A stretch of 36,124 bases of DNA from a virus, in IMG/VR virus record IMGVR_UViG_3300027788_001329, positions 1-36,124 of that record. The stretch is one strand, 5' to 3'. Below the pieces are notes generated by a model. That model saw only the letters and a list, made by a program, of their open reading frames with translations. It made no database searches and had not been told where the DNA came from. This document shows, piece after piece, positions 1-36,124 of this stretch. The number at the start of each line of letters is the position of its first letter. Positions within the stretch are counted from its first letter, which is position 1. The translations under genes and the position numbers were made by a program.

Positions 1-819
1 GACACAGAAAATGCACTTGACGAAAGCTGGCTACAAGCTCTACAAGTAGACACAAGTCCAGAGAAGTTACTCAAACTTAATATGAGTATGATTGACGATG
101 TGGCAAAAACTATCTCAACATTTGTTACAGACTATCGTGCAATGGACGTAGAAGATCGTCCTAAAGTACTATTTGTTATTGACTCGTTGGGTATGTTGCT
201 AACACCTACTGACGTTGATCAGTTTAACAAGGGTGATATGAAAGGTGATATGGGTCGTAAGCCTAAAGCACTAACTTCATTAGTCCGTAATACTGTTAAC
301 ATGATCGGCTCACTTAACGTAGGCTTAGTATGTACTAACCACACATATGCATCGCAAGATATGTTTGACCCAGATGATAAAATTAGTGGTGGCGCAGGCT
401 TTATCTATGCATCAAGCATTGTTGTTGCAATGAAGAAGATGAAGTTAAAAGAAGATCTAGACGGCAACAAGATCTCAGAAGTTATGGGAATACGTGCTGG
501 TTGTAAAGTAATGAAGACTCGATATGCAAAACCTTTCGAAGGTGTGCAAGTGAAGATTCCTTATGAGACTGGTATGAATCCGTACAGTGGTCTAGTTGAA
601 TTGTTTGAGAAGAAGAACTTGTTAGTTAAGCAAGGCAATCGACTCAAGTACATTGATCTAAATGGTGAAGAACATCTTGACTATCGCAAGCAATGGTTAG
701 GCCCTAAACTTGATATGGTTATGTCAGAATACAACGAGAAAACTGCACCTGTGGTAAATACCGATGATGAAATGACCGACGAGGTCATTACAGAAGCAGT
801 AGAACTAGAACAGGAGTAA
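1..819 (+). CDS. uvsX: UvsX RecA-like recombinase, C-terminal part (5' end outside window)
   Basis: The reading frame is open from base 1, so this is the C-terminal ~272 residues of a longer protein. UvsX is the T4-family RecA/Rad51 homologue that forms filaments on ssDNA and catalyses strand exchange in recombination-dependent replication. Visible family signatures are the Walker B strand with following residues (LFVIDSLGML, about bases 169-198), an NHTY motif that matches T4 UvsX in sequence and place, the DNA-binding-loop glycines (SGGAGFIYAS) and the C-terminal NPYSGLVEL segment. The tail ends in an acidic stretch. It is followed five bases later by a small acidic gene and then uvsY, its mediator, as in other marine T4-like phages. 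The Walker A motif must lie upstream and cannot be checked here. Confidence 0.93.
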   Translation, partial: DTENALDESWLQALQVDTSPEKLLKLNMSMIDDVAKTISTFVTDYRAMDVEDRPKVLFVIDSLGMLLTPTDVDQFNKGDMKGDMGRKPKALTSLVRNTVNMIGSLNVGLVCTNHTYASQDMFDPDDKISGGAGFIYASSIVVAMKKMKLKEDLDGNKISEVMGIRAGCKVMKTRYAKPFEGVQVKIPYETGMNPYSGLVELFEKKNLLVKQGNRLKYIDLNGEEHLDYRKQWLGPKLDMVMSEYNEKTAPVVNTDDEMTDEVITEAVELEQE

Positions 820-824
820 AGTAT

Positions 825-1055
825 ATGGATAGTAGTCTTGTAGTTGATATGTGGAGTACGTTTAAAGATAGTATAGATAAAAAAACTATCGAGTCAACAG
901 CTGAAACATTTGTAGATACATGTGCCGATTATGGTGCTGATGATCAATGTTTTAGAGACGCATTAGGAAGTTGTGACATATTGGACCAAGCCATTAATTA
1001 TTATTTAGATCTTGAAGAAGATGTAGATGATGATGCTGATGATTGGGAAGATTAA
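825..1055 (+). CDS. Small acidic protein between uvsX and uvsY
   Basis: This 76-residue protein starts with ATG behind a good ribosome binding site (AGGAG, inside the end of uvsX). Its last 14 residues are almost all Asp/Glu (EEDVDDDADDWED), and two cysteines lie in the middle. I do not recognise a domain. Marine T4-like phages often carry a small acidic gene here, so a role with the UvsX/UvsY recombination machinery is plausible from position only. The acidic tail resembles those of proteins that mimic or compete for nucleic acid, which is an inference from composition. It abuts the next gene without a gap (TAA then ATG). Confidence 0.75.
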   Translation: MDSSLVVDMWSTFKDSIDKKTIESTAETFVDTCADYGADDQCFRDALGSCDILDQAINYYLDLEEDVDDDADDWED

Positions 1056-1511
1056 ATGGGATATTACTCTGAAGTAGCTAGAGATATTAATAAGATCCCA
1101 GGAGCAATTAAGTTCTTTGAAGACGAGCTTATTGAAGCCCGAAGTGAAGTAAGACTAAAAGGTAATGTTGAACGTGCCGCGGCAGAAATGCCCGGCATCG
1201 TTGAACAACGTTTTAACCAACTTCAGGAAATTGAAGCTATTCTAAATTACCTAAATATTGAACTACGTAGAATGCGTAGTTCATTTTTTAAAAAATATCT
1301 TGAAAATTATCAACGTGCATTAAGTAGTAGAGACGTTGAAAAATATGTTGACGGCGAAGCAGACGTAGTTGATTATGAAAAGATTATTAATGAGTTTGCA
1401 TTACTTCGTAATAAATGGTTAGGTTTATTAAAAGGACTTGATCAAAAACAGTGGCAGATAACAAACGTTGTTAAGCTAAGGGTTGCGGGTATGGAAGATG
1501 CATCAGTATAA
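1056..1511 (+). CDS. uvsY: UvsY-like recombination mediator
   Basis: This 151-residue, mostly helical protein is rich in Lys, Arg and Glu. UvsY loads UvsX onto gp32-coated ssDNA. The assignment rests on position (second gene after uvsX), size (T4 UvsY is 137 aa) and the C-terminal pattern: a segment equivalent to T4's LQYWGILLD/GALDAIKSRGFAIKHIQDM reads here as LRNKWLGLLKGLDQKQWQIT followed by NVVKLRVAGMEDA. The N-terminal half has the long amphipathic helices expected of the hexameric protein. No catalytic motif is expected. Its last 14 bases overlap the first gene of the glycan island, so translation of the island's first gene is probably coupled to uvsY. Confidence 0.72.
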   Translation: MGYYSEVARDINKIPGAIKFFEDELIEARSEVRLKGNVERAAAEMPGIVEQRFNQLQEIEAILNYLNIELRRMRSSFFKKYLENYQRALSSRDVEKYVDGEADVVDYEKIINEFALLRNKWLGLLKGLDQKQWQITNVVKLRVAGMEDASV

Positions 1512-2274
1512 ATTTCAAATTCCGAAACGTTCTAAAGAATTACGTGGACAACTGTTTTCGTATCTTTATAAACATTGTGATGTAAAAACAATAGAACATC
1601 CAGAAGAAATTGAAAAAGATAGATACTTAGCATTTAGCCACCCATTTGATGATTGGGTATTTGAGGCTATTAGTAAAGATCCTAGTATAAATTTCTTTCA
1701 TTTAGATAATGGATACATTGGTAATCACAGACACAAAACTCCTGAATATTATAGAATAAGTTATAACTCTTTACAGAATACAACTGTACGACCTATCCCA
1801 GGTAAAAGTCGTGCATGGAAACTTGAAATAGATGAAAGTTTGTGGCAACCTTGGAATAACGAAGGTGAATACAATCTTTTAGTCATGCCTAACGATAGTA
1901 ATATATTTAAATATTTAGGACAAGATTATGATACTTGGAGAAGAGATACAATCAAACATTATGATAGTCTTCCAGAAAAATTAATTATAAGAGAAAAAGA
2001 AGGCAAGCGTAGACAACGCTTTCAAGAAATACTTCCTATGATGTTAAGGGCTAAAAAGGTAATTACATATCATAGTATGGCAGTAGTTGAAGCATTATGT
2101 TTAGGCAAGCCAATTGAAGTACTAGGTCAAAGTGCAGTACAACATTGGCAGAAACAATATGGGTTTGATAGAACAGAAATGTTAGAGCATATTGCATACA
2201 GCCAATTTAAAAGAGATGAATTTGCAAATGGCGATGCGTGGTCAATAACATTTAAATACCAGGTGGAACAATAA
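1498..2274 (+). CDS. KpsS-like capsule-type glycosyltransferase, paralogue A
   Basis: This 258-residue protein is the first gene of the glycan island. I place the start at the ATG at 1498 (GGAAG four bases upstream), which overlaps the end of uvsY; an upstream TTG at 1483 is less likely. Its C-terminal half has the pattern shared by four proteins in this window: a strand ending in IIREK, then a YHSMAVVEALCLGKP segment, and a final EHIAYSQFKRDEFANGDAW element. This matches the acceptor/donor-site layout of capsule-synthesis (KpsS/KpsC, Pfam Capsule_synth-like) and CDP-glycerol-transferase-type GT-B enzymes. The N-terminal part has a HLDNGYIGN element also found in the copy at 13228. Sugar specificity cannot be read from sequence. 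It is the most divergent copy and lacks the DIENP motif seen in B and C. Confidence 0.6.
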   Translation: MHQYKFQIPKRSKELRGQLFSYLYKHCDVKTIEHPEEIEKDRYLAFSHPFDDWVFEAISKDPSINFFHLDNGYIGNHRHKTPEYYRISYNSLQNTTVRPIPGKSRAWKLEIDESLWQPWNNEGEYNLLVMPNDSNIFKYLGQDYDTWRRDTIKHYDSLPEKLIIREKEGKRRQRFQEILPMMLRAKKVITYHSMAVVEALCLGKPIEVLGQSAVQHWQKQYGFDRTEMLEHIAYSQFKRDEFANGDAWSITFKYQVEQ

Positions 2275-2951
2275 TGTATACTGAAATAGACGGTTGGCGA
2301 TCACTTAAAAACGATATTTGTTTAAAGAGTGCAAAGAAACAAGGTAATGGTGATATTAATAATTACCAAAATATAGAATTAATGACTGCAATGAGCTATT
2401 GTGCTAAATGGCGTGTAGCAGTTGATGTTGGAGCACATGTGGGTATTACAGCGTTTCAAATGTCAAGAAGTTTTGAACATGTACACGCATACGAAATTAA
2501 TCCAAAGATTTACGAATGTATGAATTATAATCTAGAATCTCGTGCAGTAGGTAATGTAACAACATATCCTGTAGGACTTGGGTCACATAAACAAAATGTT
2601 TCTATTAAAACAACAAATAAAAGTTTTAGTACACATGTACACCCAGAAGTTGAAGGCGGCGACATACCTGTAATGCCATTAGACTTTTATAATTTAGAAA
2701 ATGTCGACTTTATTAAAATTGATGCAGAAGGTTATGAGCCGTTTGTTGCACAAGGCGGCATTGAAACTATTAAACGTTGCTTGCCAATTATATTATACGA
2801 ATGTAAAGATCATCCAATGCGTTACGGACATAACTCCGAAACAATCAGACACATACTTGCACCACTTGGTTATAGAATGATTAGAAAAGTTGGTAGAGGA
2901 GAAAAGAATGCCATTATCGGATATAGACCAGGGATAGCAATAGATGTTTAA
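2274..2951 (+). CDS. FkbM-family SAM-dependent methyltransferase
   Basis: This 225-residue protein is predicted to methylate a sugar hydroxyl or a related small acceptor. Motif I for SAM binding is DVGAHVG (residues 51-57), followed by an acidic residue at the end of strand 2 (YEINP, 73-77). The FkbM hallmark VDFIKIDAEGYEPFV lies at about 144-158, and PIILYE follows near 172. Length and motif spacing are those of a complete FkbM domain. The start overlaps the previous stop by one base (TAATG) and the next gene starts before it ends. FkbM proteins are common in LPS and capsule clusters, so O-methylation of the glycan made by the neighbours is the likely role. Confidence 0.85.
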   Translation: MYTEIDGWRSLKNDICLKSAKKQGNGDINNYQNIELMTAMSYCAKWRVAVDVGAHVGITAFQMSRSFEHVHAYEINPKIYECMNYNLESRAVGNVTTYPVGLGSHKQNVSIKTTNKSFSTHVHPEVEGGDIPVMPLDFYNLENVDFIKIDAEGYEPFVAQGGIETIKRCLPIILYECKDHPMRYGHNSETIRHILAPLGYRMIRKVGRGEKNAIIGYRPGIAIDV

Positions 2952-3798
2952 ACTTCCTGAACTAAGAGGACATATGTGTCCTAGAGAAGAACCAAACGTA
3001 ATTTACTTTAGTTGTGATTACGAATATTTTGATCGACATGGATTTGCACTACAACAAAGTATTAATAGAACAGTAGGTTGGGTACACGTACACTGTCATA
3101 TTATTAATGAAGGAAATATTGATCACGCTCTATTAAAAGACTTAATGGGCAGATACAAATTTACATATACTTGGGAAGATATAAACGATCAATTTTATAA
3201 AGACTTACCTAAAAATAAAAATATGATGGGTGAAGGAATAAACATCTTTAAAACTAGTGATTTAGATTATATTGCTAGACGTACATATTTGGCTAGTGTA
3301 CGTTTTATAAGAATGGCAGAAATATTTACATACGCAAATCAAAAAGTTTTACAAATTGATTGTGATAGCATACTACGTAATGGATTTCATGGATATGATT
3401 TTGAAGAAGTAACCAAAGATGTAGGAGTTATGCCTAAACCAAAAGAACAACATATTTTTATAGCAAGTGCATTAAGTCCTGGCGTTGGTACTAAAGGAAT
3501 TGAATGGCGAAACTTATTTGCTAGAAGAATGACTACTGCTTTTGAAAATGGGTGCTATTGGTTTGTAGACCAAGTAGTATTAAGACAAGTAATGGCAGAA
3601 TGGAAAAATAAGGGTAATACTTATAACCACATTCCTTACAAATGGAACTCTTGGGGTATTAAAAAAGATAATGTTTTTAGTACAGGAAAGGGTAATAAAA
3701 AAGAAGGTTTGAAATTTAAACAAGCACAATTAAAATGGTTACCACAACACTGGTACGAAACAGTAATGGAAGAAATAAGGGTAACACTAGCAAAATGA
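2944..3798 (+). CDS. GT8-like glycosyltransferase with DCD motif
   Basis: This 284-residue protein is a probable GT-A-fold nucleotide-sugar transferase. It opens with VIYFSCDYEYFDRHGFALQQSI, the usual first strand and helix of such enzymes; a YLASVRFIRMAEIF helix precedes the metal-binding motif VLQIDCDSILR (DxD = D-C-D). Late in the protein, WFVDQVVLRQVM fits the segment that positions the acceptor in GT8-type proteins. It is located among other glycosyltransferases, overlaps the preceding methyltransferase by 8 bases, and overlaps the following gene by 4 bases (ATGA). Substrate is unknown. Confidence 0.65.
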   Translation: MFKLPELRGHMCPREEPNVIYFSCDYEYFDRHGFALQQSINRTVGWVHVHCHIINEGNIDHALLKDLMGRYKFTYTWEDINDQFYKDLPKNKNMMGEGINIFKTSDLDYIARRTYLASVRFIRMAEIFTYANQKVLQIDCDSILRNGFHGYDFEEVTKDVGVMPKPKEQHIFIASALSPGVGTKGIEWRNLFARRMTTAFENGCYWFVDQVVLRQVMAEWKNKGNTYNHIPYKWNSWGIKKDNVFSTGKGNKKEGLKFKQAQLKWLPQHWYETVMEEIRVTLAK

Positions 3799-4358
3799 AG
3801 GGTTATATAATTTACTTACCAAGTTATCCGGATAGTGTTAGTATGGCTAGTCGTGCATTAGAAACAGGAACCAAACATGGTTGGAACTTAGAATTATATG
3901 AAGGTGTTAACGGTATGAAACAAGGCCTTGCTGATTGTAATTTAAAAGTATATCAACATAAAAAAGCAGAGCGATTGCTTGCTCGACCAGGTACGCAAGG
4001 ATGTTTTTTAAGCCAATACTTGTTGTGGCAAAAATGCCACGAAACAAATACACCAATATGTATATTTGAACATGACGTTGTTTTTAAAAAGCCAATGGGT
4101 GAATATGAAGACTGTGATGTATATAAGTTTGAAGGATTTAAAAAAGCAAAACCTATACCTCCGGGTAACTGGTATGAAGGTGCTAGAGCTTATCGTATCA
4201 CACCATACGGAGCAAAGAAAATATTAAACTGGGTACATGCTAACGGCGCAATGCCTGCAGACTGGATGCTATGCGATGGAATTGTGGATATGAAGTTCGA
4301 TAAGTATAGTAAAGTTACATACAAAACAAACGTAAGTTTTACAAAGGATCTATCATGA
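3795..4358 (+). CDS. GT25-like (LPS-type) glycosyltransferase
   Basis: This 187-residue protein starts at the ATG at 3795, inside an ATGA overlap with the previous stop; upstream in-frame starts lie within the previous gene. The N-terminal YIIYLPSYPDSVSMASRA strand-helix, the central GCFLSQYLLWQKC segment, the ICIFEHDVVF strand and the late ARAYRITPYGAKKIL element follow the order of family 25 LPS glycosyltransferases. In that family the central acidic motif is usually EDD; here it reads EHD, as in the second GT25-like protein at 9752. The protein lacks the C-terminal extension of larger family members. It probably adds a sugar to a surface glycan. Confidence 0.65.
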   Translation: MKGYIIYLPSYPDSVSMASRALETGTKHGWNLELYEGVNGMKQGLADCNLKVYQHKKAERLLARPGTQGCFLSQYLLWQKCHETNTPICIFEHDVVFKKPMGEYEDCDVYKFEGFKKAKPIPPGNWYEGARAYRITPYGAKKILNWVHANGAMPADWMLCDGIVDMKFDKYSKVTYKTNVSFTKDLS

Positions 4359-5140
4359 AGAGAATGATTTATCAAGTAGCAGTTGGCGCACAAAGCAAAC
4401 TGTACTTGCATTGTATTGAAAGCGTAAAACAATACTGTGCAAAATACGGCATTGAACACATTGTACAAAATGAACCAATCTTAAAAATTAGACCTGATAT
4501 GGCAGTTACAGGACGTAGTAAAGAAGCAGTTGAGCGTCTTGGTTACATGCCTATATACGAAAAAGAAAATGCTTTTACACATTTACACAAGTATGATCAA
4601 GTTGCAATAGTTGACAGTGACATTTATATTCGGCCAACTGCACCAAATATATTTGAAGACTTAACAAGTGAATATGCTTTTGGTGCTGTAGCAGAACGTG
4701 AACTACCTTGTGCTAAAAAATACAAAAGCAAAATTAGAAAATATTCAAAAGCCGCATTTGAAAGTCTTACAGACGTAGATTGGAAATGGGATCATAGAGG
4801 TGCTGAGTTTTATAATATGGGAATGATGGTTATTAATTGTCAAAAGTTTTTACCATTCTTACAAGGACAAACAGCAGAACAGTTTATACGTAGGCCAGAG
4901 TTTAAAGACTTTGTTGACGGTATTGGGTACCGCAAATGGTCAACTGATCAAATGTTACTTAACTATTGGGTAAAGAAAGAAAAGATTCCTACACTTAATA
5001 TGGACTGGAGATGGAATGGATTATTCAAAGGTATTGACGATGCACAAATACCTAAAGCATATTTTATACATTTTTTCTTAAAAGATCTATTACCACAAAA
5101 AGGTGAAAATGTTGAAGATTTAATGCAGGTGATAAATTGA
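4355..5140 (+). CDS. Putative GT-A glycosyltransferase with DSD motif
   Basis: This 261-residue protein starts in an ATGA overlap. The segment YDQVAIVDSDIYIRP (about residues 80-94) has the DxD metal site of GT-A nucleotide-sugar transferases, and the later FYNMGMMVINCQKFLPF and STDQMLLNYW segments match the acceptor-side strands seen in GT8-type enzymes. A long Lys-rich stretch lies around residues 121-132. It shares general layout but little sequence with the gene at 2944. Donor and acceptor are unknown. Confidence 0.62.
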   Translation: MKRMIYQVAVGAQSKLYLHCIESVKQYCAKYGIEHIVQNEPILKIRPDMAVTGRSKEAVERLGYMPIYEKENAFTHLHKYDQVAIVDSDIYIRPTAPNIFEDLTSEYAFGAVAERELPCAKKYKSKIRKYSKAAFESLTDVDWKWDHRGAEFYNMGMMVINCQKFLPFLQGQTAEQFIRRPEFKDFVDGIGYRKWSTDQMLLNYWVKKEKIPTLNMDWRWNGLFKGIDDAQIPKAYFIHFFLKDLLPQKGENVEDLMQVIN

Positions 5141-5895
5141 AACACTTAGTAATGAGAGCATACAGTACTGTAAAGAAAAACTTTCACTACGGTGCACCTG
5201 GTTTAGGTGATAGGATACACAGCGTATTACTATCATACAACTATGGACTAATGGAAAAGAGTCTTGTAACTTTACATCTTACAAAGTATCAATGGAATAG
5301 ACACAAGCCAGAAAGTTGGCCAGAAATAGTAAGTTTATTTCCTATAGGAAGTGTTGTAATTATGCCACACCTTGACTGCGAGCCTACAGATAATGTAGAC
5401 TTTGTAAACTATGTAAGACGCACATACAATGGACATGCACAAATATATGCTGACTATCCACAACGATTTGAACCAAAAGAAGGTGTTGATCTAACTCCGT
5501 ACCTTACACACTTTCCACAACTAGAAGCAGAACCACAAGACATTAAACTTCCTAAAAAGTTTATTACAGTACAATTTGATAGCACATCTAAGAAGCGTAT
5601 GATTAAGCCTAAGCAACGTCAAACAATATTAGACAAGTATAAAGACTACGAAATAGTTGTAGTAGGTGGAGAATCAAAAGACATATTATTAAGAGACAGT
5701 TTAAAACATATTGCATATGCTATGTCAAAAGCAACGTATCATGTTGGCGTTGACAGTGGCTTTATGCATATGTCACAAGTTTACTTTGCTCCAGAGAACA
5801 TTCACATATATACACTGAGCCCTAAGGACCGCTGGAGTCATCACATGCATAGGGCTAAAGATAACGGGATTAAAATAAATGATGGTATCAATTGA
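5137..5895 (+). CDS. GT9-like (heptosyltransferase-type) glycosyltransferase
   Basis: This 252-residue protein starts at a TTG at 5137; AGGTGA at 5126-5131 is well placed for it, whereas the next in-frame ATG (5152) has no ribosome binding site. The N-terminus contains GAPGLGDRIHSVLLSYNYG, the glycine-rich acceptor-side loop typical of GT-B enzymes. The C-terminal half reads FITVQFDST, YEIVVVGGESKD and AYAMSKATYHVGVDSGFMHM, the order found in ADP-heptose:LPS heptosyltransferases (GT9), where the DSG..H element sits near the nucleotide. It is shorter than bacterial WaaC/WaaF. The best reading is a GT9-like transferase of unknown sugar. Confidence 0.6.
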   Translation: MKHLVMRAYSTVKKNFHYGAPGLGDRIHSVLLSYNYGLMEKSLVTLHLTKYQWNRHKPESWPEIVSLFPIGSVVIMPHLDCEPTDNVDFVNYVRRTYNGHAQIYADYPQRFEPKEGVDLTPYLTHFPQLEAEPQDIKLPKKFITVQFDSTSKKRMIKPKQRQTILDKYKDYEIVVVGGESKDILLRDSLKHIAYAMSKATYHVGVDSGFMHMSQVYFAPENIHIYTLSPKDRWSHHMHRAKDNGIKINDGIN

Positions 5896-6262
5896 AGTAT
5901 CTGTTGGAGAATTATTTGACAGGATTACAATACTTCGAATTAAACAAAAGAAACTAACAAACGCAAGTCAACTTGCTAACGTTAATAAAGAGTTAAAATC
6001 TCTAGAAGAGAGAGCGTTTAATGACGACCCAGAAGTTAATGTATTGGTAGAACAATTACAAGAGATTAACGAAGCATTATGGGATATTGAAAACGGAAAA
6101 CGTAAGTGCGAAGCTGATAAAAGTTTTGGATCAAAGTTTGTAGAACTTGCTAGAGATGTTTACATGAAGAACGACGATCGTGCAACAATTAAAAAATTAA
6201 TTAACGTAATTACAAAGTCAAGCATAGTTGAAGAAAAGGACTATACACGGTATGACACTTAA
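5879..6262 (+). CDS. DUF6165-like small helical protein
   Basis: This 127-residue protein has an N-terminus, SIEVSVGELFDRITILRIKQ, that matches the typical opening of the DUF6165 family; the rest is helical and charged, with a NVNKELKSLEER segment. The family has no established activity that I know of, but it is commonly encoded among glycosyltransferases and methyltransferases, as here. Two consecutive ATG codons (5879, 5882) could serve as the start. It overlaps the previous gene by 17 bases and the following sulfotransferase by 11. Confidence 0.7.
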   Translation: MMVSIEVSVGELFDRITILRIKQKKLTNASQLANVNKELKSLEERAFNDDPEVNVLVEQLQEINEALWDIENGKRKCEADKSFGSKFVELARDVYMKNDDRATIKKLINVITKSSIVEEKDYTRYDT

Positions 6263-6938
6263 AAAACTGTTTATACATATTCCAAAAAATGCTGGTATGA
6301 CTATACGAGGCAGTGAGTCATTCTTAGAACATATTGTTCCTGTACATCGCAACTGGATTGCTAATTTTAAAGACTTTAAACACACAATGGAAAGTTATGG
6401 CGAACGTGATGTTAAGGGTGTAGAACATGCTCGTTGGAGAGATATTAGTAGTAATATTACTGATCAACATCAAGCGTTTGCTGTTGTGCGTAATCCTTGG
6501 AGCAAAGTTGTTAGTAGATATTTGTTTGCAAAAGAAGCAGTACAAAGAGGTAATATAGACCCATCATATGCTGACACACGCTCACTAGAACATTTTCTAG
6601 GTGAACGTAATAAATGGATTGATAAAAAATATACATGGTATAGAGCTGTTAGAGGTTGGCACCCTCAGCTTGATCATGTAGTAGATAACGAAGGTAAAGT
6701 ACGTTGTGACATACTACGTGTCGAAAACTTAAAACAAGATACTATGGCATATTTTGGTATGACAGAAATGCCAAGGCCAAGAAACGTAACAAGTATTAAA
6801 GAAGACTACAGAACATTATACAACAGCAACACAATGCAACGTGTAGCAAAATGGTATAAGAAAGATATCGATCATTGGGACTTTGATTTTGATACAGGAG
6901 CAAGGAAAAATATATGGGCTGGAAAGATTACAAACTAG
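6252..6938 (+). CDS. Sulfotransferase-family protein (1)
   Basis: This 228-residue protein starts at the ATG at 6252 with AGGA upstream. The N-terminus LFIHIPKNAGMTI (residues 6-18) is the PAPS 5'-phosphosulfate-binding loop, and AFAVVRNPWSKVVSRYLF (75-92) is the 3'-phosphate-binding motif with conserved Arg, Asn-Pro and Ser. These two elements define the carbohydrate sulfotransferase fold (Sulfotransfer_2-like). The expected reaction is transfer of sulfate from PAPS to a sugar hydroxyl. No PAPS synthesis gene is in this window, so PAPS would come from the host. A second sulfotransferase lies at 11076. Confidence 0.82.
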   Translation: MTLKKLFIHIPKNAGMTIRGSESFLEHIVPVHRNWIANFKDFKHTMESYGERDVKGVEHARWRDISSNITDQHQAFAVVRNPWSKVVSRYLFAKEAVQRGNIDPSYADTRSLEHFLGERNKWIDKKYTWYRAVRGWHPQLDHVVDNEGKVRCDILRVENLKQDTMAYFGMTEMPRPRNVTSIKEDYRTLYNSNTMQRVAKWYKKDIDHWDFDFDTGARKNIWAGKITN

Positions 6939-7603
6939 TTACATTTGGCTGTAGTTTTACATACGGTCATGGGCTTTCAGATTGCATGGCTGAAGATGGT
7001 TCAAATGGACCTACAGCTAGTGAGCAGGCATGGCCTAGTGTATTAGGTAAGCTAACAGGAATGAAAGTTGATAATGTGTCAGAGCCAGGATCAAGTAACT
7101 TAATGATCACTAAAGCAATAGTTGATTACTCTAAGTATACAAAAGATACAGTAGTAGTGGTTATGTGGTCAAATAATGATAGGGAAACTATTTACAAAAC
7201 AGGCAATGAAAAATTACATATGTTACCTGGATTTTTAGATGATACCATGCCAGGAACTTTTTGGTTTGATAAAGACAAAAATAATTTTAAGAAAACAATA
7301 ACAACATATTACGAAAATTATCATGAAGACTGGAACGCAACATTAAACCAAACGATTAGAATGAATTTTGTACATGCATTCCTTAAAAACAAAGGCATTA
7401 AAAGTTTTCATGTACATAGTGAACATCATCGCTTAGATATTAATTACTTTAAAAAATTTAATGTAAGAGACTTAAATTTAAAATATTTTAATTGGAAAAA
7501 TAATTTCCATATAGATGATGCATTAGATATACCTAAGCCGCATCCAGGTCCAAGAAGTCATGCACTCATGGCAACTAACATACAACGTTGGTTTTTCTCA
7601 TGA
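6914..7603 (+). CDS. SGNH-type esterase/acyltransferase-like protein
   Basis: This 229-residue protein shows the blocks of SGNH hydrolases in order: block I VTFGCSFTYG (Ser nucleophile in the FGCSFT context, residues 9-18), block II-like VSEPGSSNLMITK (Gly/Asn oxyanion residues), block III-like VVVMWSNNDRETIY (Asn) and a C-terminal HPGPRSHALMA segment that could supply the catalytic His. Such proteins remove or transfer acetyl or other acyl groups on sugars. It overlaps the preceding sulfotransferase by 25 bases and the following gene by 4. A second, different SGNH-like protein is encoded at 34268. Confidence 0.68.
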   Translation: MGWKDYKLVTFGCSFTYGHGLSDCMAEDGSNGPTASEQAWPSVLGKLTGMKVDNVSEPGSSNLMITKAIVDYSKYTKDTVVVVMWSNNDRETIYKTGNEKLHMLPGFLDDTMPGTFWFDKDKNNFKKTITTYYENYHEDWNATLNQTIRMNFVHAFLKNKGIKSFHVHSEHHRLDINYFKKFNVRDLNLKYFNWKNNFHIDDALDIPKPHPGPRSHALMATNIQRWFFS

Positions 7604-8286
7604 ATATAGCGATATGTATTAGTGGAGTTAATAACAAAGGTAGTAATATTGTAGAACAATTACGAAAGAAACTTCCTGGTTGTAATTTTTATTATCATAC
7701 ATGGACTAATAGAACAAATCTTATTCCACAAGAAATGCACGACCGATTGTCTACAATGCATTATCCTAAATGGCATTACCATCCTATGGAAGTATTACCG
7801 CACAGTAAACATGCCAAGTACGCACAATATGTAAAATCAAAAGAATTGTTTGACGATTTGTATTTTGGTATTGCACCAATTATTGCACACGCCGACTTAG
7901 TAACTAAAATACCAGAGCATCATGATTTAATTATTAGAGTAGACTGGAATACGCAAATAGATAGGCAAGTTGACTTACATAACTGGCTACGCAAAGCATA
8001 TGAAAAAGGTCCTGTTGGATTTATGACTAGACCTAAAAGAGGACCAAAGTTTGGATCTGGATTAGTTCAAGAGGTAGATAAAACTAATCCGCATGATGAC
8101 TGGCACGGATTTTTACCTTGCGATTTTTTAATACATCATCGTAAACATTTTAATCGAGCATTAGTAAGACAACTAGTAAAAGAACATAAACTATACCCTA
8201 ATGAATGGGGGTGGTATCAAGTAATGAGCGAATGGACTAATGACCCACATACCAGTATGCATGGGTTTGTACAAAAGATAAAATAA
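7600..8286 (+). CDS. WavE-like putative glycan biosynthesis protein
   Basis: This 228-residue protein starts at the ATG at 7600 (ATGA overlap); a TTG at 7588 is in frame but unlikely. The opening NIAICISGVNNKGSNIVEQL strand-loop-helix and the following FYYHTWTNR resemble the N-terminus of WavE/core-LPS-type transferases, which begin with a similar IAICISG strand. A DLIIRVDWNTQIDRQ segment near residue 106 could be a metal- or sugar-binding site. The function is assigned by weak similarity and by neighbours only. Confidence 0.45.
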   Translation: MNIAICISGVNNKGSNIVEQLRKKLPGCNFYYHTWTNRTNLIPQEMHDRLSTMHYPKWHYHPMEVLPHSKHAKYAQYVKSKELFDDLYFGIAPIIAHADLVTKIPEHHDLIIRVDWNTQIDRQVDLHNWLRKAYEKGPVGFMTRPKRGPKFGSGLVQEVDKTNPHDDWHGFLPCDFLIHHRKHFNRALVRQLVKEHKLYPNEWGWYQVMSEWTNDPHTSMHGFVQKIK

Positions 8287-8297
8287 GTATTAATGAT

Positions 8298-8591
8298 ATG
8301 ATATTTTGGATAGGATTTACAGTAATGGTGCTTAACGAAGGTTTTGTTATCATGCGACATGTTCATCCTTGGTTTGCAAACAAAAGAGCTGAGCTTATTG
8401 AAAGGCTTGGAGACAAATGGAAAAAGATTCATGGTACACTAGACTATATATGGATTGGTGGAGTAACAATAGGTATTGCTGTAGACTTTGCTAACTGGAA
8501 ATTTTATGCTAGTATACTAGGTGGGTTTTGGGGATTTGTAGCTATAACAGTATATCTACCATTACTAATTAAGAAGTTAAGAAGGAGATAA
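8298..8591 (+). CDS. Small membrane protein
   Basis: This 97-residue protein has three likely transmembrane segments: residues 1-19, about 49-65 and about 70-90, ending with a basic KKLRRR tail. The loop between the first two is long and charged (KRAELIERLGDKWKK). I do not recognise a family. It is the only obvious membrane protein in the glycan island and could anchor the glycan enzymes or act in export, but that is a guess from position. It is followed by a very good ribosome binding site (AAGGAG) for the methyltransferase at 8596. Confidence 0.62.
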   Translation: MIFWIGFTVMVLNEGFVIMRHVHPWFANKRAELIERLGDKWKKIHGTLDYIWIGGVTIGIAVDFANWKFYASILGGFWGFVAITVYLPLLIKKLRRR

Positions 8592-8595
8592 CGAT

Positions 8596-9168
8596 ATGAT
8601 GTTTGGAAAGAATCCAGGTACTGACGCAACATGGAAGCGTATACCAGAAGGAAGTATTGGTGCAGAACTCGGAGTTTGGAAGGGCGATAGTTCAGCTAAG
8701 TTTTTAAAACGTGCTAGTCATATACACTTAGTTGATGCATGGACACCCGAAGTATTTAATGGATCAAATGAATTTGGCGGCTATCAAGCATACTTAGAAC
8801 GCTACTCAAAACTTACAGGCGAAGCTACTACTGAAGGCTTTGAAAGATACTACAATAAAATTTATGAAGGTGTTGCATCACGTTTTGCAAATAGTCCTGT
8901 AACAATTCATCGCATGTCAACAGCAAAATGGTTTGACACATTTGGTGAAAAGTTAGATTGGATTTATGTAGATGCTAGTCATGCATACGAAGGTTGCTTA
9001 CATGATTTAACAAGAGCAGTTGGTATGATCAAACCAGGTGGTAAGTTGTTTGGTGACGACTATGGACCTAAGAAACTAGGTGTAAAGAATGCTGTAGATC
9101 AATTTATTAAGAACACAGGGTATACACTAAACAATTTTCACGATGATCAATTTGAGGTACAGCTATGA
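8596..9168 (+). CDS. Class I SAM methyltransferase (Methyltransf_24-like)
   Basis: This 190-residue protein has motif I GAELGVWKGDSSAKFL (about residues 22-37), an acidic strand-2 end (IHLVDAWTP), the WIYVDASHAYEGCLHDL segment (strand 4, near residues 120-136) and GGKLFGDDYG after it. The D-A-S-H-x-Y/E-x-x-x-x-D-L pattern is typical of the Methyltransf_24 group found in sugar and LPS clusters. The start is supported by AAGGAG ten bases upstream; ATG is doubled (8596, 8599). It overlaps the next methyltransferase by 4 bases, and the two may act in series on the same glycan. Confidence 0.8.
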   Translation: MMFGKNPGTDATWKRIPEGSIGAELGVWKGDSSAKFLKRASHIHLVDAWTPEVFNGSNEFGGYQAYLERYSKLTGEATTEGFERYYNKIYEGVASRFANSPVTIHRMSTAKWFDTFGEKLDWIYVDASHAYEGCLHDLTRAVGMIKPGGKLFGDDYGPKKLGVKNAVDQFIKNTGYTLNNFHDDQFEVQL

Positions 9169-9755
9169 GTGTAATGGAAGAATTATTTAACAAGTATGGA
9201 TGCGAAAAGATATGGCACAGCTATAGCGACCTATATGAAGCTGACTTTGAACCAATGCGTAATGATCCTATTAATATTTTAGAAGTAGGAACATTTAGAG
9301 GAGAAAGTATTAATGTATGGTTAGAATATTTTCCCAATGCTACAATTTATACTATTGATACATTTGGTAGAGTTGCACCTAAAGATTTGTCTATGCTAAA
9401 AGATCCAAGAGTAAGTTATGCTAAACTAGATAGTACTGCTTCTGAATGTAACGAACACTTTAAAGCATTAGGACAAAAGTTTGATTTTATTATTGACGAC
9501 GGACTACATACTCCAGAAGGACAACAAAAAACTTTTGACAATCTTATAGAGTTTACAGACACTTACTATGTTGAAGATGTATGGAACTTAGATAAAGTTA
9601 AAATGAGTCATCCTTGGATTAAAAGTCACCCAGATGACTTTACATTAGAAAAATGGAATAAACTTTTAGAGTCAATTAACAAGTACACAGTTACACATCA
9701 CGACTGGCGTTCAAAGAAAAAACAAGATAGTTATATCTTAAAAGTTGTAAAATGA
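9165..9755 (+). CDS. SAM-dependent methyltransferase-like (MycE/cephalosporin-hydroxylase type)
   Basis: This 196-residue protein carries NILEVGTFRGESINVW (motif I), ATIYTIDTF (strand 2 with the acidic residue) and FDFIIDDGLHTPEGQQKTF (strand 4). The IDDG-x-H-x-x-x-x-Q signature is that of the macrolide O-methyltransferase/cephalosporin hydroxylase group, in which the Asp-Asp and His bind a metal. It probably methylates a sugar hydroxyl. It is flanked by another methyltransferase and a GT25-like enzyme with 4-base overlaps on both sides, implying tight translational coupling. Confidence 0.78.
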   Translation: MSVMEELFNKYGCEKIWHSYSDLYEADFEPMRNDPINILEVGTFRGESINVWLEYFPNATIYTIDTFGRVAPKDLSMLKDPRVSYAKLDSTASECNEHFKALGQKFDFIIDDGLHTPEGQQKTFDNLIEFTDTYYVEDVWNLDKVKMSHPWIKSHPDDFTLEKWNKLLESINKYTVTHHDWRSKKKQDSYILKVVK

Positions 9756-10411
9756 AAGCATTTGTAATAGCCATCCCGGGCCATGAAGATAGTCAGCTAC
9801 ATGCTGATACTTGTATTCAATCAGTTATTGATACACAGTCTTGGTTGGACGTTGAAAAGTTTGATGCAATTACACCTACTAATATGTGGGAAGTTGATTG
9901 GAAATGGCCTTACACTAAAAAGAAAATATGTCCTACTACAGGTATGACGCTTAAAGCATACAAAACTTATGACATGGCAAAACGTATTGCGGCCGCAGGT
10001 AGTCATTATAGACTATGGCAAAAAGCAATAGAACTTAATCAACCTATAATGATACTAGAACATGATGCAATTTTTACTAGACAGTTTAAGCCTTTTGAAT
10101 TTGATGGAGGCGCTATTAGTATTAACAATCCTGACCATGCTACGTTTAATTGGAAACTATACAACAAACTAGACGAATCAGGTGAACAAGAAGTTCCTTG
10201 GGTAGCTGATGAAAAGATACCACAAGGGTTGCCTGGCCATAGTGCTTATATTATCAAACCTGCCGCCGCAAAACAAATATGCGAACTACAAGACGTCATT
10301 GGTTGGTGGCCTAATGATGCTATTATGTGCAAGCAACTATGTCCGTGGTTACGTGCATACAAACCATATTTTACAAAAGTACAAGGGATTAAATCAACAA
10401 CAAGCAAATGA
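9752..10411 (+). CDS. GT25-like glycosyltransferase (second copy)
   Basis: This 219-residue protein shares the layout of the protein at 3795: an opening strand AFVIAIPGHEDS, a central GSHYRLWQKAIELNQPIMIL stretch followed by EHDAIF, and a late PGHSAYIIKPAAAKQI helix. The EHD triad is in the same place as the EDD acidic motif of bacterial GT25 LPS transferases. Sequence identity to the other copy is low outside these blocks, so it probably uses a different acceptor. It starts and ends in 4-base ATGA overlaps. Confidence 0.65.
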   Translation: MKAFVIAIPGHEDSQLHADTCIQSVIDTQSWLDVEKFDAITPTNMWEVDWKWPYTKKKICPTTGMTLKAYKTYDMAKRIAAAGSHYRLWQKAIELNQPIMILEHDAIFTRQFKPFEFDGGAISINNPDHATFNWKLYNKLDESGEQEVPWVADEKIPQGLPGHSAYIIKPAAAKQICELQDVIGWWPNDAIMCKQLCPWLRAYKPYFTKVQGIKSTTSK

Positions 10412-11073
10412 TAAATTTACCAGAATATAGAAGCGACAGACACTTACAAAATCCCACAGGCGGAGAGCTTGAATGGGCGAGAGATATTTTATTCAACGAC
10501 TTTACTGAACAATGGAGCAAAGAACATAGCGACACAGTATATGCTATGGAAGGTTATTTTCCACCTAAAGATCGAAAGACAGCAGAAAAGGTTGCTTTTA
10601 TAAACTACTTAAATTTAAAGAATAGAAGCAAATGTAAAATATTAGACATTGGTACAGGTTCAGGACAGTTTGTAAAACTATGTAATACACTAGGCCACAC
10701 TGCAACAGGAACAGAAGTACAAAAACGTTTAGACGATCCTGTATATAAAATACATCAGCACTATAATTTAAACTTGTTTGAACTACAACTTATGCCTAGT
10801 GAATATGTTAAGTTACCTGACACATACGATGTTATAACATTACTACGTACACAGTTTAACGATATACGCACAAGAGAGTTTAAAGAAGCAGACTGGCACT
10901 ACTGGAAAGATAATATGTTTGATTATCTTAACCCCGGTGGACAGATATTTTTAAAAACAAATCTTAAGTTTCAAAAATCAGTTATAGGCGGAATGCAAAC
11001 AGAAATAATGAAAGCATTTGGTAAGCCAATTAAAGGCTTTAACAGCTACACATACTTCTTTGAAAAGACGTAG
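10408..11073 (+). CDS. Class I SAM methyltransferase
   Basis: This 221-residue protein has a clear motif I, KILDIGTGSGQFVKL (about residues 72-86), the strand-2 acid in TGTEVQKR, a strand-4 DVITLLRTQFND and GGQIFLKTN after it. This fits a class I SAM-dependent methyltransferase of the Methyltransf_11/25 type. The N-terminal 70 residues are a variable cap rich in charged residues. The substrate is unknown; context suggests a sugar. It is followed two bases later by the second sulfotransferase. Confidence 0.75.
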   Translation: MINLPEYRSDRHLQNPTGGELEWARDILFNDFTEQWSKEHSDTVYAMEGYFPPKDRKTAEKVAFINYLNLKNRSKCKILDIGTGSGQFVKLCNTLGHTATGTEVQKRLDDPVYKIHQHYNLNLFELQLMPSEYVKLPDTYDVITLLRTQFNDIRTREFKEADWHYWKDNMFDYLNPGGQIFLKTNLKFQKSVIGGMQTEIMKAFGKPIKGFNSYTYFFEKT

Positions 11074-11075
11074 AC

Positions 11076-11723
11076 ATGGCTGTAAGAGTAACACACCCTA
11101 TTAACTGTACATACATACACATTCCTAAAACAGCCGGCAATAGTATTACGTCTTGGCTTAAACAAACTGCAACAACAAAAGTAACAAAAAGAAATCAACA
11201 TGCTACTGTACAAGAAGTACTTGAGGGCAATCATAGTTTAGGTCCTATGCAAATGCAAGATCTTGGATGGAAGTTTTGTGTAGTAAGAAACCCTTGGGAC
11301 TATGTAGTTAGTTGGTATACATTTGAAATAAGACTGTGTAAGCAAAACATATATAGATGTGAAACAGATACTAAATGGAAACATCCTACAAAAGAAAAAT
11401 ATAACCTAAAGTTTCAGCAGATGCGTTTAAAACATTTACAAGATACTGGCATTAAACATTTTATTGAAAATGCACACAATCATAGATACTTACATATGAT
11501 GCAAAGTGAGTGGGCTAGTAGCTGTGATTATGTAATGAAGTTAGAAAACATTAACGAAGATTTTGTAAAAATACAAGAGAAATTAAACTGTTATACACCT
11601 TTGCCAGTTAGAAATAAAACAAAAAGTAGAATACAATATCAAGAATATTACACGTCTGAACTCATTGATACAGTATACAAAATGTATAAAAAAGATATTA
11701 ATACTTACAAATATCAATTTTAA
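11076..11723 (+). CDS. Sulfotransferase-family protein (2)
   Basis: This 215-residue protein has the PAPS-binding loop YIHIPKTAGNSI (residues 13-24) and the 3'-phosphate motif FCVVRNPWDYVVSWYTF (67-83), a closer match to the consensus than the first copy at 6252. The rest is rich in aromatic and basic residues. The predicted reaction is sulfation of a carbohydrate with PAPS. Two sulfotransferases in one island suggest that two positions or two sugars are sulfated, or that one uses a different acceptor. It is the last gene before a 48-base gap with a palindrome, so it may end a transcription unit. Confidence 0.85.
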   Translation: MAVRVTHPINCTYIHIPKTAGNSITSWLKQTATTKVTKRNQHATVQEVLEGNHSLGPMQMQDLGWKFCVVRNPWDYVVSWYTFEIRLCKQNIYRCETDTKWKHPTKEKYNLKFQQMRLKHLQDTGIKHFIENAHNHRYLHMMQSEWASSCDYVMKLENINEDFVKIQEKLNCYTPLPVRNKTKSRIQYQEYYTSELIDTVYKMYKKDINTYKYQF

Positions 11724-11771
11724 ATTTACCATTTCACTAAGTTGTAGTTAACTACTCACATAAATATTAGC
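11724..11771 (+). promoter_or_regulatory. Short intergenic region with perfect palindrome and ATAAATA element
   Basis: This is one of the few gaps in the glycan island. It holds a perfect 12-bp palindrome, GTAGTTAACTAC (11744-11755), and just after it CATAAATA (11759-11766), which fits the NATAAATA late-promoter consensus of marine T4-like phages. The next ATG is at 11772, only 5 bases further on, so transcription from this element would give an almost leaderless message. No T-tract follows the palindrome, so it is not a standard terminator. It could be an operator or a site where transcription is re-started. Confidence 0.35.
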
Positions 11772-12545
11772 ATGAATGTAGTATTAGTCACAGGTGGATT
11801 TGACCCACTACACAGCGGGCATATTGCCTATTTTAAAGAAGCAAAGAAATTAGGCGATCAATTAATCGTTGGCCTAAATTCAGACGAATGGCTTGAGCGT
11901 AAGAAGGGCAAGGCATTTATGCCTTGGAATGAACGCCTATGCATTGTAAACAATTTACAAATGGTAGACGAAGTTTTTACATTTATGGACGATGATGATT
12001 CTGCTATAAATTTTATAAAACAAGTTAAAGCACACTATCCCAACGATAACATAATATTTGCTAATGGCGGCGACCGAACATCTGAAAACATTCCTGAGAT
12101 GGCAGTTGAAGGTGTAGAGTTTGTATTTGGCGTAGGTGGTACAGACAAAAAGAATTCAAGCAGTTGGATACTCAAAGATTGGGAAGCACCTAAGATAGAA
12201 CGTTCATGGGGACACTATAGAGAACTATATCAAGGAGATGGATTTCAAGTTAAAGAACTTGTAATTGCTCCGCATAGTAAACTTAGTATGCAACGACATC
12301 AACATCGTAGCGAAACATGGAACCTTGTAAGCGGAACAGCACATGTTAAGTTAAGCCGACGTCATACTGATCCATTTGACGGTGTAGGTATTTGGAATTT
12401 GCATCATGCTAACCCATTAGATATTCCATCTAACGTTTGGCACCAAGGTGTTAACGATAGTAGTGAGCCAGCTCATATTGTAGAAATATGGAAGGGCGAA
12501 ACAGATAAATTAAGAGAAGAAGATATAGAAAGGTGGGATCCATGA
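11772..12545 (+). CDS. Cytidylyltransferase - mannose-6-phosphate-isomerase-type cupin fusion
   Basis: This 257-residue protein has two domains. Residues 1-130 form a nucleotidyltransferase of the TagD/HldE-C type, with the HIGH-like motif HSGH (14-17) after TGGFDPL and a GLNSDEWLERKKGK segment. Residues 140-257 match the C-terminal cupin of type II mannose-6-phosphate isomerase/GDP-mannose pyrophosphorylase: RSWGHYREL, then QRHQHRSETWNLVSGTA (174-190) with metal-binding His, Gln and Glu, IPSNVWHQ and the terminal EEDIERWD. It probably makes a nucleotide-activated sugar or polyol and epimerises or isomerises it. The exact substrate (glycerol-P, heptose-P or other) cannot be told from sequence. 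Confidence 0.82.
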   Translation: MNVVLVTGGFDPLHSGHIAYFKEAKKLGDQLIVGLNSDEWLERKKGKAFMPWNERLCIVNNLQMVDEVFTFMDDDDSAINFIKQVKAHYPNDNIIFANGGDRTSENIPEMAVEGVEFVFGVGGTDKKNSSSWILKDWEAPKIERSWGHYRELYQGDGFQVKELVIAPHSKLSMQRHQHRSETWNLVSGTAHVKLSRRHTDPFDGVGIWNLHHANPLDIPSNVWHQGVNDSSEPAHIVEIWKGETDKLREEDIERWDP

Positions 12546-13222
12546 AAGTATTCGTAGGATATGACACACGAGAAGATATGGCTTATCAAGTATGTAAGCA
12601 TAGCATTTTAGCTAGAAACAAAGACGTTGATGTACGTCCACTGAAACAGCAAGAGTTGAGAGACACTGGCTGGTACAATCGTCCTATTGATAAACTAGCA
12701 TCAACAGAGTTTACGTTTACTAGATTCCTTATTCCAGAGCTTGCTAACTTTAAAGGTTGGGCTGTGTTTATGGATTGTGATATGATCCTTACAACAGATA
12801 TTAAAGAGTTATTTGATCAAGCAGACGACAAGTATGCAGTAATGTGTGTTAAGCATGACTATAAAGTTAAAGAAGAATTTAAAATGGATGGACAAAAACA
12901 AACAATTTATCCACGCAAAAATTGGTCAAGTGTAATGTTATTCAACTGTGGACATCCTAGTAATGCTAGACTTGATCAAGATATGGTAAATGAAAAAGAA
13001 CTTAACGGAGCATACTTCCATAGATTTAGTTGGTTAGAAGACAGTGAAATTGGTGAACTAGATCATACTTGGAACTACTTAGTAGGGGTATATAACGATA
13101 TTGAAAAACCAAAACTAATCCATTATACAGAAGGCGGACCTTGGTTTGAAAATTATAGAGACTGTGAATTCCATGCTGAATGGAAAACAGAATTATTTAA
13201 TATGATGGAAGATGAGGTATAA
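12542..13222 (+). CDS. GT-A glycosyltransferase with DCD motif
   Basis: This 226-residue protein starts at the ATG at 12542 (ATGA overlap); the GTG at 12533 is less likely. It begins with MKVFVGYDTREDMAYQV, a frequent opening of a bacterial GT8-like group, followed by STEFTFTRFLIPEL, the metal site WAVFMDCDMIL (DCD), KNWSSVMLFNC and LDHTWNYLVG, ending in PKLIHYTEGGPWF. All blocks of the GT-A fold appear present. It probably extends the same glycan. The stop is followed six bases later by the KpsS-like paralogue B. Confidence 0.75.
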   Translation: MKVFVGYDTREDMAYQVCKHSILARNKDVDVRPLKQQELRDTGWYNRPIDKLASTEFTFTRFLIPELANFKGWAVFMDCDMILTTDIKELFDQADDKYAVMCVKHDYKVKEEFKMDGQKQTIYPRKNWSSVMLFNCGHPSNARLDQDMVNEKELNGAYFHRFSWLEDSEIGELDHTWNYLVGVYNDIEKPKLIHYTEGGPWFENYRDCEFHAEWKTELFNMMEDEV

Positions 13223-13227
13223 TATAT

Positions 13228-14091
13228 ATGGATAGGTATATAAAAAAACCAGACGACACTGAACTACCTAAGATGTTAATGCTAAATGGTGATGACGAGA
13301 TTATGAAACATTGGCAACATGGTACTAACGCTTTGGTAATTGATAGAAAACAGATATCAAGTAAAATTAGTGAAAGTCCTTGGCCTAATGATATTCCTGT
13401 AGCGTTTCGTAGTATGACCAAACGCAAAGAAATATGGAAGTGTTGGGAAACAGGTAGACCGTTTTATTATATCGATAACGGATACATGGGCAACTTAATG
13501 AAGAAGAAAAAGTATTATAGAGTTGTAAAAAATAATATCCAACACACAAAAATAAAACCAAACATGCCTGCTGATAGATATCGTGAGTTGTGTCAGTTTG
13601 CACCATACATGAATTATTATGGTAAAAAAGCTGTACAAGATGGAGCCATCTTACTAGTAACACCAAGCGAAAAACCTTGTCAATTTTATAACATTGATAA
13701 AAATACATGGCTTAAAGAAACAAAAACAGAACTTCGTAAATATACAGACCGTCCTATTATTATTAGAGAAAAAGGTTTGCGTCCAAACAGAATTAAAGAT
13801 AATAGTGTTGCCGCTCAATGTGCAAGAGAACAAATTCATTCTGTAGTTACATATCAAAGTATGGCCGCACTAGAAGCAATGCATTATGGTATTCCTGCAT
13901 TTACAACTGCACTTAGTTGTGTTGACAGTGTTGTTAATCGTAACTTAGCTGACATAGAGAATCCTAGCTATCCAGCTGAAGATGAATTTTTAAATTTACT
14001 ACACTATCTTGCTTATTGCCAATATACCCTAGATGAAATTAATAGAGGTGATGCACTAAGTATGATTGAAAGGATGAAATTATATGACTAG
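13228..14091 (+). CDS. KpsS-like capsule-type glycosyltransferase, paralogue B
   Basis: This 287-residue protein shares its C-terminal half with the genes at 1498, 14084 and 15860. Shared blocks are RPIIIREKG, a VVTYQSMAALEAMHYGIPAF segment, the LADIENPSYP motif and a HYLAYCQYTLDEINRGDAL tail. The N-terminal half has YYIDNGYMGN as in paralogue A (HLDNGYIGN). In KpsS/KpsC-type enzymes, the R-x-H/E-K and S-x-x-x-x-E-A-x-x-x-G-x-P segments line the nucleotide-sugar pocket; here the H of RxHP is replaced by E (REK), as in paralogue A. TATAAT lies four bases upstream of the ATG, but without a matching -35 it is not called a promoter. Confidence 0.62.
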   Translation: MDRYIKKPDDTELPKMLMLNGDDEIMKHWQHGTNALVIDRKQISSKISESPWPNDIPVAFRSMTKRKEIWKCWETGRPFYYIDNGYMGNLMKKKKYYRVVKNNIQHTKIKPNMPADRYRELCQFAPYMNYYGKKAVQDGAILLVTPSEKPCQFYNIDKNTWLKETKTELRKYTDRPIIIREKGLRPNRIKDNSVAAQCAREQIHSVVTYQSMAALEAMHYGIPAFTTALSCVDSVVNRNLADIENPSYPAEDEFLNLLHYLAYCQYTLDEINRGDALSMIERMKLYD

Positions 14092-15025
14092 GCCATTAAA
14101 AGTAAATGCATATATGAGTGCAATCCCTCCTGGAAACAAGAATCCAGAAAAGCCTAAACTATTAGAATACTTTGTTGAAGGTGTACAAAAGGCAGGCGAC
14201 AAGGGTAGAATTATTAATTCTTACACATACGAACCGTCAGACGTTGCTATTCTGCAAGGGTTTGTACATCCAGGAAGTAAGCATGTACCGCATTTAAATT
14301 TAAGACGTAATGTATTAGATGGACAAGCAAGCATTAGTAAACGAACAATTATTGCTGATAGTAATTTATTTTTAGCATATGATCCAGGTAATACAAAAAC
14401 ATATCTGCGTTATAGTTTTGATGGTATTTTTCCTAACACAGGCGAATATTGTGATAGTCAAATTTTACCAAAGCGTTGGGCAAACTTAAGAGATGATTTA
14501 GGTCTTGTACTAAAACCTTATAAAAAGTATGGAGATTATATTTTAATTACATGCCAACGAGATCAAGGGTGGAGTATGGACGGACTATCTGTTATTAATT
14601 GGTTGCATGTATTACTCCAAGAAATAAGAAGATATACTGACAGAAAAATATTAGTTAGATTTCATCCAGGTGATAAAAAGGTTTCAAAGCATGTACAGCA
14701 ACTACGGGCTATTGGACACAAAGTAGATATATCAAGCCCTACTAGTTCACTACTAAAAGATTTACACGATGCATATGCTGTAATTAGTTACAATAGTAGT
14801 CCAGCAGTTATTGCCGCAATTGAAGGCGTACCTGTCTTTGTACTTGACCCTACTAGAAGCCAGTCAGCAGAAGTTGCAAATAGGCATATAAAAGATATTG
14901 AGAATCCAAATATGGATTTTGATAGAGAAGCATGGCTACGTAGGCTAGCAATGATGCATTGGAGATTAGACGAACTACGCTCAGGAGAGTGTTGGCAACA
15001 TATGAGGAGTTGGGCTCACAGATGA
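14084..15025 (+). CDS. KpsS-like capsule-type glycosyltransferase, paralogue C
   Basis: This 313-residue protein is the longest of the four paralogues. Key segments are KILVRFHPGDKKVS (about 188-201, with the RxHP motif of Capsule_synth and Glyphos_transf families), AVISYNSSPAVIAAIEGVPV (232-251), HIKDIENPNMDFDRE (268-282) and the tail MHWRLDELRSGECWQHM. The order of RxHP, SxSSxxxxAxxxGxP and a C-terminal helix pair is that of GT-B enzymes that use CMP-Kdo or CDP-polyols. It overlaps paralogue B by 8 bases and the following gene by 4. With KdsA and KdsB encoded downstream, a Kdo transferase activity is a fair hypothesis. Confidence 0.65.
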   Translation: MTRPLKVNAYMSAIPPGNKNPEKPKLLEYFVEGVQKAGDKGRIINSYTYEPSDVAILQGFVHPGSKHVPHLNLRRNVLDGQASISKRTIIADSNLFLAYDPGNTKTYLRYSFDGIFPNTGEYCDSQILPKRWANLRDDLGLVLKPYKKYGDYILITCQRDQGWSMDGLSVINWLHVLLQEIRRYTDRKILVRFHPGDKKVSKHVQQLRAIGHKVDISSPTSSLLKDLHDAYAVISYNSSPAVIAAIEGVPVFVLDPTRSQSAEVANRHIKDIENPNMDFDREAWLRRLAMMHWRLDELRSGECWQHMRSWAHR

Positions 15026-15870
15026 AAAAAATAACAGTACTAACAACATTCCATCAACCAGGATTAGAAAAATACGGACAGCGTATGATTGATAGCTTTG
15101 CTAAAAGAGTTGATTCTAAAATTAAATTAATTGTGTATGCAGAAGATTGTAAGCCGAGTAATCCTAATCCAGAGCAAATTACAATACTAGATGCAATAGA
15201 AGTATTGCCTAAATTAAATGCATTCAAAGCACGTTGGAGCAACGTAGATAAAGCAAACGGAATTCCTCCAGACGATATCAAAGCAAGACGACCAAGGGAC
15301 TGGCATAAGAAGTTTAAGTGGGACGCTGTACGCTTCGCTAATAAAACATACGCTGTGTATGACGCTTGTACACGCTCTAAGGACTGGTGTGTGTGGATGG
15401 ATGCGGATACATTTGTACACAGTGATTGGTCATATGAACAGTTTGCAGAACAACTTCCAGATGATAAATGGATTACATATGTAGGTAGAGGCAAAGGATC
15501 ACAGACATGGCCGGAGTGTGGGTTCTACGGTATGAATATAAATCATCCTATGTGCATACAGTTCTTAAAAGAGTTTGAAAGATTTTACGAAGATGCAGAC
15601 AATGGTATCTTCGAATTAGAAGAATGGCACGACAGTTATGTGTTTGGACACATACTAAACTTAATGAGAAACATTGATCCTAACGTACATGATTACAGTG
15701 AAAACATCTATGTACAAACTGCTAAGACTGGCGGAGGAGGACATCCACTTATTAATAGTGATTTAGGAAAATGGATTGATCATATGAAAGGCGCCCGTAA
15801 GGACGATGGACATTCGAAGCGAAAAGACCTAATGGGTAATCGTAACGAATCGTATTGGAATGAAATTTAG
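15022..15870 (+). CDS. GT-A glycosyltransferase with DAD motif
   Basis: This 282-residue protein starts at the ATG at 15022, inside an ATGA overlap. It opens with KITVLTTFHQPGLEKYGQRM, a first strand and helix with a Tyr/Gly loop, and carries the metal site DWCVWMDADTFVHS (DAD). An ECGFYGMNINHPMC segment and an EWHDSYVFGHILN segment follow, in the positions expected for the acceptor strand and the metal-binding His of GT-A transferases. A YVQTAKTGGGGHPLINSD loop lies near the C-terminus. It sits between two KpsS-like copies, so it may act on the same chain. Confidence 0.68.
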   Translation: MKKITVLTTFHQPGLEKYGQRMIDSFAKRVDSKIKLIVYAEDCKPSNPNPEQITILDAIEVLPKLNAFKARWSNVDKANGIPPDDIKARRPRDWHKKFKWDAVRFANKTYAVYDACTRSKDWCVWMDADTFVHSDWSYEQFAEQLPDDKWITYVGRGKGSQTWPECGFYGMNINHPMCIQFLKEFERFYEDADNGIFELEEWHDSYVFGHILNLMRNIDPNVHDYSENIYVQTAKTGGGGHPLINSDLGKWIDHMKGARKDDGHSKRKDLMGNRNESYWNEI

Positions 15871-16696
15871 TTTATGGACACAGTATGGCGCACTTAATAG
15901 TAAGCCTATTTTTGATGCTTTTGCAAATAGCCTTAACAGTAACGGGCATGTTGTTGTTTATAATGATTCTAGTGCCGATATTAATGTTATTTGGAGCGTG
16001 TTGTTTAATGGAAGAATGGCTGGAAACAAAGCAGTCTGGGAACAACAAAAACCAACAATAGTATTAGAAGTTGGCGGCATTAAAAGAGGTACAACCTGGA
16101 AAGTAGGATTAAATGGGATTAATAGAGATGCTTACTTTGGTCCTAGTAGCAACAACAATACTCGTGCTAATGAACTAGGTCTTAAATTATCTCCGTGGAA
16201 GTACACTGGCGAGTATATTCTTATAGCAGGTCAACATGATAAGAGTTTACAATGGAAAGATATGCCTAGTATGGCTACTTGGGTACACGATACAATAACG
16301 TTTATTCGAGCCCAAACTGATCGTCCTATTATATTTAGACCACATCCGCGTTGTCCGTTACCTGCTATTGAACACGACTTTAAAGATGTTAAAAGACAAA
16401 CTCCTAAGCAAATACAAAACACATATGATGACTTTGATATGCAGTTTGACAACATATGGGCTACAGTTAGTTGGTCAAGTAACCCGGGCATACATAGTGT
16501 AATCAACGGTGTGCCAGCATTTACCGGCCCAAGTAGTTTAGCATTTGATGTAGCAGAGCAAAATTTACGCAACATTGACAATCCTTTATATTGTGATAGA
16601 ACACAATGGCTAAACGATTACGCACATACGGAATATACTATTGAAGAAATTTCTCAAGGAATTCCATTAAAACACTTGACTTCTAAGTTAATTTAA
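15860..16696 (+). CDS. KpsS-like capsule-type glycosyltransferase, paralogue D
   Basis: This 278-residue protein ends the glycan island. It has RPIIFRPHPRCPLP (155-168, full RxHPR motif), ATVSWSSNPGIHSVINGVPA (201-220), NLRNIDNPLYCDRTQ and a HTEYTIEEISQGIPLKHL tail, the same order as paralogue C. The N-terminal domain, with HVVVYNDSSADINVIWSVL, looks like the acceptor domain of GT-B enzymes. Its last bases contain the -35 box of the next promoter (16676-16681), so the gene ends inside the control region of the following unit. Confidence 0.66.
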   Translation: MKFSLWTQYGALNSKPIFDAFANSLNSNGHVVVYNDSSADINVIWSVLFNGRMAGNKAVWEQQKPTIVLEVGGIKRGTTWKVGLNGINRDAYFGPSSNNNTRANELGLKLSPWKYTGEYILIAGQHDKSLQWKDMPSMATWVHDTITFIRAQTDRPIIFRPHPRCPLPAIEHDFKDVKRQTPKQIQNTYDDFDMQFDNIWATVSWSSNPGIHSVINGVPAFTGPSSLAFDVAEQNLRNIDNPLYCDRTQWLNDYAHTEYTIEEISQGIPLKHLTSKLI

Positions 16697-16710
16697 GTTA
16701 TAATATACAT
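16676..16710 (+). promoter_or_regulatory. Sigma-70 promoter P1, predicted leaderless
   Basis: TTGACT (16676-16681), 17 bases, TATAAT (16699-16704), then exactly 6 bases (ATACAT) before the ATG at 16711. With the usual start 6-7 bases after the -10 box, the transcript would begin at or next to the A of ATG, leaving no leader or ribosome binding site. Promoters P2 (23687) and P3 (28925) have the same geometry. Confidence 0.8.
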
Positions 16711-17931
16711 ATGATAATAGAGAAACCATCTACGTGTGAAGACTGTCTGACCTATTTACTAGGCAAGTGTAAAGTATCGATAGACGATAAACCTATACTA
16801 GTAAGTTTGAATAAGCAGTTGAATAGAAAAGTTGCATTAACTGATCGGCAATTTGCATTACTAAAAGGCAAACTGTTAAACTACTCTCGAGTATGGTTTG
16901 ACGAAGATGTTGATATAGAGACTGTTGTTAATAATTTAAAGTATCCGTTAAGAGAAATAGATAGATCGCATTGGCTTAAAATTCTTACATATAACGACGA
17001 GGATCTTCTTGGAATTAGATTCCCTTTTAATAAAAAAGTCATTGATAGAATTGAAGAGTTACGTAATATGGAGCCTAAGAATAATCTAAAGTATAAAGAT
17101 AATACTCATTACTTCCATCTTACACCAAAGAACGTTTTTGGATTAGTTGAAATAGCAAAACGGTTTGAAACTAAATTTGTTATACATGATGAAATTTTAG
17201 AAATATATAATCAACTAATAGAGTATGAGAAGAATTGGGCTGACTATGTGCCAGGCATATATGATTACAAAGTTTGTAATATTCCTGATGTAGCAATCGA
17301 AAACTTAAAAAATGAACTAGGCGATTGTAATAAAGATACGTTATCTTTATATTATGATAGGAGATACTTGTACGGGTTAGAAGAATTTAATTACGACTTA
17401 GTTGATCAAAGTATTAAGAAGCATACTATTATAGCTCAGCATATTATTAAAAGAGATAAGTCAGTTGTATTAATTAATAATAAATCTGTTAACTTAAATG
17501 ATCTATTGTCAGCAATATACGAAATTGGTAGACTGCCAATGTTAGTTATTCTTACTCCTAATACTGCACATGATACATTATTTGAAATACATAATGTACT
17601 TAAAAATATTATTCCTTCTGAAGAAATGGCTGTATTATTTAGAAAAGATGGCACTGATCTGTTTAATGAGTATGTTAAAACACAAAAACTTAATAATATG
17701 GTTGACATTAACACTAAAGTAGTGTATATTAGTAGTATAAAGTTACCTAAGCCATTATTACAATCAGATTGGCATGCAAGCTGTAGTTTATCTTTTGATA
17801 GCTCTAAGTTAACATACAATCATGTTAGTGGATATGTAGACACATTTGATCTACGTATTACATATGACGAAATTGGAATTGGTGGACTTTGGGACAGAAC
17901 TGAGCGGAGATACATACGTGCGAACATGTAA
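16711..17931 (+). CDS. Unrecognised 406-aa phage protein upstream of uvsW
   Basis: I do not recognise a domain in this 406-residue protein. It has an N-terminal CxxC pair within STCEDCLTYLLGKC (8-21; three Cys), which could bind a metal, and a C-terminal half rich in beta-branched residues with a VILINNKSVNL/LPMLVILTPN region that could be an alpha/beta domain. It is transcribed from the strong promoter P1 and its end overlaps the uvsW start by 14 bases. The position suggests a partner of UvsW in recombination or replication restart, but this is only inference from position. The CxxC plus helicase neighbour could suggest a nucleic-acid-binding adaptor. Confidence 0.75.
   Translation: MIIEKPSTCEDCLTYLLGKCKVSIDDKPILVSLNKQLNRKVALTDRQFALLKGKLLNYSRVWFDEDVDIETVVNNLKYPLREIDRSHWLKILTYNDEDLLGIRFPFNKKVIDRIEELRNMEPKNNLKYKDNTHYFHLTPKNVFGLVEIAKRFETKFVIHDEILEIYNQLIEYEKNWADYVPGIYDYKVCNIPDVAIENLKNELGDCNKDTLSLYYDRRYLYGLEEFNYDLVDQSIKKHTIIAQHIIKRDKSVVLINNKSVNLNDLLSAIYEIGRLPMLVILTPNTAHDTLFEIHNVLKNIIPSEEMAVLFRKDGTDLFNEYVKTQKLNNMVDINTKVVYISSIKLPKPLLQSDWHASCSLSFDSSKLTYNHVSGYVDTFDLRITYDEIGIGGLWDRTERRYIRANM
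17906..17920 (+). promoter_or_regulatory. Ribosome binding site that sets the uvsW start
   Basis: GGAG at 17906-17909 is followed by 8 bases and GTG at 17918. Upstream in-frame starts (TTG 17846, ATG 17864) have no such site, and the GTG start gives an N-terminus that aligns in length with T4 UvsW. Confidence 0.6.
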
Positions 17932-19381
17932 ACTAGTTATTGAAGATGAAGTAAATATTAAGCTAGAAGGACTAGAGGTAGATGTACGGAGAAAACTTGC
18001 AAGTGCATTAAAGTTTGAAGTACCTTATGCTCGATACATGCCGCAATATAAATTAGGCCGCTGGGATGGTAAAGTTGCTTTCTTTGGTATAGGCGGCACC
18101 GGTTATGTTAATCACCTTGACGTAGTGCAAGAAGTCCTTGCTAAAAATAATGTAAAAATAGTTGACATTGACGACCGAAGACATCCTATTGATTTAAAGT
18201 TTACACATGTTACAGAACGTTATTGGGCAGACCAAGGTGTATGTTGGCCCGAAGGACATCCTGTAGCAGGTACAGAAATTATCCTGCGAGATTATCAAGT
18301 TGAAGCTATTAATAACTTCCTTGACAATCCACAGAGCTTGCAACAGATCGCGACTGGAGCAGGCAAGACTATCACCACTGCGACACTAAGTCACATGACA
18401 GAAAGATACGGGCGTAGCCTAGTTATCGTCCCCAATAAGAGTCTCGTCGAGCAAACGGAAGAGGACTACATTAATTGTAATCTGGATGTGGGTGTGTACT
18501 TTGGTGATAGGAAACAATTAGGTAAGACTCATACTATTTGTACTTGGCAAAGTTTAAATATCTTAGATAAGAAAACAAAAGATGGCTCAGCAGTATTGTC
18601 GTTAGCAGAGTTTTTAGAAGGCGTGAGTACTATTATTATTGACGAAGTACACCAAGCAAAAGCAGAAGTACTTAAAAATTTGTTAACACGTAACTTACGT
18701 AATGCTCCAATTCGTTGGGGACTAACAGGAACAGTACCTAAAGAACAGTTTGAATTTCAAAGTATACATGCTAGTTTAGGTCCTGTAATTGGAAACATTA
18801 CAGCAAAAGAGTTACAAGACAAAGGTGTGTTATCTAACTGCCATGTTAATGTGTGCCAGTTAATTGATACAGTAGCACACAGCGATTATCAATCAGAATT
18901 AAAATATCTTGTTTCTAACGAAGCAAGAATAGAATATATGTCAAAACTGTTAACTAAGATATCACAAGCCGGTAATACACTGATACTAGTTGATAGAATC
19001 TCAGCAGGGCAGATGCTTGCTGAGTTAATACCTGATAGCACTTTCATAAGCGGAAGTGTTAAAGTAAAAGACCGGAAAGAAACCTATGATACAATTAAAA
19101 AAGGTACCAATGAAGTGATTATTGCAACCTATGGTGTTGCGGCTGTTGGTATTAATATCCCTAGGATCTTTAATCTTGTGCTTATTGAGCCGGGCAAGAG
19201 TTTTGTTCGAGTAATACAATCAATTGGTAGAGGCGTAAGAAAGGCTGAAGACAAAGACTTCGTACAAATATGGGACTTGACATCAACATGCAAGTACGCG
19301 AAGCGACATCTAACTCAACGTAAGAAGTTTTACAAAGAGGCAGAGTATCCCTTTACAATCGAAAAAATAGACTGGAATTAA
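17918..19381 (+). CDS. uvsW: UvsW-type recombination DNA helicase
   Basis: This 487-residue protein (GTG start) is a superfamily 2 helicase that in T4 drives branch migration and fork regression and ends origin-dependent initiation by unwinding R-loops. The N-terminal domain includes YMPQYKLGRWDGKVAFF, which matches T4's RFNPRFRYGNWDGRIRLL. Motif Q region LRDYQVEAI is followed by Walker A ATGAGKT (145-151), Walker B DEVH (242-245), motif III GLTGT and motif VI QSIGRGVRK near 424-432. Length is close to T4 UvsW. It overlaps the preceding gene by 14 bases and is part of the P1 transcription unit. Confidence 0.94.
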   Translation: MRTCKLVIEDEVNIKLEGLEVDVRRKLASALKFEVPYARYMPQYKLGRWDGKVAFFGIGGTGYVNHLDVVQEVLAKNNVKIVDIDDRRHPIDLKFTHVTERYWADQGVCWPEGHPVAGTEIILRDYQVEAINNFLDNPQSLQQIATGAGKTITTATLSHMTERYGRSLVIVPNKSLVEQTEEDYINCNLDVGVYFGDRKQLGKTHTICTWQSLNILDKKTKDGSAVLSLAEFLEGVSTIIIDEVHQAKAEVLKNLLTRNLRNAPIRWGLTGTVPKEQFEFQSIHASLGPVIGNITAKELQDKGVLSNCHVNVCQLIDTVAHSDYQSELKYLVSNEARIEYMSKLLTKISQAGNTLILVDRISAGQMLAELIPDSTFISGSVKVKDRKETYDTIKKGTNEVIIATYGVAAVGINIPRIFNLVLIEPGKSFVRVIQSIGRGVRKAEDKDFVQIWDLTSTCKYAKRHLTQRKKFYKEAEYPFTIEKIDWN

Positions 19382-19387
19382 ATATAT

Positions 19388-19894
19388 ATGCAAATATTAA
19401 CACTCGAAAACGAAGCACTAGACCTAAACACTTTACCAGATCAAATCGAAGAAGACATACGCTTTAGCGTATTAGACAATTCAGATAAAGAAAATCCTGA
19501 TTTCTTTTTTATTCCTTTAATTTTCTTAGAGTCGTTTAGTTCTCCAGGTGTTGTTTTAAAAGTAGGCGAAACAGAAATACAAATGCCAATTGATTGGCAC
19601 ATTGCTGTAGGTTGTAGCGAAAGTGGAAATGACTTAGAAGTGCTTCCACTAACAAGTATAGGAGACAGAGGATTTGAAGCATTCTTGTTTAATCCAATGG
19701 CCAGCTTCAAACCTGAGTTTGGAGAAGTTAAGGTAATTAATTATTACAATGATGTTAAATGGTATTTTCCAAAGATGCGTAACGGTCAATTATTAACCGT
19801 TCCTATGGAAACTAAAAAAGAACCGTTGTGTGCCTTTTTTATTAAGGACATCACAAGACAAACAGAAGTGATTAAATATGGAGAGTTATTGTAA
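19388..19894 (+). CDS. Conserved-type hypothetical phage protein
   Basis: This 168-residue protein has no domain I recognise. It is acidic at the N-terminus (EALDLNTLPDQIEEDIRF) and has a central beta-rich part with a DWHIAVGCSESGNDLEVLPL segment followed by ISIGDRGFEAF-like residues and FNP. This looks like a compact beta-barrel, perhaps a nucleic-acid- or protein-binding adaptor. It begins six bases after uvsW and ends just before the cupin gene, so it belongs to the same transcription unit. Confidence 0.7.
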   Translation: MQILTLENEALDLNTLPDQIEEDIRFSVLDNSDKENPDFFFIPLIFLESFSSPGVVLKVGETEIQMPIDWHIAVGCSESGNDLEVLPLTSIGDRGFEAFLFNPMASFKPEFGEVKVINYYNDVKWYFPKMRNGQLLTVPMETKKEPLCAFFIKDITRQTEVIKYGELL

Positions 19895-19895
19895 A

Positions 19896-20243
19896 ATGAA
19901 AGCAGGAAAAGTTTGGGGTCAAACGGAATTGATCCATGCAAACGGCGTACTAGAGTTTCACCGTATTGAATACAAAGCAGGATTTAAATGTTCAGAACAT
20001 GAACACCAATTTAAATGGAACGGATTCTTTGTTGAATCGGGCAAGATGATTGTTCGTGTTTGGCAAGATGATCAAGATGGTCTCGTAGATGAAACTATTC
20101 TTGAAGCAGGGGATTTTACTCAAGTTAAACCGGGTAAGATCCATCAGTTCGAAGGTCTCGAAGATGGAGTAGCCTTTGAACTTTATTGGGCAGAATTTAA
20201 CCACAATGATATTGTGCGTAGATCTGTCGGAACAAAAGTATAA
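19896..20243 (+). CDS. Single-domain cupin
   Basis: This 115-residue protein starts at the ATG at 19896, with GGAGAG ten bases upstream; an in-frame ATG at 19878 lies inside the previous gene. The fold is a cupin: EYKAGFKCSEHEHQFKWNGF (motif 1, two His plus Trp/Asn) and PGKIHQFEGLEDGVAFELYW (motif 2 with His). The metal-ligand pattern HEH...H matches sugar-isomerase or regulatory cupins. It has no second domain. It lies just before the YhhQ-type transporter gene. The substrate is unknown. Confidence 0.7.
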   Translation: MKAGKVWGQTELIHANGVLEFHRIEYKAGFKCSEHEHQFKWNGFFVESGKMIVRVWQDDQDGLVDETILEAGDFTQVKPGKIHQFEGLEDGVAFELYWAEFNHNDIVRRSVGTKV

Positions 20244-20254
20244 CAGGAGAACAT

Positions 20255-21016
20255 ATGTTAACAAAACTTTTAGAAGGTGTAGACAAGGCGCTTGTCAGGA
20301 ATCTTGTGATTCTACACACCCTAGTAATTGCAGTAAGTAATTACTTGGTAACAATTAGATTTGATCTATTCCCGGGTGCAGAGTTGCCCTTATTTGGATC
20401 ATTTCCACTAGCGGCGGCGGCGTTTACATTTCCGATCGTTGTAATTGCAACTGACCTTACAGTACGTATGGTAGGTAAGCAAGCAGGTAGAGCTGTTGTA
20501 GCAATGGCTATTATTCCTGCTATTGTAGTATCGGTACTTGTGCTATTAGCACTAGGTGACGAACATGCATATAGAGTAGGTATAGCATCAGGTGTAGCAT
20601 ATGCAGTAGGTACAATGCTTGATGTATATGTGTTCCAACACATTCGTGAGCGTATGAGTGCATGGTGGATTGCACCAGCAGTATCAACTATTGCGGCAAA
20701 CATTATTGATACATATGCTTTCTTCTACACAGCATTTTATCCTGCACCTTGGGTTGCAGAGGTAGCATTAAATAATACACTTACAAAAATTGTTATAGGA
20801 CTAATTGTATTCCTTCCAGCATACGGTATATTGTTAAAATGGATGCAAGGCAAAGTAGTTGTAGAAGCACCTAAGCCAGTAGCTAAAAAGACTACTAAAG
20901 TTAAAGCTAAAGCACCAGCTAAAACTGGAGGCAAAAAAGCAGGCGAGCTAAGTATGACTCCAACTGCTATTAAGCAACGTGAAGCACGAGCTAAAGCAAA
21001 AGCGAAAAAGGTATAA
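20255..21016 (+). CDS. yhhQ: YhhQ/VUT-family queuosine-precursor transporter with Lys/Ala-rich tail
   Basis: This 253-residue inner-membrane protein aligns over its first ~200 residues with E. coli YhhQ, which imports 7-deazaguanine (preQ0/preQ1). Matching blocks are LHTLVIAVSNYLV, FTFPIVVIATDLTVRM, MLDVYVFQHIRE, WWIAPAVSTIAANIIDT and FLPAYGILL; there are about six transmembrane segments (near 15-35, 52-72, 82-100, 108-126, 140-160, 176-196). The last ~50 residues are unlike YhhQ: a Lys/Ala/Pro-rich, histone-like tail. The start follows a strong AGGAG. Phages use such transporters to supply precursors for 7-deazaguanine in DNA or tRNA; no deazaguanine-DNA gene is seen here. Confidence 0.9.
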   Translation: MLTKLLEGVDKALVRNLVILHTLVIAVSNYLVTIRFDLFPGAELPLFGSFPLAAAAFTFPIVVIATDLTVRMVGKQAGRAVVAMAIIPAIVVSVLVLLALGDEHAYRVGIASGVAYAVGTMLDVYVFQHIRERMSAWWIAPAVSTIAANIIDTYAFFYTAFYPAPWVAEVALNNTLTKIVIGLIVFLPAYGILLKWMQGKVVVEAPKPVAKKTTKVKAKAPAKTGGKKAGELSMTPTAIKQREARAKAKAKKV

Positions 21017-21019
21017 ATG

Positions 21020-21043
21020 CGTTGGGTAATCTTATACCCAACG
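21020..21043 (+). promoter_or_regulatory. Perfect 9-bp hairpin over a TTG start
   Basis: CGTTGGGTA (21020-21028) and TACCCAACG (21035-21043) form a 9-bp stem with a 6-base loop. The TTG start of the next gene (21022) lies inside the left arm. No run of T follows, so it is not a standard terminator. An 11-codon ATG frame (21017-21052) runs across it in a different frame. Confidence 0.4.
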
Positions 21044-21294
21044 AAGCACTAATATACGAGCGAGCCAACGGTGTTGTGTTCGCTCGTTATCGTGACCCGC
21101 CACACAATAAACAACCTAGATGGGTTATTGGTGGTGAACCAAATGCTACAGCAAGAGCATTAGGAATTGTAAGTTATGACGAATGGAAAGAAGTAATGTC
21201 AATTGCAGAAAAAGATCCAAACGTTAAAAAACAACTTGACAGATTAATGATTATGTATTATACTGTTAAAGATGAATTAAAGGAAAACGAATGA
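21022..21294 (+). CDS. Small hypothetical protein with TTG start inside a hairpin
   Basis: This 90-residue protein has no recognisable domain. No ATG occurs in frame near the N-terminus; the TTG at 21022, with AAGG about ten bases upstream, is the best start. The protein begins with a NLIPNEALIYERANGVVFAR segment, then PRWVIGGEP and a helical C-terminus with KQLDRLMIMYYTVKDEL. The start is inside a hairpin, which would reduce translation unless the stem is opened. It overlaps kdsA by 4 bases, so it may couple to the sugar operon. Confidence 0.6.
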   Translation: MGNLIPNEALIYERANGVVFARYRDPPHNKQPRWVIGGEPNATARALGIVSYDEWKEVMSIAEKDPNVKKQLDRLMIMYYTVKDELKENE

Positions 21295-22064
21295 GAATTA
21301 TAGCAGGCCCATGCCAACACGAGACATTAGCACAGTCAGCAGAAATTGCTGAAGAGTGCAAACGTGTATGTGACATGCACGGAATTGAATACATATTCAA
21401 AGCAAGCTATGATAAAGCTAATCGCAGTAGCGAACAAGGCAAACGAGGTATTGGCTTAGGCCCCACACTAGAAGATTTTCGTACATTAAAAAAACAATAC
21501 AATATACAAACGTTAACTGATGTACACGACGAATTACAAGTTGAACAAATTATGTATGCATATAGTGATGCAGTAGATGTATTACAAATTCCTGCATTCT
21601 TATGTAGACAAACTGATTTAATTAAAGCGGCTTGTGCTACAGATAAAATTGTTAATATTAAAAAAGGACAGTTCCTTGCACCGTGGGACATGACTGGCAT
21701 ATTAACTAAAACAGAAGGTGCTAAAGAAGTTTGGATTACCGAACGAGGAACAAGTTTTGGATATAACACATTGGTTGTCGACTACACCGGTCTACTTTAC
21801 ATGTTGGATAATTTTAGCGAGCCATTGGTTCTTGATTGTACACATGCTGTACAAAAGCCCGGGGGACTTGGTGGCTCGTCAGGCGGTAATCGTAACTACG
21901 TGCCTGGCGTGGCTCGCTCTGGCAGTGCTCTTGGTATTTCATCGTTCTTCTTAGAAGTCCATAAAGACCCTGATAATGCACCTAGTGACGGTCCAAATAT
22001 GTTACACTTAGATGACTTCGAACAAGTTGTAAACGATATAGTTAAGTATAATTATGAACGATAA
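21291..22064 (+). CDS. kdsA: 3-deoxy-D-manno-octulosonate 8-phosphate synthase
   Basis: KdsA condenses phosphoenolpyruvate with arabinose-5-phosphate to give Kdo-8-phosphate. This 257-residue protein has all hallmark blocks: FKASYDKANRSS (36-47), LTDVHDELQ (75-83), QIPAFLCRQTDL (99-110), SFGYNTLVVDYTG (155-167), CTHAVQKPGG (183-192) and LEVHKDPDNAPSDGP (221-235). An AGPC motif with Cys8 at the N-terminus, plus His185, Glu222 and Asp233, match the four ligands of the metal-dependent class of KdsA; the metal-free E. coli enzyme has Asn in place of that Cys. Length is close to normal (about 265-285). It overlaps hemE by 11 bases. Confidence 0.95.
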   Translation: MRIIAGPCQHETLAQSAEIAEECKRVCDMHGIEYIFKASYDKANRSSEQGKRGIGLGPTLEDFRTLKKQYNIQTLTDVHDELQVEQIMYAYSDAVDVLQIPAFLCRQTDLIKAACATDKIVNIKKGQFLAPWDMTGILTKTEGAKEVWITERGTSFGYNTLVVDYTGLLYMLDNFSEPLVLDCTHAVQKPGGLGGSSGGNRNYVPGVARSGSALGISSFFLEVHKDPDNAPSDGPNMLHLDDFEQVVNDIVKYNYER

Positions 22065-23031
22065 ATTTCAAAATGCATGTAATAGGGCAGAACAATCAAC
22101 ACCTCCAATTTGGATGATGCGACAAGCGGGTAGATACCAAAAAGGTTACATGGCAATGAAAGAAGATTGGTCATTTGAACAAATGTGTAAGCTACCTCGT
22201 ATAGCCGCAAAAGTTGCTATGCTACCAATAGAACAATTTGATTTTGATATTGCAATATTGTTTAGTGATATATTATTCCCAATCGAAGGGCTTGGCGTTC
22301 CTTTAAAGTTTGATCCTGGCCCACAGTTTGAATGGACTATTAACGAAGACAACTATAAAGATCACTCCAATATTGAATTAGCAATTAAGCATATGGAGTT
22401 CCAAGCAAGAGCAGTAACAACAACAAGAGAAATGTTGCCTTCTAATAAAAGTCTTATTGGCTTTGTTGGTGGCCCTTGGACATTATTAAATTATGCTACA
22501 GGTAAAAATCCTAAGCTAAGTTTAAAATGGAAAACACAATACTTGCGTGAAGTTATTGTTCCTGTACTATATAGAAATATAAATTTGCAATTAGATGCAG
22601 GTGCTGAAAAAGTAATGATATTAGATAGTGGTGTAGGCAATATGAGTGAGCAGTATTTTAAGAAAGAATACGTTAACTTATTACAACCACTAATACAAAC
22701 TGACACAGGATATTACACACAACATTTAAATGCAAACTGCTTACCTACATTATATAAAATGGGATGGGCAGGCATAGGAGTTGACAGTATTGTTGACATT
22801 ACTAAAACATTTAAGAAATACAAGGACGGATTTATACAAGGCAATTTTGATGAAAAACTTTTATTGTTACCTAAAGAAGAATGTCGATCGCACATTGAAG
22901 ATTTTTGTAACACAATGCAAACAGTTGACCATACTGGTTGGGTTTGTGGACTTGGACATGGCATAACAAAAACTACTCCGGAAGAAAATGTAAAAATGTT
23001 CGTAGATATGATTAGAGAGAGATTTAAATGA
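22054..23031 (+). CDS. hemE: Uroporphyrinogen decarboxylase
   Basis: HemE converts uroporphyrinogen III to coproporphyrinogen III in heme and chlorophyll synthesis. This 325-residue protein aligns end to end with bacterial HemE: PIWMMRQAGRYQKGYM (18-33, Arg23), AILFSDILFPIEGLG (67-81, Asp72), IGFVGGPWTLLNYATG, a VMILDSGVGN segment, GFIQGNFDEKLL and the terminal GLGHGITKTTPEENV (299-313, His302). The catalytic Asp and the substrate-binding Arg and His are all present. HemE is usually about 350 residues; the missing length is in short loops. It overlaps kdsA by 11 bases and kdsB by 4. The adjacent Kdo genes have no metabolic link to it. Confidence 0.93.
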   Translation: MNDKFQNACNRAEQSTPPIWMMRQAGRYQKGYMAMKEDWSFEQMCKLPRIAAKVAMLPIEQFDFDIAILFSDILFPIEGLGVPLKFDPGPQFEWTINEDNYKDHSNIELAIKHMEFQARAVTTTREMLPSNKSLIGFVGGPWTLLNYATGKNPKLSLKWKTQYLREVIVPVLYRNINLQLDAGAEKVMILDSGVGNMSEQYFKKEYVNLLQPLIQTDTGYYTQHLNANCLPTLYKMGWAGIGVDSIVDITKTFKKYKDGFIQGNFDEKLLLLPKEECRSHIEDFCNTMQTVDHTGWVCGLGHGITKTTPEENVKMFVDMIRERFK

Positions 23032-23690
23032 AAACAGCAATACTAATACCAGCACGTTTAGAAAGTACACGTTATCCAAATAAAATGTTAGTTGAACTAG
23101 ATGGTAAGCCGTTAATTCAACGAGTATATGAAGCATGTAAAGAAACAGTTTACGACACGTATGTTGTTACAGACAGCGAAGAAATAGCAAGCCTAGTTCC
23201 TAATTCTATTATGACTAAAGACGCAACTAACGGTACTGAAAGATGTGCTATGGCCGCAGAAGGATTAGATTATGATTACTTTGTAAACGTACAAGGTGAT
23301 ATGCCTGATGTTACTGAGGATATGATTTATAATGTAGTAGAGCAATTAAAAGAATATGAAGTGTCAACTTTATATACTGACATGAGAGAAGAGGACCAAG
23401 ATAAACCTGATAGTGTTAAACTAATTAAATCAAATAACAAAGTGTTATGGATGGGTAGAGGAATGACAGGATACGGAAATTGGCATTTAGGTATATACGG
23501 ATATGCTAAAGTTGCACTGAGCATGTACAGAAATTTAGATCTGCACTTAGAAGAAGCCACTGAAAAACTAGAGCAACTACGTTGGTTAAAGAACGGTATT
23601 GATATTGGTTGCGCCTGGACTAAATTTGATGGTGTGGAAATAAACACCGAAGAAGATATTCATCTTTGGAATGACAAAAATAATGCTTGA
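23028..23690 (+). CDS. kdsB: CMP-Kdo synthetase (3-deoxy-manno-octulosonate cytidylyltransferase)
   Basis: KdsB couples Kdo to CTP to give CMP-Kdo, the donor for Kdo transferases. This 220-residue protein has PARLESTRYPNK (8-19, the CTP-binding loop), TNGTERCA (67-74), YFVNVQGDMP (84-93), NWHLGIYGY (151-159), EKLEQLRWLKNG (179-190) and DGVEINTEEDI (201-211). Bacterial KdsB has about 248 residues; the central dimerisation loop is shorter here. The related sialic-acid synthetases lack this block set, so KdsB is the better call. It is the last gene of the kdsA-hemE-kdsB trio and its stop lies right at promoter P2. Confidence 0.93.
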   Translation: MKTAILIPARLESTRYPNKMLVELDGKPLIQRVYEACKETVYDTYVVTDSEEIASLVPNSIMTKDATNGTERCAMAAEGLDYDYFVNVQGDMPDVTEDMIYNVVEQLKEYEVSTLYTDMREEDQDKPDSVKLIKSNNKVLWMGRGMTGYGNWHLGIYGYAKVALSMYRNLDLHLEEATEKLEQLRWLKNGIDIGCAWTKFDGVEINTEEDIHLWNDKNNA

Positions 23691-23721
23691 CTTCATTAGT
23701 AAAAGGTAGTATAATTAAACT
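23687..23721 (+). promoter_or_regulatory. Sigma-70 promoter P2, predicted leaderless
   Basis: TTGACT (23687-23692), 17 bases, TATAAT (23710-23715), then 6 bases (TAAACT) before the ATG at 23722. The -35 box overlaps the kdsB stop. The geometry equals P1 and P3. The spacer shares AAAAG-TAG with P3 before the -10 box. Confidence 0.8.
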
Positions 23722-24174
23722 ATGAATAAACTTCCAATTAAAGACATACTAGCCGCAGTTGATATGGGTGCGTTAACCGTTTGGGACGAACTATCCGACG
23801 AAGAAAAGAAACAAGTAAGTTTCTATCTACTAAACAGATATGTTAGTAGTGTAAAAGGCGACAGAGAACAACAAGAACTTGCTGTATTCAAAACAAATGA
23901 ATACTACAACAAAGGTTTTTTTGTATTACAAAAACACAAAAAACTGTTGTGGCAATTATTATGTTTAAGTGGTAACACAGGTAAGATTGCATATCACGAA
24001 TGGATTGGACACAAGAAAAAAGGTACAGGAGATAATAGTAAAGCAACTAAGTTTCTAATGCAGATGTACCCTAATAAGAAACAAGATGAAGTAGAGTTAT
24101 TAGCTCACTTATCTTCTAAGAAAGAAATTAAAGCGTGGGCAAAAGATCACGGCATTGAGGATTTAAAATTATGA
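23722..24174 (+). CDS. 62: Clamp-loader small subunit (gp62-like)
   Basis: In T4, gp62 with gp44 loads the gp45 sliding clamp. This 150-residue protein matches the marine T4-like version of gp62: WDELSDEEKKQVSFYLLNRY near residues 21-40, YHEWIGHKKKGTGDNSKATK near 95-114, and a C-terminal VELLAHLSSKKEIKAWAKDH followed by GIEDLKL. It has no ATPase motif, as expected for gp62. gp44 and gp45 are not in this window. It starts at the ATG directly downstream of promoter P2 and overlaps the following cupin gene by 4 bases. Confidence 0.75.
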   Translation: MNKLPIKDILAAVDMGALTVWDELSDEEKKQVSFYLLNRYVSSVKGDREQQELAVFKTNEYYNKGFFVLQKHKKLLWQLLCLSGNTGKIAYHEWIGHKKKGTGDNSKATKFLMQMYPNKKQDEVELLAHLSSKKEIKAWAKDHGIEDLKL

Positions 24175-24500
24175 GATTAAATATTAATGACATTGGTGGA
24201 AACATTGCTAAAGAAGATGATAGATATATTGTTAAAGACAATACAACACTTAAAAATTTAGTAGTAAGTAGTACACGGTTAAAGCAACGCAAAGCAACAA
24301 CAGGACACAAGCATGAAGGCCAAGAAGAAGTATATTACTTTATTGAAGGCACAGGTAAAATGGAACTTGACGATGATACAATCAAAGTTCAACCTGGTGA
24401 TGTTGTACTAATTGAAGATGGAGTATTCCATCGTGTACATGCAGGCATGCACGAAGATTTGTATTTTGTTTGTGTATTTGACGGACGGAGATCTCAATGA
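24171..24500 (+). CDS. Small cupin protein
   Basis: This 109-residue protein is a compact cupin. Motif 1 is TTGHKHEGQEEVYYFIEGTG (His-x-His-x-x-x-x-Glu then Gly), and motif 2 is PGDVVLIEDGVFHRVH with the third His. This set of ligands (H, H, E, H) binds a metal. Single-domain cupins of this kind include sugar-phosphate isomerases and ligand sensors. It overlaps gp62 by 4 bases and is the second stand-alone cupin in the window (the other is at 19896). Confidence 0.78.
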   Translation: MRLNINDIGGNIAKEDDRYIVKDNTTLKNLVVSSTRLKQRKATTGHKHEGQEEVYYFIEGTGKMELDDDTIKVQPGDVVLIEDGVFHRVHAGMHEDLYFVCVFDGRRSQ

Positions 24501-24649
24501 AGATTAAAATAGAATTAGAAATTGATACTGAGGTCGAGCAAGACCTAAATACTGTTCAAGAGCTAATTGATAAGTTAGCAGAACTGAAGGAGACACTAGA
24601 CGATGATAGAGTTTTTAGCTCCACAAAAGAAAACAGGCGGGCTATTTAA
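24497..24649 (+). CDS. Small ORF of 50 residues
   Basis: This short protein begins at an ATG overlapping the cupin stop. It is a single charged amphipathic helix (MKIKIELEIDTEVEQDLNTV, then an ELIDKLAELKETLDDD stretch). It overlaps the following zinc-finger gene by 47 bases in another frame. I do not recognise it; similar short acidic ORFs are common in this position in marine T4-like phages, which I recall but could not check. A coiled-coil or antagonist role is possible. Confidence 0.5.
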   Translation: MKIKIELEIDTEVEQDLNTVQELIDKLAELKETLDDDRVFSSTKENRRAI

Positions 24650-25340
24650 AAAGATGTCTACAGTAAAACCTTATACTTGTGAATACTGCGGATCTTCTTT
24701 TACAAAAGAAAAAACGCTGTCAGTTCATATGTGCGAAAAGAAAAGGCGTAGATTACAAAAAGATGAGAAGCGTGTGCAAACAGGATACTATGCATTTACA
24801 CGTTTTTATAAACTAAGTGCAGGTACTAAAAAAGAAAAAACATACGAAGACTTTTGTGCAAGTCCGTACTACAATGCTTTTGTTAAGTTTGGAAGTTTTG
24901 TTAGCAATGTACGTCCATTGTATCCAGAGAAATATGTTGACTATGTAGTAACGTCGGGTGTTAAACTAGACCACTGGTGTCGTGATGCATTGTACGAACA
25001 GTATGCAACAGAATTAGTACTTAAAGAAAGTATGGAAACAGCAGTTGAAAGATCTATACAAACTATGATGGATTGGGCTACTGAAGTTGAGGCTCCTTGG
25101 AATGACTACTTTAGATATTGTAGTCTGAACAGAGTAACAAGGGATATTAAAGACGGAAAGATAAGTCCTTGGTTAGTATTAAATTGTCCTAGTGGAAAAG
25201 AAATGCTTAGTAAGTTTACTGACGAACAATTAGAAATAGTGTATACAGTTATAGAACCAAAACATTGGGCTTTACGTTTTAGAAGAGTTCCTGCAGATGT
25301 TGAAATAGTAAAAGAAGTAGCAAAGGAAAGTAAATTATGA
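24603..25340 (+). CDS. C2H2-type zinc-finger protein
   Basis: This 245-residue protein has a clear zinc-finger-like element near the N-terminus, YTCEYCGSSFTKEKTLSVHM with a further Cys (Cys-x2-Cys...His-x-Cys), followed by a basic stretch KKRRRLQKDEKR. The rest is helical with several Trp/Tyr-rich segments and no other domain I recognise. This arrangement suggests DNA or RNA binding. ATG 24603 is chosen because GGAG lies 11 bases upstream; ATG 24654 is a weaker alternative. The 3' end overlaps the oxygenase gene by 4 bases. Confidence 0.65.
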   Translation: MIEFLAPQKKTGGLFKKMSTVKPYTCEYCGSSFTKEKTLSVHMCEKKRRRLQKDEKRVQTGYYAFTRFYKLSAGTKKEKTYEDFCASPYYNAFVKFGSFVSNVRPLYPEKYVDYVVTSGVKLDHWCRDALYEQYATELVLKESMETAVERSIQTMMDWATEVEAPWNDYFRYCSLNRVTRDIKDGKISPWLVLNCPSGKEMLSKFTDEQLEIVYTVIEPKHWALRFRRVPADVEIVKEVAKESKL

Positions 25341-25900
25341 ACACACATCTATTAGGTAACGAGCATCAGTGGATTATTGAAACTCATTATAACGACAGTG
25401 AAGAGTTTGATTATCACTGGGATAAGAAAGTTTTCCCTGCAGAAACACGTGAAGATGTAAGTGATCAAACAAGTACATATAGAGGAAAGCAGTGGAATAT
25501 TCATCCACAAGCCTACTTAAACGAATGGAAGTATAAGCCATTTTTACAGTCTAAGATTGACGAAGTTGGGTTAAATATAGAGCTAACAGAGTTATGTGCT
25601 TTGTGGACTGTAGAGTACAGAAAAGGTGGTTGGCAAAAGGCGCACAGACATAGTGATCAAACTGTAAAGAAACTTAGTGCAGTGTGTTACTTAACTGAGC
25701 CTGATGACGACGAATCAACATCTCATGGAGCAACATTTGCATATCTATATGACGGCGAAGGTAACACACACGATTTATGTTATAAGCCTAATATAGGTGA
25801 TGTACTAATATTAAAAAGCACAGTATTACATGGATCATATCCAGTAAGACATAACAAAAGAGTATTTGTAGTTGATTACTTTTACAAAGATAAACAATAG
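25337..25900 (+). CDS. Putative 2OG-Fe(II) oxygenase
   Basis: This 187-residue protein is a probable 2-oxoglutarate/Fe(II) dioxygenase with a jelly-roll fold. It shows WQKAHRHSDQTVKKLSAVCY with the HxD pair (His105, Asp107), and TVLHGSYPVRHNKRVFVVDY with the distal His165 and an Arg (175) to bind 2-oxoglutarate. The length is that of the small prolyl-hydroxylase-like group in marine T4-like phages. The substrate is unknown (protein side chain, nucleobase or sugar). It is followed by peptide deformylase, which has its own AGGAG. Confidence 0.62.
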   Translation: MNTHLLGNEHQWIIETHYNDSEEFDYHWDKKVFPAETREDVSDQTSTYRGKQWNIHPQAYLNEWKYKPFLQSKIDEVGLNIELTELCALWTVEYRKGGWQKAHRHSDQTVKKLSAVCYLTEPDDDESTSHGATFAYLYDGEGNTHDLCYKPNIGDVLILKSTVLHGSYPVRHNKRVFVVDYFYKDKQ

Positions 25901-25912
25901 GAGATTATACAT

Positions 25913-26431
25913 ATGGAACTAGAACTTGTTATAGCACCAGACGAGAGATTAGATACAGCAGTTACTAAAGAATGGGATTTTGATAATCCACAGTACGATG
26001 CTAAAGAACTAAGAGCCTCAATGATTGCAGTGATGAAACAGAACAGAGGCATTGGGCTATCTGCAAATCAAGTAGGCATTATGGACGCAAGATGTTTTGT
26101 GTTTCAAAACAACCAAGCAAATAATGACTATGAAAGAAACGTATTAGCATTACATCCGTCATACGAAATAGTTGAAGATGAACCTGAAATTGATATGTGG
26201 GAAGGGTGTCTAAGTTTTCCGGGTATTACCTTACAAATTAAACGCCCATCGCGTATTAAAGCTAAGTGGAAAGGTGTTGACGGCAAAGAGTACGGTGATG
26301 AACTTTTTGGATATCAAGCACGTTGCTTTATGCATGAGTTAGATCATTTAGATGGTATAAGCATGAACGAACATGTGTCGCCCAAAATATGGAGAGAAGC
26401 TGTAGCCAATGCAGAAGAAAAGAAAACTTAA
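25913..26431 (+). CDS. def: Peptide deformylase
   Basis: Peptide deformylase removes the formyl group from the N-terminal Met of new proteins. This 172-residue protein has all three motifs: GIGLSANQVG (46-55), EGCLSFPG (97-104, Cys99 ligand) and HELDHLDG (141-148, two His ligands and the catalytic Glu). Motif spacing is standard. AGGAG lies 10-14 bases before the ATG. Phage deformylases are known to be active and may speed maturation of specific host or phage proteins; which one is unknown here. The gene is followed by overlapping small ORFs. Confidence 0.95.
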   Translation: MELELVIAPDERLDTAVTKEWDFDNPQYDAKELRASMIAVMKQNRGIGLSANQVGIMDARCFVFQNNQANNDYERNVLALHPSYEIVEDEPEIDMWEGCLSFPGITLQIKRPSRIKAKWKGVDGKEYGDELFGYQARCFMHELDHLDGISMNEHVSPKIWREAVANAEEKKT

Positions 26432-26588
26432 GAATGGTGTAACAGTATACGAGCTTGATGAAGCAGTTGAGCTTATAGTAAAAACAAAAGCGCCTATGAA
26501 GTGGAAACTTATTGATCAAGAAACAGGAGAAGAGTACATTGGACAAACTCCTAAAGAAGGCCAATCTAACAGTTGGAGAAAACTATGA
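26409..26588 (+). CDS. Small basic ORF (59 aa)
   Basis: This short gene begins inside the deformylase gene (23-base overlap) in another frame. The protein begins MQKKRKLKNGVTVYELDEAV and has a KWKLIDQETGEEYIGQTPKE beta-hairpin-like segment. No family is recognised. Its stop overlaps the next ORF start by 4 bases (ATGA), which supports translation of both. Confidence rests on coding continuity and spacing only. Confidence 0.6.
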   Translation: MQKKRKLKNGVTVYELDEAVELIVKTKAPMKWKLIDQETGEEYIGQTPKEGQSNSWRKL

Positions 26589-26752
26589 TTAGAGAAAAGA
26601 AAGACACAAAAGATTACACAACTCCGTCACCTCAAGAATTACAAAAACAACTTGACGAGCGTATGGCAAAGTTTTTAGCTAAAGGTGGCAAGATTGAAAA
26701 GGTAGATGATATGAAACCTACTAAAGAACAACTAAAGAGTTGGACAGTATAA
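26585..26752 (+). CDS. Small charged ORF (55 aa)
   Basis: This short, mostly charged protein (MIREKKDTKDYTTPSPQELQ then a helical KQLDERMAKFLAKGGKIEKV stretch) has a good GGAGA a few bases upstream. It has no recognised domain. It ends right before the ATG of the polymerase-like gene at 26753 (TAAATG), as expected for coupled genes in this genome. Confidence 0.6.
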   Translation: MIREKKDTKDYTTPSPQELQKQLDERMAKFLAKGGKIEKVDDMKPTKEQLKSWTV

Positions 26753-27313
26753 ATGCCTGATATTGATATTGACTTTGCGGATAGAGGTATTGTTTTATCT
26801 AAAATAAAACATCGAGTAGCAAAATTGCCTACTGGTAAGAAACATAACACTGGTGTGTATGTGACTGAAGTTCCACACAATCCGTTTAACGAATTATCAA
26901 CTATCAACTATAAAGATGCAGAAGAACGAGGATACTTTAAACTAGACTTTCTTAACGTAAGCATATACGATAAGGTAAGCAACGAAGAACACTTACGACA
27001 ACTAATGAACAAGGAACCAATATGGGAACTATTAGAAACAAAGGACTTTTGCGATCTAGTATTTCATGTATCAGGTCATCACGAACTAATCAAAAAACTA
27101 AAGCCAAAGAATATCCCACAACTGGCCGCTGTATTAGCTATCATACGTCCAGCAAAGAGACACTTACAAGATAGTGATTGGAATACTATTATGGATCAAG
27201 TTTGGGTTAAACCTAAAGAAGGATACTTCTTTAAAAAGGCACATGCTGTCAGTTACGCTGTAGCAGTTGTGGTACACATGAACTTAATCTGTGAGGATCT
27301 AAATGCGTTATGA
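26753..27313 (+). CDS. Miniature DNA polymerase III alpha-like protein
   Basis: This 186-residue protein is a highly reduced relative of bacterial PolC/DnaE (C-family polymerase, about 1,160 aa). It retains in order PDIDIDF (2-8; equals the catalytic D401/D403 pair of E. coli DnaE), GYFKLDFLNV (60-69; equals KFDFLGL with D555), a CDLVFHVSGHHELIKKLKP segment matching the AVFQLES..LIKRLQP region, LAIIRPAKR (128-136; equals LFRPGP) and KKAHAVSYA (161-169; equals NKSHSAAYA). So all three catalytic Asp positions and parts of palm and fingers remain while most of the fold is deleted. It may bind DNA or a host replisome part. Polymerase activity is doubtful. Confidence 0.7.
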   Translation: MPDIDIDFADRGIVLSKIKHRVAKLPTGKKHNTGVYVTEVPHNPFNELSTINYKDAEERGYFKLDFLNVSIYDKVSNEEHLRQLMNKEPIWELLETKDFCDLVFHVSGHHELIKKLKPKNIPQLAAVLAIIRPAKRHLQDSDWNTIMDQVWVKPKEGYFFKKAHAVSYAVAVVVHMNLICEDLNAL

Positions 27314-27539
27314 GTTTGAAGACTATCGACCTAAAAAGAAACCAGAAGACGTTGGCCCTTGGCTAACATGGGCTTGGCCTAGAAAATTAGTAGGATCATA
27401 CCTTTGGAGAATTATGTTTTGGACAATACTAGTTCCGGTAGTATTATTTGGTACAATACTTACGCCGTTAGGATTTTTACTACAGTTAGTAGTAATTGAT
27501 TACTTCACTTATCTACAATATAAGAATAGTATTACTTAG
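27303..27539 (+). CDS. Small membrane protein
   Basis: This 78-residue protein has a charged, Pro-rich N-terminus followed by two hydrophobic segments (about 30-52 and 53-70: MFWTILVPVVLFGTILTPLG and FLLQLVVIDYF). It overlaps the preceding gene by 11 bases. No family is recognised; it could be a small inner-membrane protein such as an inhibitor or holin-like factor, but nothing specific supports that. Its 3' end overlaps the reverse-strand gene by 8 bases. Confidence 0.65.
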   Translation: MRYEFEDYRPKKKPEDVGPWLTWAWPRKLVGSYLWRIMFWTILVPVVLFGTILTPLGFLLQLVVIDYFTYLQYKNSIT

Positions 27540-27903
27540 AAGGTCTTTTAAGTAGCTGTACGCTTTTACGCTTTACTCTTTTTACAGATAACTTATTCAA
27601 ATTAACTGTAGGCCCTAAGGTTACTTTAACATCTTTACTATTCATAGTCATCATTATATATTTAAACTGTTCCATATCTTTGTTTAAAAATATGTTAATA
27701 GGAATCATTCTATTTGATTCCCACCACCAGTCTTCGCCTAGTTCTACAAACTTAGCTTTATCAACGTCAGACCGCAAATTCGTGTAGATGTACATGCTTG
27801 TAATGAAAGCATCTTGATTGTTTATAATACCGATGTACTCGTTGCCACCATATGTAACAACGCTTAAAAACGGAAACTTTTCTTCTATATCTTTTCTCAA
27901 CAT
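27532..27903 (-). CDS. Conserved T4-like phage protein on the reverse strand
   Basis: This 123-residue protein is the only reverse-strand gene in the first 35 kb. The start is the ATG at 27903; an upstream in-frame ATG at 27948 would place 15 extra residues over the opposite gene's start. The sequence opens with LRKDIEEKFPFLSVVTYGGN followed by EYIGIINNQDAFIT and has a Trp-rich EDWWWESNRMIPI segment. The C-terminus is basic (KRVKRKSVQLLKR). I recognise it as a recurring protein of marine T4-like phages by its appearance, but its function is unknown to me. It converges with the gene at 27303, overlapping by 8 bases. Confidence 0.7.
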   Translation of the reverse strand: MLRKDIEEKFPFLSVVTYGGNEYIGIINNQDAFITSMYIYTNLRSDVDKAKFVELGEDWWWESNRMIPINIFLNKDMEQFKYIMMTMNSKDVKVTLGPTVNLNKLSVKRVKRKSVQLLKRPSK

Positions 27904-27908
27904 AATCC

Positions 27909-27916
27909 AATAAATA
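27909..27916 (+). promoter_or_regulatory. T4-type late promoter element
   Basis: AATAAATA (27909-27916) matches the NATAAATA consensus of marine T4-like late promoters. It lies 27 bases before the ATG at 27943, in the 39-base gap between divergent genes. The downstream gene looks like a virion protein, consistent with late expression. Confidence 0.6.
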
Positions 27917-27942
27917 CAACTAGTGTTTAGGATAAAATTATT

Positions 27943-28710
27943 ATGCAACTAGTTACAAGATATTTAGCAACTAATCAATCGGTGGTAGTCTTAGATGGCT
28001 TTGCCGGCAACGTGGAGTATAGGAAAGTGTACCAGAAAAATATAAAAGTATCTAAAGGGATAGACAATGTCATCACCTTTACAATCAAAAACAGCGATCA
28101 TAAGCCTGTATCAATACTTAATACATACACACCGTATGTAGAAGTTTTTACAGAAGACAAAGTAATGCTCAAGCGTTATATGGGAACTATTAAAGAAACT
28201 AGTACACCTAATTACAAAGGACAGTTTACAATCAATATAGCAGACGGTGATACATTAAATATCAACGGACAGTACATGAGTTATGTTGTATACCTTACTA
28301 AGACTTCAGATAATACTAACACACTAACATATGCTGATTCACAATTTGGATCATCAGGAACAATTGAACTAATAGGATCTGCTTTTCCAGGTGCTATTGA
28401 TTCAAAACTAGTACAAACATTTCTTGATAATATTAGTTCAGTAGTAGACGCTGAACCACAAATTAACAGCAACGAAGCATTGCACACGGCGGCAATATAC
28501 TCAACTGGGTTCGCTGGTACTATTAAGGTACAAGGAACTTTAGGTGATAACACAAGCACTAGCTGGTTTGATATTTCAACTGAAACATTATCAAATCCAA
28601 GTGCGCCACACTACGTAAACTTTAACGGTGTCTTTAGCAATATAAGATTTGTAAAGGCAAACGATTCTGGAAACGTAGGAACTATAGATAAGATCTTAGT
28701 TAGAAACTAG
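27943..28710 (+). CDS. Probable virion structural protein
   Basis: This 255-residue protein is rich in beta-strand, Thr, Ser and Asn, with no enzyme motifs. It has VITFTIKNSDHKPVSIL near residue 43 and repeated short strands with TSTSWFDIS and HYVNFNGVFSNIRFVKAND, typical of phage tail, fibre or baseplate components. The late promoter element upstream supports a structural role. I cannot assign a particular T4 gene. It is interposed between early replication genes, so it would be expressed at a different time from its neighbours. Confidence 0.62.
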   Translation: MQLVTRYLATNQSVVVLDGFAGNVEYRKVYQKNIKVSKGIDNVITFTIKNSDHKPVSILNTYTPYVEVFTEDKVMLKRYMGTIKETSTPNYKGQFTINIADGDTLNINGQYMSYVVYLTKTSDNTNTLTYADSQFGSSGTIELIGSAFPGAIDSKLVQTFLDNISSVVDAEPQINSNEALHTAAIYSTGFAGTIKVQGTLGDNTSTSWFDISTETLSNPSAPHYVNFNGVFSNIRFVKANDSGNVGTIDKILVRN

Positions 28711-28723
28711 AAGGGTACAATCA

Positions 28724-28921
28724 ATGGAAAATCTAATTGCTGTCATCTTTCTGGCTATGGCCTCACATTCAAATGCAGAATTTATCGAAAGAAGTAACGA
28801 ACAAATTGCACAAGGATACAAGTGGACATATGTAGGCAAGCAAGCACCTTCAGGTGACCCTGCTATTACAATTAAGCCAGAAAATGCAGACGAATTTATT
28901 TTGTTTAAATTGGTAAAATAA
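28724..28921 (+). CDS. Small protein with hydrophobic N-terminus
   Basis: This 65-residue protein begins MENLIAVIFLAMASHSNAEF, a short hydrophobic segment that could be a weak signal peptide or membrane anchor, followed by a globular part with GYKWTYVGKQAPSGDPAITI and EFILFKLV. AGAAGGG lies upstream of the ATG. No domain is recognised. It lies just after the structural gene and ends just before promoter P3. Confidence 0.6.
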   Translation: MENLIAVIFLAMASHSNAEFIERSNEQIAQGYKWTYVGKQAPSGDPAITIKPENADEFILFKLVK

Positions 28922-28924
28922 TAC

Positions 28925-28959
28925 TTGACATAGGATGCAAAAGATAGTATACTATTACT
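28925..28959 (+). promoter_or_regulatory. Sigma-70 promoter P3, predicted leaderless
   Basis: TTGACA (28925-28930, a perfect -35), 17 bases, TATACT (28948-28953), then 6 bases (ATTACT) before the ATG at 28960. The geometry equals P1 and P2. It drives primase. Confidence 0.85.
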
Positions 28960-29955
28960 ATGAGCATAGTCTATGATACACTGATACAATACTTACCTGC
29001 AAAACGTAAAACAACCCCTAGTGGGTGGACCTCGTTTAATGCACCCTGTTGTATACACAACGGTGACAGTGCAGACAAACGACAACGTGGCGGACTAATA
29101 TCCAATGCAGATGACGGTGTTAGTTATCATTGTTTTAATTGTGGGTTCAAAGCAAGCTGGCAACAAGGACGTAACCTTAGTGGTAAGATGCGTAAACTAT
29201 TGCAATGGCTAAACACTCCAGATGATATCATTAACAAACTTGCGTTAACTGTTATGCAAGAGAACGAAGGCTTTACAATAACACAACAACTAGTTGAGTT
29301 ACCTAAGTTTAACACAGTACCATTGCCAGATGATGCTGTTAAGATTGCAGACATAACAGACTTCAGCAAGTACAGTATGTCTATACTTGAATATATGTCA
29401 GTACGAGGACTTAATTTAGACGACACTGATTATTATTGGTCTCCTAGTTTAGGATATAGAGATCGTTTGATCATTCCTTTTTATTATGAAAAACGTATTG
29501 TAGGTTGGACTGCTAGAACAGTACAAGCTGATAAACAACCAAAGTACATGAGCGAACAACAACCTGGCTTTGTATACGGATTAGATGAACAAGGATATAA
29601 CAAAGTATTTTGTATAGTGTGTGAAGGACCTATGGATGCTATACATATTGATGGTGTAGCACTTCTCGGATCGGAGATTAAAGATCAACAAGCTATGCTA
29701 ATTAATAAAGTAGACAAGCAAATTATTGTAGTTCCTGACAGAGACGAAGCAGGTTCTAAATTAATAGATCAAGCAATTGAGCTTGGATGGTCAGTTAGTT
29801 TACCAGAATGGTCTGATGACATTAACGACATTGGTGATGCAGTTGCAAAGTATGGCAGACTGTATACACTCTATAGTATCGTTAACAACGCAGAGTCTAA
29901 TGAATTAAAGATTAGATTAAGGAGTAAAAAATGGTTAAGTGGTTTAAAAAAGTAA
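28960..29955 (+). CDS. 61: DNA primase (gp61-like)
   Basis: In T4, gp61 makes RNA primers with gp41 for lagging-strand synthesis. This 331-residue protein (T4 gp61: 342) has a zinc-ribbon with Cys30, Cys31, His33 and Cys58, Cys61 (PCCIHNGD and YHCFNCGF). The TOPRIM fold has CEGPMDA (220-226) with the catalytic Glu221 and PDRDEAG (258-264) with the paired Asp. RDRLIIPFYYEKRIVGWTAR (166-185) fits the region before TOPRIM in bacterial DnaG-type primases. The gene is directly behind promoter P3. The last bases overlap a small ORF (29931) by 25 bases. Confidence 0.92.
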   Translation: MSIVYDTLIQYLPAKRKTTPSGWTSFNAPCCIHNGDSADKRQRGGLISNADDGVSYHCFNCGFKASWQQGRNLSGKMRKLLQWLNTPDDIINKLALTVMQENEGFTITQQLVELPKFNTVPLPDDAVKIADITDFSKYSMSILEYMSVRGLNLDDTDYYWSPSLGYRDRLIIPFYYEKRIVGWTARTVQADKQPKYMSEQQPGFVYGLDEQGYNKVFCIVCEGPMDAIHIDGVALLGSEIKDQQAMLINKVDKQIIVVPDRDEAGSKLIDQAIELGWSVSLPEWSDDINDIGDAVAKYGRLYTLYSIVNNAESNELKIRLRSKKWLSGLKK

Positions 29956-30035
29956 TTGCTGATTGGAAACGCAAACGTGCAATGAAGAAAAAGATAGAAG
30001 AACTTAAAAAGAGAGATCCGTTTATATACAAATAA
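29931..30035 (+). CDS. Small basic protein (34 aa) overlapping primase end
   Basis: This short protein, a highly basic helix (MVKWFKKVIADWKRKRAMKK then KIEELKKRDPFIYK), is preceded by a strong AGGAG six bases upstream. It overlaps the primase stop by 25 bases in another frame. The ending RDPFIY recurs in small ORFs of marine T4-like phages, as I recall, which supports it as real. It may bind nucleic acid or a replication protein; no data in the sequence show this. Confidence 0.65.
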   Translation: MVKWFKKVIADWKRKRAMKKKIEELKKRDPFIYK

Positions 30036-30049
30036 GGAGTAGATAATAG

Positions 30050-30271
30050 ATGACTGAATTTACAAAAGGCATAGGAAGCATATTTAAAAACAATAGTCTT
30101 ACACTAGCCTTAATCTATACTATGGGACATATAGTTATTGCTATGTCAGTAGTAAGTGTAATGACAGGAGCAAGTCTATTTGAAGCAGGATCAGTTGCAT
30201 TAGTTGAACCTGCAATTAACGGAGTTTGGTTTTACGTGTTACATAAACTATGGACAAAATATAATGATTAA
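30050..30271 (+). CDS. DUF2061-like small membrane protein
   Basis: This 73-residue protein has two hydrophobic segments (about 17-42 and 45-66), with the family-like IYTMGHIVIAMSVVSVMTGA stretch and a C-terminal EPAINGVWFYVLHKLW element. That order matches the small DUF2061 family of predicted membrane proteins. Its role is unknown. AAGGAG precedes the ATG. It overlaps the carbamoyltransferase gene by 8 bases. Confidence 0.65.
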   Translation: MTEFTKGIGSIFKNNSLTLALIYTMGHIVIAMSVVSVMTGASLFEAGSVALVEPAINGVWFYVLHKLWTKYND

Positions 30272-31226
30272 ATGGGGAATGGTAGGCAACAGTCACGATG
30301 CTAGTTTAGCAGTCTTTGACGATGACGAATTGTTATGGGCAAGTCTTTCAAAAGACTTTAGTAAGGTTCCTAACGATCCAGACTTTAATTGGACACAGCT
30401 GGAAGTAGCTAGACAAAGTTTTGGTCCTCCACAAAAAGTTATATGGTATGAACGTCCGTTCCTTAAAACACTTCGACAGTGGAGAGCAGGACAAGGTTGG
30501 TTACGCGAAGAAAATGATATACGAAAATATCTAAAACGATGGGGCATTAATTGTAAGATTGAATATACACAACATCATTTATCACATGCGGCATATGCTT
30601 ATTATACACAGCCAGAAGATGATTGTGCAGTAGTGTGTTTAGATTCAATAGGTGAGTTTGAAACACTAACAGTATGGCATGGTATGAACAATAAACTTAA
30701 AAAGATATACAGCCAAAGCTATCCACATAGTTTAGGTTTGTTCTATAGTGCTATGACACAACGACTTGGACTTGTACCTAACCGTGATGAATATCTTGTA
30801 GCACAGATGGCCGCTAAAGGTAATCATAAGATCTACAGCAAAAGGATTTTAAAAGAACTGTTACACGTATTAGGTAACGATCCAGCTATACATTGCAGAG
30901 AAAATTTACATAGAGGATGTATGTGGTGGGCACCTGATATTACATCAGAGCAACAACTAAACGACTTAGCGGCCGCAGTACAAAAAGTATTTGAACTTTC
31001 TGTTAAACACGTTACAGAGTGGGCTAAGAAAAGAACTGGCTCTAAGCACCTTGCATTAGCAGGTGGTGGAGCACTTAATAAAGATGCAGTAGATAAAATA
31101 AGACGTAAATGGAAAAGCGTATATGTGCCACAGAACCCGGGAGACCCTGGATCTTGTATAGGTGCTGTATTAGCTAAAACAAAAACCAAAGTAGGACTTG
31201 ACAAACAGTGGTATCAGAAGCTATAA
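30264..31226 (+). CDS. Carbamoyltransferase, one-domain (NodU/TobZ N-terminal type)
   Basis: NodU/TobZ-type enzymes carbamoylate sugars using carbamoyl phosphate and ATP. This 320-residue protein starts at ATG 30264 (30204 is an in-frame start inside the previous gene). It has NSHDASLAVF (9-18), TQHHLSHAAYAYY (102-114, the metal-binding His motif), CLDSIGEFETLTVW (125-138), SLGLFYSAMTQRLGL and LALAGGGALNKDAV with VPQNPGDPGSCIGAVL near the end. These are the Kae1-like N-terminal domain. The usual C-terminal domain of about 200 residues is missing (whole enzymes are about 550-600 aa), so the protein is truncated or is a natural one-domain form. Confidence 0.78.
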   Translation: MIKWGMVGNSHDASLAVFDDDELLWASLSKDFSKVPNDPDFNWTQLEVARQSFGPPQKVIWYERPFLKTLRQWRAGQGWLREENDIRKYLKRWGINCKIEYTQHHLSHAAYAYYTQPEDDCAVVCLDSIGEFETLTVWHGMNNKLKKIYSQSYPHSLGLFYSAMTQRLGLVPNRDEYLVAQMAAKGNHKIYSKRILKELLHVLGNDPAIHCRENLHRGCMWWAPDITSEQQLNDLAAAVQKVFELSVKHVTEWAKKRTGSKHLALAGGGALNKDAVDKIRRKWKSVYVPQNPGDPGSCIGAVLAKTKTKVGLDKQWYQKL

Positions 31227-31227
31227 T
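31198..31227 (+). promoter_or_regulatory. Sigma-70 promoter P4 upstream of gp41 unit
   Basis: TTGACA (31198-31203), 18 bases, TATAAT (31222-31227). The start site would be near 31234, leaving a 25-base leader before the ATG at 31259. The -10 box overlaps the end of the carbamoyltransferase gene. Confidence 0.7.
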
Positions 31228-31258
31228 AAACAAGAGACTTACAAAAGAATTTCCTAAA

Positions 31259-31369
31259 ATGATGGAAGTTGTTGGCAGTGACATTCCAGATGCGGAAAAA
31301 ATAATAGTGGTAAATCAATATATAGATATACTAAAAGACTTAGAGAAGGCAATTAATGGACAAGACTAG
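31259..31369 (+). CDS. Small ORF before gp41
   Basis: This 36-residue ORF begins with a double ATG (MMEVVGSDIPDAEKIIVVNQ then YIDILKDLEKAINGQD) and is acidic and helical. It overlaps the gp41 start by 14 bases. A longer form from GTG at 31208 would be 53 residues, but its start lies upstream of the predicted transcription start, so the ATG form is preferred. No homologue is recognised. It could couple translation into gp41. Confidence 0.5.
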   Translation: MMEVVGSDIPDAEKIIVVNQYIDILKDLEKAINGQD

Positions 31370-32807
31370 ACAGAATACAGATTACGGATACGACATACAA
31401 AAACTATATTTAGAGATGATGCTAACAGATGCAGAGTCTTTTGTTAGGTGTCAGGCTGTATTTGATCCTAGTGCATTCGACAGACGCTTAGAAGCTAGTG
31501 CGGCATTCTTAAACACATACGTTAGTGAGCATAATGCATTGCCTACATTTGAAATGATTAATGCGGCAACTAAAATAGATTTAAAAAATCCAGGTGATCT
31601 AAAAGAAGAACACTATGATTGGTTACTTGCAGAGTTTGAAACATTTAGTAGACACAAAGCACTAGAAGCCGCAATACTTAAAAGTGCAGACTTACTTGAA
31701 AAAGGTGAGTATGGTCCAGTAGAAGATCTAGTTAAGAAGGCTGTGCAAATTGGTTTACAAAAAGACTTAGGTACAGATTACTTTAACGATCCAAGAGCTA
31801 GACTAGAAGCAATTAAAAGTAATAACGGACAAGTAAGCACAGGCTGGGCCGCTATTGATAAGAAACTATTTGGTGGATTCAACAGAGGCGAGCTTAATAT
31901 ATTTGCAGGTGGATCAGGTGCAGGTAAGAGTTTATTCTTAGCTAACCTAGGAGTTAACTGGGCATTACAAGGTATGAACGTTTTGTATCTAACATTAGAG
32001 CTTAGTGAAAACTTAGTTAGTATGCGTGTTGATAGTATGATAACAGATGTACCAAGTCGCGATGTGTTTAAGAACATTGACGATGTTGAAATGAAAGTCA
32101 AGATGATTGGCAAGAAGTCAGGTGCATTCCAAGTTAAGTATATGCCTTCAGGCAAGACACCTAATGATATAAGAAGTTATATTAAAGAGTATGAAATTAA
32201 AACAGGCAAGAAAGTAGACGTACTACTGTTAGACTATTTAGATTTGCTTATGCCCAACGGTGCAAAGGTAAGTGCAGAGAACTTGTACATCAAAGACAAG
32301 TACGTATCAGAAGAGTTACGTAACTTAGCAATGGAATTAAACTGTGTATTTGTTACAGCCGCACAGTTGAACCGTGGTGCAGTGGAAGAAATAGAATTTG
32401 ATCACTCGCACATATCAGGTGGACTTAGTAAGATACAAACAGCAGACAACGTGTTTGGTATCTTTACAAGTAGAGCAATGCGTGAACGTGGACGTTATCA
32501 GTTACAGTTAATGAAGACACGTAACAGTGGCGGAGTAGGACAAAAGATCGATCTAGGATTTGATATTAACACATTACGTATCATGGACTTAGATGAAGAT
32601 GACGATGATAGCGGAAATACAAGTGGATACACAAGTAGTGGTGGCCAAAACACTAACAGTATTGTAAGTAATCTTAGACGTCAGAACACACAACAACCTG
32701 ATCTAAATGCAGATCCAGGAGACGGTGAAACAGTTAAGAAAGTTAAAGCGGATGTTGATTCAACTAAACTTAGATCTTTTATTAATAACCTTGGAAGCAA
32801 TGACTAA
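31356..32807 (+). CDS. 41: Replicative DNA helicase (gp41/DnaB-like)
   Basis: gp41 is the hexameric 5'-3' replicative helicase that works with primase gp61. This 483-residue protein (T4 gp41: 475) has the DnaB-type C-terminal ATPase: FAGGSGAGKSLF (Walker A GGSGAGKS, 185-192), LYLTLELSENLVSMRV, the Walker B strand VDVLLLDYLDLL (287-298), VFVTAAQLNR and the FDHSHISGGLSKIQTADNVF segment with a Ser/Gly turn. The N-terminal domain is helical as in the family. A Ser/Asp/Gly-rich linker (about 425-465) near the C-terminus is probably disordered. It ends in a TAATG overlap with the next gene. Confidence 0.95.
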   Translation: MDKTRQNTDYGYDIQKLYLEMMLTDAESFVRCQAVFDPSAFDRRLEASAAFLNTYVSEHNALPTFEMINAATKIDLKNPGDLKEEHYDWLLAEFETFSRHKALEAAILKSADLLEKGEYGPVEDLVKKAVQIGLQKDLGTDYFNDPRARLEAIKSNNGQVSTGWAAIDKKLFGGFNRGELNIFAGGSGAGKSLFLANLGVNWALQGMNVLYLTLELSENLVSMRVDSMITDVPSRDVFKNIDDVEMKVKMIGKKSGAFQVKYMPSGKTPNDIRSYIKEYEIKTGKKVDVLLLDYLDLLMPNGAKVSAENLYIKDKYVSEELRNLAMELNCVFVTAAQLNRGAVEEIEFDHSHISGGLSKIQTADNVFGIFTSRAMRERGRYQLQLMKTRNSGGVGQKIDLGFDINTLRIMDLDEDDDDSGNTSGYTSSGGQNTNSIVSNLRRQNTQQPDLNADPGDGETVKKVKADVDSTKLRSFINNLGSND

Positions 32808-33499
32808 TGAAGATTAAATTTATCACAGGTGACCCACACGTAGAGAAATACTTTCCGCCTACTCCTATGAGTAAGGCAAGACCCGATTGGTATAATAACC
32901 TAGGGGGTTGGTTAGGTGAAGCTCACAACAGTTGGCCCACTATCAAAAAATGTATGCCAGTGTATGATCTAATCACAAGTGGGTATATGATTTATAACCC
33001 TGTTGAACAAGAAATAGTACGGGCTGATAAAGAAGGACACCCTGACGTTAAAAAGTTTATGCGTAGGTATCCTATGGCATGGGATAGACAAGATCCACAA
33101 GAAGGGCATGACTATTCACAATGTCCTGTAGCACACAAAGGCGAGAAGCAAGACTATGTAACCTTTAGTGTACCGTGGCGTATAGAAACACCACCAGGAT
33201 ATTCATGTCTTATTATGCAACCTTTTTACAACATGGAAGATCGTTTTACTGTGTTTCCTGCTATTGTTGATACAGATGTAATTGATGTACCTTGGAACAA
33301 CTGGCCAGGACAAGTACACAAAGACCGTGTGGTGATTGAGCCTGGGGCACCACTAGTACAAGTAATACCTTTCAAACGAGAAGATTGGAACATGGAGGTT
33401 GAATATGATCCAGCTTCAGACAACAGAGACACAGGCTTAAAGTTTTGGTTGGGCAATGCTTATGCTAGAATGTTTCACAAGAAGAAGAAGTTTAAATGA
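32807..33499 (+). CDS. DUF6065-like conserved phage protein
   Basis: This 230-residue protein has the KFITGDPHVEKYFPPTPMSK opening, followed by ARPDWYNNL, KKCMPVYDLITSGYMIYN, IETPPGYSCLIMQPFYN and PGAPLVQVIPFKRE. That order recalls the DUF6065 family seen in T4-like phages and bacteria. The segments around PGYSCLIMQP and GAPLVQVIPF resemble beta-helix or cupin-like strands. Activity unknown to me. It follows gp41 by a TAATG overlap and overlaps the nitrilase-type gene by 4 bases, so it is part of the same operon. Confidence 0.6.
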   Translation: MKIKFITGDPHVEKYFPPTPMSKARPDWYNNLGGWLGEAHNSWPTIKKCMPVYDLITSGYMIYNPVEQEIVRADKEGHPDVKKFMRRYPMAWDRQDPQEGHDYSQCPVAHKGEKQDYVTFSVPWRIETPPGYSCLIMQPFYNMEDRFTVFPAIVDTDVIDVPWNNWPGQVHKDRVVIEPGAPLVQVIPFKREDWNMEVEYDPASDNRDTGLKFWLGNAYARMFHKKKKFK

Positions 33500-34275
33500 T
33501 ATTTACAGCAAGCCAACAACCTGTATTCAAACAAGTAAAAGAAAACTATGAGTGCATACATGACGTACTAGAGAATACCAAAGACAGTGATTGGGTACTA
33601 ACACCCGAAGGTAGTCTTAGCGGATACTGCGAAGGCCCTGTACACAACGCTACACAAGAAACAAAAGATGAATACAACAACTATGTACAGAAACTAGAAA
33701 ACTATCTCAAAGAGAATAGACGCAACCTAGCACTAGGCACAGGACACATTGAACAAGACAAGCTACCCTATAACGAAATACGTTTTTACAAAGAGGGTAA
33801 CTTTCAAAAGTACTATGCTAAACAGTTACTAACACATGGCCCAGAGTTTATGGGCGAGTATCATTTCTATGTACCCGGAGTTAAACTAGAAACAATTGAC
33901 CTTGCACCCAACGTTCGAGCAGGAGCTCTTATATGTAACGATGCTTGGGCATATCCTTTAGCAAGTCCAAACGGTAACCCATACTATTGGCGTACACTAA
34001 GAGAGATGGGTTGCAACATTGTGTTCGTAAGTGCTAACTGTACAATGGATAAAAGAGATGAAGTTGTGTATAACTTCCACGAAAGTATGCTACGCATTAT
34101 GGCCAAGAGCTATAACATGCACATTGTAGTAAGTGGAACATGCACAGACATGAACGGTGTACCAGTACAACATGTACAAGCACCCAGCGGTATTATATCA
34201 GACACTGGCGAATGGATTGTCAAGTGTAAAGAACAAGGCATGGATCAAGTGTCAGCGGAGATAAATTTTGGATAG
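33496..34275 (+). CDS. Nitrilase-superfamily carbon-nitrogen hydrolase
   Basis: This 259-residue protein belongs to the family that hydrolyses nitriles, amides or N-carbamoyl groups. The catalytic Glu-Lys-Cys triad can be placed: WVLTPEGSLSGY (33-44, Glu38), QKYYAKQLLTHGPEF (104-118, Lys109) and AGALICNDAWAYP (142-154, Cys147). The spacing is that of the family, and PSGIISDTGEWIV near the end is the family's late strand. No family-level substrate can be read. The gene at 30264 encodes a carbamoyltransferase-type protein nearby, so a link with carbamoyl chemistry is possible but speculative. It overlaps the SGNH gene by 8 bases. Confidence 0.82.
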   Translation: MIFTASQQPVFKQVKENYECIHDVLENTKDSDWVLTPEGSLSGYCEGPVHNATQETKDEYNNYVQKLENYLKENRRNLALGTGHIEQDKLPYNEIRFYKEGNFQKYYAKQLLTHGPEFMGEYHFYVPGVKLETIDLAPNVRAGALICNDAWAYPLASPNGNPYYWRTLREMGCNIVFVSANCTMDKRDEVVYNFHESMLRIMAKSYNMHIVVSGTCTDMNGVPVQHVQAPSGIISDTGEWIVKCKEQGMDQVSAEINFG

Positions 34276-35053
34276 AGAACAAAACGGTAGAACATTATGG
34301 ATATACGGCGATAGCTTTGCTGTGGACTGGAAAGTAGATTGGGGTTGGCAAAGACAAGTGGCGGTGTTGTTAGATGTAGACCGAGTTGTTAACCAAGCAT
34401 GTGCAGGAGCATCAAACGAATGGAGTGCAATGCAGTTACGCGATAACAAACAAAAGCCGGGCGACATTGTAATATTCTTTACTACAGAAAATACTAGACA
34501 GTGGTTCTTTGAAGATCGACCACACCTTAGTAACCTTGCTAGTATTGTAGACACACAAGATGCAAAAGAACTAGAACGAGCAGAGCCTGAAAAGTATCGT
34601 GCTATTATGGACTACTGGTTACACCTACAGCGTGATGATATTGATCAACTGCGTATGGAACAGATGATTGACAGTATACGTGTACAAACAATCGAAGGCG
34701 AACTACGCTTGTTATTGATTCCAAGTTTTATGAGCAGTATCACATGGACTGACCTTACGCCTGTACACGGTAACATGACCTTTAGTGTATGTGACGGAGA
34801 GTTTACAAACGAAAATGAAATGCAACTGTGGTACAATCAATCAATTGATACTAGAGCCAATCATATGACACAAGCAAATCATTCAGTGTTTGCACGTAAA
34901 CTAGTAGTGAGTCTAGATGAAGGTAAGCCTTTGGATCTTGAATCAGGATTTGATCGTAAGTTCCTCACACATCGAGACAAACTCTCACACTCAGGATTGT
35001 GTGCTGAGCTTGTTGAAATGGCACGAGCACCTGGCAACACAATACCTAAATAA
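34268..35053 (+). CDS. SGNH-type hydrolase-like protein (TTG start)
   Basis: This 261-residue protein starts at a TTG at 34268; GGAG (34257-34260) seven bases upstream supports it, and there is no suitable ATG nearby. Block I is TLWIYGDSFAVDW (9-21, Ser nucleophile), block II-like ACAGASNEWSAM carries Gly and Asn, and NHMTQANHSVFA near residues 198-209 may hold the catalytic His. An IVIFFTTENTRQWFF segment resembles the block III strand. It is probably an esterase or acyltransferase. It is the last forward gene before the convergent junction. Confidence 0.6.
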   Translation: MDREQNGRTLWIYGDSFAVDWKVDWGWQRQVAVLLDVDRVVNQACAGASNEWSAMQLRDNKQKPGDIVIFFTTENTRQWFFEDRPHLSNLASIVDTQDAKELERAEPEKYRAIMDYWLHLQRDDIDQLRMEQMIDSIRVQTIEGELRLLLIPSFMSSITWTDLTPVHGNMTFSVCDGEFTNENEMQLWYNQSIDTRANHMTQANHSVFARKLVVSLDEGKPLDLESGFDRKFLTHRDKLSHSGLCAELVEMARAPGNTIPK

Positions 35054-35082
35054 CCAACTCGTACGTTTAAATCCCCCACCAC

Positions 35083-35217
35083 GACAGACGTCTTAATCAT
35101 ATGAAAAACACCCCTATATGGCTCTTAAATTGTAGTTAAGGTGAAAAGTGGTACAATGTATTACGACAGTGATTAAAGTGCTTTATATAGGTGTTTAATT
35201 ACTTTTAAGACGCTGTC
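35083..35217. repeat. Imperfect inverted repeat between convergent genes
   Basis: The left arm at 35083-35119 and the right arm at about 35185-35217 are imperfect inverted copies, about 33-37 bases each. The best matched blocks are GACAGACGTCTTAA against TTAAGACGCTGTC (one bulged base) and AACACCCCTATAT against ATATAGGTGTT (two bulged bases). The ~65-base centre is unrelated. The right arm runs into the 3' end of the reverse-strand gene. It could be a bidirectional terminator, a cruciform or a protein-binding site. No T-tract is present beside either arm. Confidence 0.55.
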
Positions 35218-35986
35218 TATTGTTCTCAACAATCATAGTAGTTTGAGGGTTCTTGACTCGCTTGCGGTTGCGTTCAGCCAGTTGATTGGCTTGTTCTTTG
35301 AGGCGTTTGGCTTCTAGTCGTTCAGCACTTTCTTGATAGAGGTAGTTGTTGTCCTGTAGTCTAGCAATGCGTAGACTGAGAGCACCTTTGGGACTGGTGT
35401 GTCGTACAGCTATGTTTGCAAGGAATAGATCTCGGTTGTCCATGAACACGCTGTTGTGTGTTTTACGAAATGCATAGTACAACAGATTTTGTTGTGTGTA
35501 ACCTCGATCAATCAACTGGTATCCACTTTTGTTTATCAGTGTATCAAAGAATGCATGACTGTAGTAGTAGTGGCAATGCTCACGGAATATGCCCAGCGTA
35601 TCCAATCTCTCCACACAGGGCACAGCATGTATCATTACTCCACCTGGCTTGACGCAGTGATCTGCTATGCGAAAACTAGTGTACTGTGCATCATATGGTT
35701 CTACATGTTCTGTAGTACCTGCGTTGTAGACCACATCAAAGGTGTTGTGCCATGCTTCAAAGTCTGCAAACACACTAAGGTCTTTGGGTATGCTACCACG
35801 CTGAGCATTGATGTCAACACTAGTATGTGCAAAGCCACGACCCTGCCAATAGAGTTTGCCACTCTGTTGTGTGTACTTGATGATCTGATCTCCGAACTCC
35901 AACATACTAAGTCCTTGTACACCATTTAGATATACACCAGCTACATCTCGTTCTATACGTTCTACTAAGTCTTTACCTAATGCCAT
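35195..35986 (-). CDS. SAM-dependent methyltransferase with basic coiled tail
   Basis: This 263-residue protein on the reverse strand starts at the ATG at 35986, with GGAGAG just upstream. Residues 1-190 look like a class I SAM methyltransferase: SMLEFGDQIIKY (motif I-like), SVDINAQRGSIPKDLSV (strand 2), FDVVYNAGTTEHVEPYDA (strand 4 region) and HCVKPGGVMIHAVPCV (strand 5, GG). The last ~60 residues are a basic, probably coiled tail (AERLEAKRLKEQANQLAERN then RKRVKNPQTT). The motif I Gly pattern is degenerate (EFGDQ), so cofactor binding needs checking. Its 3' end lies inside the inverted repeat. Confidence 0.68.
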   Translation of the reverse strand: MALGKDLVERIERDVAGVYLNGVQGLSMLEFGDQIIKYTQQSGKLYWQGRGFAHTSVDINAQRGSIPKDLSVFADFEAWHNTFDVVYNAGTTEHVEPYDAQYTSFRIADHCVKPGGVMIHAVPCVERLDTLGIFREHCHYYYSHAFFDTLINKSGYQLIDRGYTQQNLLYYAFRKTHNSVFMDNRDLFLANIAVRHTSPKGALSLRIARLQDNNYLYQESAERLEAKRLKEQANQLAERNRKRVKNPQTTMIVENNRQRLKSN

Positions 35987-36011
35987 CTATGCTCTCCATG
36001 TGTATATTTAG

Positions 36012-36124
36012 CTACCTCAGACTAGCCAAGAAGCCGCAAAGCGGTAAACGCAGATCAGCCAAGCTACGAAGTAGTTTCGCAGAAAAATCGGAAGCGGTGA
36101 TTGTACCTCTTGACTCTAACTGTT
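36012..36124 (-). CDS. Possible partial CDS at right edge
   Basis: Reading the reverse strand from the window edge, one frame stays open for 36 codons (QLESRGTITASDFSAKLLRS then LADLRLPLCGFLASLR) and ends in TAG at 36012-36014. It would be the C-terminal end of a gene that begins outside the window and precedes the methyltransferase gene by 25 bases. The peptide is too short to identify and the frame could be open by chance. Confidence 0.3.
   Translation of the reverse strand, partial: QLESRGTITASDFSAKLLRSLADLRLPLCGFLASLR

Follow-up and report, generated by a model that had tools for sequence, protein, structure and literature searches.

The locus considered here raises the question of why a phage should carry a transporter gene of the YhhQ type, and why the encoded protein should end in a long basic tail. 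In E. coli, YhhQ has been shown genetically to be required for the salvage of preQ0 and preQ1 (PMC5372724). DpdA inserts preQ0 into DNA, and phage DNA containing 7-deazaguanines resists restriction (PMC6884629). The same study mentions phages that carry YhhQ, reports no correlation with a group, and suggests that the phage Bipper, which lacks QueC, might use CDG. A preQ0/preQ1 transporter is part of the 7-deazaguanine cluster in the phages Vid5 (PMC6266253) and EC151 (PMC8310023). Queuosine genes have been described in T4-like marine viruses (PMC7198788), and a 2026 review refers in general terms to some jumbo phages as predicted to incorporate deazaguanines (PMC13282480). The sequence analyzed, hereafter the window, is the whole stretch of 36,124 nucleotides of the IMG/VR record IMGVR_UViG_3300027788_001329.

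The transporter gene and its surroundings

The open reading frame at 20255–21016 (+ strand, 253 amino acids) is a good gene, with an ATG start, an AGGAG ribosome-binding site ahead of it that is a consensus match alone (20245–20249, +), a conserved core and clear family scores. Pfam, NCBIfam and BLASTP place its product in the YhhQ/QPTR family of membrane transporters: it scores 94.3 bits with TIGR00697 (cutoff 50.95) and 73.1 bits with PF02592 (Vut_1; E=4e-20, cutoff 27.2), and direct BLASTP gives 37% identity to E. coli YhhQ over window residues 17–195 (E=6e-39). An earlier note, made from the letters alone, had called the protein a YhhQ-type transporter whose first 200 or so residues match E. 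coli YhhQ, and both claims are borne out by these scores and by the extent of the alignment. With the E. coli-type equivalog model NF008406 the score is 143.1 bits, below the cutoff of 252, and the protein is therefore kept out of the E. coli-type 7-cyano/7-aminomethyl-7-deazaguanine transporter subgroup. Its viral family is PHROG 4899, which is listed there with function unknown, and 132 viral relatives were found.

The transporter core (residues 1–196; 20255–20842, +) is nearly invariant across 39 aligned proteins, and the window protein shares 48 invariant columns with a viral relative (L048) and the YhhQs of phage 7-deazaguanine clusters. AlphaFold2 models this core as six long helices (residues 11–33, 51–73, 75–99, 103–133, 137–161 and 167–200; pLDDT mostly 70–90), which together with a positive-inside pattern predicts the six transmembrane segments of the YhhQ/QPTR family. 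Because loops 2 and 4 have a basic character and loops 1, 3 and 5 a more acidic one, the C-terminus is predicted to lie in the cytoplasm. After the helices the model continues at low confidence and ends in a short helix (residues 237–250; 20963–21004, +; block pLDDT 69–75), which closes the variable Lys/Ala-rich tail (residues 201–253; 20855–21013, +) recognized from the alignment, the tail counts and the tree. A fold search with the model returned nothing at E <= 0.001, only weak ECF transporter rows, and a PDB sequence search gave no meaningful match.

Upstream of the transporter gene lie genes for a UvsW-like helicase (17846–19381, +; collinear in the long relative G002, 85% identity), a phrog_11279 protein and, directly adjacent, a cupin-domain protein (19878–20243, +; cluster 3, a conserved neighbor in 52 loci). 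Directly downstream is a gene for a 90-aa protein of unknown family (21022–21294, +; cluster 7, a conserved neighbor in 42 loci), followed by those for KdsA, a uroporphyrinogen-decarboxylase-family protein and a KdsB-like protein. The order from the helicase to KdsA recurs in many relatives. The KdsA gene (21291–22064), just over the KDO8P_synth cutoff, and the gene for the KdsB-like cytidylyltransferase (23028–23690) are both conserved in many relatives; judged from these sequences, the pair suggests synthesis of CMP-Kdo by the phage, and the host is thus probably Gram-negative. The gene between them (22054–23031) matches PF01208 at E=1.5e-65, below the hemE cutoff, and no counterpart was found in G002. 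Elsewhere in the window are a NodU-type carbamoyltransferase gene (30204–31226; PF02543) and a fusion of an RfaE/HldE-like nucleotidyltransferase domain with a mannose-6-phosphate-isomerase-like cupin (11772–12545). Tandem genes downstream of YhhQ in one relative (L048:9582-13722) resemble fatty-acid desaturases by eye, with His-rich motifs. No tRNA gene was found in the 36-kb window, and no Rfam RNA, riboswitches included, reached the gathering threshold.

The DnaB-like replicative helicase (31356–32807, +) was used to place the phage. It is 55% identical to its counterpart in PA5oct-like phages, 51% to that of Atu_ph07, 48% to Phosso, 45% to XaC1 and 43% to Vibrio phage 2.275.O, and its nearest isolates are jumbo phages resembling PA5oct, Atu_ph07, Phosso and Vibrio 2.275.O. 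Closer relatives (76–78% identity) occur in records of 262 and 358 kb, and the window is therefore most likely a fragment of a large genome. A scan of cellular sequences with the viral transporter alignment yielded 166 stretches with no relative among them, and the best cellular matches to a mixed alignment were at most 47% identical, so no host can be named.

Deazaguanine pathway genes and a DpdA-like family in the relatives

No match to DpdA-like, QueE-like or FolE proteins was obtained in the window, in agreement with the earlier note as regards DpdA and QueE; we attribute this to the window being a 36-kb fragment. The partner genes that the note had placed elsewhere in the genome were indeed recovered from long relatives: FolE, QueD, QueE-like and DpdA-like genes occur in all three YhhQ-carrying records above 200 kb (G001–G003), while QueC and QueF, for which the note had also proposed a search, were not found in them. 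Among the records behind the 80 retained transporter loci, 33 (one of them a Vibrio phage record) were searched for FolE, QueD, QueC and QueE-like genes and 50 for QueF and DpdA-like genes. FolE was present in 16/33, QueE-like genes in 10/33 and QueD in 5/33; the DpdA-like profile matched in 9/50 and QueF in none of the 50. The QueD profile was built from five sequences, and the QueC profile used for the long records and the DpdA-like loci from three.

How far apart these genes can lie is seen in G002, which is collinear with the window: 30 of the 50 window ORFs match, all within 43–69.5 kb, and the order is kept in 27 of 29 steps. Its YhhQ gene is at 55.8 kb, QueD at 158.8 kb, the DpdA-like gene at 216 kb, FolE at 224.0 kb and the QueE-like gene at 224.5 kb, the partners thus lying up to about 170 kb from the transporter. 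A 28-kb record (G047) holds DpdA-like, FolE, YhhQ, QueD and QueE-like genes within about 11 kb. Across the 80 loci, FolE (GTP cyclohydrolase I) is present in 22 and lies immediately upstream of YhhQ in 20, the pair occurring in two distinct gene neighborhoods; a 500-aa GDSGGFQ (DpdA-like) protein is encoded in 9/80 and a QueE-like radical SAM protein in 7/80. The QueE-like set aligns with Vid5 QueE at an hhalign probability of 98.6% and falls below the NCBIfam QueE cutoffs.

In a control set of 20 records selected by DnaB, many of them short, DpdA-like genes were found in two and YhhQ in one. The seven long records (>=199 kb) contain YhhQ in three, DpdA-like genes in five, FolE and QueE-like genes in six each, QueD in five and a QueC-like gene in one. 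DpdA-like genes are present in 3/3 of the YhhQ-positive and in 2/4 of the YhhQ-negative long records, so that these records alone prove no association and it is the gene linkage that carries the argument. The single QueC-like match, a weak one, is in G055, which lacks YhhQ, but G063 has neither gene, and this comparison as yet gives no support to a strict replacement of QueC by YhhQ. A window-type relative (L025/G022) has a partial QueC-like gene (PF06508, 29.9 bits, cutoff 22), with none at the corresponding place in the window. In one relative, a QueC-like PP-loop gene (L180:1033-1692) directly precedes a NodU-type carbamoyltransferase gene. Around 80 loci centered on the DpdA-like gene, FolE was found in 40, QueE-like genes in 35, either of these two in 50, QueD in two, QueC in none and YhhQ in only one; YhhQ is therefore regarded as an accessory of the pathway that one clade has retained.

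The DpdA-like protein is widespread in viral contigs, with at least 596 confirmed stretches. Members include L075:3606-5108, L083:8017-9807 and L216:7995-9617, the last being PA5oct gp168. Vibrio phage 2.275.O, Sinorhizobium phage Phosso and the PA5oct-like Pseudomonas jumbo phages all carry the family, whose members are annotated there as 'hypothetical protein'. Two members scanned had no Pfam or PHROG match, a weak Pfam TGT match was obtained in 3/46 (best E 0.046), and against the NCBIfam DpdA model NF041059 (cutoff 200 bits) L075 scored 15.6 bits and L072 and L013 gave no match; because these scores are far under the cutoff, the proteins are called DpdA-like. In hhalign the family reached probabilities of 4.8% with nt-1 DpdA2 and 0.3% with Vid5 DpdA. 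The family alignment started from 85 loci; L092 (reverse-strand) was dropped, 82 passed the length filter, 44 of them were less than 85% identical, and 43 of those 44 plus L072, L013 and L075 were kept. As its profile had no sequence match in the PDB, folds were compared instead. With a model predicted from six sequences (mean pLDDT 54.5), Foldseek ranks 1–36 are all TGT-family proteins, and the DNA preQ0 insertase DpdA (7ui4) follows at rank 37; the VIA comparison gave Z 14.4 over 280 residues at 5.0 Å, with TGT-family titles throughout the best 50 matches. All 46 aligned sequences retain the motifs DSGG, LD.P and FD.AS.F (columns D, S, G, G, L, D, P, D, A, S and F), whose Asp residues are presumably the catalytic Asp of TGT. 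By its predicted structure, the 500-aa protein would combine a TGT fold with motifs of the TGT/DpdA type.

Two other uses of the transporter have to be weighed against DNA modification. The importer might feed host tRNA queuosine and so aid phage translation, as the salvage role of E. coli YhhQ would suggest (PMC5372724); 41/50 records, mostly short fragments, have no DpdA-like match, and the 199-kb G062 has none of the pathway genes. DNA modification has further difficulties of its own, namely the missing genes in the window itself, the DpdA-like genes of long records that lack YhhQ, the rarity of YhhQ near DpdA-like genes, and the failure to find QueD in several records with DpdA-like and FolE genes (e.g., G006 and G012). 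Against the tRNA reading, DpdA-like genes are present in every YhhQ record above 200 kb, QueF is absent from the 50 records, and none of the 11 tRNAs of G002 has a GUN anticodon for Tyr, His, Asn or Asp. Pfam TGT (PF01702) matched in 0/13 long records, which also counts against the tRNA reading; as regards DpdA it is no evidence of absence, because it missed the divergent family detected by our own profile in some of the same records. DNA modification is thus favored over tRNA queuosine, which we regard as unlikely. It is also conceivable that the clade has changed substrate and imports another purine or a vitamin, in which case the family name would mislead: the first periplasmic loop differs from the E. 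coli type and NF008406 stays below its cutoff. The placement of FolE directly before YhhQ, the five-gene linkage in G047 and the 48 columns shared with transporters of phage deazaguanine clusters speak against such a change and make it quite improbable.

The basic tail and its evolution

Residues 205–253 contain 14 Lys, 2 Arg, 11 Ala, 4 Pro and only 2 acidic residues, and the pI of residues 201–253 is about 10.8, so the earlier description of the last 50 or so residues as Lys/Ala/Pro-rich is accurate. For comparison, the tail was defined as the residues past the FLPAYG.LL motif in loci L001–L081, of which 80 have a complete ORF end; L037, whose ORF is cut, was left out of the counts. The 80 are the best 80 of the 132 relatives, retrieved with a query that included the tail, and may over-represent tailed members. 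They yield 45 distinct viral tails of 8 to 59 residues, that of the window being the longest; 25/45 have 25 residues or more and 20/45 fewer. At least five Lys in the last 15 residues are found in 23/25 of the long tails, and a net charge of +4 or more likewise in 23/25; the short tails are basic as well. The same Lys-rich end occurs in just 25/805 of the other ORFs (>=100 aa) in these loci, 11 of the 25 belonging to one reverse-strand ORF cluster that may be spurious, and in 0/81 cellular-type YhhQs (genome contigs supplied 80 of them; the other is an E. coli-like yhhQ from a phage-labelled record). The Lys bias is therefore a trait of the viral clade, and the basic tail is more than chance. 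The remark that the tail is unlike any known YhhQ holds against the 81 cellular-type proteins and those of Vibrio 2.275.O, Vid5 and PSTCR4, but not within the viral clade, whose members have such tails.

Two trivial origins were rejected. A frameshift or read-through artefact is out, as one uninterrupted frame runs to a single stop codon and relatives have in-frame basic tails of their own, and a general habit of Lys-rich ends in these phages is out at 25/805. Among same-locus ORFs, just one further forward-strand family of appreciable size has such ends, the phage peptide deformylase (25913–26431 in the window), eight sequences of whose cluster have them in relatives. The core motif of the AT-hook is RGRP. 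It is absent from the window tail, some relatives having RGRK, and no Pfam domain was found there, so the window tail shows neither RGRP nor a defined DNA-binding domain of the kind expected of an AT-hook or histone H1-like protein.

In two close relatives (L005 and L007; cores about 93% identical) just 19 and 16 residues follow the core, and absence of the tail in close relatives was half of what the earlier note had named as speaking against it. On a tree of 45 core rows, with the tail columns excluded and a tail scored at >=24 residues, presence and absence require at least 12 changes, five of them forced by well-supported branches; shuffled labels gave a mean of 14.9 changes, and 46/500 shuffles were as low as 12. 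The tail has therefore often been gained, lost or swapped. Tandem repeats of 18 bp (3.4 copies) and 15 bp (4.6 copies) are found in the tails of L003 and L052, respectively, and the window tail has only a weak 6-bp repeat. No conserved motif was found in the viral tails, and a VLKDEV-type linker recurs in many of them in the 39-protein alignment. Members without a tail also occur in loci that hold the DpdA-like gene (L013, L053, L054, L071 and L072).

These data bear on the proposal that the tail is a histone-like, DNA-binding tether, linking the transporter with phage DNA or with a partner (DpdA, for instance) and handing the precursor over directly. Its strong basicity on the predicted cytoplasmic side, the recurrence of that basicity in long tails and its absence from cellular-type YhhQs would fit. 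The many tails below 25 residues, the repeated changes on the tree, the lack of a conserved tail sequence, the tandem repeats and the tail-less members in loci with DpdA-like genes do not, and a tether is very unlikely; the suggestion that such a tail is an important working part of the protein finds no support. Alternatively, the tail could be a near-neutral, low-complexity extension that arose by slippage in Lys/Ala codons past the last helix and is tolerated since a positively charged cytoplasmic segment favors membrane topology. In-frame repeats, the scattered presence on the tree (12 changes against the shuffled mean of 14.9) and the basic character of even short tails agree with this. 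The strength of the bias in long tails, which is rare in proteins of the same loci, the recurrent linker and the weakness of the repeat in the window tail do not, and this reading is put forward tentatively, at somewhat less than even chances. Overall, a basic appendage that is under loose selection or close to neutral seems to us a better account of the tail than a dedicated tether to DNA.

Proposed role and comparison with known systems

Given the salvage role of E. coli YhhQ and the insertion of preQ0 by DpdA, the window protein is read as an importer that tops up the precursor for DNA modification. We infer that the gene probably encodes an accessory precursor importer for a phage 7-deazaguanine DNA-modification pathway, with a basic tail dispensable for the core job. 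Expressed in the host, the protein would sit in the inner membrane and take up preQ0, perhaps also preQ1, adding to the pool used by the phage-encoded modification. In a phage equipped like the longest relatives, FolE, QueD and the QueE-like enzyme would lead to CDG, and the divergent DpdA-like transglycosylase would swap the base into phage DNA. As no QueC is recognizable in those relatives, imported preQ0 or preQ0 made by host QueC may fill the step, and an importer would be most valuable where QueC is missing; if no preQ0 is used, the same genes would place a CDG-derived base in DNA. The tail would be cytoplasmic and mostly disordered, repeatedly gained, lost or rebuilt, partly through growth of in-frame repeats; it would not be needed for transport, and it probably either adheres weakly to a polyanion, whether membrane lipid, ribosome or nucleic acid, or is near neutral. 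A bolder scheme appears highly improbable: phages that stop at CDG would import preQ0, and the basic tail would concentrate DNA or the DpdA-like enzyme next to the membrane, channelling the base into DNA.

Phage YhhQs as such are known from Vid5 and EC151. What may be new is the large uncultured clade, its tails and the unannotated DpdA-like family; our literature search, of incomplete coverage, found no account of the clade, of its tails or of the PA5oct-type protein as a DpdA. Precursor import, so far described for a handful of cultured phages, would then be common in a clade with 132 relatives. The broad DpdA-like family, which escapes the cutoffs of Pfam, PHROGs and NCBIfam, has FolE or QueE-like genes nearby, with QueC in 0/80 loci. 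Should the modification prove real, phages would offer a way to test the import of a DNA base against its synthesis, and a likely DNA-modification gene could be added to the annotation of PA5oct-type jumbo phages.

Compared with E. coli YhhQ (COG1738/QPTR, a preQ0/preQ1 transporter), the window protein belongs to the same family, with the 37% identity given above, but it is phage-encoded rather than chromosomal, departs with its clade in the first periplasmic loop, and has a long basic tail where the 221-aa E. coli protein ends about 18 residues past the aligned core. The C-terminal end in the E. coli-like yhhQ record is near-neutral. The preQ0/preQ1 importers of Vid5 (Pantoea), EC151 (Enterobacter), PSTCR4/7 (Providencia) and Vibrio 2.275.O are likewise phage-encoded, and those present in the searched collection are 34–36% identical to the window protein; the Vid5, PSTCR4 and 2.275.O proteins lack a basic tail. 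In these cultured phages YhhQ adjoins FolE, QueD, QueE and either QueC or Gat-QueC, with DpdA. The siphophages Vid5 and PSTCR4 have it in archaeosine-type clusters, and Vibrio 2.275.O has the order QueF-YhhQ-QueC-FolE-QueD with a DpdA-like gene nearby. The window clade, in contrast, consists of large uncultured phages, most records of which have no recognizable QueC and whose genes can be scattered over the genome. The DpdA-like protein of the relatives would share the TGT fold, as modeled, and the TGT/DpdA-type motifs with DpdA and DpdA2, from which it differs in being missed by the Pfam cutoffs, PHROGs and the NCBIfam DpdA cutoff. PA5oct-like jumbo phages, for which a protein search of the phage collection gave no YhhQ match, are the closest isolates both to the window by DnaB (55%) and to the relatives' DpdA-like protein (38%), and in PA5oct a QueE-like gene lies close to the DpdA-like gene.

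Follow-up and report, generated by a model that had tools for sequence, protein, structure and literature searches.

A marine T4-type phage encodes two enzymes of CMP-Kdo synthesis, KdsA and KdsB, together with proteins that are predicted to adopt the fold of Kdo transferases. Since both are found in one phage, it probably remodels the surface sugars of the cell that it infects. The stretch of DNA analyzed here, which we call the window, is a linear viral record of 36,124 bases (Table 1). Among cultured phages, its UvsW protein is nearest to that of Sinorhizobium phage Phosso (469 kb; 56%), with Agrobacterium phage Atu_ph07 (490 kb) at 50% and the Pseudomonas PA5oct group (about 285 kb) at 49-50%, and comparisons of helicase and primase agree on these nearest cultured phages. 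The sizes of related viral contigs go up to 262-383 kb. Given the large nearest cultured relatives and the size of these contigs, the window is probably a fragment of a jumbo phage. The nearest cultured relatives also let us guess that the host is an alphaproteobacterium. Host assignment via kdsB similarity failed, with alphaproteobacterial KdsB proteins being only 30-44% identical. The window further holds a large block of glycosyltransferase and methyltransferase genes.

Table 1. Genes of the window that are discussed in the text, in order of position
Feature	Length (aa)	Position	Strand	Basis or remark
Distant paralog of 13228-14091, without HP motif	263	1483..2274	+	Homology only, A4
Paralog without HP motif, predicted Kdo-transferase fold	287	13228..14091	+	AF2 and Foldseek, A4
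GT22, paralog of GT24, with Q and RxHP	313	14084..15025	+	32% identity to 15860-16696, A1
GT24, predicted Kdo-transferase-fold protein	278	15860..16696	+	AF2 and Foldseek, motif columns
UvsW-like helicase		17846-19381		
ORF	90	21022..21294	+	Stop overlaps kdsA start by 4 bp
kdsA, Kdo-8-phosphate synthase, Cys (metal-dependent) type	257	21291..22064	+	NCBIfam, PDB, residues
hemE, uroporphyrinogen decarboxylase	325	22054..23031	+	URO-D, PDB UroD, residues, viral context
kdsB, CMP-Kdo synthetase-like cytidylyltransferase	220	23028..23690	+	CTP_transf_3, PDB, motifs
Primase		28960-29955		
DnaB-type helicase		31356-32807		

The kdsA-hemE-kdsB genes

The window KdsA lies above the equivalog cut-offs of NCBIfam NF003543 (327.7 bits, cut-off 242) and TIGR01362 (314.9 bits, cut-off 314), and DAHP synthase models score far lower on it. 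Its best PDB chain is 3fs2 (E=1.4e-78). Residues C8, H185, E222 and D233 are invariant in an alignment of 37 viral sequences (A2), and these Cys, His, Glu and Asp positions we take, after the Aquifex enzyme, to be the metal ligands of the metal-dependent class. Close relatives of this KdsA occur in at least 179 places in IMG/VR, and the counts of kdsB next to kdsA given below use the best 80. In a quick tree of 97 KdsA proteins, made without bootstrap, the 51 sequences from viral contigs form one clade apart from bacteria (SH-aLRT 98). Identity within the viral group is 68-80%, and the viral clade is at most 52% identical to the bacterial KdsA proteins retrieved.

KdsB is more divergent from the curated models. 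It reaches 91 bits against Pfam CTP_transf_3 (cut-off 22.6) and stays under every NCBIfam kdsB equivalog cut-off, the best score being 171 bits against a cut-off of 193. Its PDB matches are all KdsB except the weakest, with 2y6p as the best (E=4.5e-24). The CTP-binding loop is present: the segment IPARLESTRYPNK at positions 7-19 has P8, R10, T14, R15 and K19, the same residues with equal numbering as in the loop of Aquifex KdsB (PMC3149649). In the Aquifex structure Mg-A is held between D95 and D219, which are called strictly conserved (PMC3149649). The window protein retains the first of these two Asp ligands as D91, whereas N206 replaces D219. This residue belongs to a motif E-I-N that all 47 non-redundant viral sequences share, where the canonical form is VD(T). 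E-L-N occupies the same position in two KdsB-like proteins from bacterial kdsA loci, one of Oceanicola sp. S124 (L129) and the other of L158. As bacterial KdsB-like proteins share the Asn, the change is not viral decay. A sequence-only reading of the window had credited both enzymes with all visible catalytic blocks, which is correct for KdsA but not for KdsB, where the Asn occupies a Mg-A ligand position. Its view of kdsA and kdsB as intact genes of the CMP-Kdo branch is borne out by curated models, residues and synteny. It had, however, described a stretch of kdsA and kdsB only, and thereby missed a full-length hemE between them that is not part of Kdo chemistry.

The window HemE scores 222 bits against Pfam URO-D (cut-off 23.9) and 208 bits against TIGR01464, which is below the cut-off of 302.95, and UroD structures are among its PDB matches. 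R23, R27, D72, Y147, S192 and H302 are invariant (A3) and aligned with bacterial HemE; the Arg pair and the Asp, Tyr, Ser and His are conserved active-site residues of UroD. Viral HemE proteins of kds-type contigs are 72-86% identical to that of the window; for bacterial HemE, matched in seven genomes, the figure is 31-33%. Examination of 80 viral hemE loci revealed two main settings. By our own tally, kdsA and/or kdsB adjoin hemE in 22 loci, while hemF and/or hemC are present in 43, twelve of these having the order hemF-hemC-hemE-hemB; the remaining 15 have no marker in the available stretch. On one 107-kb contig (L100), hemF and hemC exceed their curated cut-offs and hemB reaches 171 bits, below its cut-off of 297. 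The presence of the same hemE family in heme cassettes argues that hemE of the kds cassette encodes a tetrapyrrole enzyme as well, and a genuine role of the viral hemE in tetrapyrrole synthesis is very likely. We therefore reject the idea of a repurposed sugar enzyme, because the active-site residues are retained and relatives reside in hem cassettes. A role of HemE within a larger heme pathway of the same phage is unsupported, as neither hemF nor hemC was matched in the window or in those related kdsA-hemE-kdsB contigs that were searched (largest 115 kb). On its own, HemE would steer uroporphyrinogen III into heme synthesis and away from siroheme and B12.

At its start hemE shares 11 bp with the end of kdsA, and its last 4 bp are also the first of kdsB. 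The 90-aa ORF in front of kdsA (21022-21294) has no Pfam, NCBIfam or PHROG match and recurs 5' of kdsA in related contigs. Because of their overlapping frames this ORF, kdsA, hemE and kdsB are probably translated together. In 67 of the 80 viral kdsA loci kdsB follows within 250 bp; it is farther off, with an interposed gene, in five and missing downstream in eight. The pairing of kdsA with kdsB is thus far above chance. In about 22 viral contigs hemE is the gene in between. The members with hemE are scattered over the KdsA tree, requiring six changes of which at least four are forced by supported branches, hence the kdsA/kdsB junction has gained or lost hemE repeatedly. In contig L006 this junction carries radical-SAM-like ORFs in place of hemE. 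The same gene order between uvsW and the helicase is found in many independent contigs, one of which is essentially identical to the window there.

Proteins with a predicted Kdo-transferase fold

Upstream of kdsA lies a family of four paralogs (starting at 1483, 13228, 14084 and 15860). Searches of Pfam, PHROGs and PDB sequences returned nothing useful for these transferase-like proteins, and it is only by structure prediction that they are tied to Kdo transferases. A Capsule_synth (KpsC/KpsS) type was suspected from sequence and then checked by structure; the marginal, sub-threshold matches to Pfam Capsule_synth in 7 of 35 records served as a lead only. The AF2 model of GT24 (15860-16696), built from 50 aligned viral sequences, has a mean pLDDT of 93.6, and Kdo transferases (KpsC, WbbB, KrkA) account for all of its top 26 Foldseek matches among 350,542 PDB chains, the best with E=1.7e-6 and a TM-score of 0.56. 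The model of the 13228-14091 protein, from a separate alignment, has a pLDDT of 89.4, and Kdo transferases make up its first 17 PDB matches and 21 of the first 22. Two independent models therefore point to the Kdo-transferase fold, at moderate TM-scores (0.34-0.56). The protein at 1483-2274 is related to that at 13228-14091 (29% identity, E about 1e-13).

In KpsC, WbbB and KrkA a QxxxD motif carries the essential nucleophilic Asp and (K/R)xHP, whose His and Pro are shared by the three families, binds CMP (PMC12887879). GT24 has an invariant Q125, RxHP and S207, the phosphate-site Ser, and the same three elements are invariant across GT24, GT22 and their relatives. These residues match the published CMP-Kdo-binding elements and thus support a Kdo-transferase reading. 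At +4 of the Gln, however, the GT24/GT22 family has Ser or Gly instead of Asp, while bacterial controls of KpsC/KpsS type show both QxxxD and KxHP. Without the QxxxD nucleophile the phage paralogs are not members of GT99, GT107 or GT140. The (K/R)xHP motif is absent from the proteins at 13228-14091 and 1483-2274 (A4). Taken together, predicted fold and CMP site suggest that the GT24-type proteins are CMP-sugar transferases.

Of 47 kdsA loci whose upstream sequence exceeds 6.5 kb, 43 have a GT24-type gene; the other four have neither uvsW nor GT24 in the upstream stretch. Seen from uvsW the association is looser. Of the 38 uvsW loci for which sequence is available on either side, 19 have GT24 and kdsA, 16 have GT24 without kdsA and three have neither. 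Tight coupling of GT24 to kdsAB is thus rejected, with kdsA lacking nearby in 16 of 35 GT24-bearing loci. The contigs of these 16 loci (up to 262 kb) gave no match for kdsA, CTP_transf_3 or a CMP-sugar synthetase, so the transferase does not need CMP-Kdo made by the phage. Either GT24 is fed by host CMP-Kdo and kdsAB raise the supply, or GT24 works with a different CMP-sugar. It is this asymmetry that weakens the proposed mechanism most.

A possible use of CMP-Kdo and competing explanations

Our preferred reading is that the phage supplies CMP-Kdo to its own enzymes of Kdo-transferase fold, which would modify a host glycan, with hemE as a separate auxiliary gene. We give it a probability of roughly 45%. 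Gene identities, neighbourhood and overlaps, conserved residues, the predicted transferase fold and the lack of kdsC/kdsD matches are computed results, while enzyme activity, donor, acceptor, timing, benefit and host are what we infer. KdsA would perform the committed step, the condensation of PEP and arabinose-5-phosphate to Kdo-8-phosphate, and KdsB the activating step from Kdo and CTP to CMP-Kdo, while the isomerase (KdsD) and phosphatase (KdsC) steps would be left to the host. The sequence-only reading had likewise proposed that kdsC and kdsD are absent from the window and that the phage relies on its host, and this is supported as far as matches go: KdsC (TIGR01670) and KdsD (TIGR00393) had none in 34 related contigs, which are fragments, inspection of the window ORFs brought up nothing KdsC-like, and the SIS domain of KdsD-type proteins was found neither in the window nor in six large related contigs of up to 357 kb. 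Controls for these searches gave the expected matches. The 357-kb contig bears kdsAB. The result is consistent with a host that supplies both steps. The extra CMP-Kdo would most likely be spent by the Kdo-transferase-fold glycosyltransferases of the same genome, so that a glycan that the infected cell carries, most likely in its envelope, may receive Kdo or a related CMP-sugar, and the surface would change during infection. HemE would act separately, directing host uroporphyrinogen III towards heme rather than siroheme or B12. The earlier suggestion that such a phage alters host LPS or builds its own Kdo-containing glycan gains from the paralogs with the predicted transferase fold in the same genome, and it loses from relatives that have the transferase-like gene without kdsA.

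A bolder version is doubtful at present. It would see a widespread marine jumbo-phage lineage with a self-contained Kdo-glycan module, comprising its own CMP-Kdo synthesis and a new family of Kdo-transferase fold that acts without the usual covalent Asp nucleophile, directed at envelope or virion, and hemE as a heme-branch switch on the same transcript.

The asymmetry between GT24 and kdsAB would also be expected if kdsA and kdsB only sustain lipid A-Kdo synthesis of the host, thereby keeping the outer membrane sound during a long infection, and if the transferase-like genes are unrelated. The 16 of 35 informative uvsW loci with GT24 and no kdsAB, the occurrence of GT24 on contigs without any CMP-sugar synthetase and the four kdsA loci lacking GT24 speak for this explanation. 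We nevertheless regard it as unlikely, because 43 of 47 informative kdsA loci do have the Kdo-transferase-fold gene and the glycosyltransferase/methyltransferase block of the window exceeds what envelope upkeep needs.

There is rather little chance that kdsA, hemE and kdsB are passenger cargo, acquired from hosts and swapped among phages, that neither work together nor bring a strong benefit. The scattered hemE with its six changes (at least four forced), the radical-SAM-like ORFs of L006 at the same junction and the eight kdsA loci lacking a downstream kdsB would fit such a history. Deeply diverged viral contigs have nevertheless retained open frames, active-site residues and gene order, and this speaks for selection acting on the enzymes. 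Slimmer still are the prospects of a product that is a CMP-activated 3-deoxy sugar related but not identical to Kdo, used by the divergent transferases. A KdsB below all equivalog cut-offs, the EIN in all 47 viral sequences and transferases without canonical nucleophile are in line with it, but KdsA exceeds the Kdo-8-phosphate synthase cut-off, bacterial KdsB-like proteins (Oceanicola and one other genome) have the same Asn, and the nearest solved structures of the window KdsB are KdsB. An origin from contaminating bacterial DNA or from a chimeric assembly, for which one could cite that PHROGs hold no kds or hemE match, is refuted by the repeated synteny from uvsW to helicase in many independent contigs and by viral proteins that form their own clades.

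Comparison with known systems

The viral kdsA and kdsB genes themselves are already reported viral cargo. Both were listed among the auxiliary metabolic genes that marine viruses carry (PMC10653327), and a T4-like viral genome from the environment encodes KdsA (PMC5332604). These genes, and those of Synechococcus phage S-SCSM2R, specify the same two enzymes and likewise stand beside other glycan genes. The two papers list the genes, whereas the order kdsA-hemE-kdsB is not described there. In S-SCSM2R, annotated with KdsA and KdsB, the genes are on opposite strands with no hemE between them, in contrast to the window, where they share one strand, and the proteins are 37% and 36% identical to ours. 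Cultured phages in general have only distant relatives of kdsA or kdsB, such as these. With the bacterial KdsA-KdsB-KdsC-KdsD pathway the phage shares the committed and the activating enzyme, while KdsC and KdsD were not found for it. Marine viral gene lists have so far named kdsA and kdsB with no use assigned to their product. With their predicted Kdo-transferase fold, the neighbouring proteins would provide a concrete and testable consumer of CMP-Kdo.

Similarity of the phage paralogs to KpsC (GT107), WbbB (GT99) and KrkA (GT140) consists in the predicted fold and, in two of them, in (K/R)xHP and the conserved Gln. They differ in being shorter, in lacking the QxxxD nucleophile and in having no detectable sequence similarity. 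The searched literature contained no report of phage Kdo transferases or of phage proteins with this fold, and within it a Kdo-transferase fold, as predicted here for a widespread phage family without annotation, appears to be new. The GT24-type paralogs are a candidate new phage glycosyltransferase family that sequence searches have overlooked.

The same literature held no report of viral hemE, including its insertion between kds genes; within it, hemE between kdsA and kdsB is new, as is a viral HemE family that occurs in both heme and Kdo cassettes. Other tetrapyrrole genes of phages are known, namely AlaS/HemO/PcyX (PMC11480375) and the coproporphyrinogen oxidase and porphobilinogen deaminase of pelagimyophages (PMC7029224). 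Viral HemE in both types of cassette adds a further point at which phages may redirect the tetrapyrrole flux of their hosts. Tetrapyrrole biosynthesis is what all these phage genes have in common, while the window is distinguished by a hemE that stands alone inside a Kdo gene pair.

Variation at the kdsA-kdsB junction

In the related locus L006, the junction between kdsA and kdsB holds two overlapping open reading frames (10749-11631) with, by eye, radical-SAM-like sequence, and these occupy the position taken by hemE in other loci. No kdsB was found within the 5-10 kb downstream of viral kdsA in L004, L041, L043, L047, L048, L051, L052 and L058.

Viral hemE in tetrapyrrole cassettes

Viral contig L100 carries four consecutive tetrapyrrole enzyme genes in the order hemF-hemC-hemE-hemB (8294-11823), a cassette also seen in L247-L252, L254-L256, L265, L267 and L096, on viral contigs of up to 107 kb. 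The stretch covered around these cassettes lacks kdsAB. Near the L100 cassette lies a putative AlkB/desaturase-type membrane protein (15022-16086; by eye). A second group of viral hemE, L268-L307, is 52-58% identical, and in most of these loci hemC and/or hemF follows downstream (context unknown for at least seven members).

Further genes of the window and phage relatives

The short DNA polymerase gene listed below encodes an N-terminal PDIDIDFADR, as in DnaE.

Further genes in the window
Position	Product	Remarks
11772-12545	RfaE/HldE-type nucleotidyltransferase domain fused to mannose-6-phosphate-isomerase-type cupin	
20255-21016	Membrane protein, Vut_1/queuosine-precursor-transporter-type	A short way upstream of the kdsA-hemE-kdsB cassette
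26753-27313	DNA polymerase piece, 186 aa	Short stand-alone gene; PHROG 11778
30204-31226	Carbamoyltransferase-type protein, 340 aa	Sole match is the N-terminal family model

Distant relatives (22-26%) of the protein with a predicted Kdo-transferase fold occur in Caulobacter phages, among them CcrSC, C1, RB23 and J4, where they are annotated as hypothetical.

Follow-up and report, generated by a model that had tools for sequence, protein, structure and literature searches.

A phage gene for the C-terminal unit of a split, minimal DNA polymerase III alpha subunit

The 36,124-nucleotide viral DNA analysed here (the window; IMG/VR record IMGVR_UViG_3300027788_001329) carries a small gene that almost certainly encodes the C-terminal unit (C-unit) of a split, minimal DNA polymerase III (Pol III) alpha family. 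The best explanation, with a probability of roughly 0.68, is that this protein is the C-terminal catalytic subunit of an active, two-gene minimal Pol III alpha of a T4-like jumbo phage. From the genomes of group 2.2 jumbo phages, a minimal Pol III alpha peculiar to phages was described as two proteins with distant genes, the N-terminal half binding NTP and the C-terminal half binding Mg2+ and the template (Iyer et al., 2021; PMC7824862). A family B polymerase accompanies the split enzyme, and the same authors suggested that the two cooperate in the synthesis of one strand or in repair, and that the split form may resemble a pre-cellular stage of Pol III (Iyer et al., 2021; PMC7824862). Their reading, reached independently, agrees with ours, and the phage of the window is a further example of this kind. 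The C-unit was recorded as a truncated 172-aa alpha subunit in the CBB genome paper (PMC5259590) and as gp316 in that of Atu_ph07 (PMC6102473); no report of experimental follow-up was found in the openly accessible literature. Added here are the division point, a confident structural match, residue conservation over 155 sequences, the pairing of both genes in complete genomes and their abundance in environmental viral contigs. The gene and its main motifs are as follows.

26753..27313, + strand: C-unit of the split, minimal DNA polymerase III alpha, 186 aa, phrog_11778
26753..26776, + strand: MPDIDIDF motif at the start of the C-unit gene; Asp3 and Asp5 correspond to E. coli D401 and D403
26939..26947, + strand: K-L-D, Lys63 and the third catalytic Asp65, corresponding to E. 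coli K553 and D555
27146..27157, + strand: fingers motif R132-P-A-K135 (E. coli FRPGP, R639-P640)
27233..27244, + strand: fingers motif K161-K162-A-H164 (E. coli NKSH, 757-760)

The open reading frame is a complete gene with an ATG start, directly preceded by an in-frame TAA (26750-26752). Read-through from the upstream frame was considered and dismissed, as this TAA is conserved neither in distance nor in sequence. Against relatives of 87-88% identity, dN/dS was about 0.09-0.15, and the C-unit was intact in all 159 viral loci, with stop-to-stop lengths of 183-246 aa. The gene is thus intact and under strong purifying selection, which bears out the constrained role proposed in a preliminary description of this DNA but shows its label 'remnant' to be wrong. 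Phages that infect many different host groups share the C-unit, with identities of roughly 28-51%.

In the PHROGs database, residues 3-182 matched phrog_11778 ('DNA polymerase', E 1.3e-57), with a weaker match to the full-length phage Pol III alpha phrog_405 (4.7e-10). Other single-sequence searches gave weak results, lectins among them: the PF17657 fingers domain in Pfam (E 0.0075, below the family cutoff), DnaE in NCBIfam (E 0.006) and no Pol III match in the PDB by phmmer. Because these matches were weak, alignments and structure were needed for identification. An AlphaFold2 model built from a 78-row alignment of the window protein and its viral-contig homologues reached a mean pLDDT of 93.5 and a pTM of 0.83. 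With this model, the first 15 Foldseek matches in the PDB were all DnaE or PolC, and the first 15 VIA-align matches were all C-family polymerases (Z 9.6-6.3), the best unrelated chain scoring Z 3.4. By VIA-align, Taq DnaE 461-841 aligned with 184 of the 186 residues (Z 9.6), Geobacillus PolC 971-1296 with 182 (Z 9.5) and E. coli DnaE 401-784 with 180 (Z 9.0). Identity to bacterial DnaE in structural alignments was about 15-24%, a distant relationship. The predicted structure convincingly resembles C-family polymerases only, and it is this comparison that settles the C-family homology, which the preliminary description had claimed from sequence motifs and which the phrog_11778 match also indicates.

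Window residues D3, D5 and D65 correspond to the catalytic D401, D403 and D555 of E. coli DnaE, and D7 to D405. None of these four residues varies among the 155 distinct homologues, and neither do H31, G34, K63, R132, P133 and H164; K135 is identical in 154 and K161 in 153. The retention of all three catalytic Asp residues was therefore correctly noted at the outset, and neither of the outcomes that might have overturned it, a model unlike the DnaE palm or coincidental Asp positions, was found. The family profile is collinear with E. coli DnaE 402-420, 595-641 and 752-767. Large losses fall at about 420-511 (most of the thumb) and about 642-751 (fingers); roughly 80-90 residues are missing at each of the two places. 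What remains in the protein is the metal-binding half of the C-family palm and reduced fingers; it lacks the PHP domain and anything C-terminal of the fingers (past E. coli 784). Since its first residue corresponds to E. coli 399, the chain is also without the GRGS half of the palm. The first impression that PHP, thumb and most of the palm and fingers had been dropped was accordingly right for PHP and most of the thumb; half of the palm and reduced fingers are retained, and the other palm half is a second gene.

Bacterial DnaE and PolC share with the window protein the nucleotidyltransferase palm fold of Pol-beta type, its catalytic Asp triad and the KxD, RP and KxH motifs, the last two in the fingers. 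They differ in having, in one chain, the PHP domain and the GRGS-bearing N-terminal palm as well as the complete thumb and fingers and the clamp-binding, OB and tau-binding regions; the window protein lacks PHP, the GRGS palm half, most of the thumb, about 100 fingers residues and the clamp, tau and OB parts, and the phage version is made from two genes. Full-length phage Pol III alpha (phrog_405; Bacillus phage G type, group 3.2) is likewise a phage-encoded C-family catalytic core. That type, however, is a single long, host-like protein with PHP that defines its group's replication system, whereas the window's kind is split, minimal and accompanied in its relatives by a B-family replicase. 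The closest correspondence is with the split enzyme of group 2.2 (phrog_11778, phrog_11127; Atu_ph07 gp316, CBB_328, and Paride_0017 with Paride_0087), whose C-unit is the same as that of the window: a short C-terminal unit with Mg2+-binding Asp residues and a template-binding subdomain. The window's relatives share with group 2.2 the partner family, the co-occurrence with a B-family polymerase and T4-like replication genes. The window C-unit, from an uncultured phage, is 47-51% identical to those of its nearest isolates. In other phage Pol III alpha families (phrog_13169, phrog_11165 and phrog_12219; 463-823 aa) the GRGS segment sits close to a terminus or the fingers segment comes early, which hints that splits may have arisen independently in other groups.

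The missing palm half was found as a partner gene, the N-unit. PF07733 matched a single protein in each of two genomes, those of Phosso and Paride, encoded far from the C-unit gene.

Phosso record, 97210-97743: N-unit, 177 aa
Paride_0087: N-unit, 169 aa

Both proteins end shortly after WGVGRGSSVASYVLFLIG. By profile, the N-unit was also detected in the other eight isolates examined (121Q, RaK2, Atu_ph07, SCTP-2, Vibrio 2.275.O, RAS14, XacN1 and Slicko01), in a 236-kb marine contig related to the window and in further large contigs; a profile search did not find it in the window record, a 36-kb fragment. The GRGS motif (NTP-binding) is invariant in N-units, and every one of the 80 N-units inspected on viral contigs terminates in EFLR, EFMR or EFLRD. 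The N-unit profile aligns with E. coli DnaE 208-392 (33.5 bits). Although the N-unit model was poor (pLDDT 64.6), its residues 63-185 align with E. coli 271-393 and with the equivalent segments of other C-family enzymes, and in most close relatives the C-unit starts at the equivalent of E. coli 399. The two units thus tile DnaE 271-393 and 401-784, leaving about 5-7 linker residues unaccounted for, and the division point lies within the palm, separating its GRGS half from its DxD half at E. coli residues 393/399. The N-unit, too, is under strong purifying selection (dN/dS likewise about 0.09-0.15). What had looked like a stand-alone miniature is therefore short of a palm half that exists as a separate, conserved phage gene. 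The first N-unit profile, built from two sequences, also matched a long protein (open frames of 420-563 aa) in several marine contigs (L105-L110); these matches were rejected because in the one inspected, L105, the protein is the DnaB helicase, which has a GRGSS-like P-loop.

C-unit, N-unit and a B-family polymerase occurred together in all 10 isolate genomes examined (Phosso, Paride and the eight named above). N-unit and B-family polymerase were also present in eight of nine related C-unit contigs longer than 200 kb; in the ninth, of 261 kb (G024), neither was detected, and that contig is probably incomplete. Overall, 19 of the 21 related genomes or contigs searched had a B-family polymerase. 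A B-family polymerase beside a C-family piece, which the preliminary description had found unexpected, is thus what the relatives have. At least 547 C-unit loci and 488 N-unit loci (the latter with a marine N-unit as query) were found in IMG/VR, a similar abundance. No fusion or adjacency of the two units was seen in 239 viral loci. Among 84,980 cellular species genomes there were only 12 matches, all in metagenome-assembled genomes; these matches are most likely phage contigs binned with their hosts. Two large C-unit contigs, PBPT01000016.1 (335 kb) and PBPT01000082.1 (153 kb), were binned into a Neomarinimicrobiota metagenome-assembled genome and are likely jumbo phage contigs within that bin.

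In the window, the C-unit gene lies among the following replication genes and conserved neighbours.

17846..19381, + strand: UvsW-like helicase, upstream end of the conserved block
24603..25340, + strand: phrog_11058 protein, 245 aa, with an N-terminal CxxC...HxxxC zinc-finger-like motif, upstream in the replication block
27532..27948, - strand: phrog_11637, small convergent gene
28960..29955, + strand: DNA primase, T4 gp61-like, same conserved block
31356..32807, + strand: DnaB/T4 gp41-like replicative helicase, same conserved block

Most isolates share a block consisting of the UvsW helicase, a 168-aa gene, a 150-aa gene, phrog_11058, the C-unit, convergent phrog_11637, primase and DnaB helicase. 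The phrog_11058 protein, for which Pfam gave no match, is conserved in the replication block of most relatives. In most of the isolates examined, a phrog_11637 homologue, recognized by sequence match, is the next gene after the C-unit, and the remaining ones have an oppositely oriented gene near its place; phrog_11637 is possibly linked functionally to the C-unit. Beside the N-unit lie a small gene and a GroES-like gene, joined in several phages by the clamp loader. The small conserved gene and the GroES-like gene follow the N-unit in marine contigs and isolates, for example at 6592-7008 and 7008-7418 of contig L131.

On the preferred reading, that of an active two-gene Pol III alpha, the N-unit and C-unit proteins would associate, and the GRGS loop of the former and the Asp triad of the latter would form one two-metal nucleotidyltransferase site in trans. 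The assembled enzyme would extend DNA ends. With most of the thumb and about 100 residues of the fingers gone, such an enzyme would seem suited to short-range synthesis, and processive synthesis is doubtful. Short-range synthesis makes an accessory role likelier than that of a second main replicase, and the enzyme would probably assist the B-family replicase in lagging-strand synthesis, gap filling or repair. The small nucleotidyltransferase envisaged in the preliminary description would hold only as such a two-protein enzyme, and it is not new, having been proposed by Iyer and colleagues (2021; PMC7824862).

The same two units may instead assemble on the Pol III fold without templated polymerization, to act as a terminal transferase, an end-processing enzyme or a nucleotidyltransferase on another substrate. 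This would agree with a complete nucleotidyltransferase core from which the elements that grip the duplex in cellular enzymes are largely (thumb) or partly (fingers) missing, and with the B-family replicase in 19 of the 21 relatives. However, the fingers motifs RPxK and KKxH, which adjoin the incoming nucleotide, are nearly as invariant as the Asp residues, and the gene lies within the conserved primase, helicase and UvsW block, so we give this explanation a small but appreciable chance. A catalytically idle structural subunit of the replisome with a Pol III fold, for instance an accessory of the primase-helicase or of the B-family polymerase, is also rather unlikely. The small size, the divided gene, the other replicase and the nearby primase and helicase would suit it, but the four active-site Asp residues, Lys63, His31, Arg132 and His164 are identical in every one of the 155 sequences and the GRGS motif of the separate partner is invariant, whereas idle enzymes usually lose such residues.

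Fragments of host proteins can be dominant-negative inhibitors, which lends some plausibility to the earlier idea of a decoy or inhibitor of the host replisome that binds the beta clamp or tau. In alpha, the clamp- and tau-binding segments lie C-terminal of residue 784. The alignment of the C-unit, over its whole length, is confined to E. coli 401-784, and the protein therefore lacks precisely these parts; it is also distant from bacterial DnaE and paired with a second catalytic piece, and a decoy role is very improbable. Least credible, to the point of being negligible, is the idea that a full-length dnaE was acquired from a host and is now decaying: the large internal deletions relative to DnaE might suggest this, but the gene was intact at every viral locus, with dN/dS of about 0.1, and is shared by phages of many host groups at the identities given above.

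If the two-gene Pol III alpha is active, its two chains would have to meet to form one catalytic site, these phages would combine bacterial-type and archaeo-eukaryotic-type polymerases in one replisome, and the enzyme would reveal which parts of Pol III catalysis cannot do without. There is about an even chance that the two chains make up the smallest known C-family polymerase, with an active site formed in trans, working alongside a B-family replicase within one phage replisome and possibly resembling pre-cellular Pol III; we know of no smaller C-family polymerase. The boundaries and invariant residues make the 2021 proposal easily testable with two proteins of about 185 residues.

Several other genes of the window, all on the + strand, were also noted. 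A full-length, HemE-like uroporphyrinogen decarboxylase (22054-23031; Pfam URO-D, E 1.5e-65), an enzyme of the haem/chlorophyll pathway, is to our knowledge not a common phage gene. It is flanked by a DAHP-synthetase-I family protein, probably KDO-8-phosphate synthase (21291-22064), and a cytidylyltransferase, probably CMP-KDO synthetase (23028-23690); genes similar to this flanking pair adjoin the polymerase unit in another contig (L037). Auxiliary genes adjoining the replication block encode a Vut_1 family transporter of the vitamin/queuosine-precursor type (20255-21016) and a peptide deformylase (25913-26431). A long run of genes resembling glycosyltransferases, methyltransferases, sulfotransferases and sugar cytidylyltransferases (1483-16696), assigned mostly by eye, suggests glycan modification.
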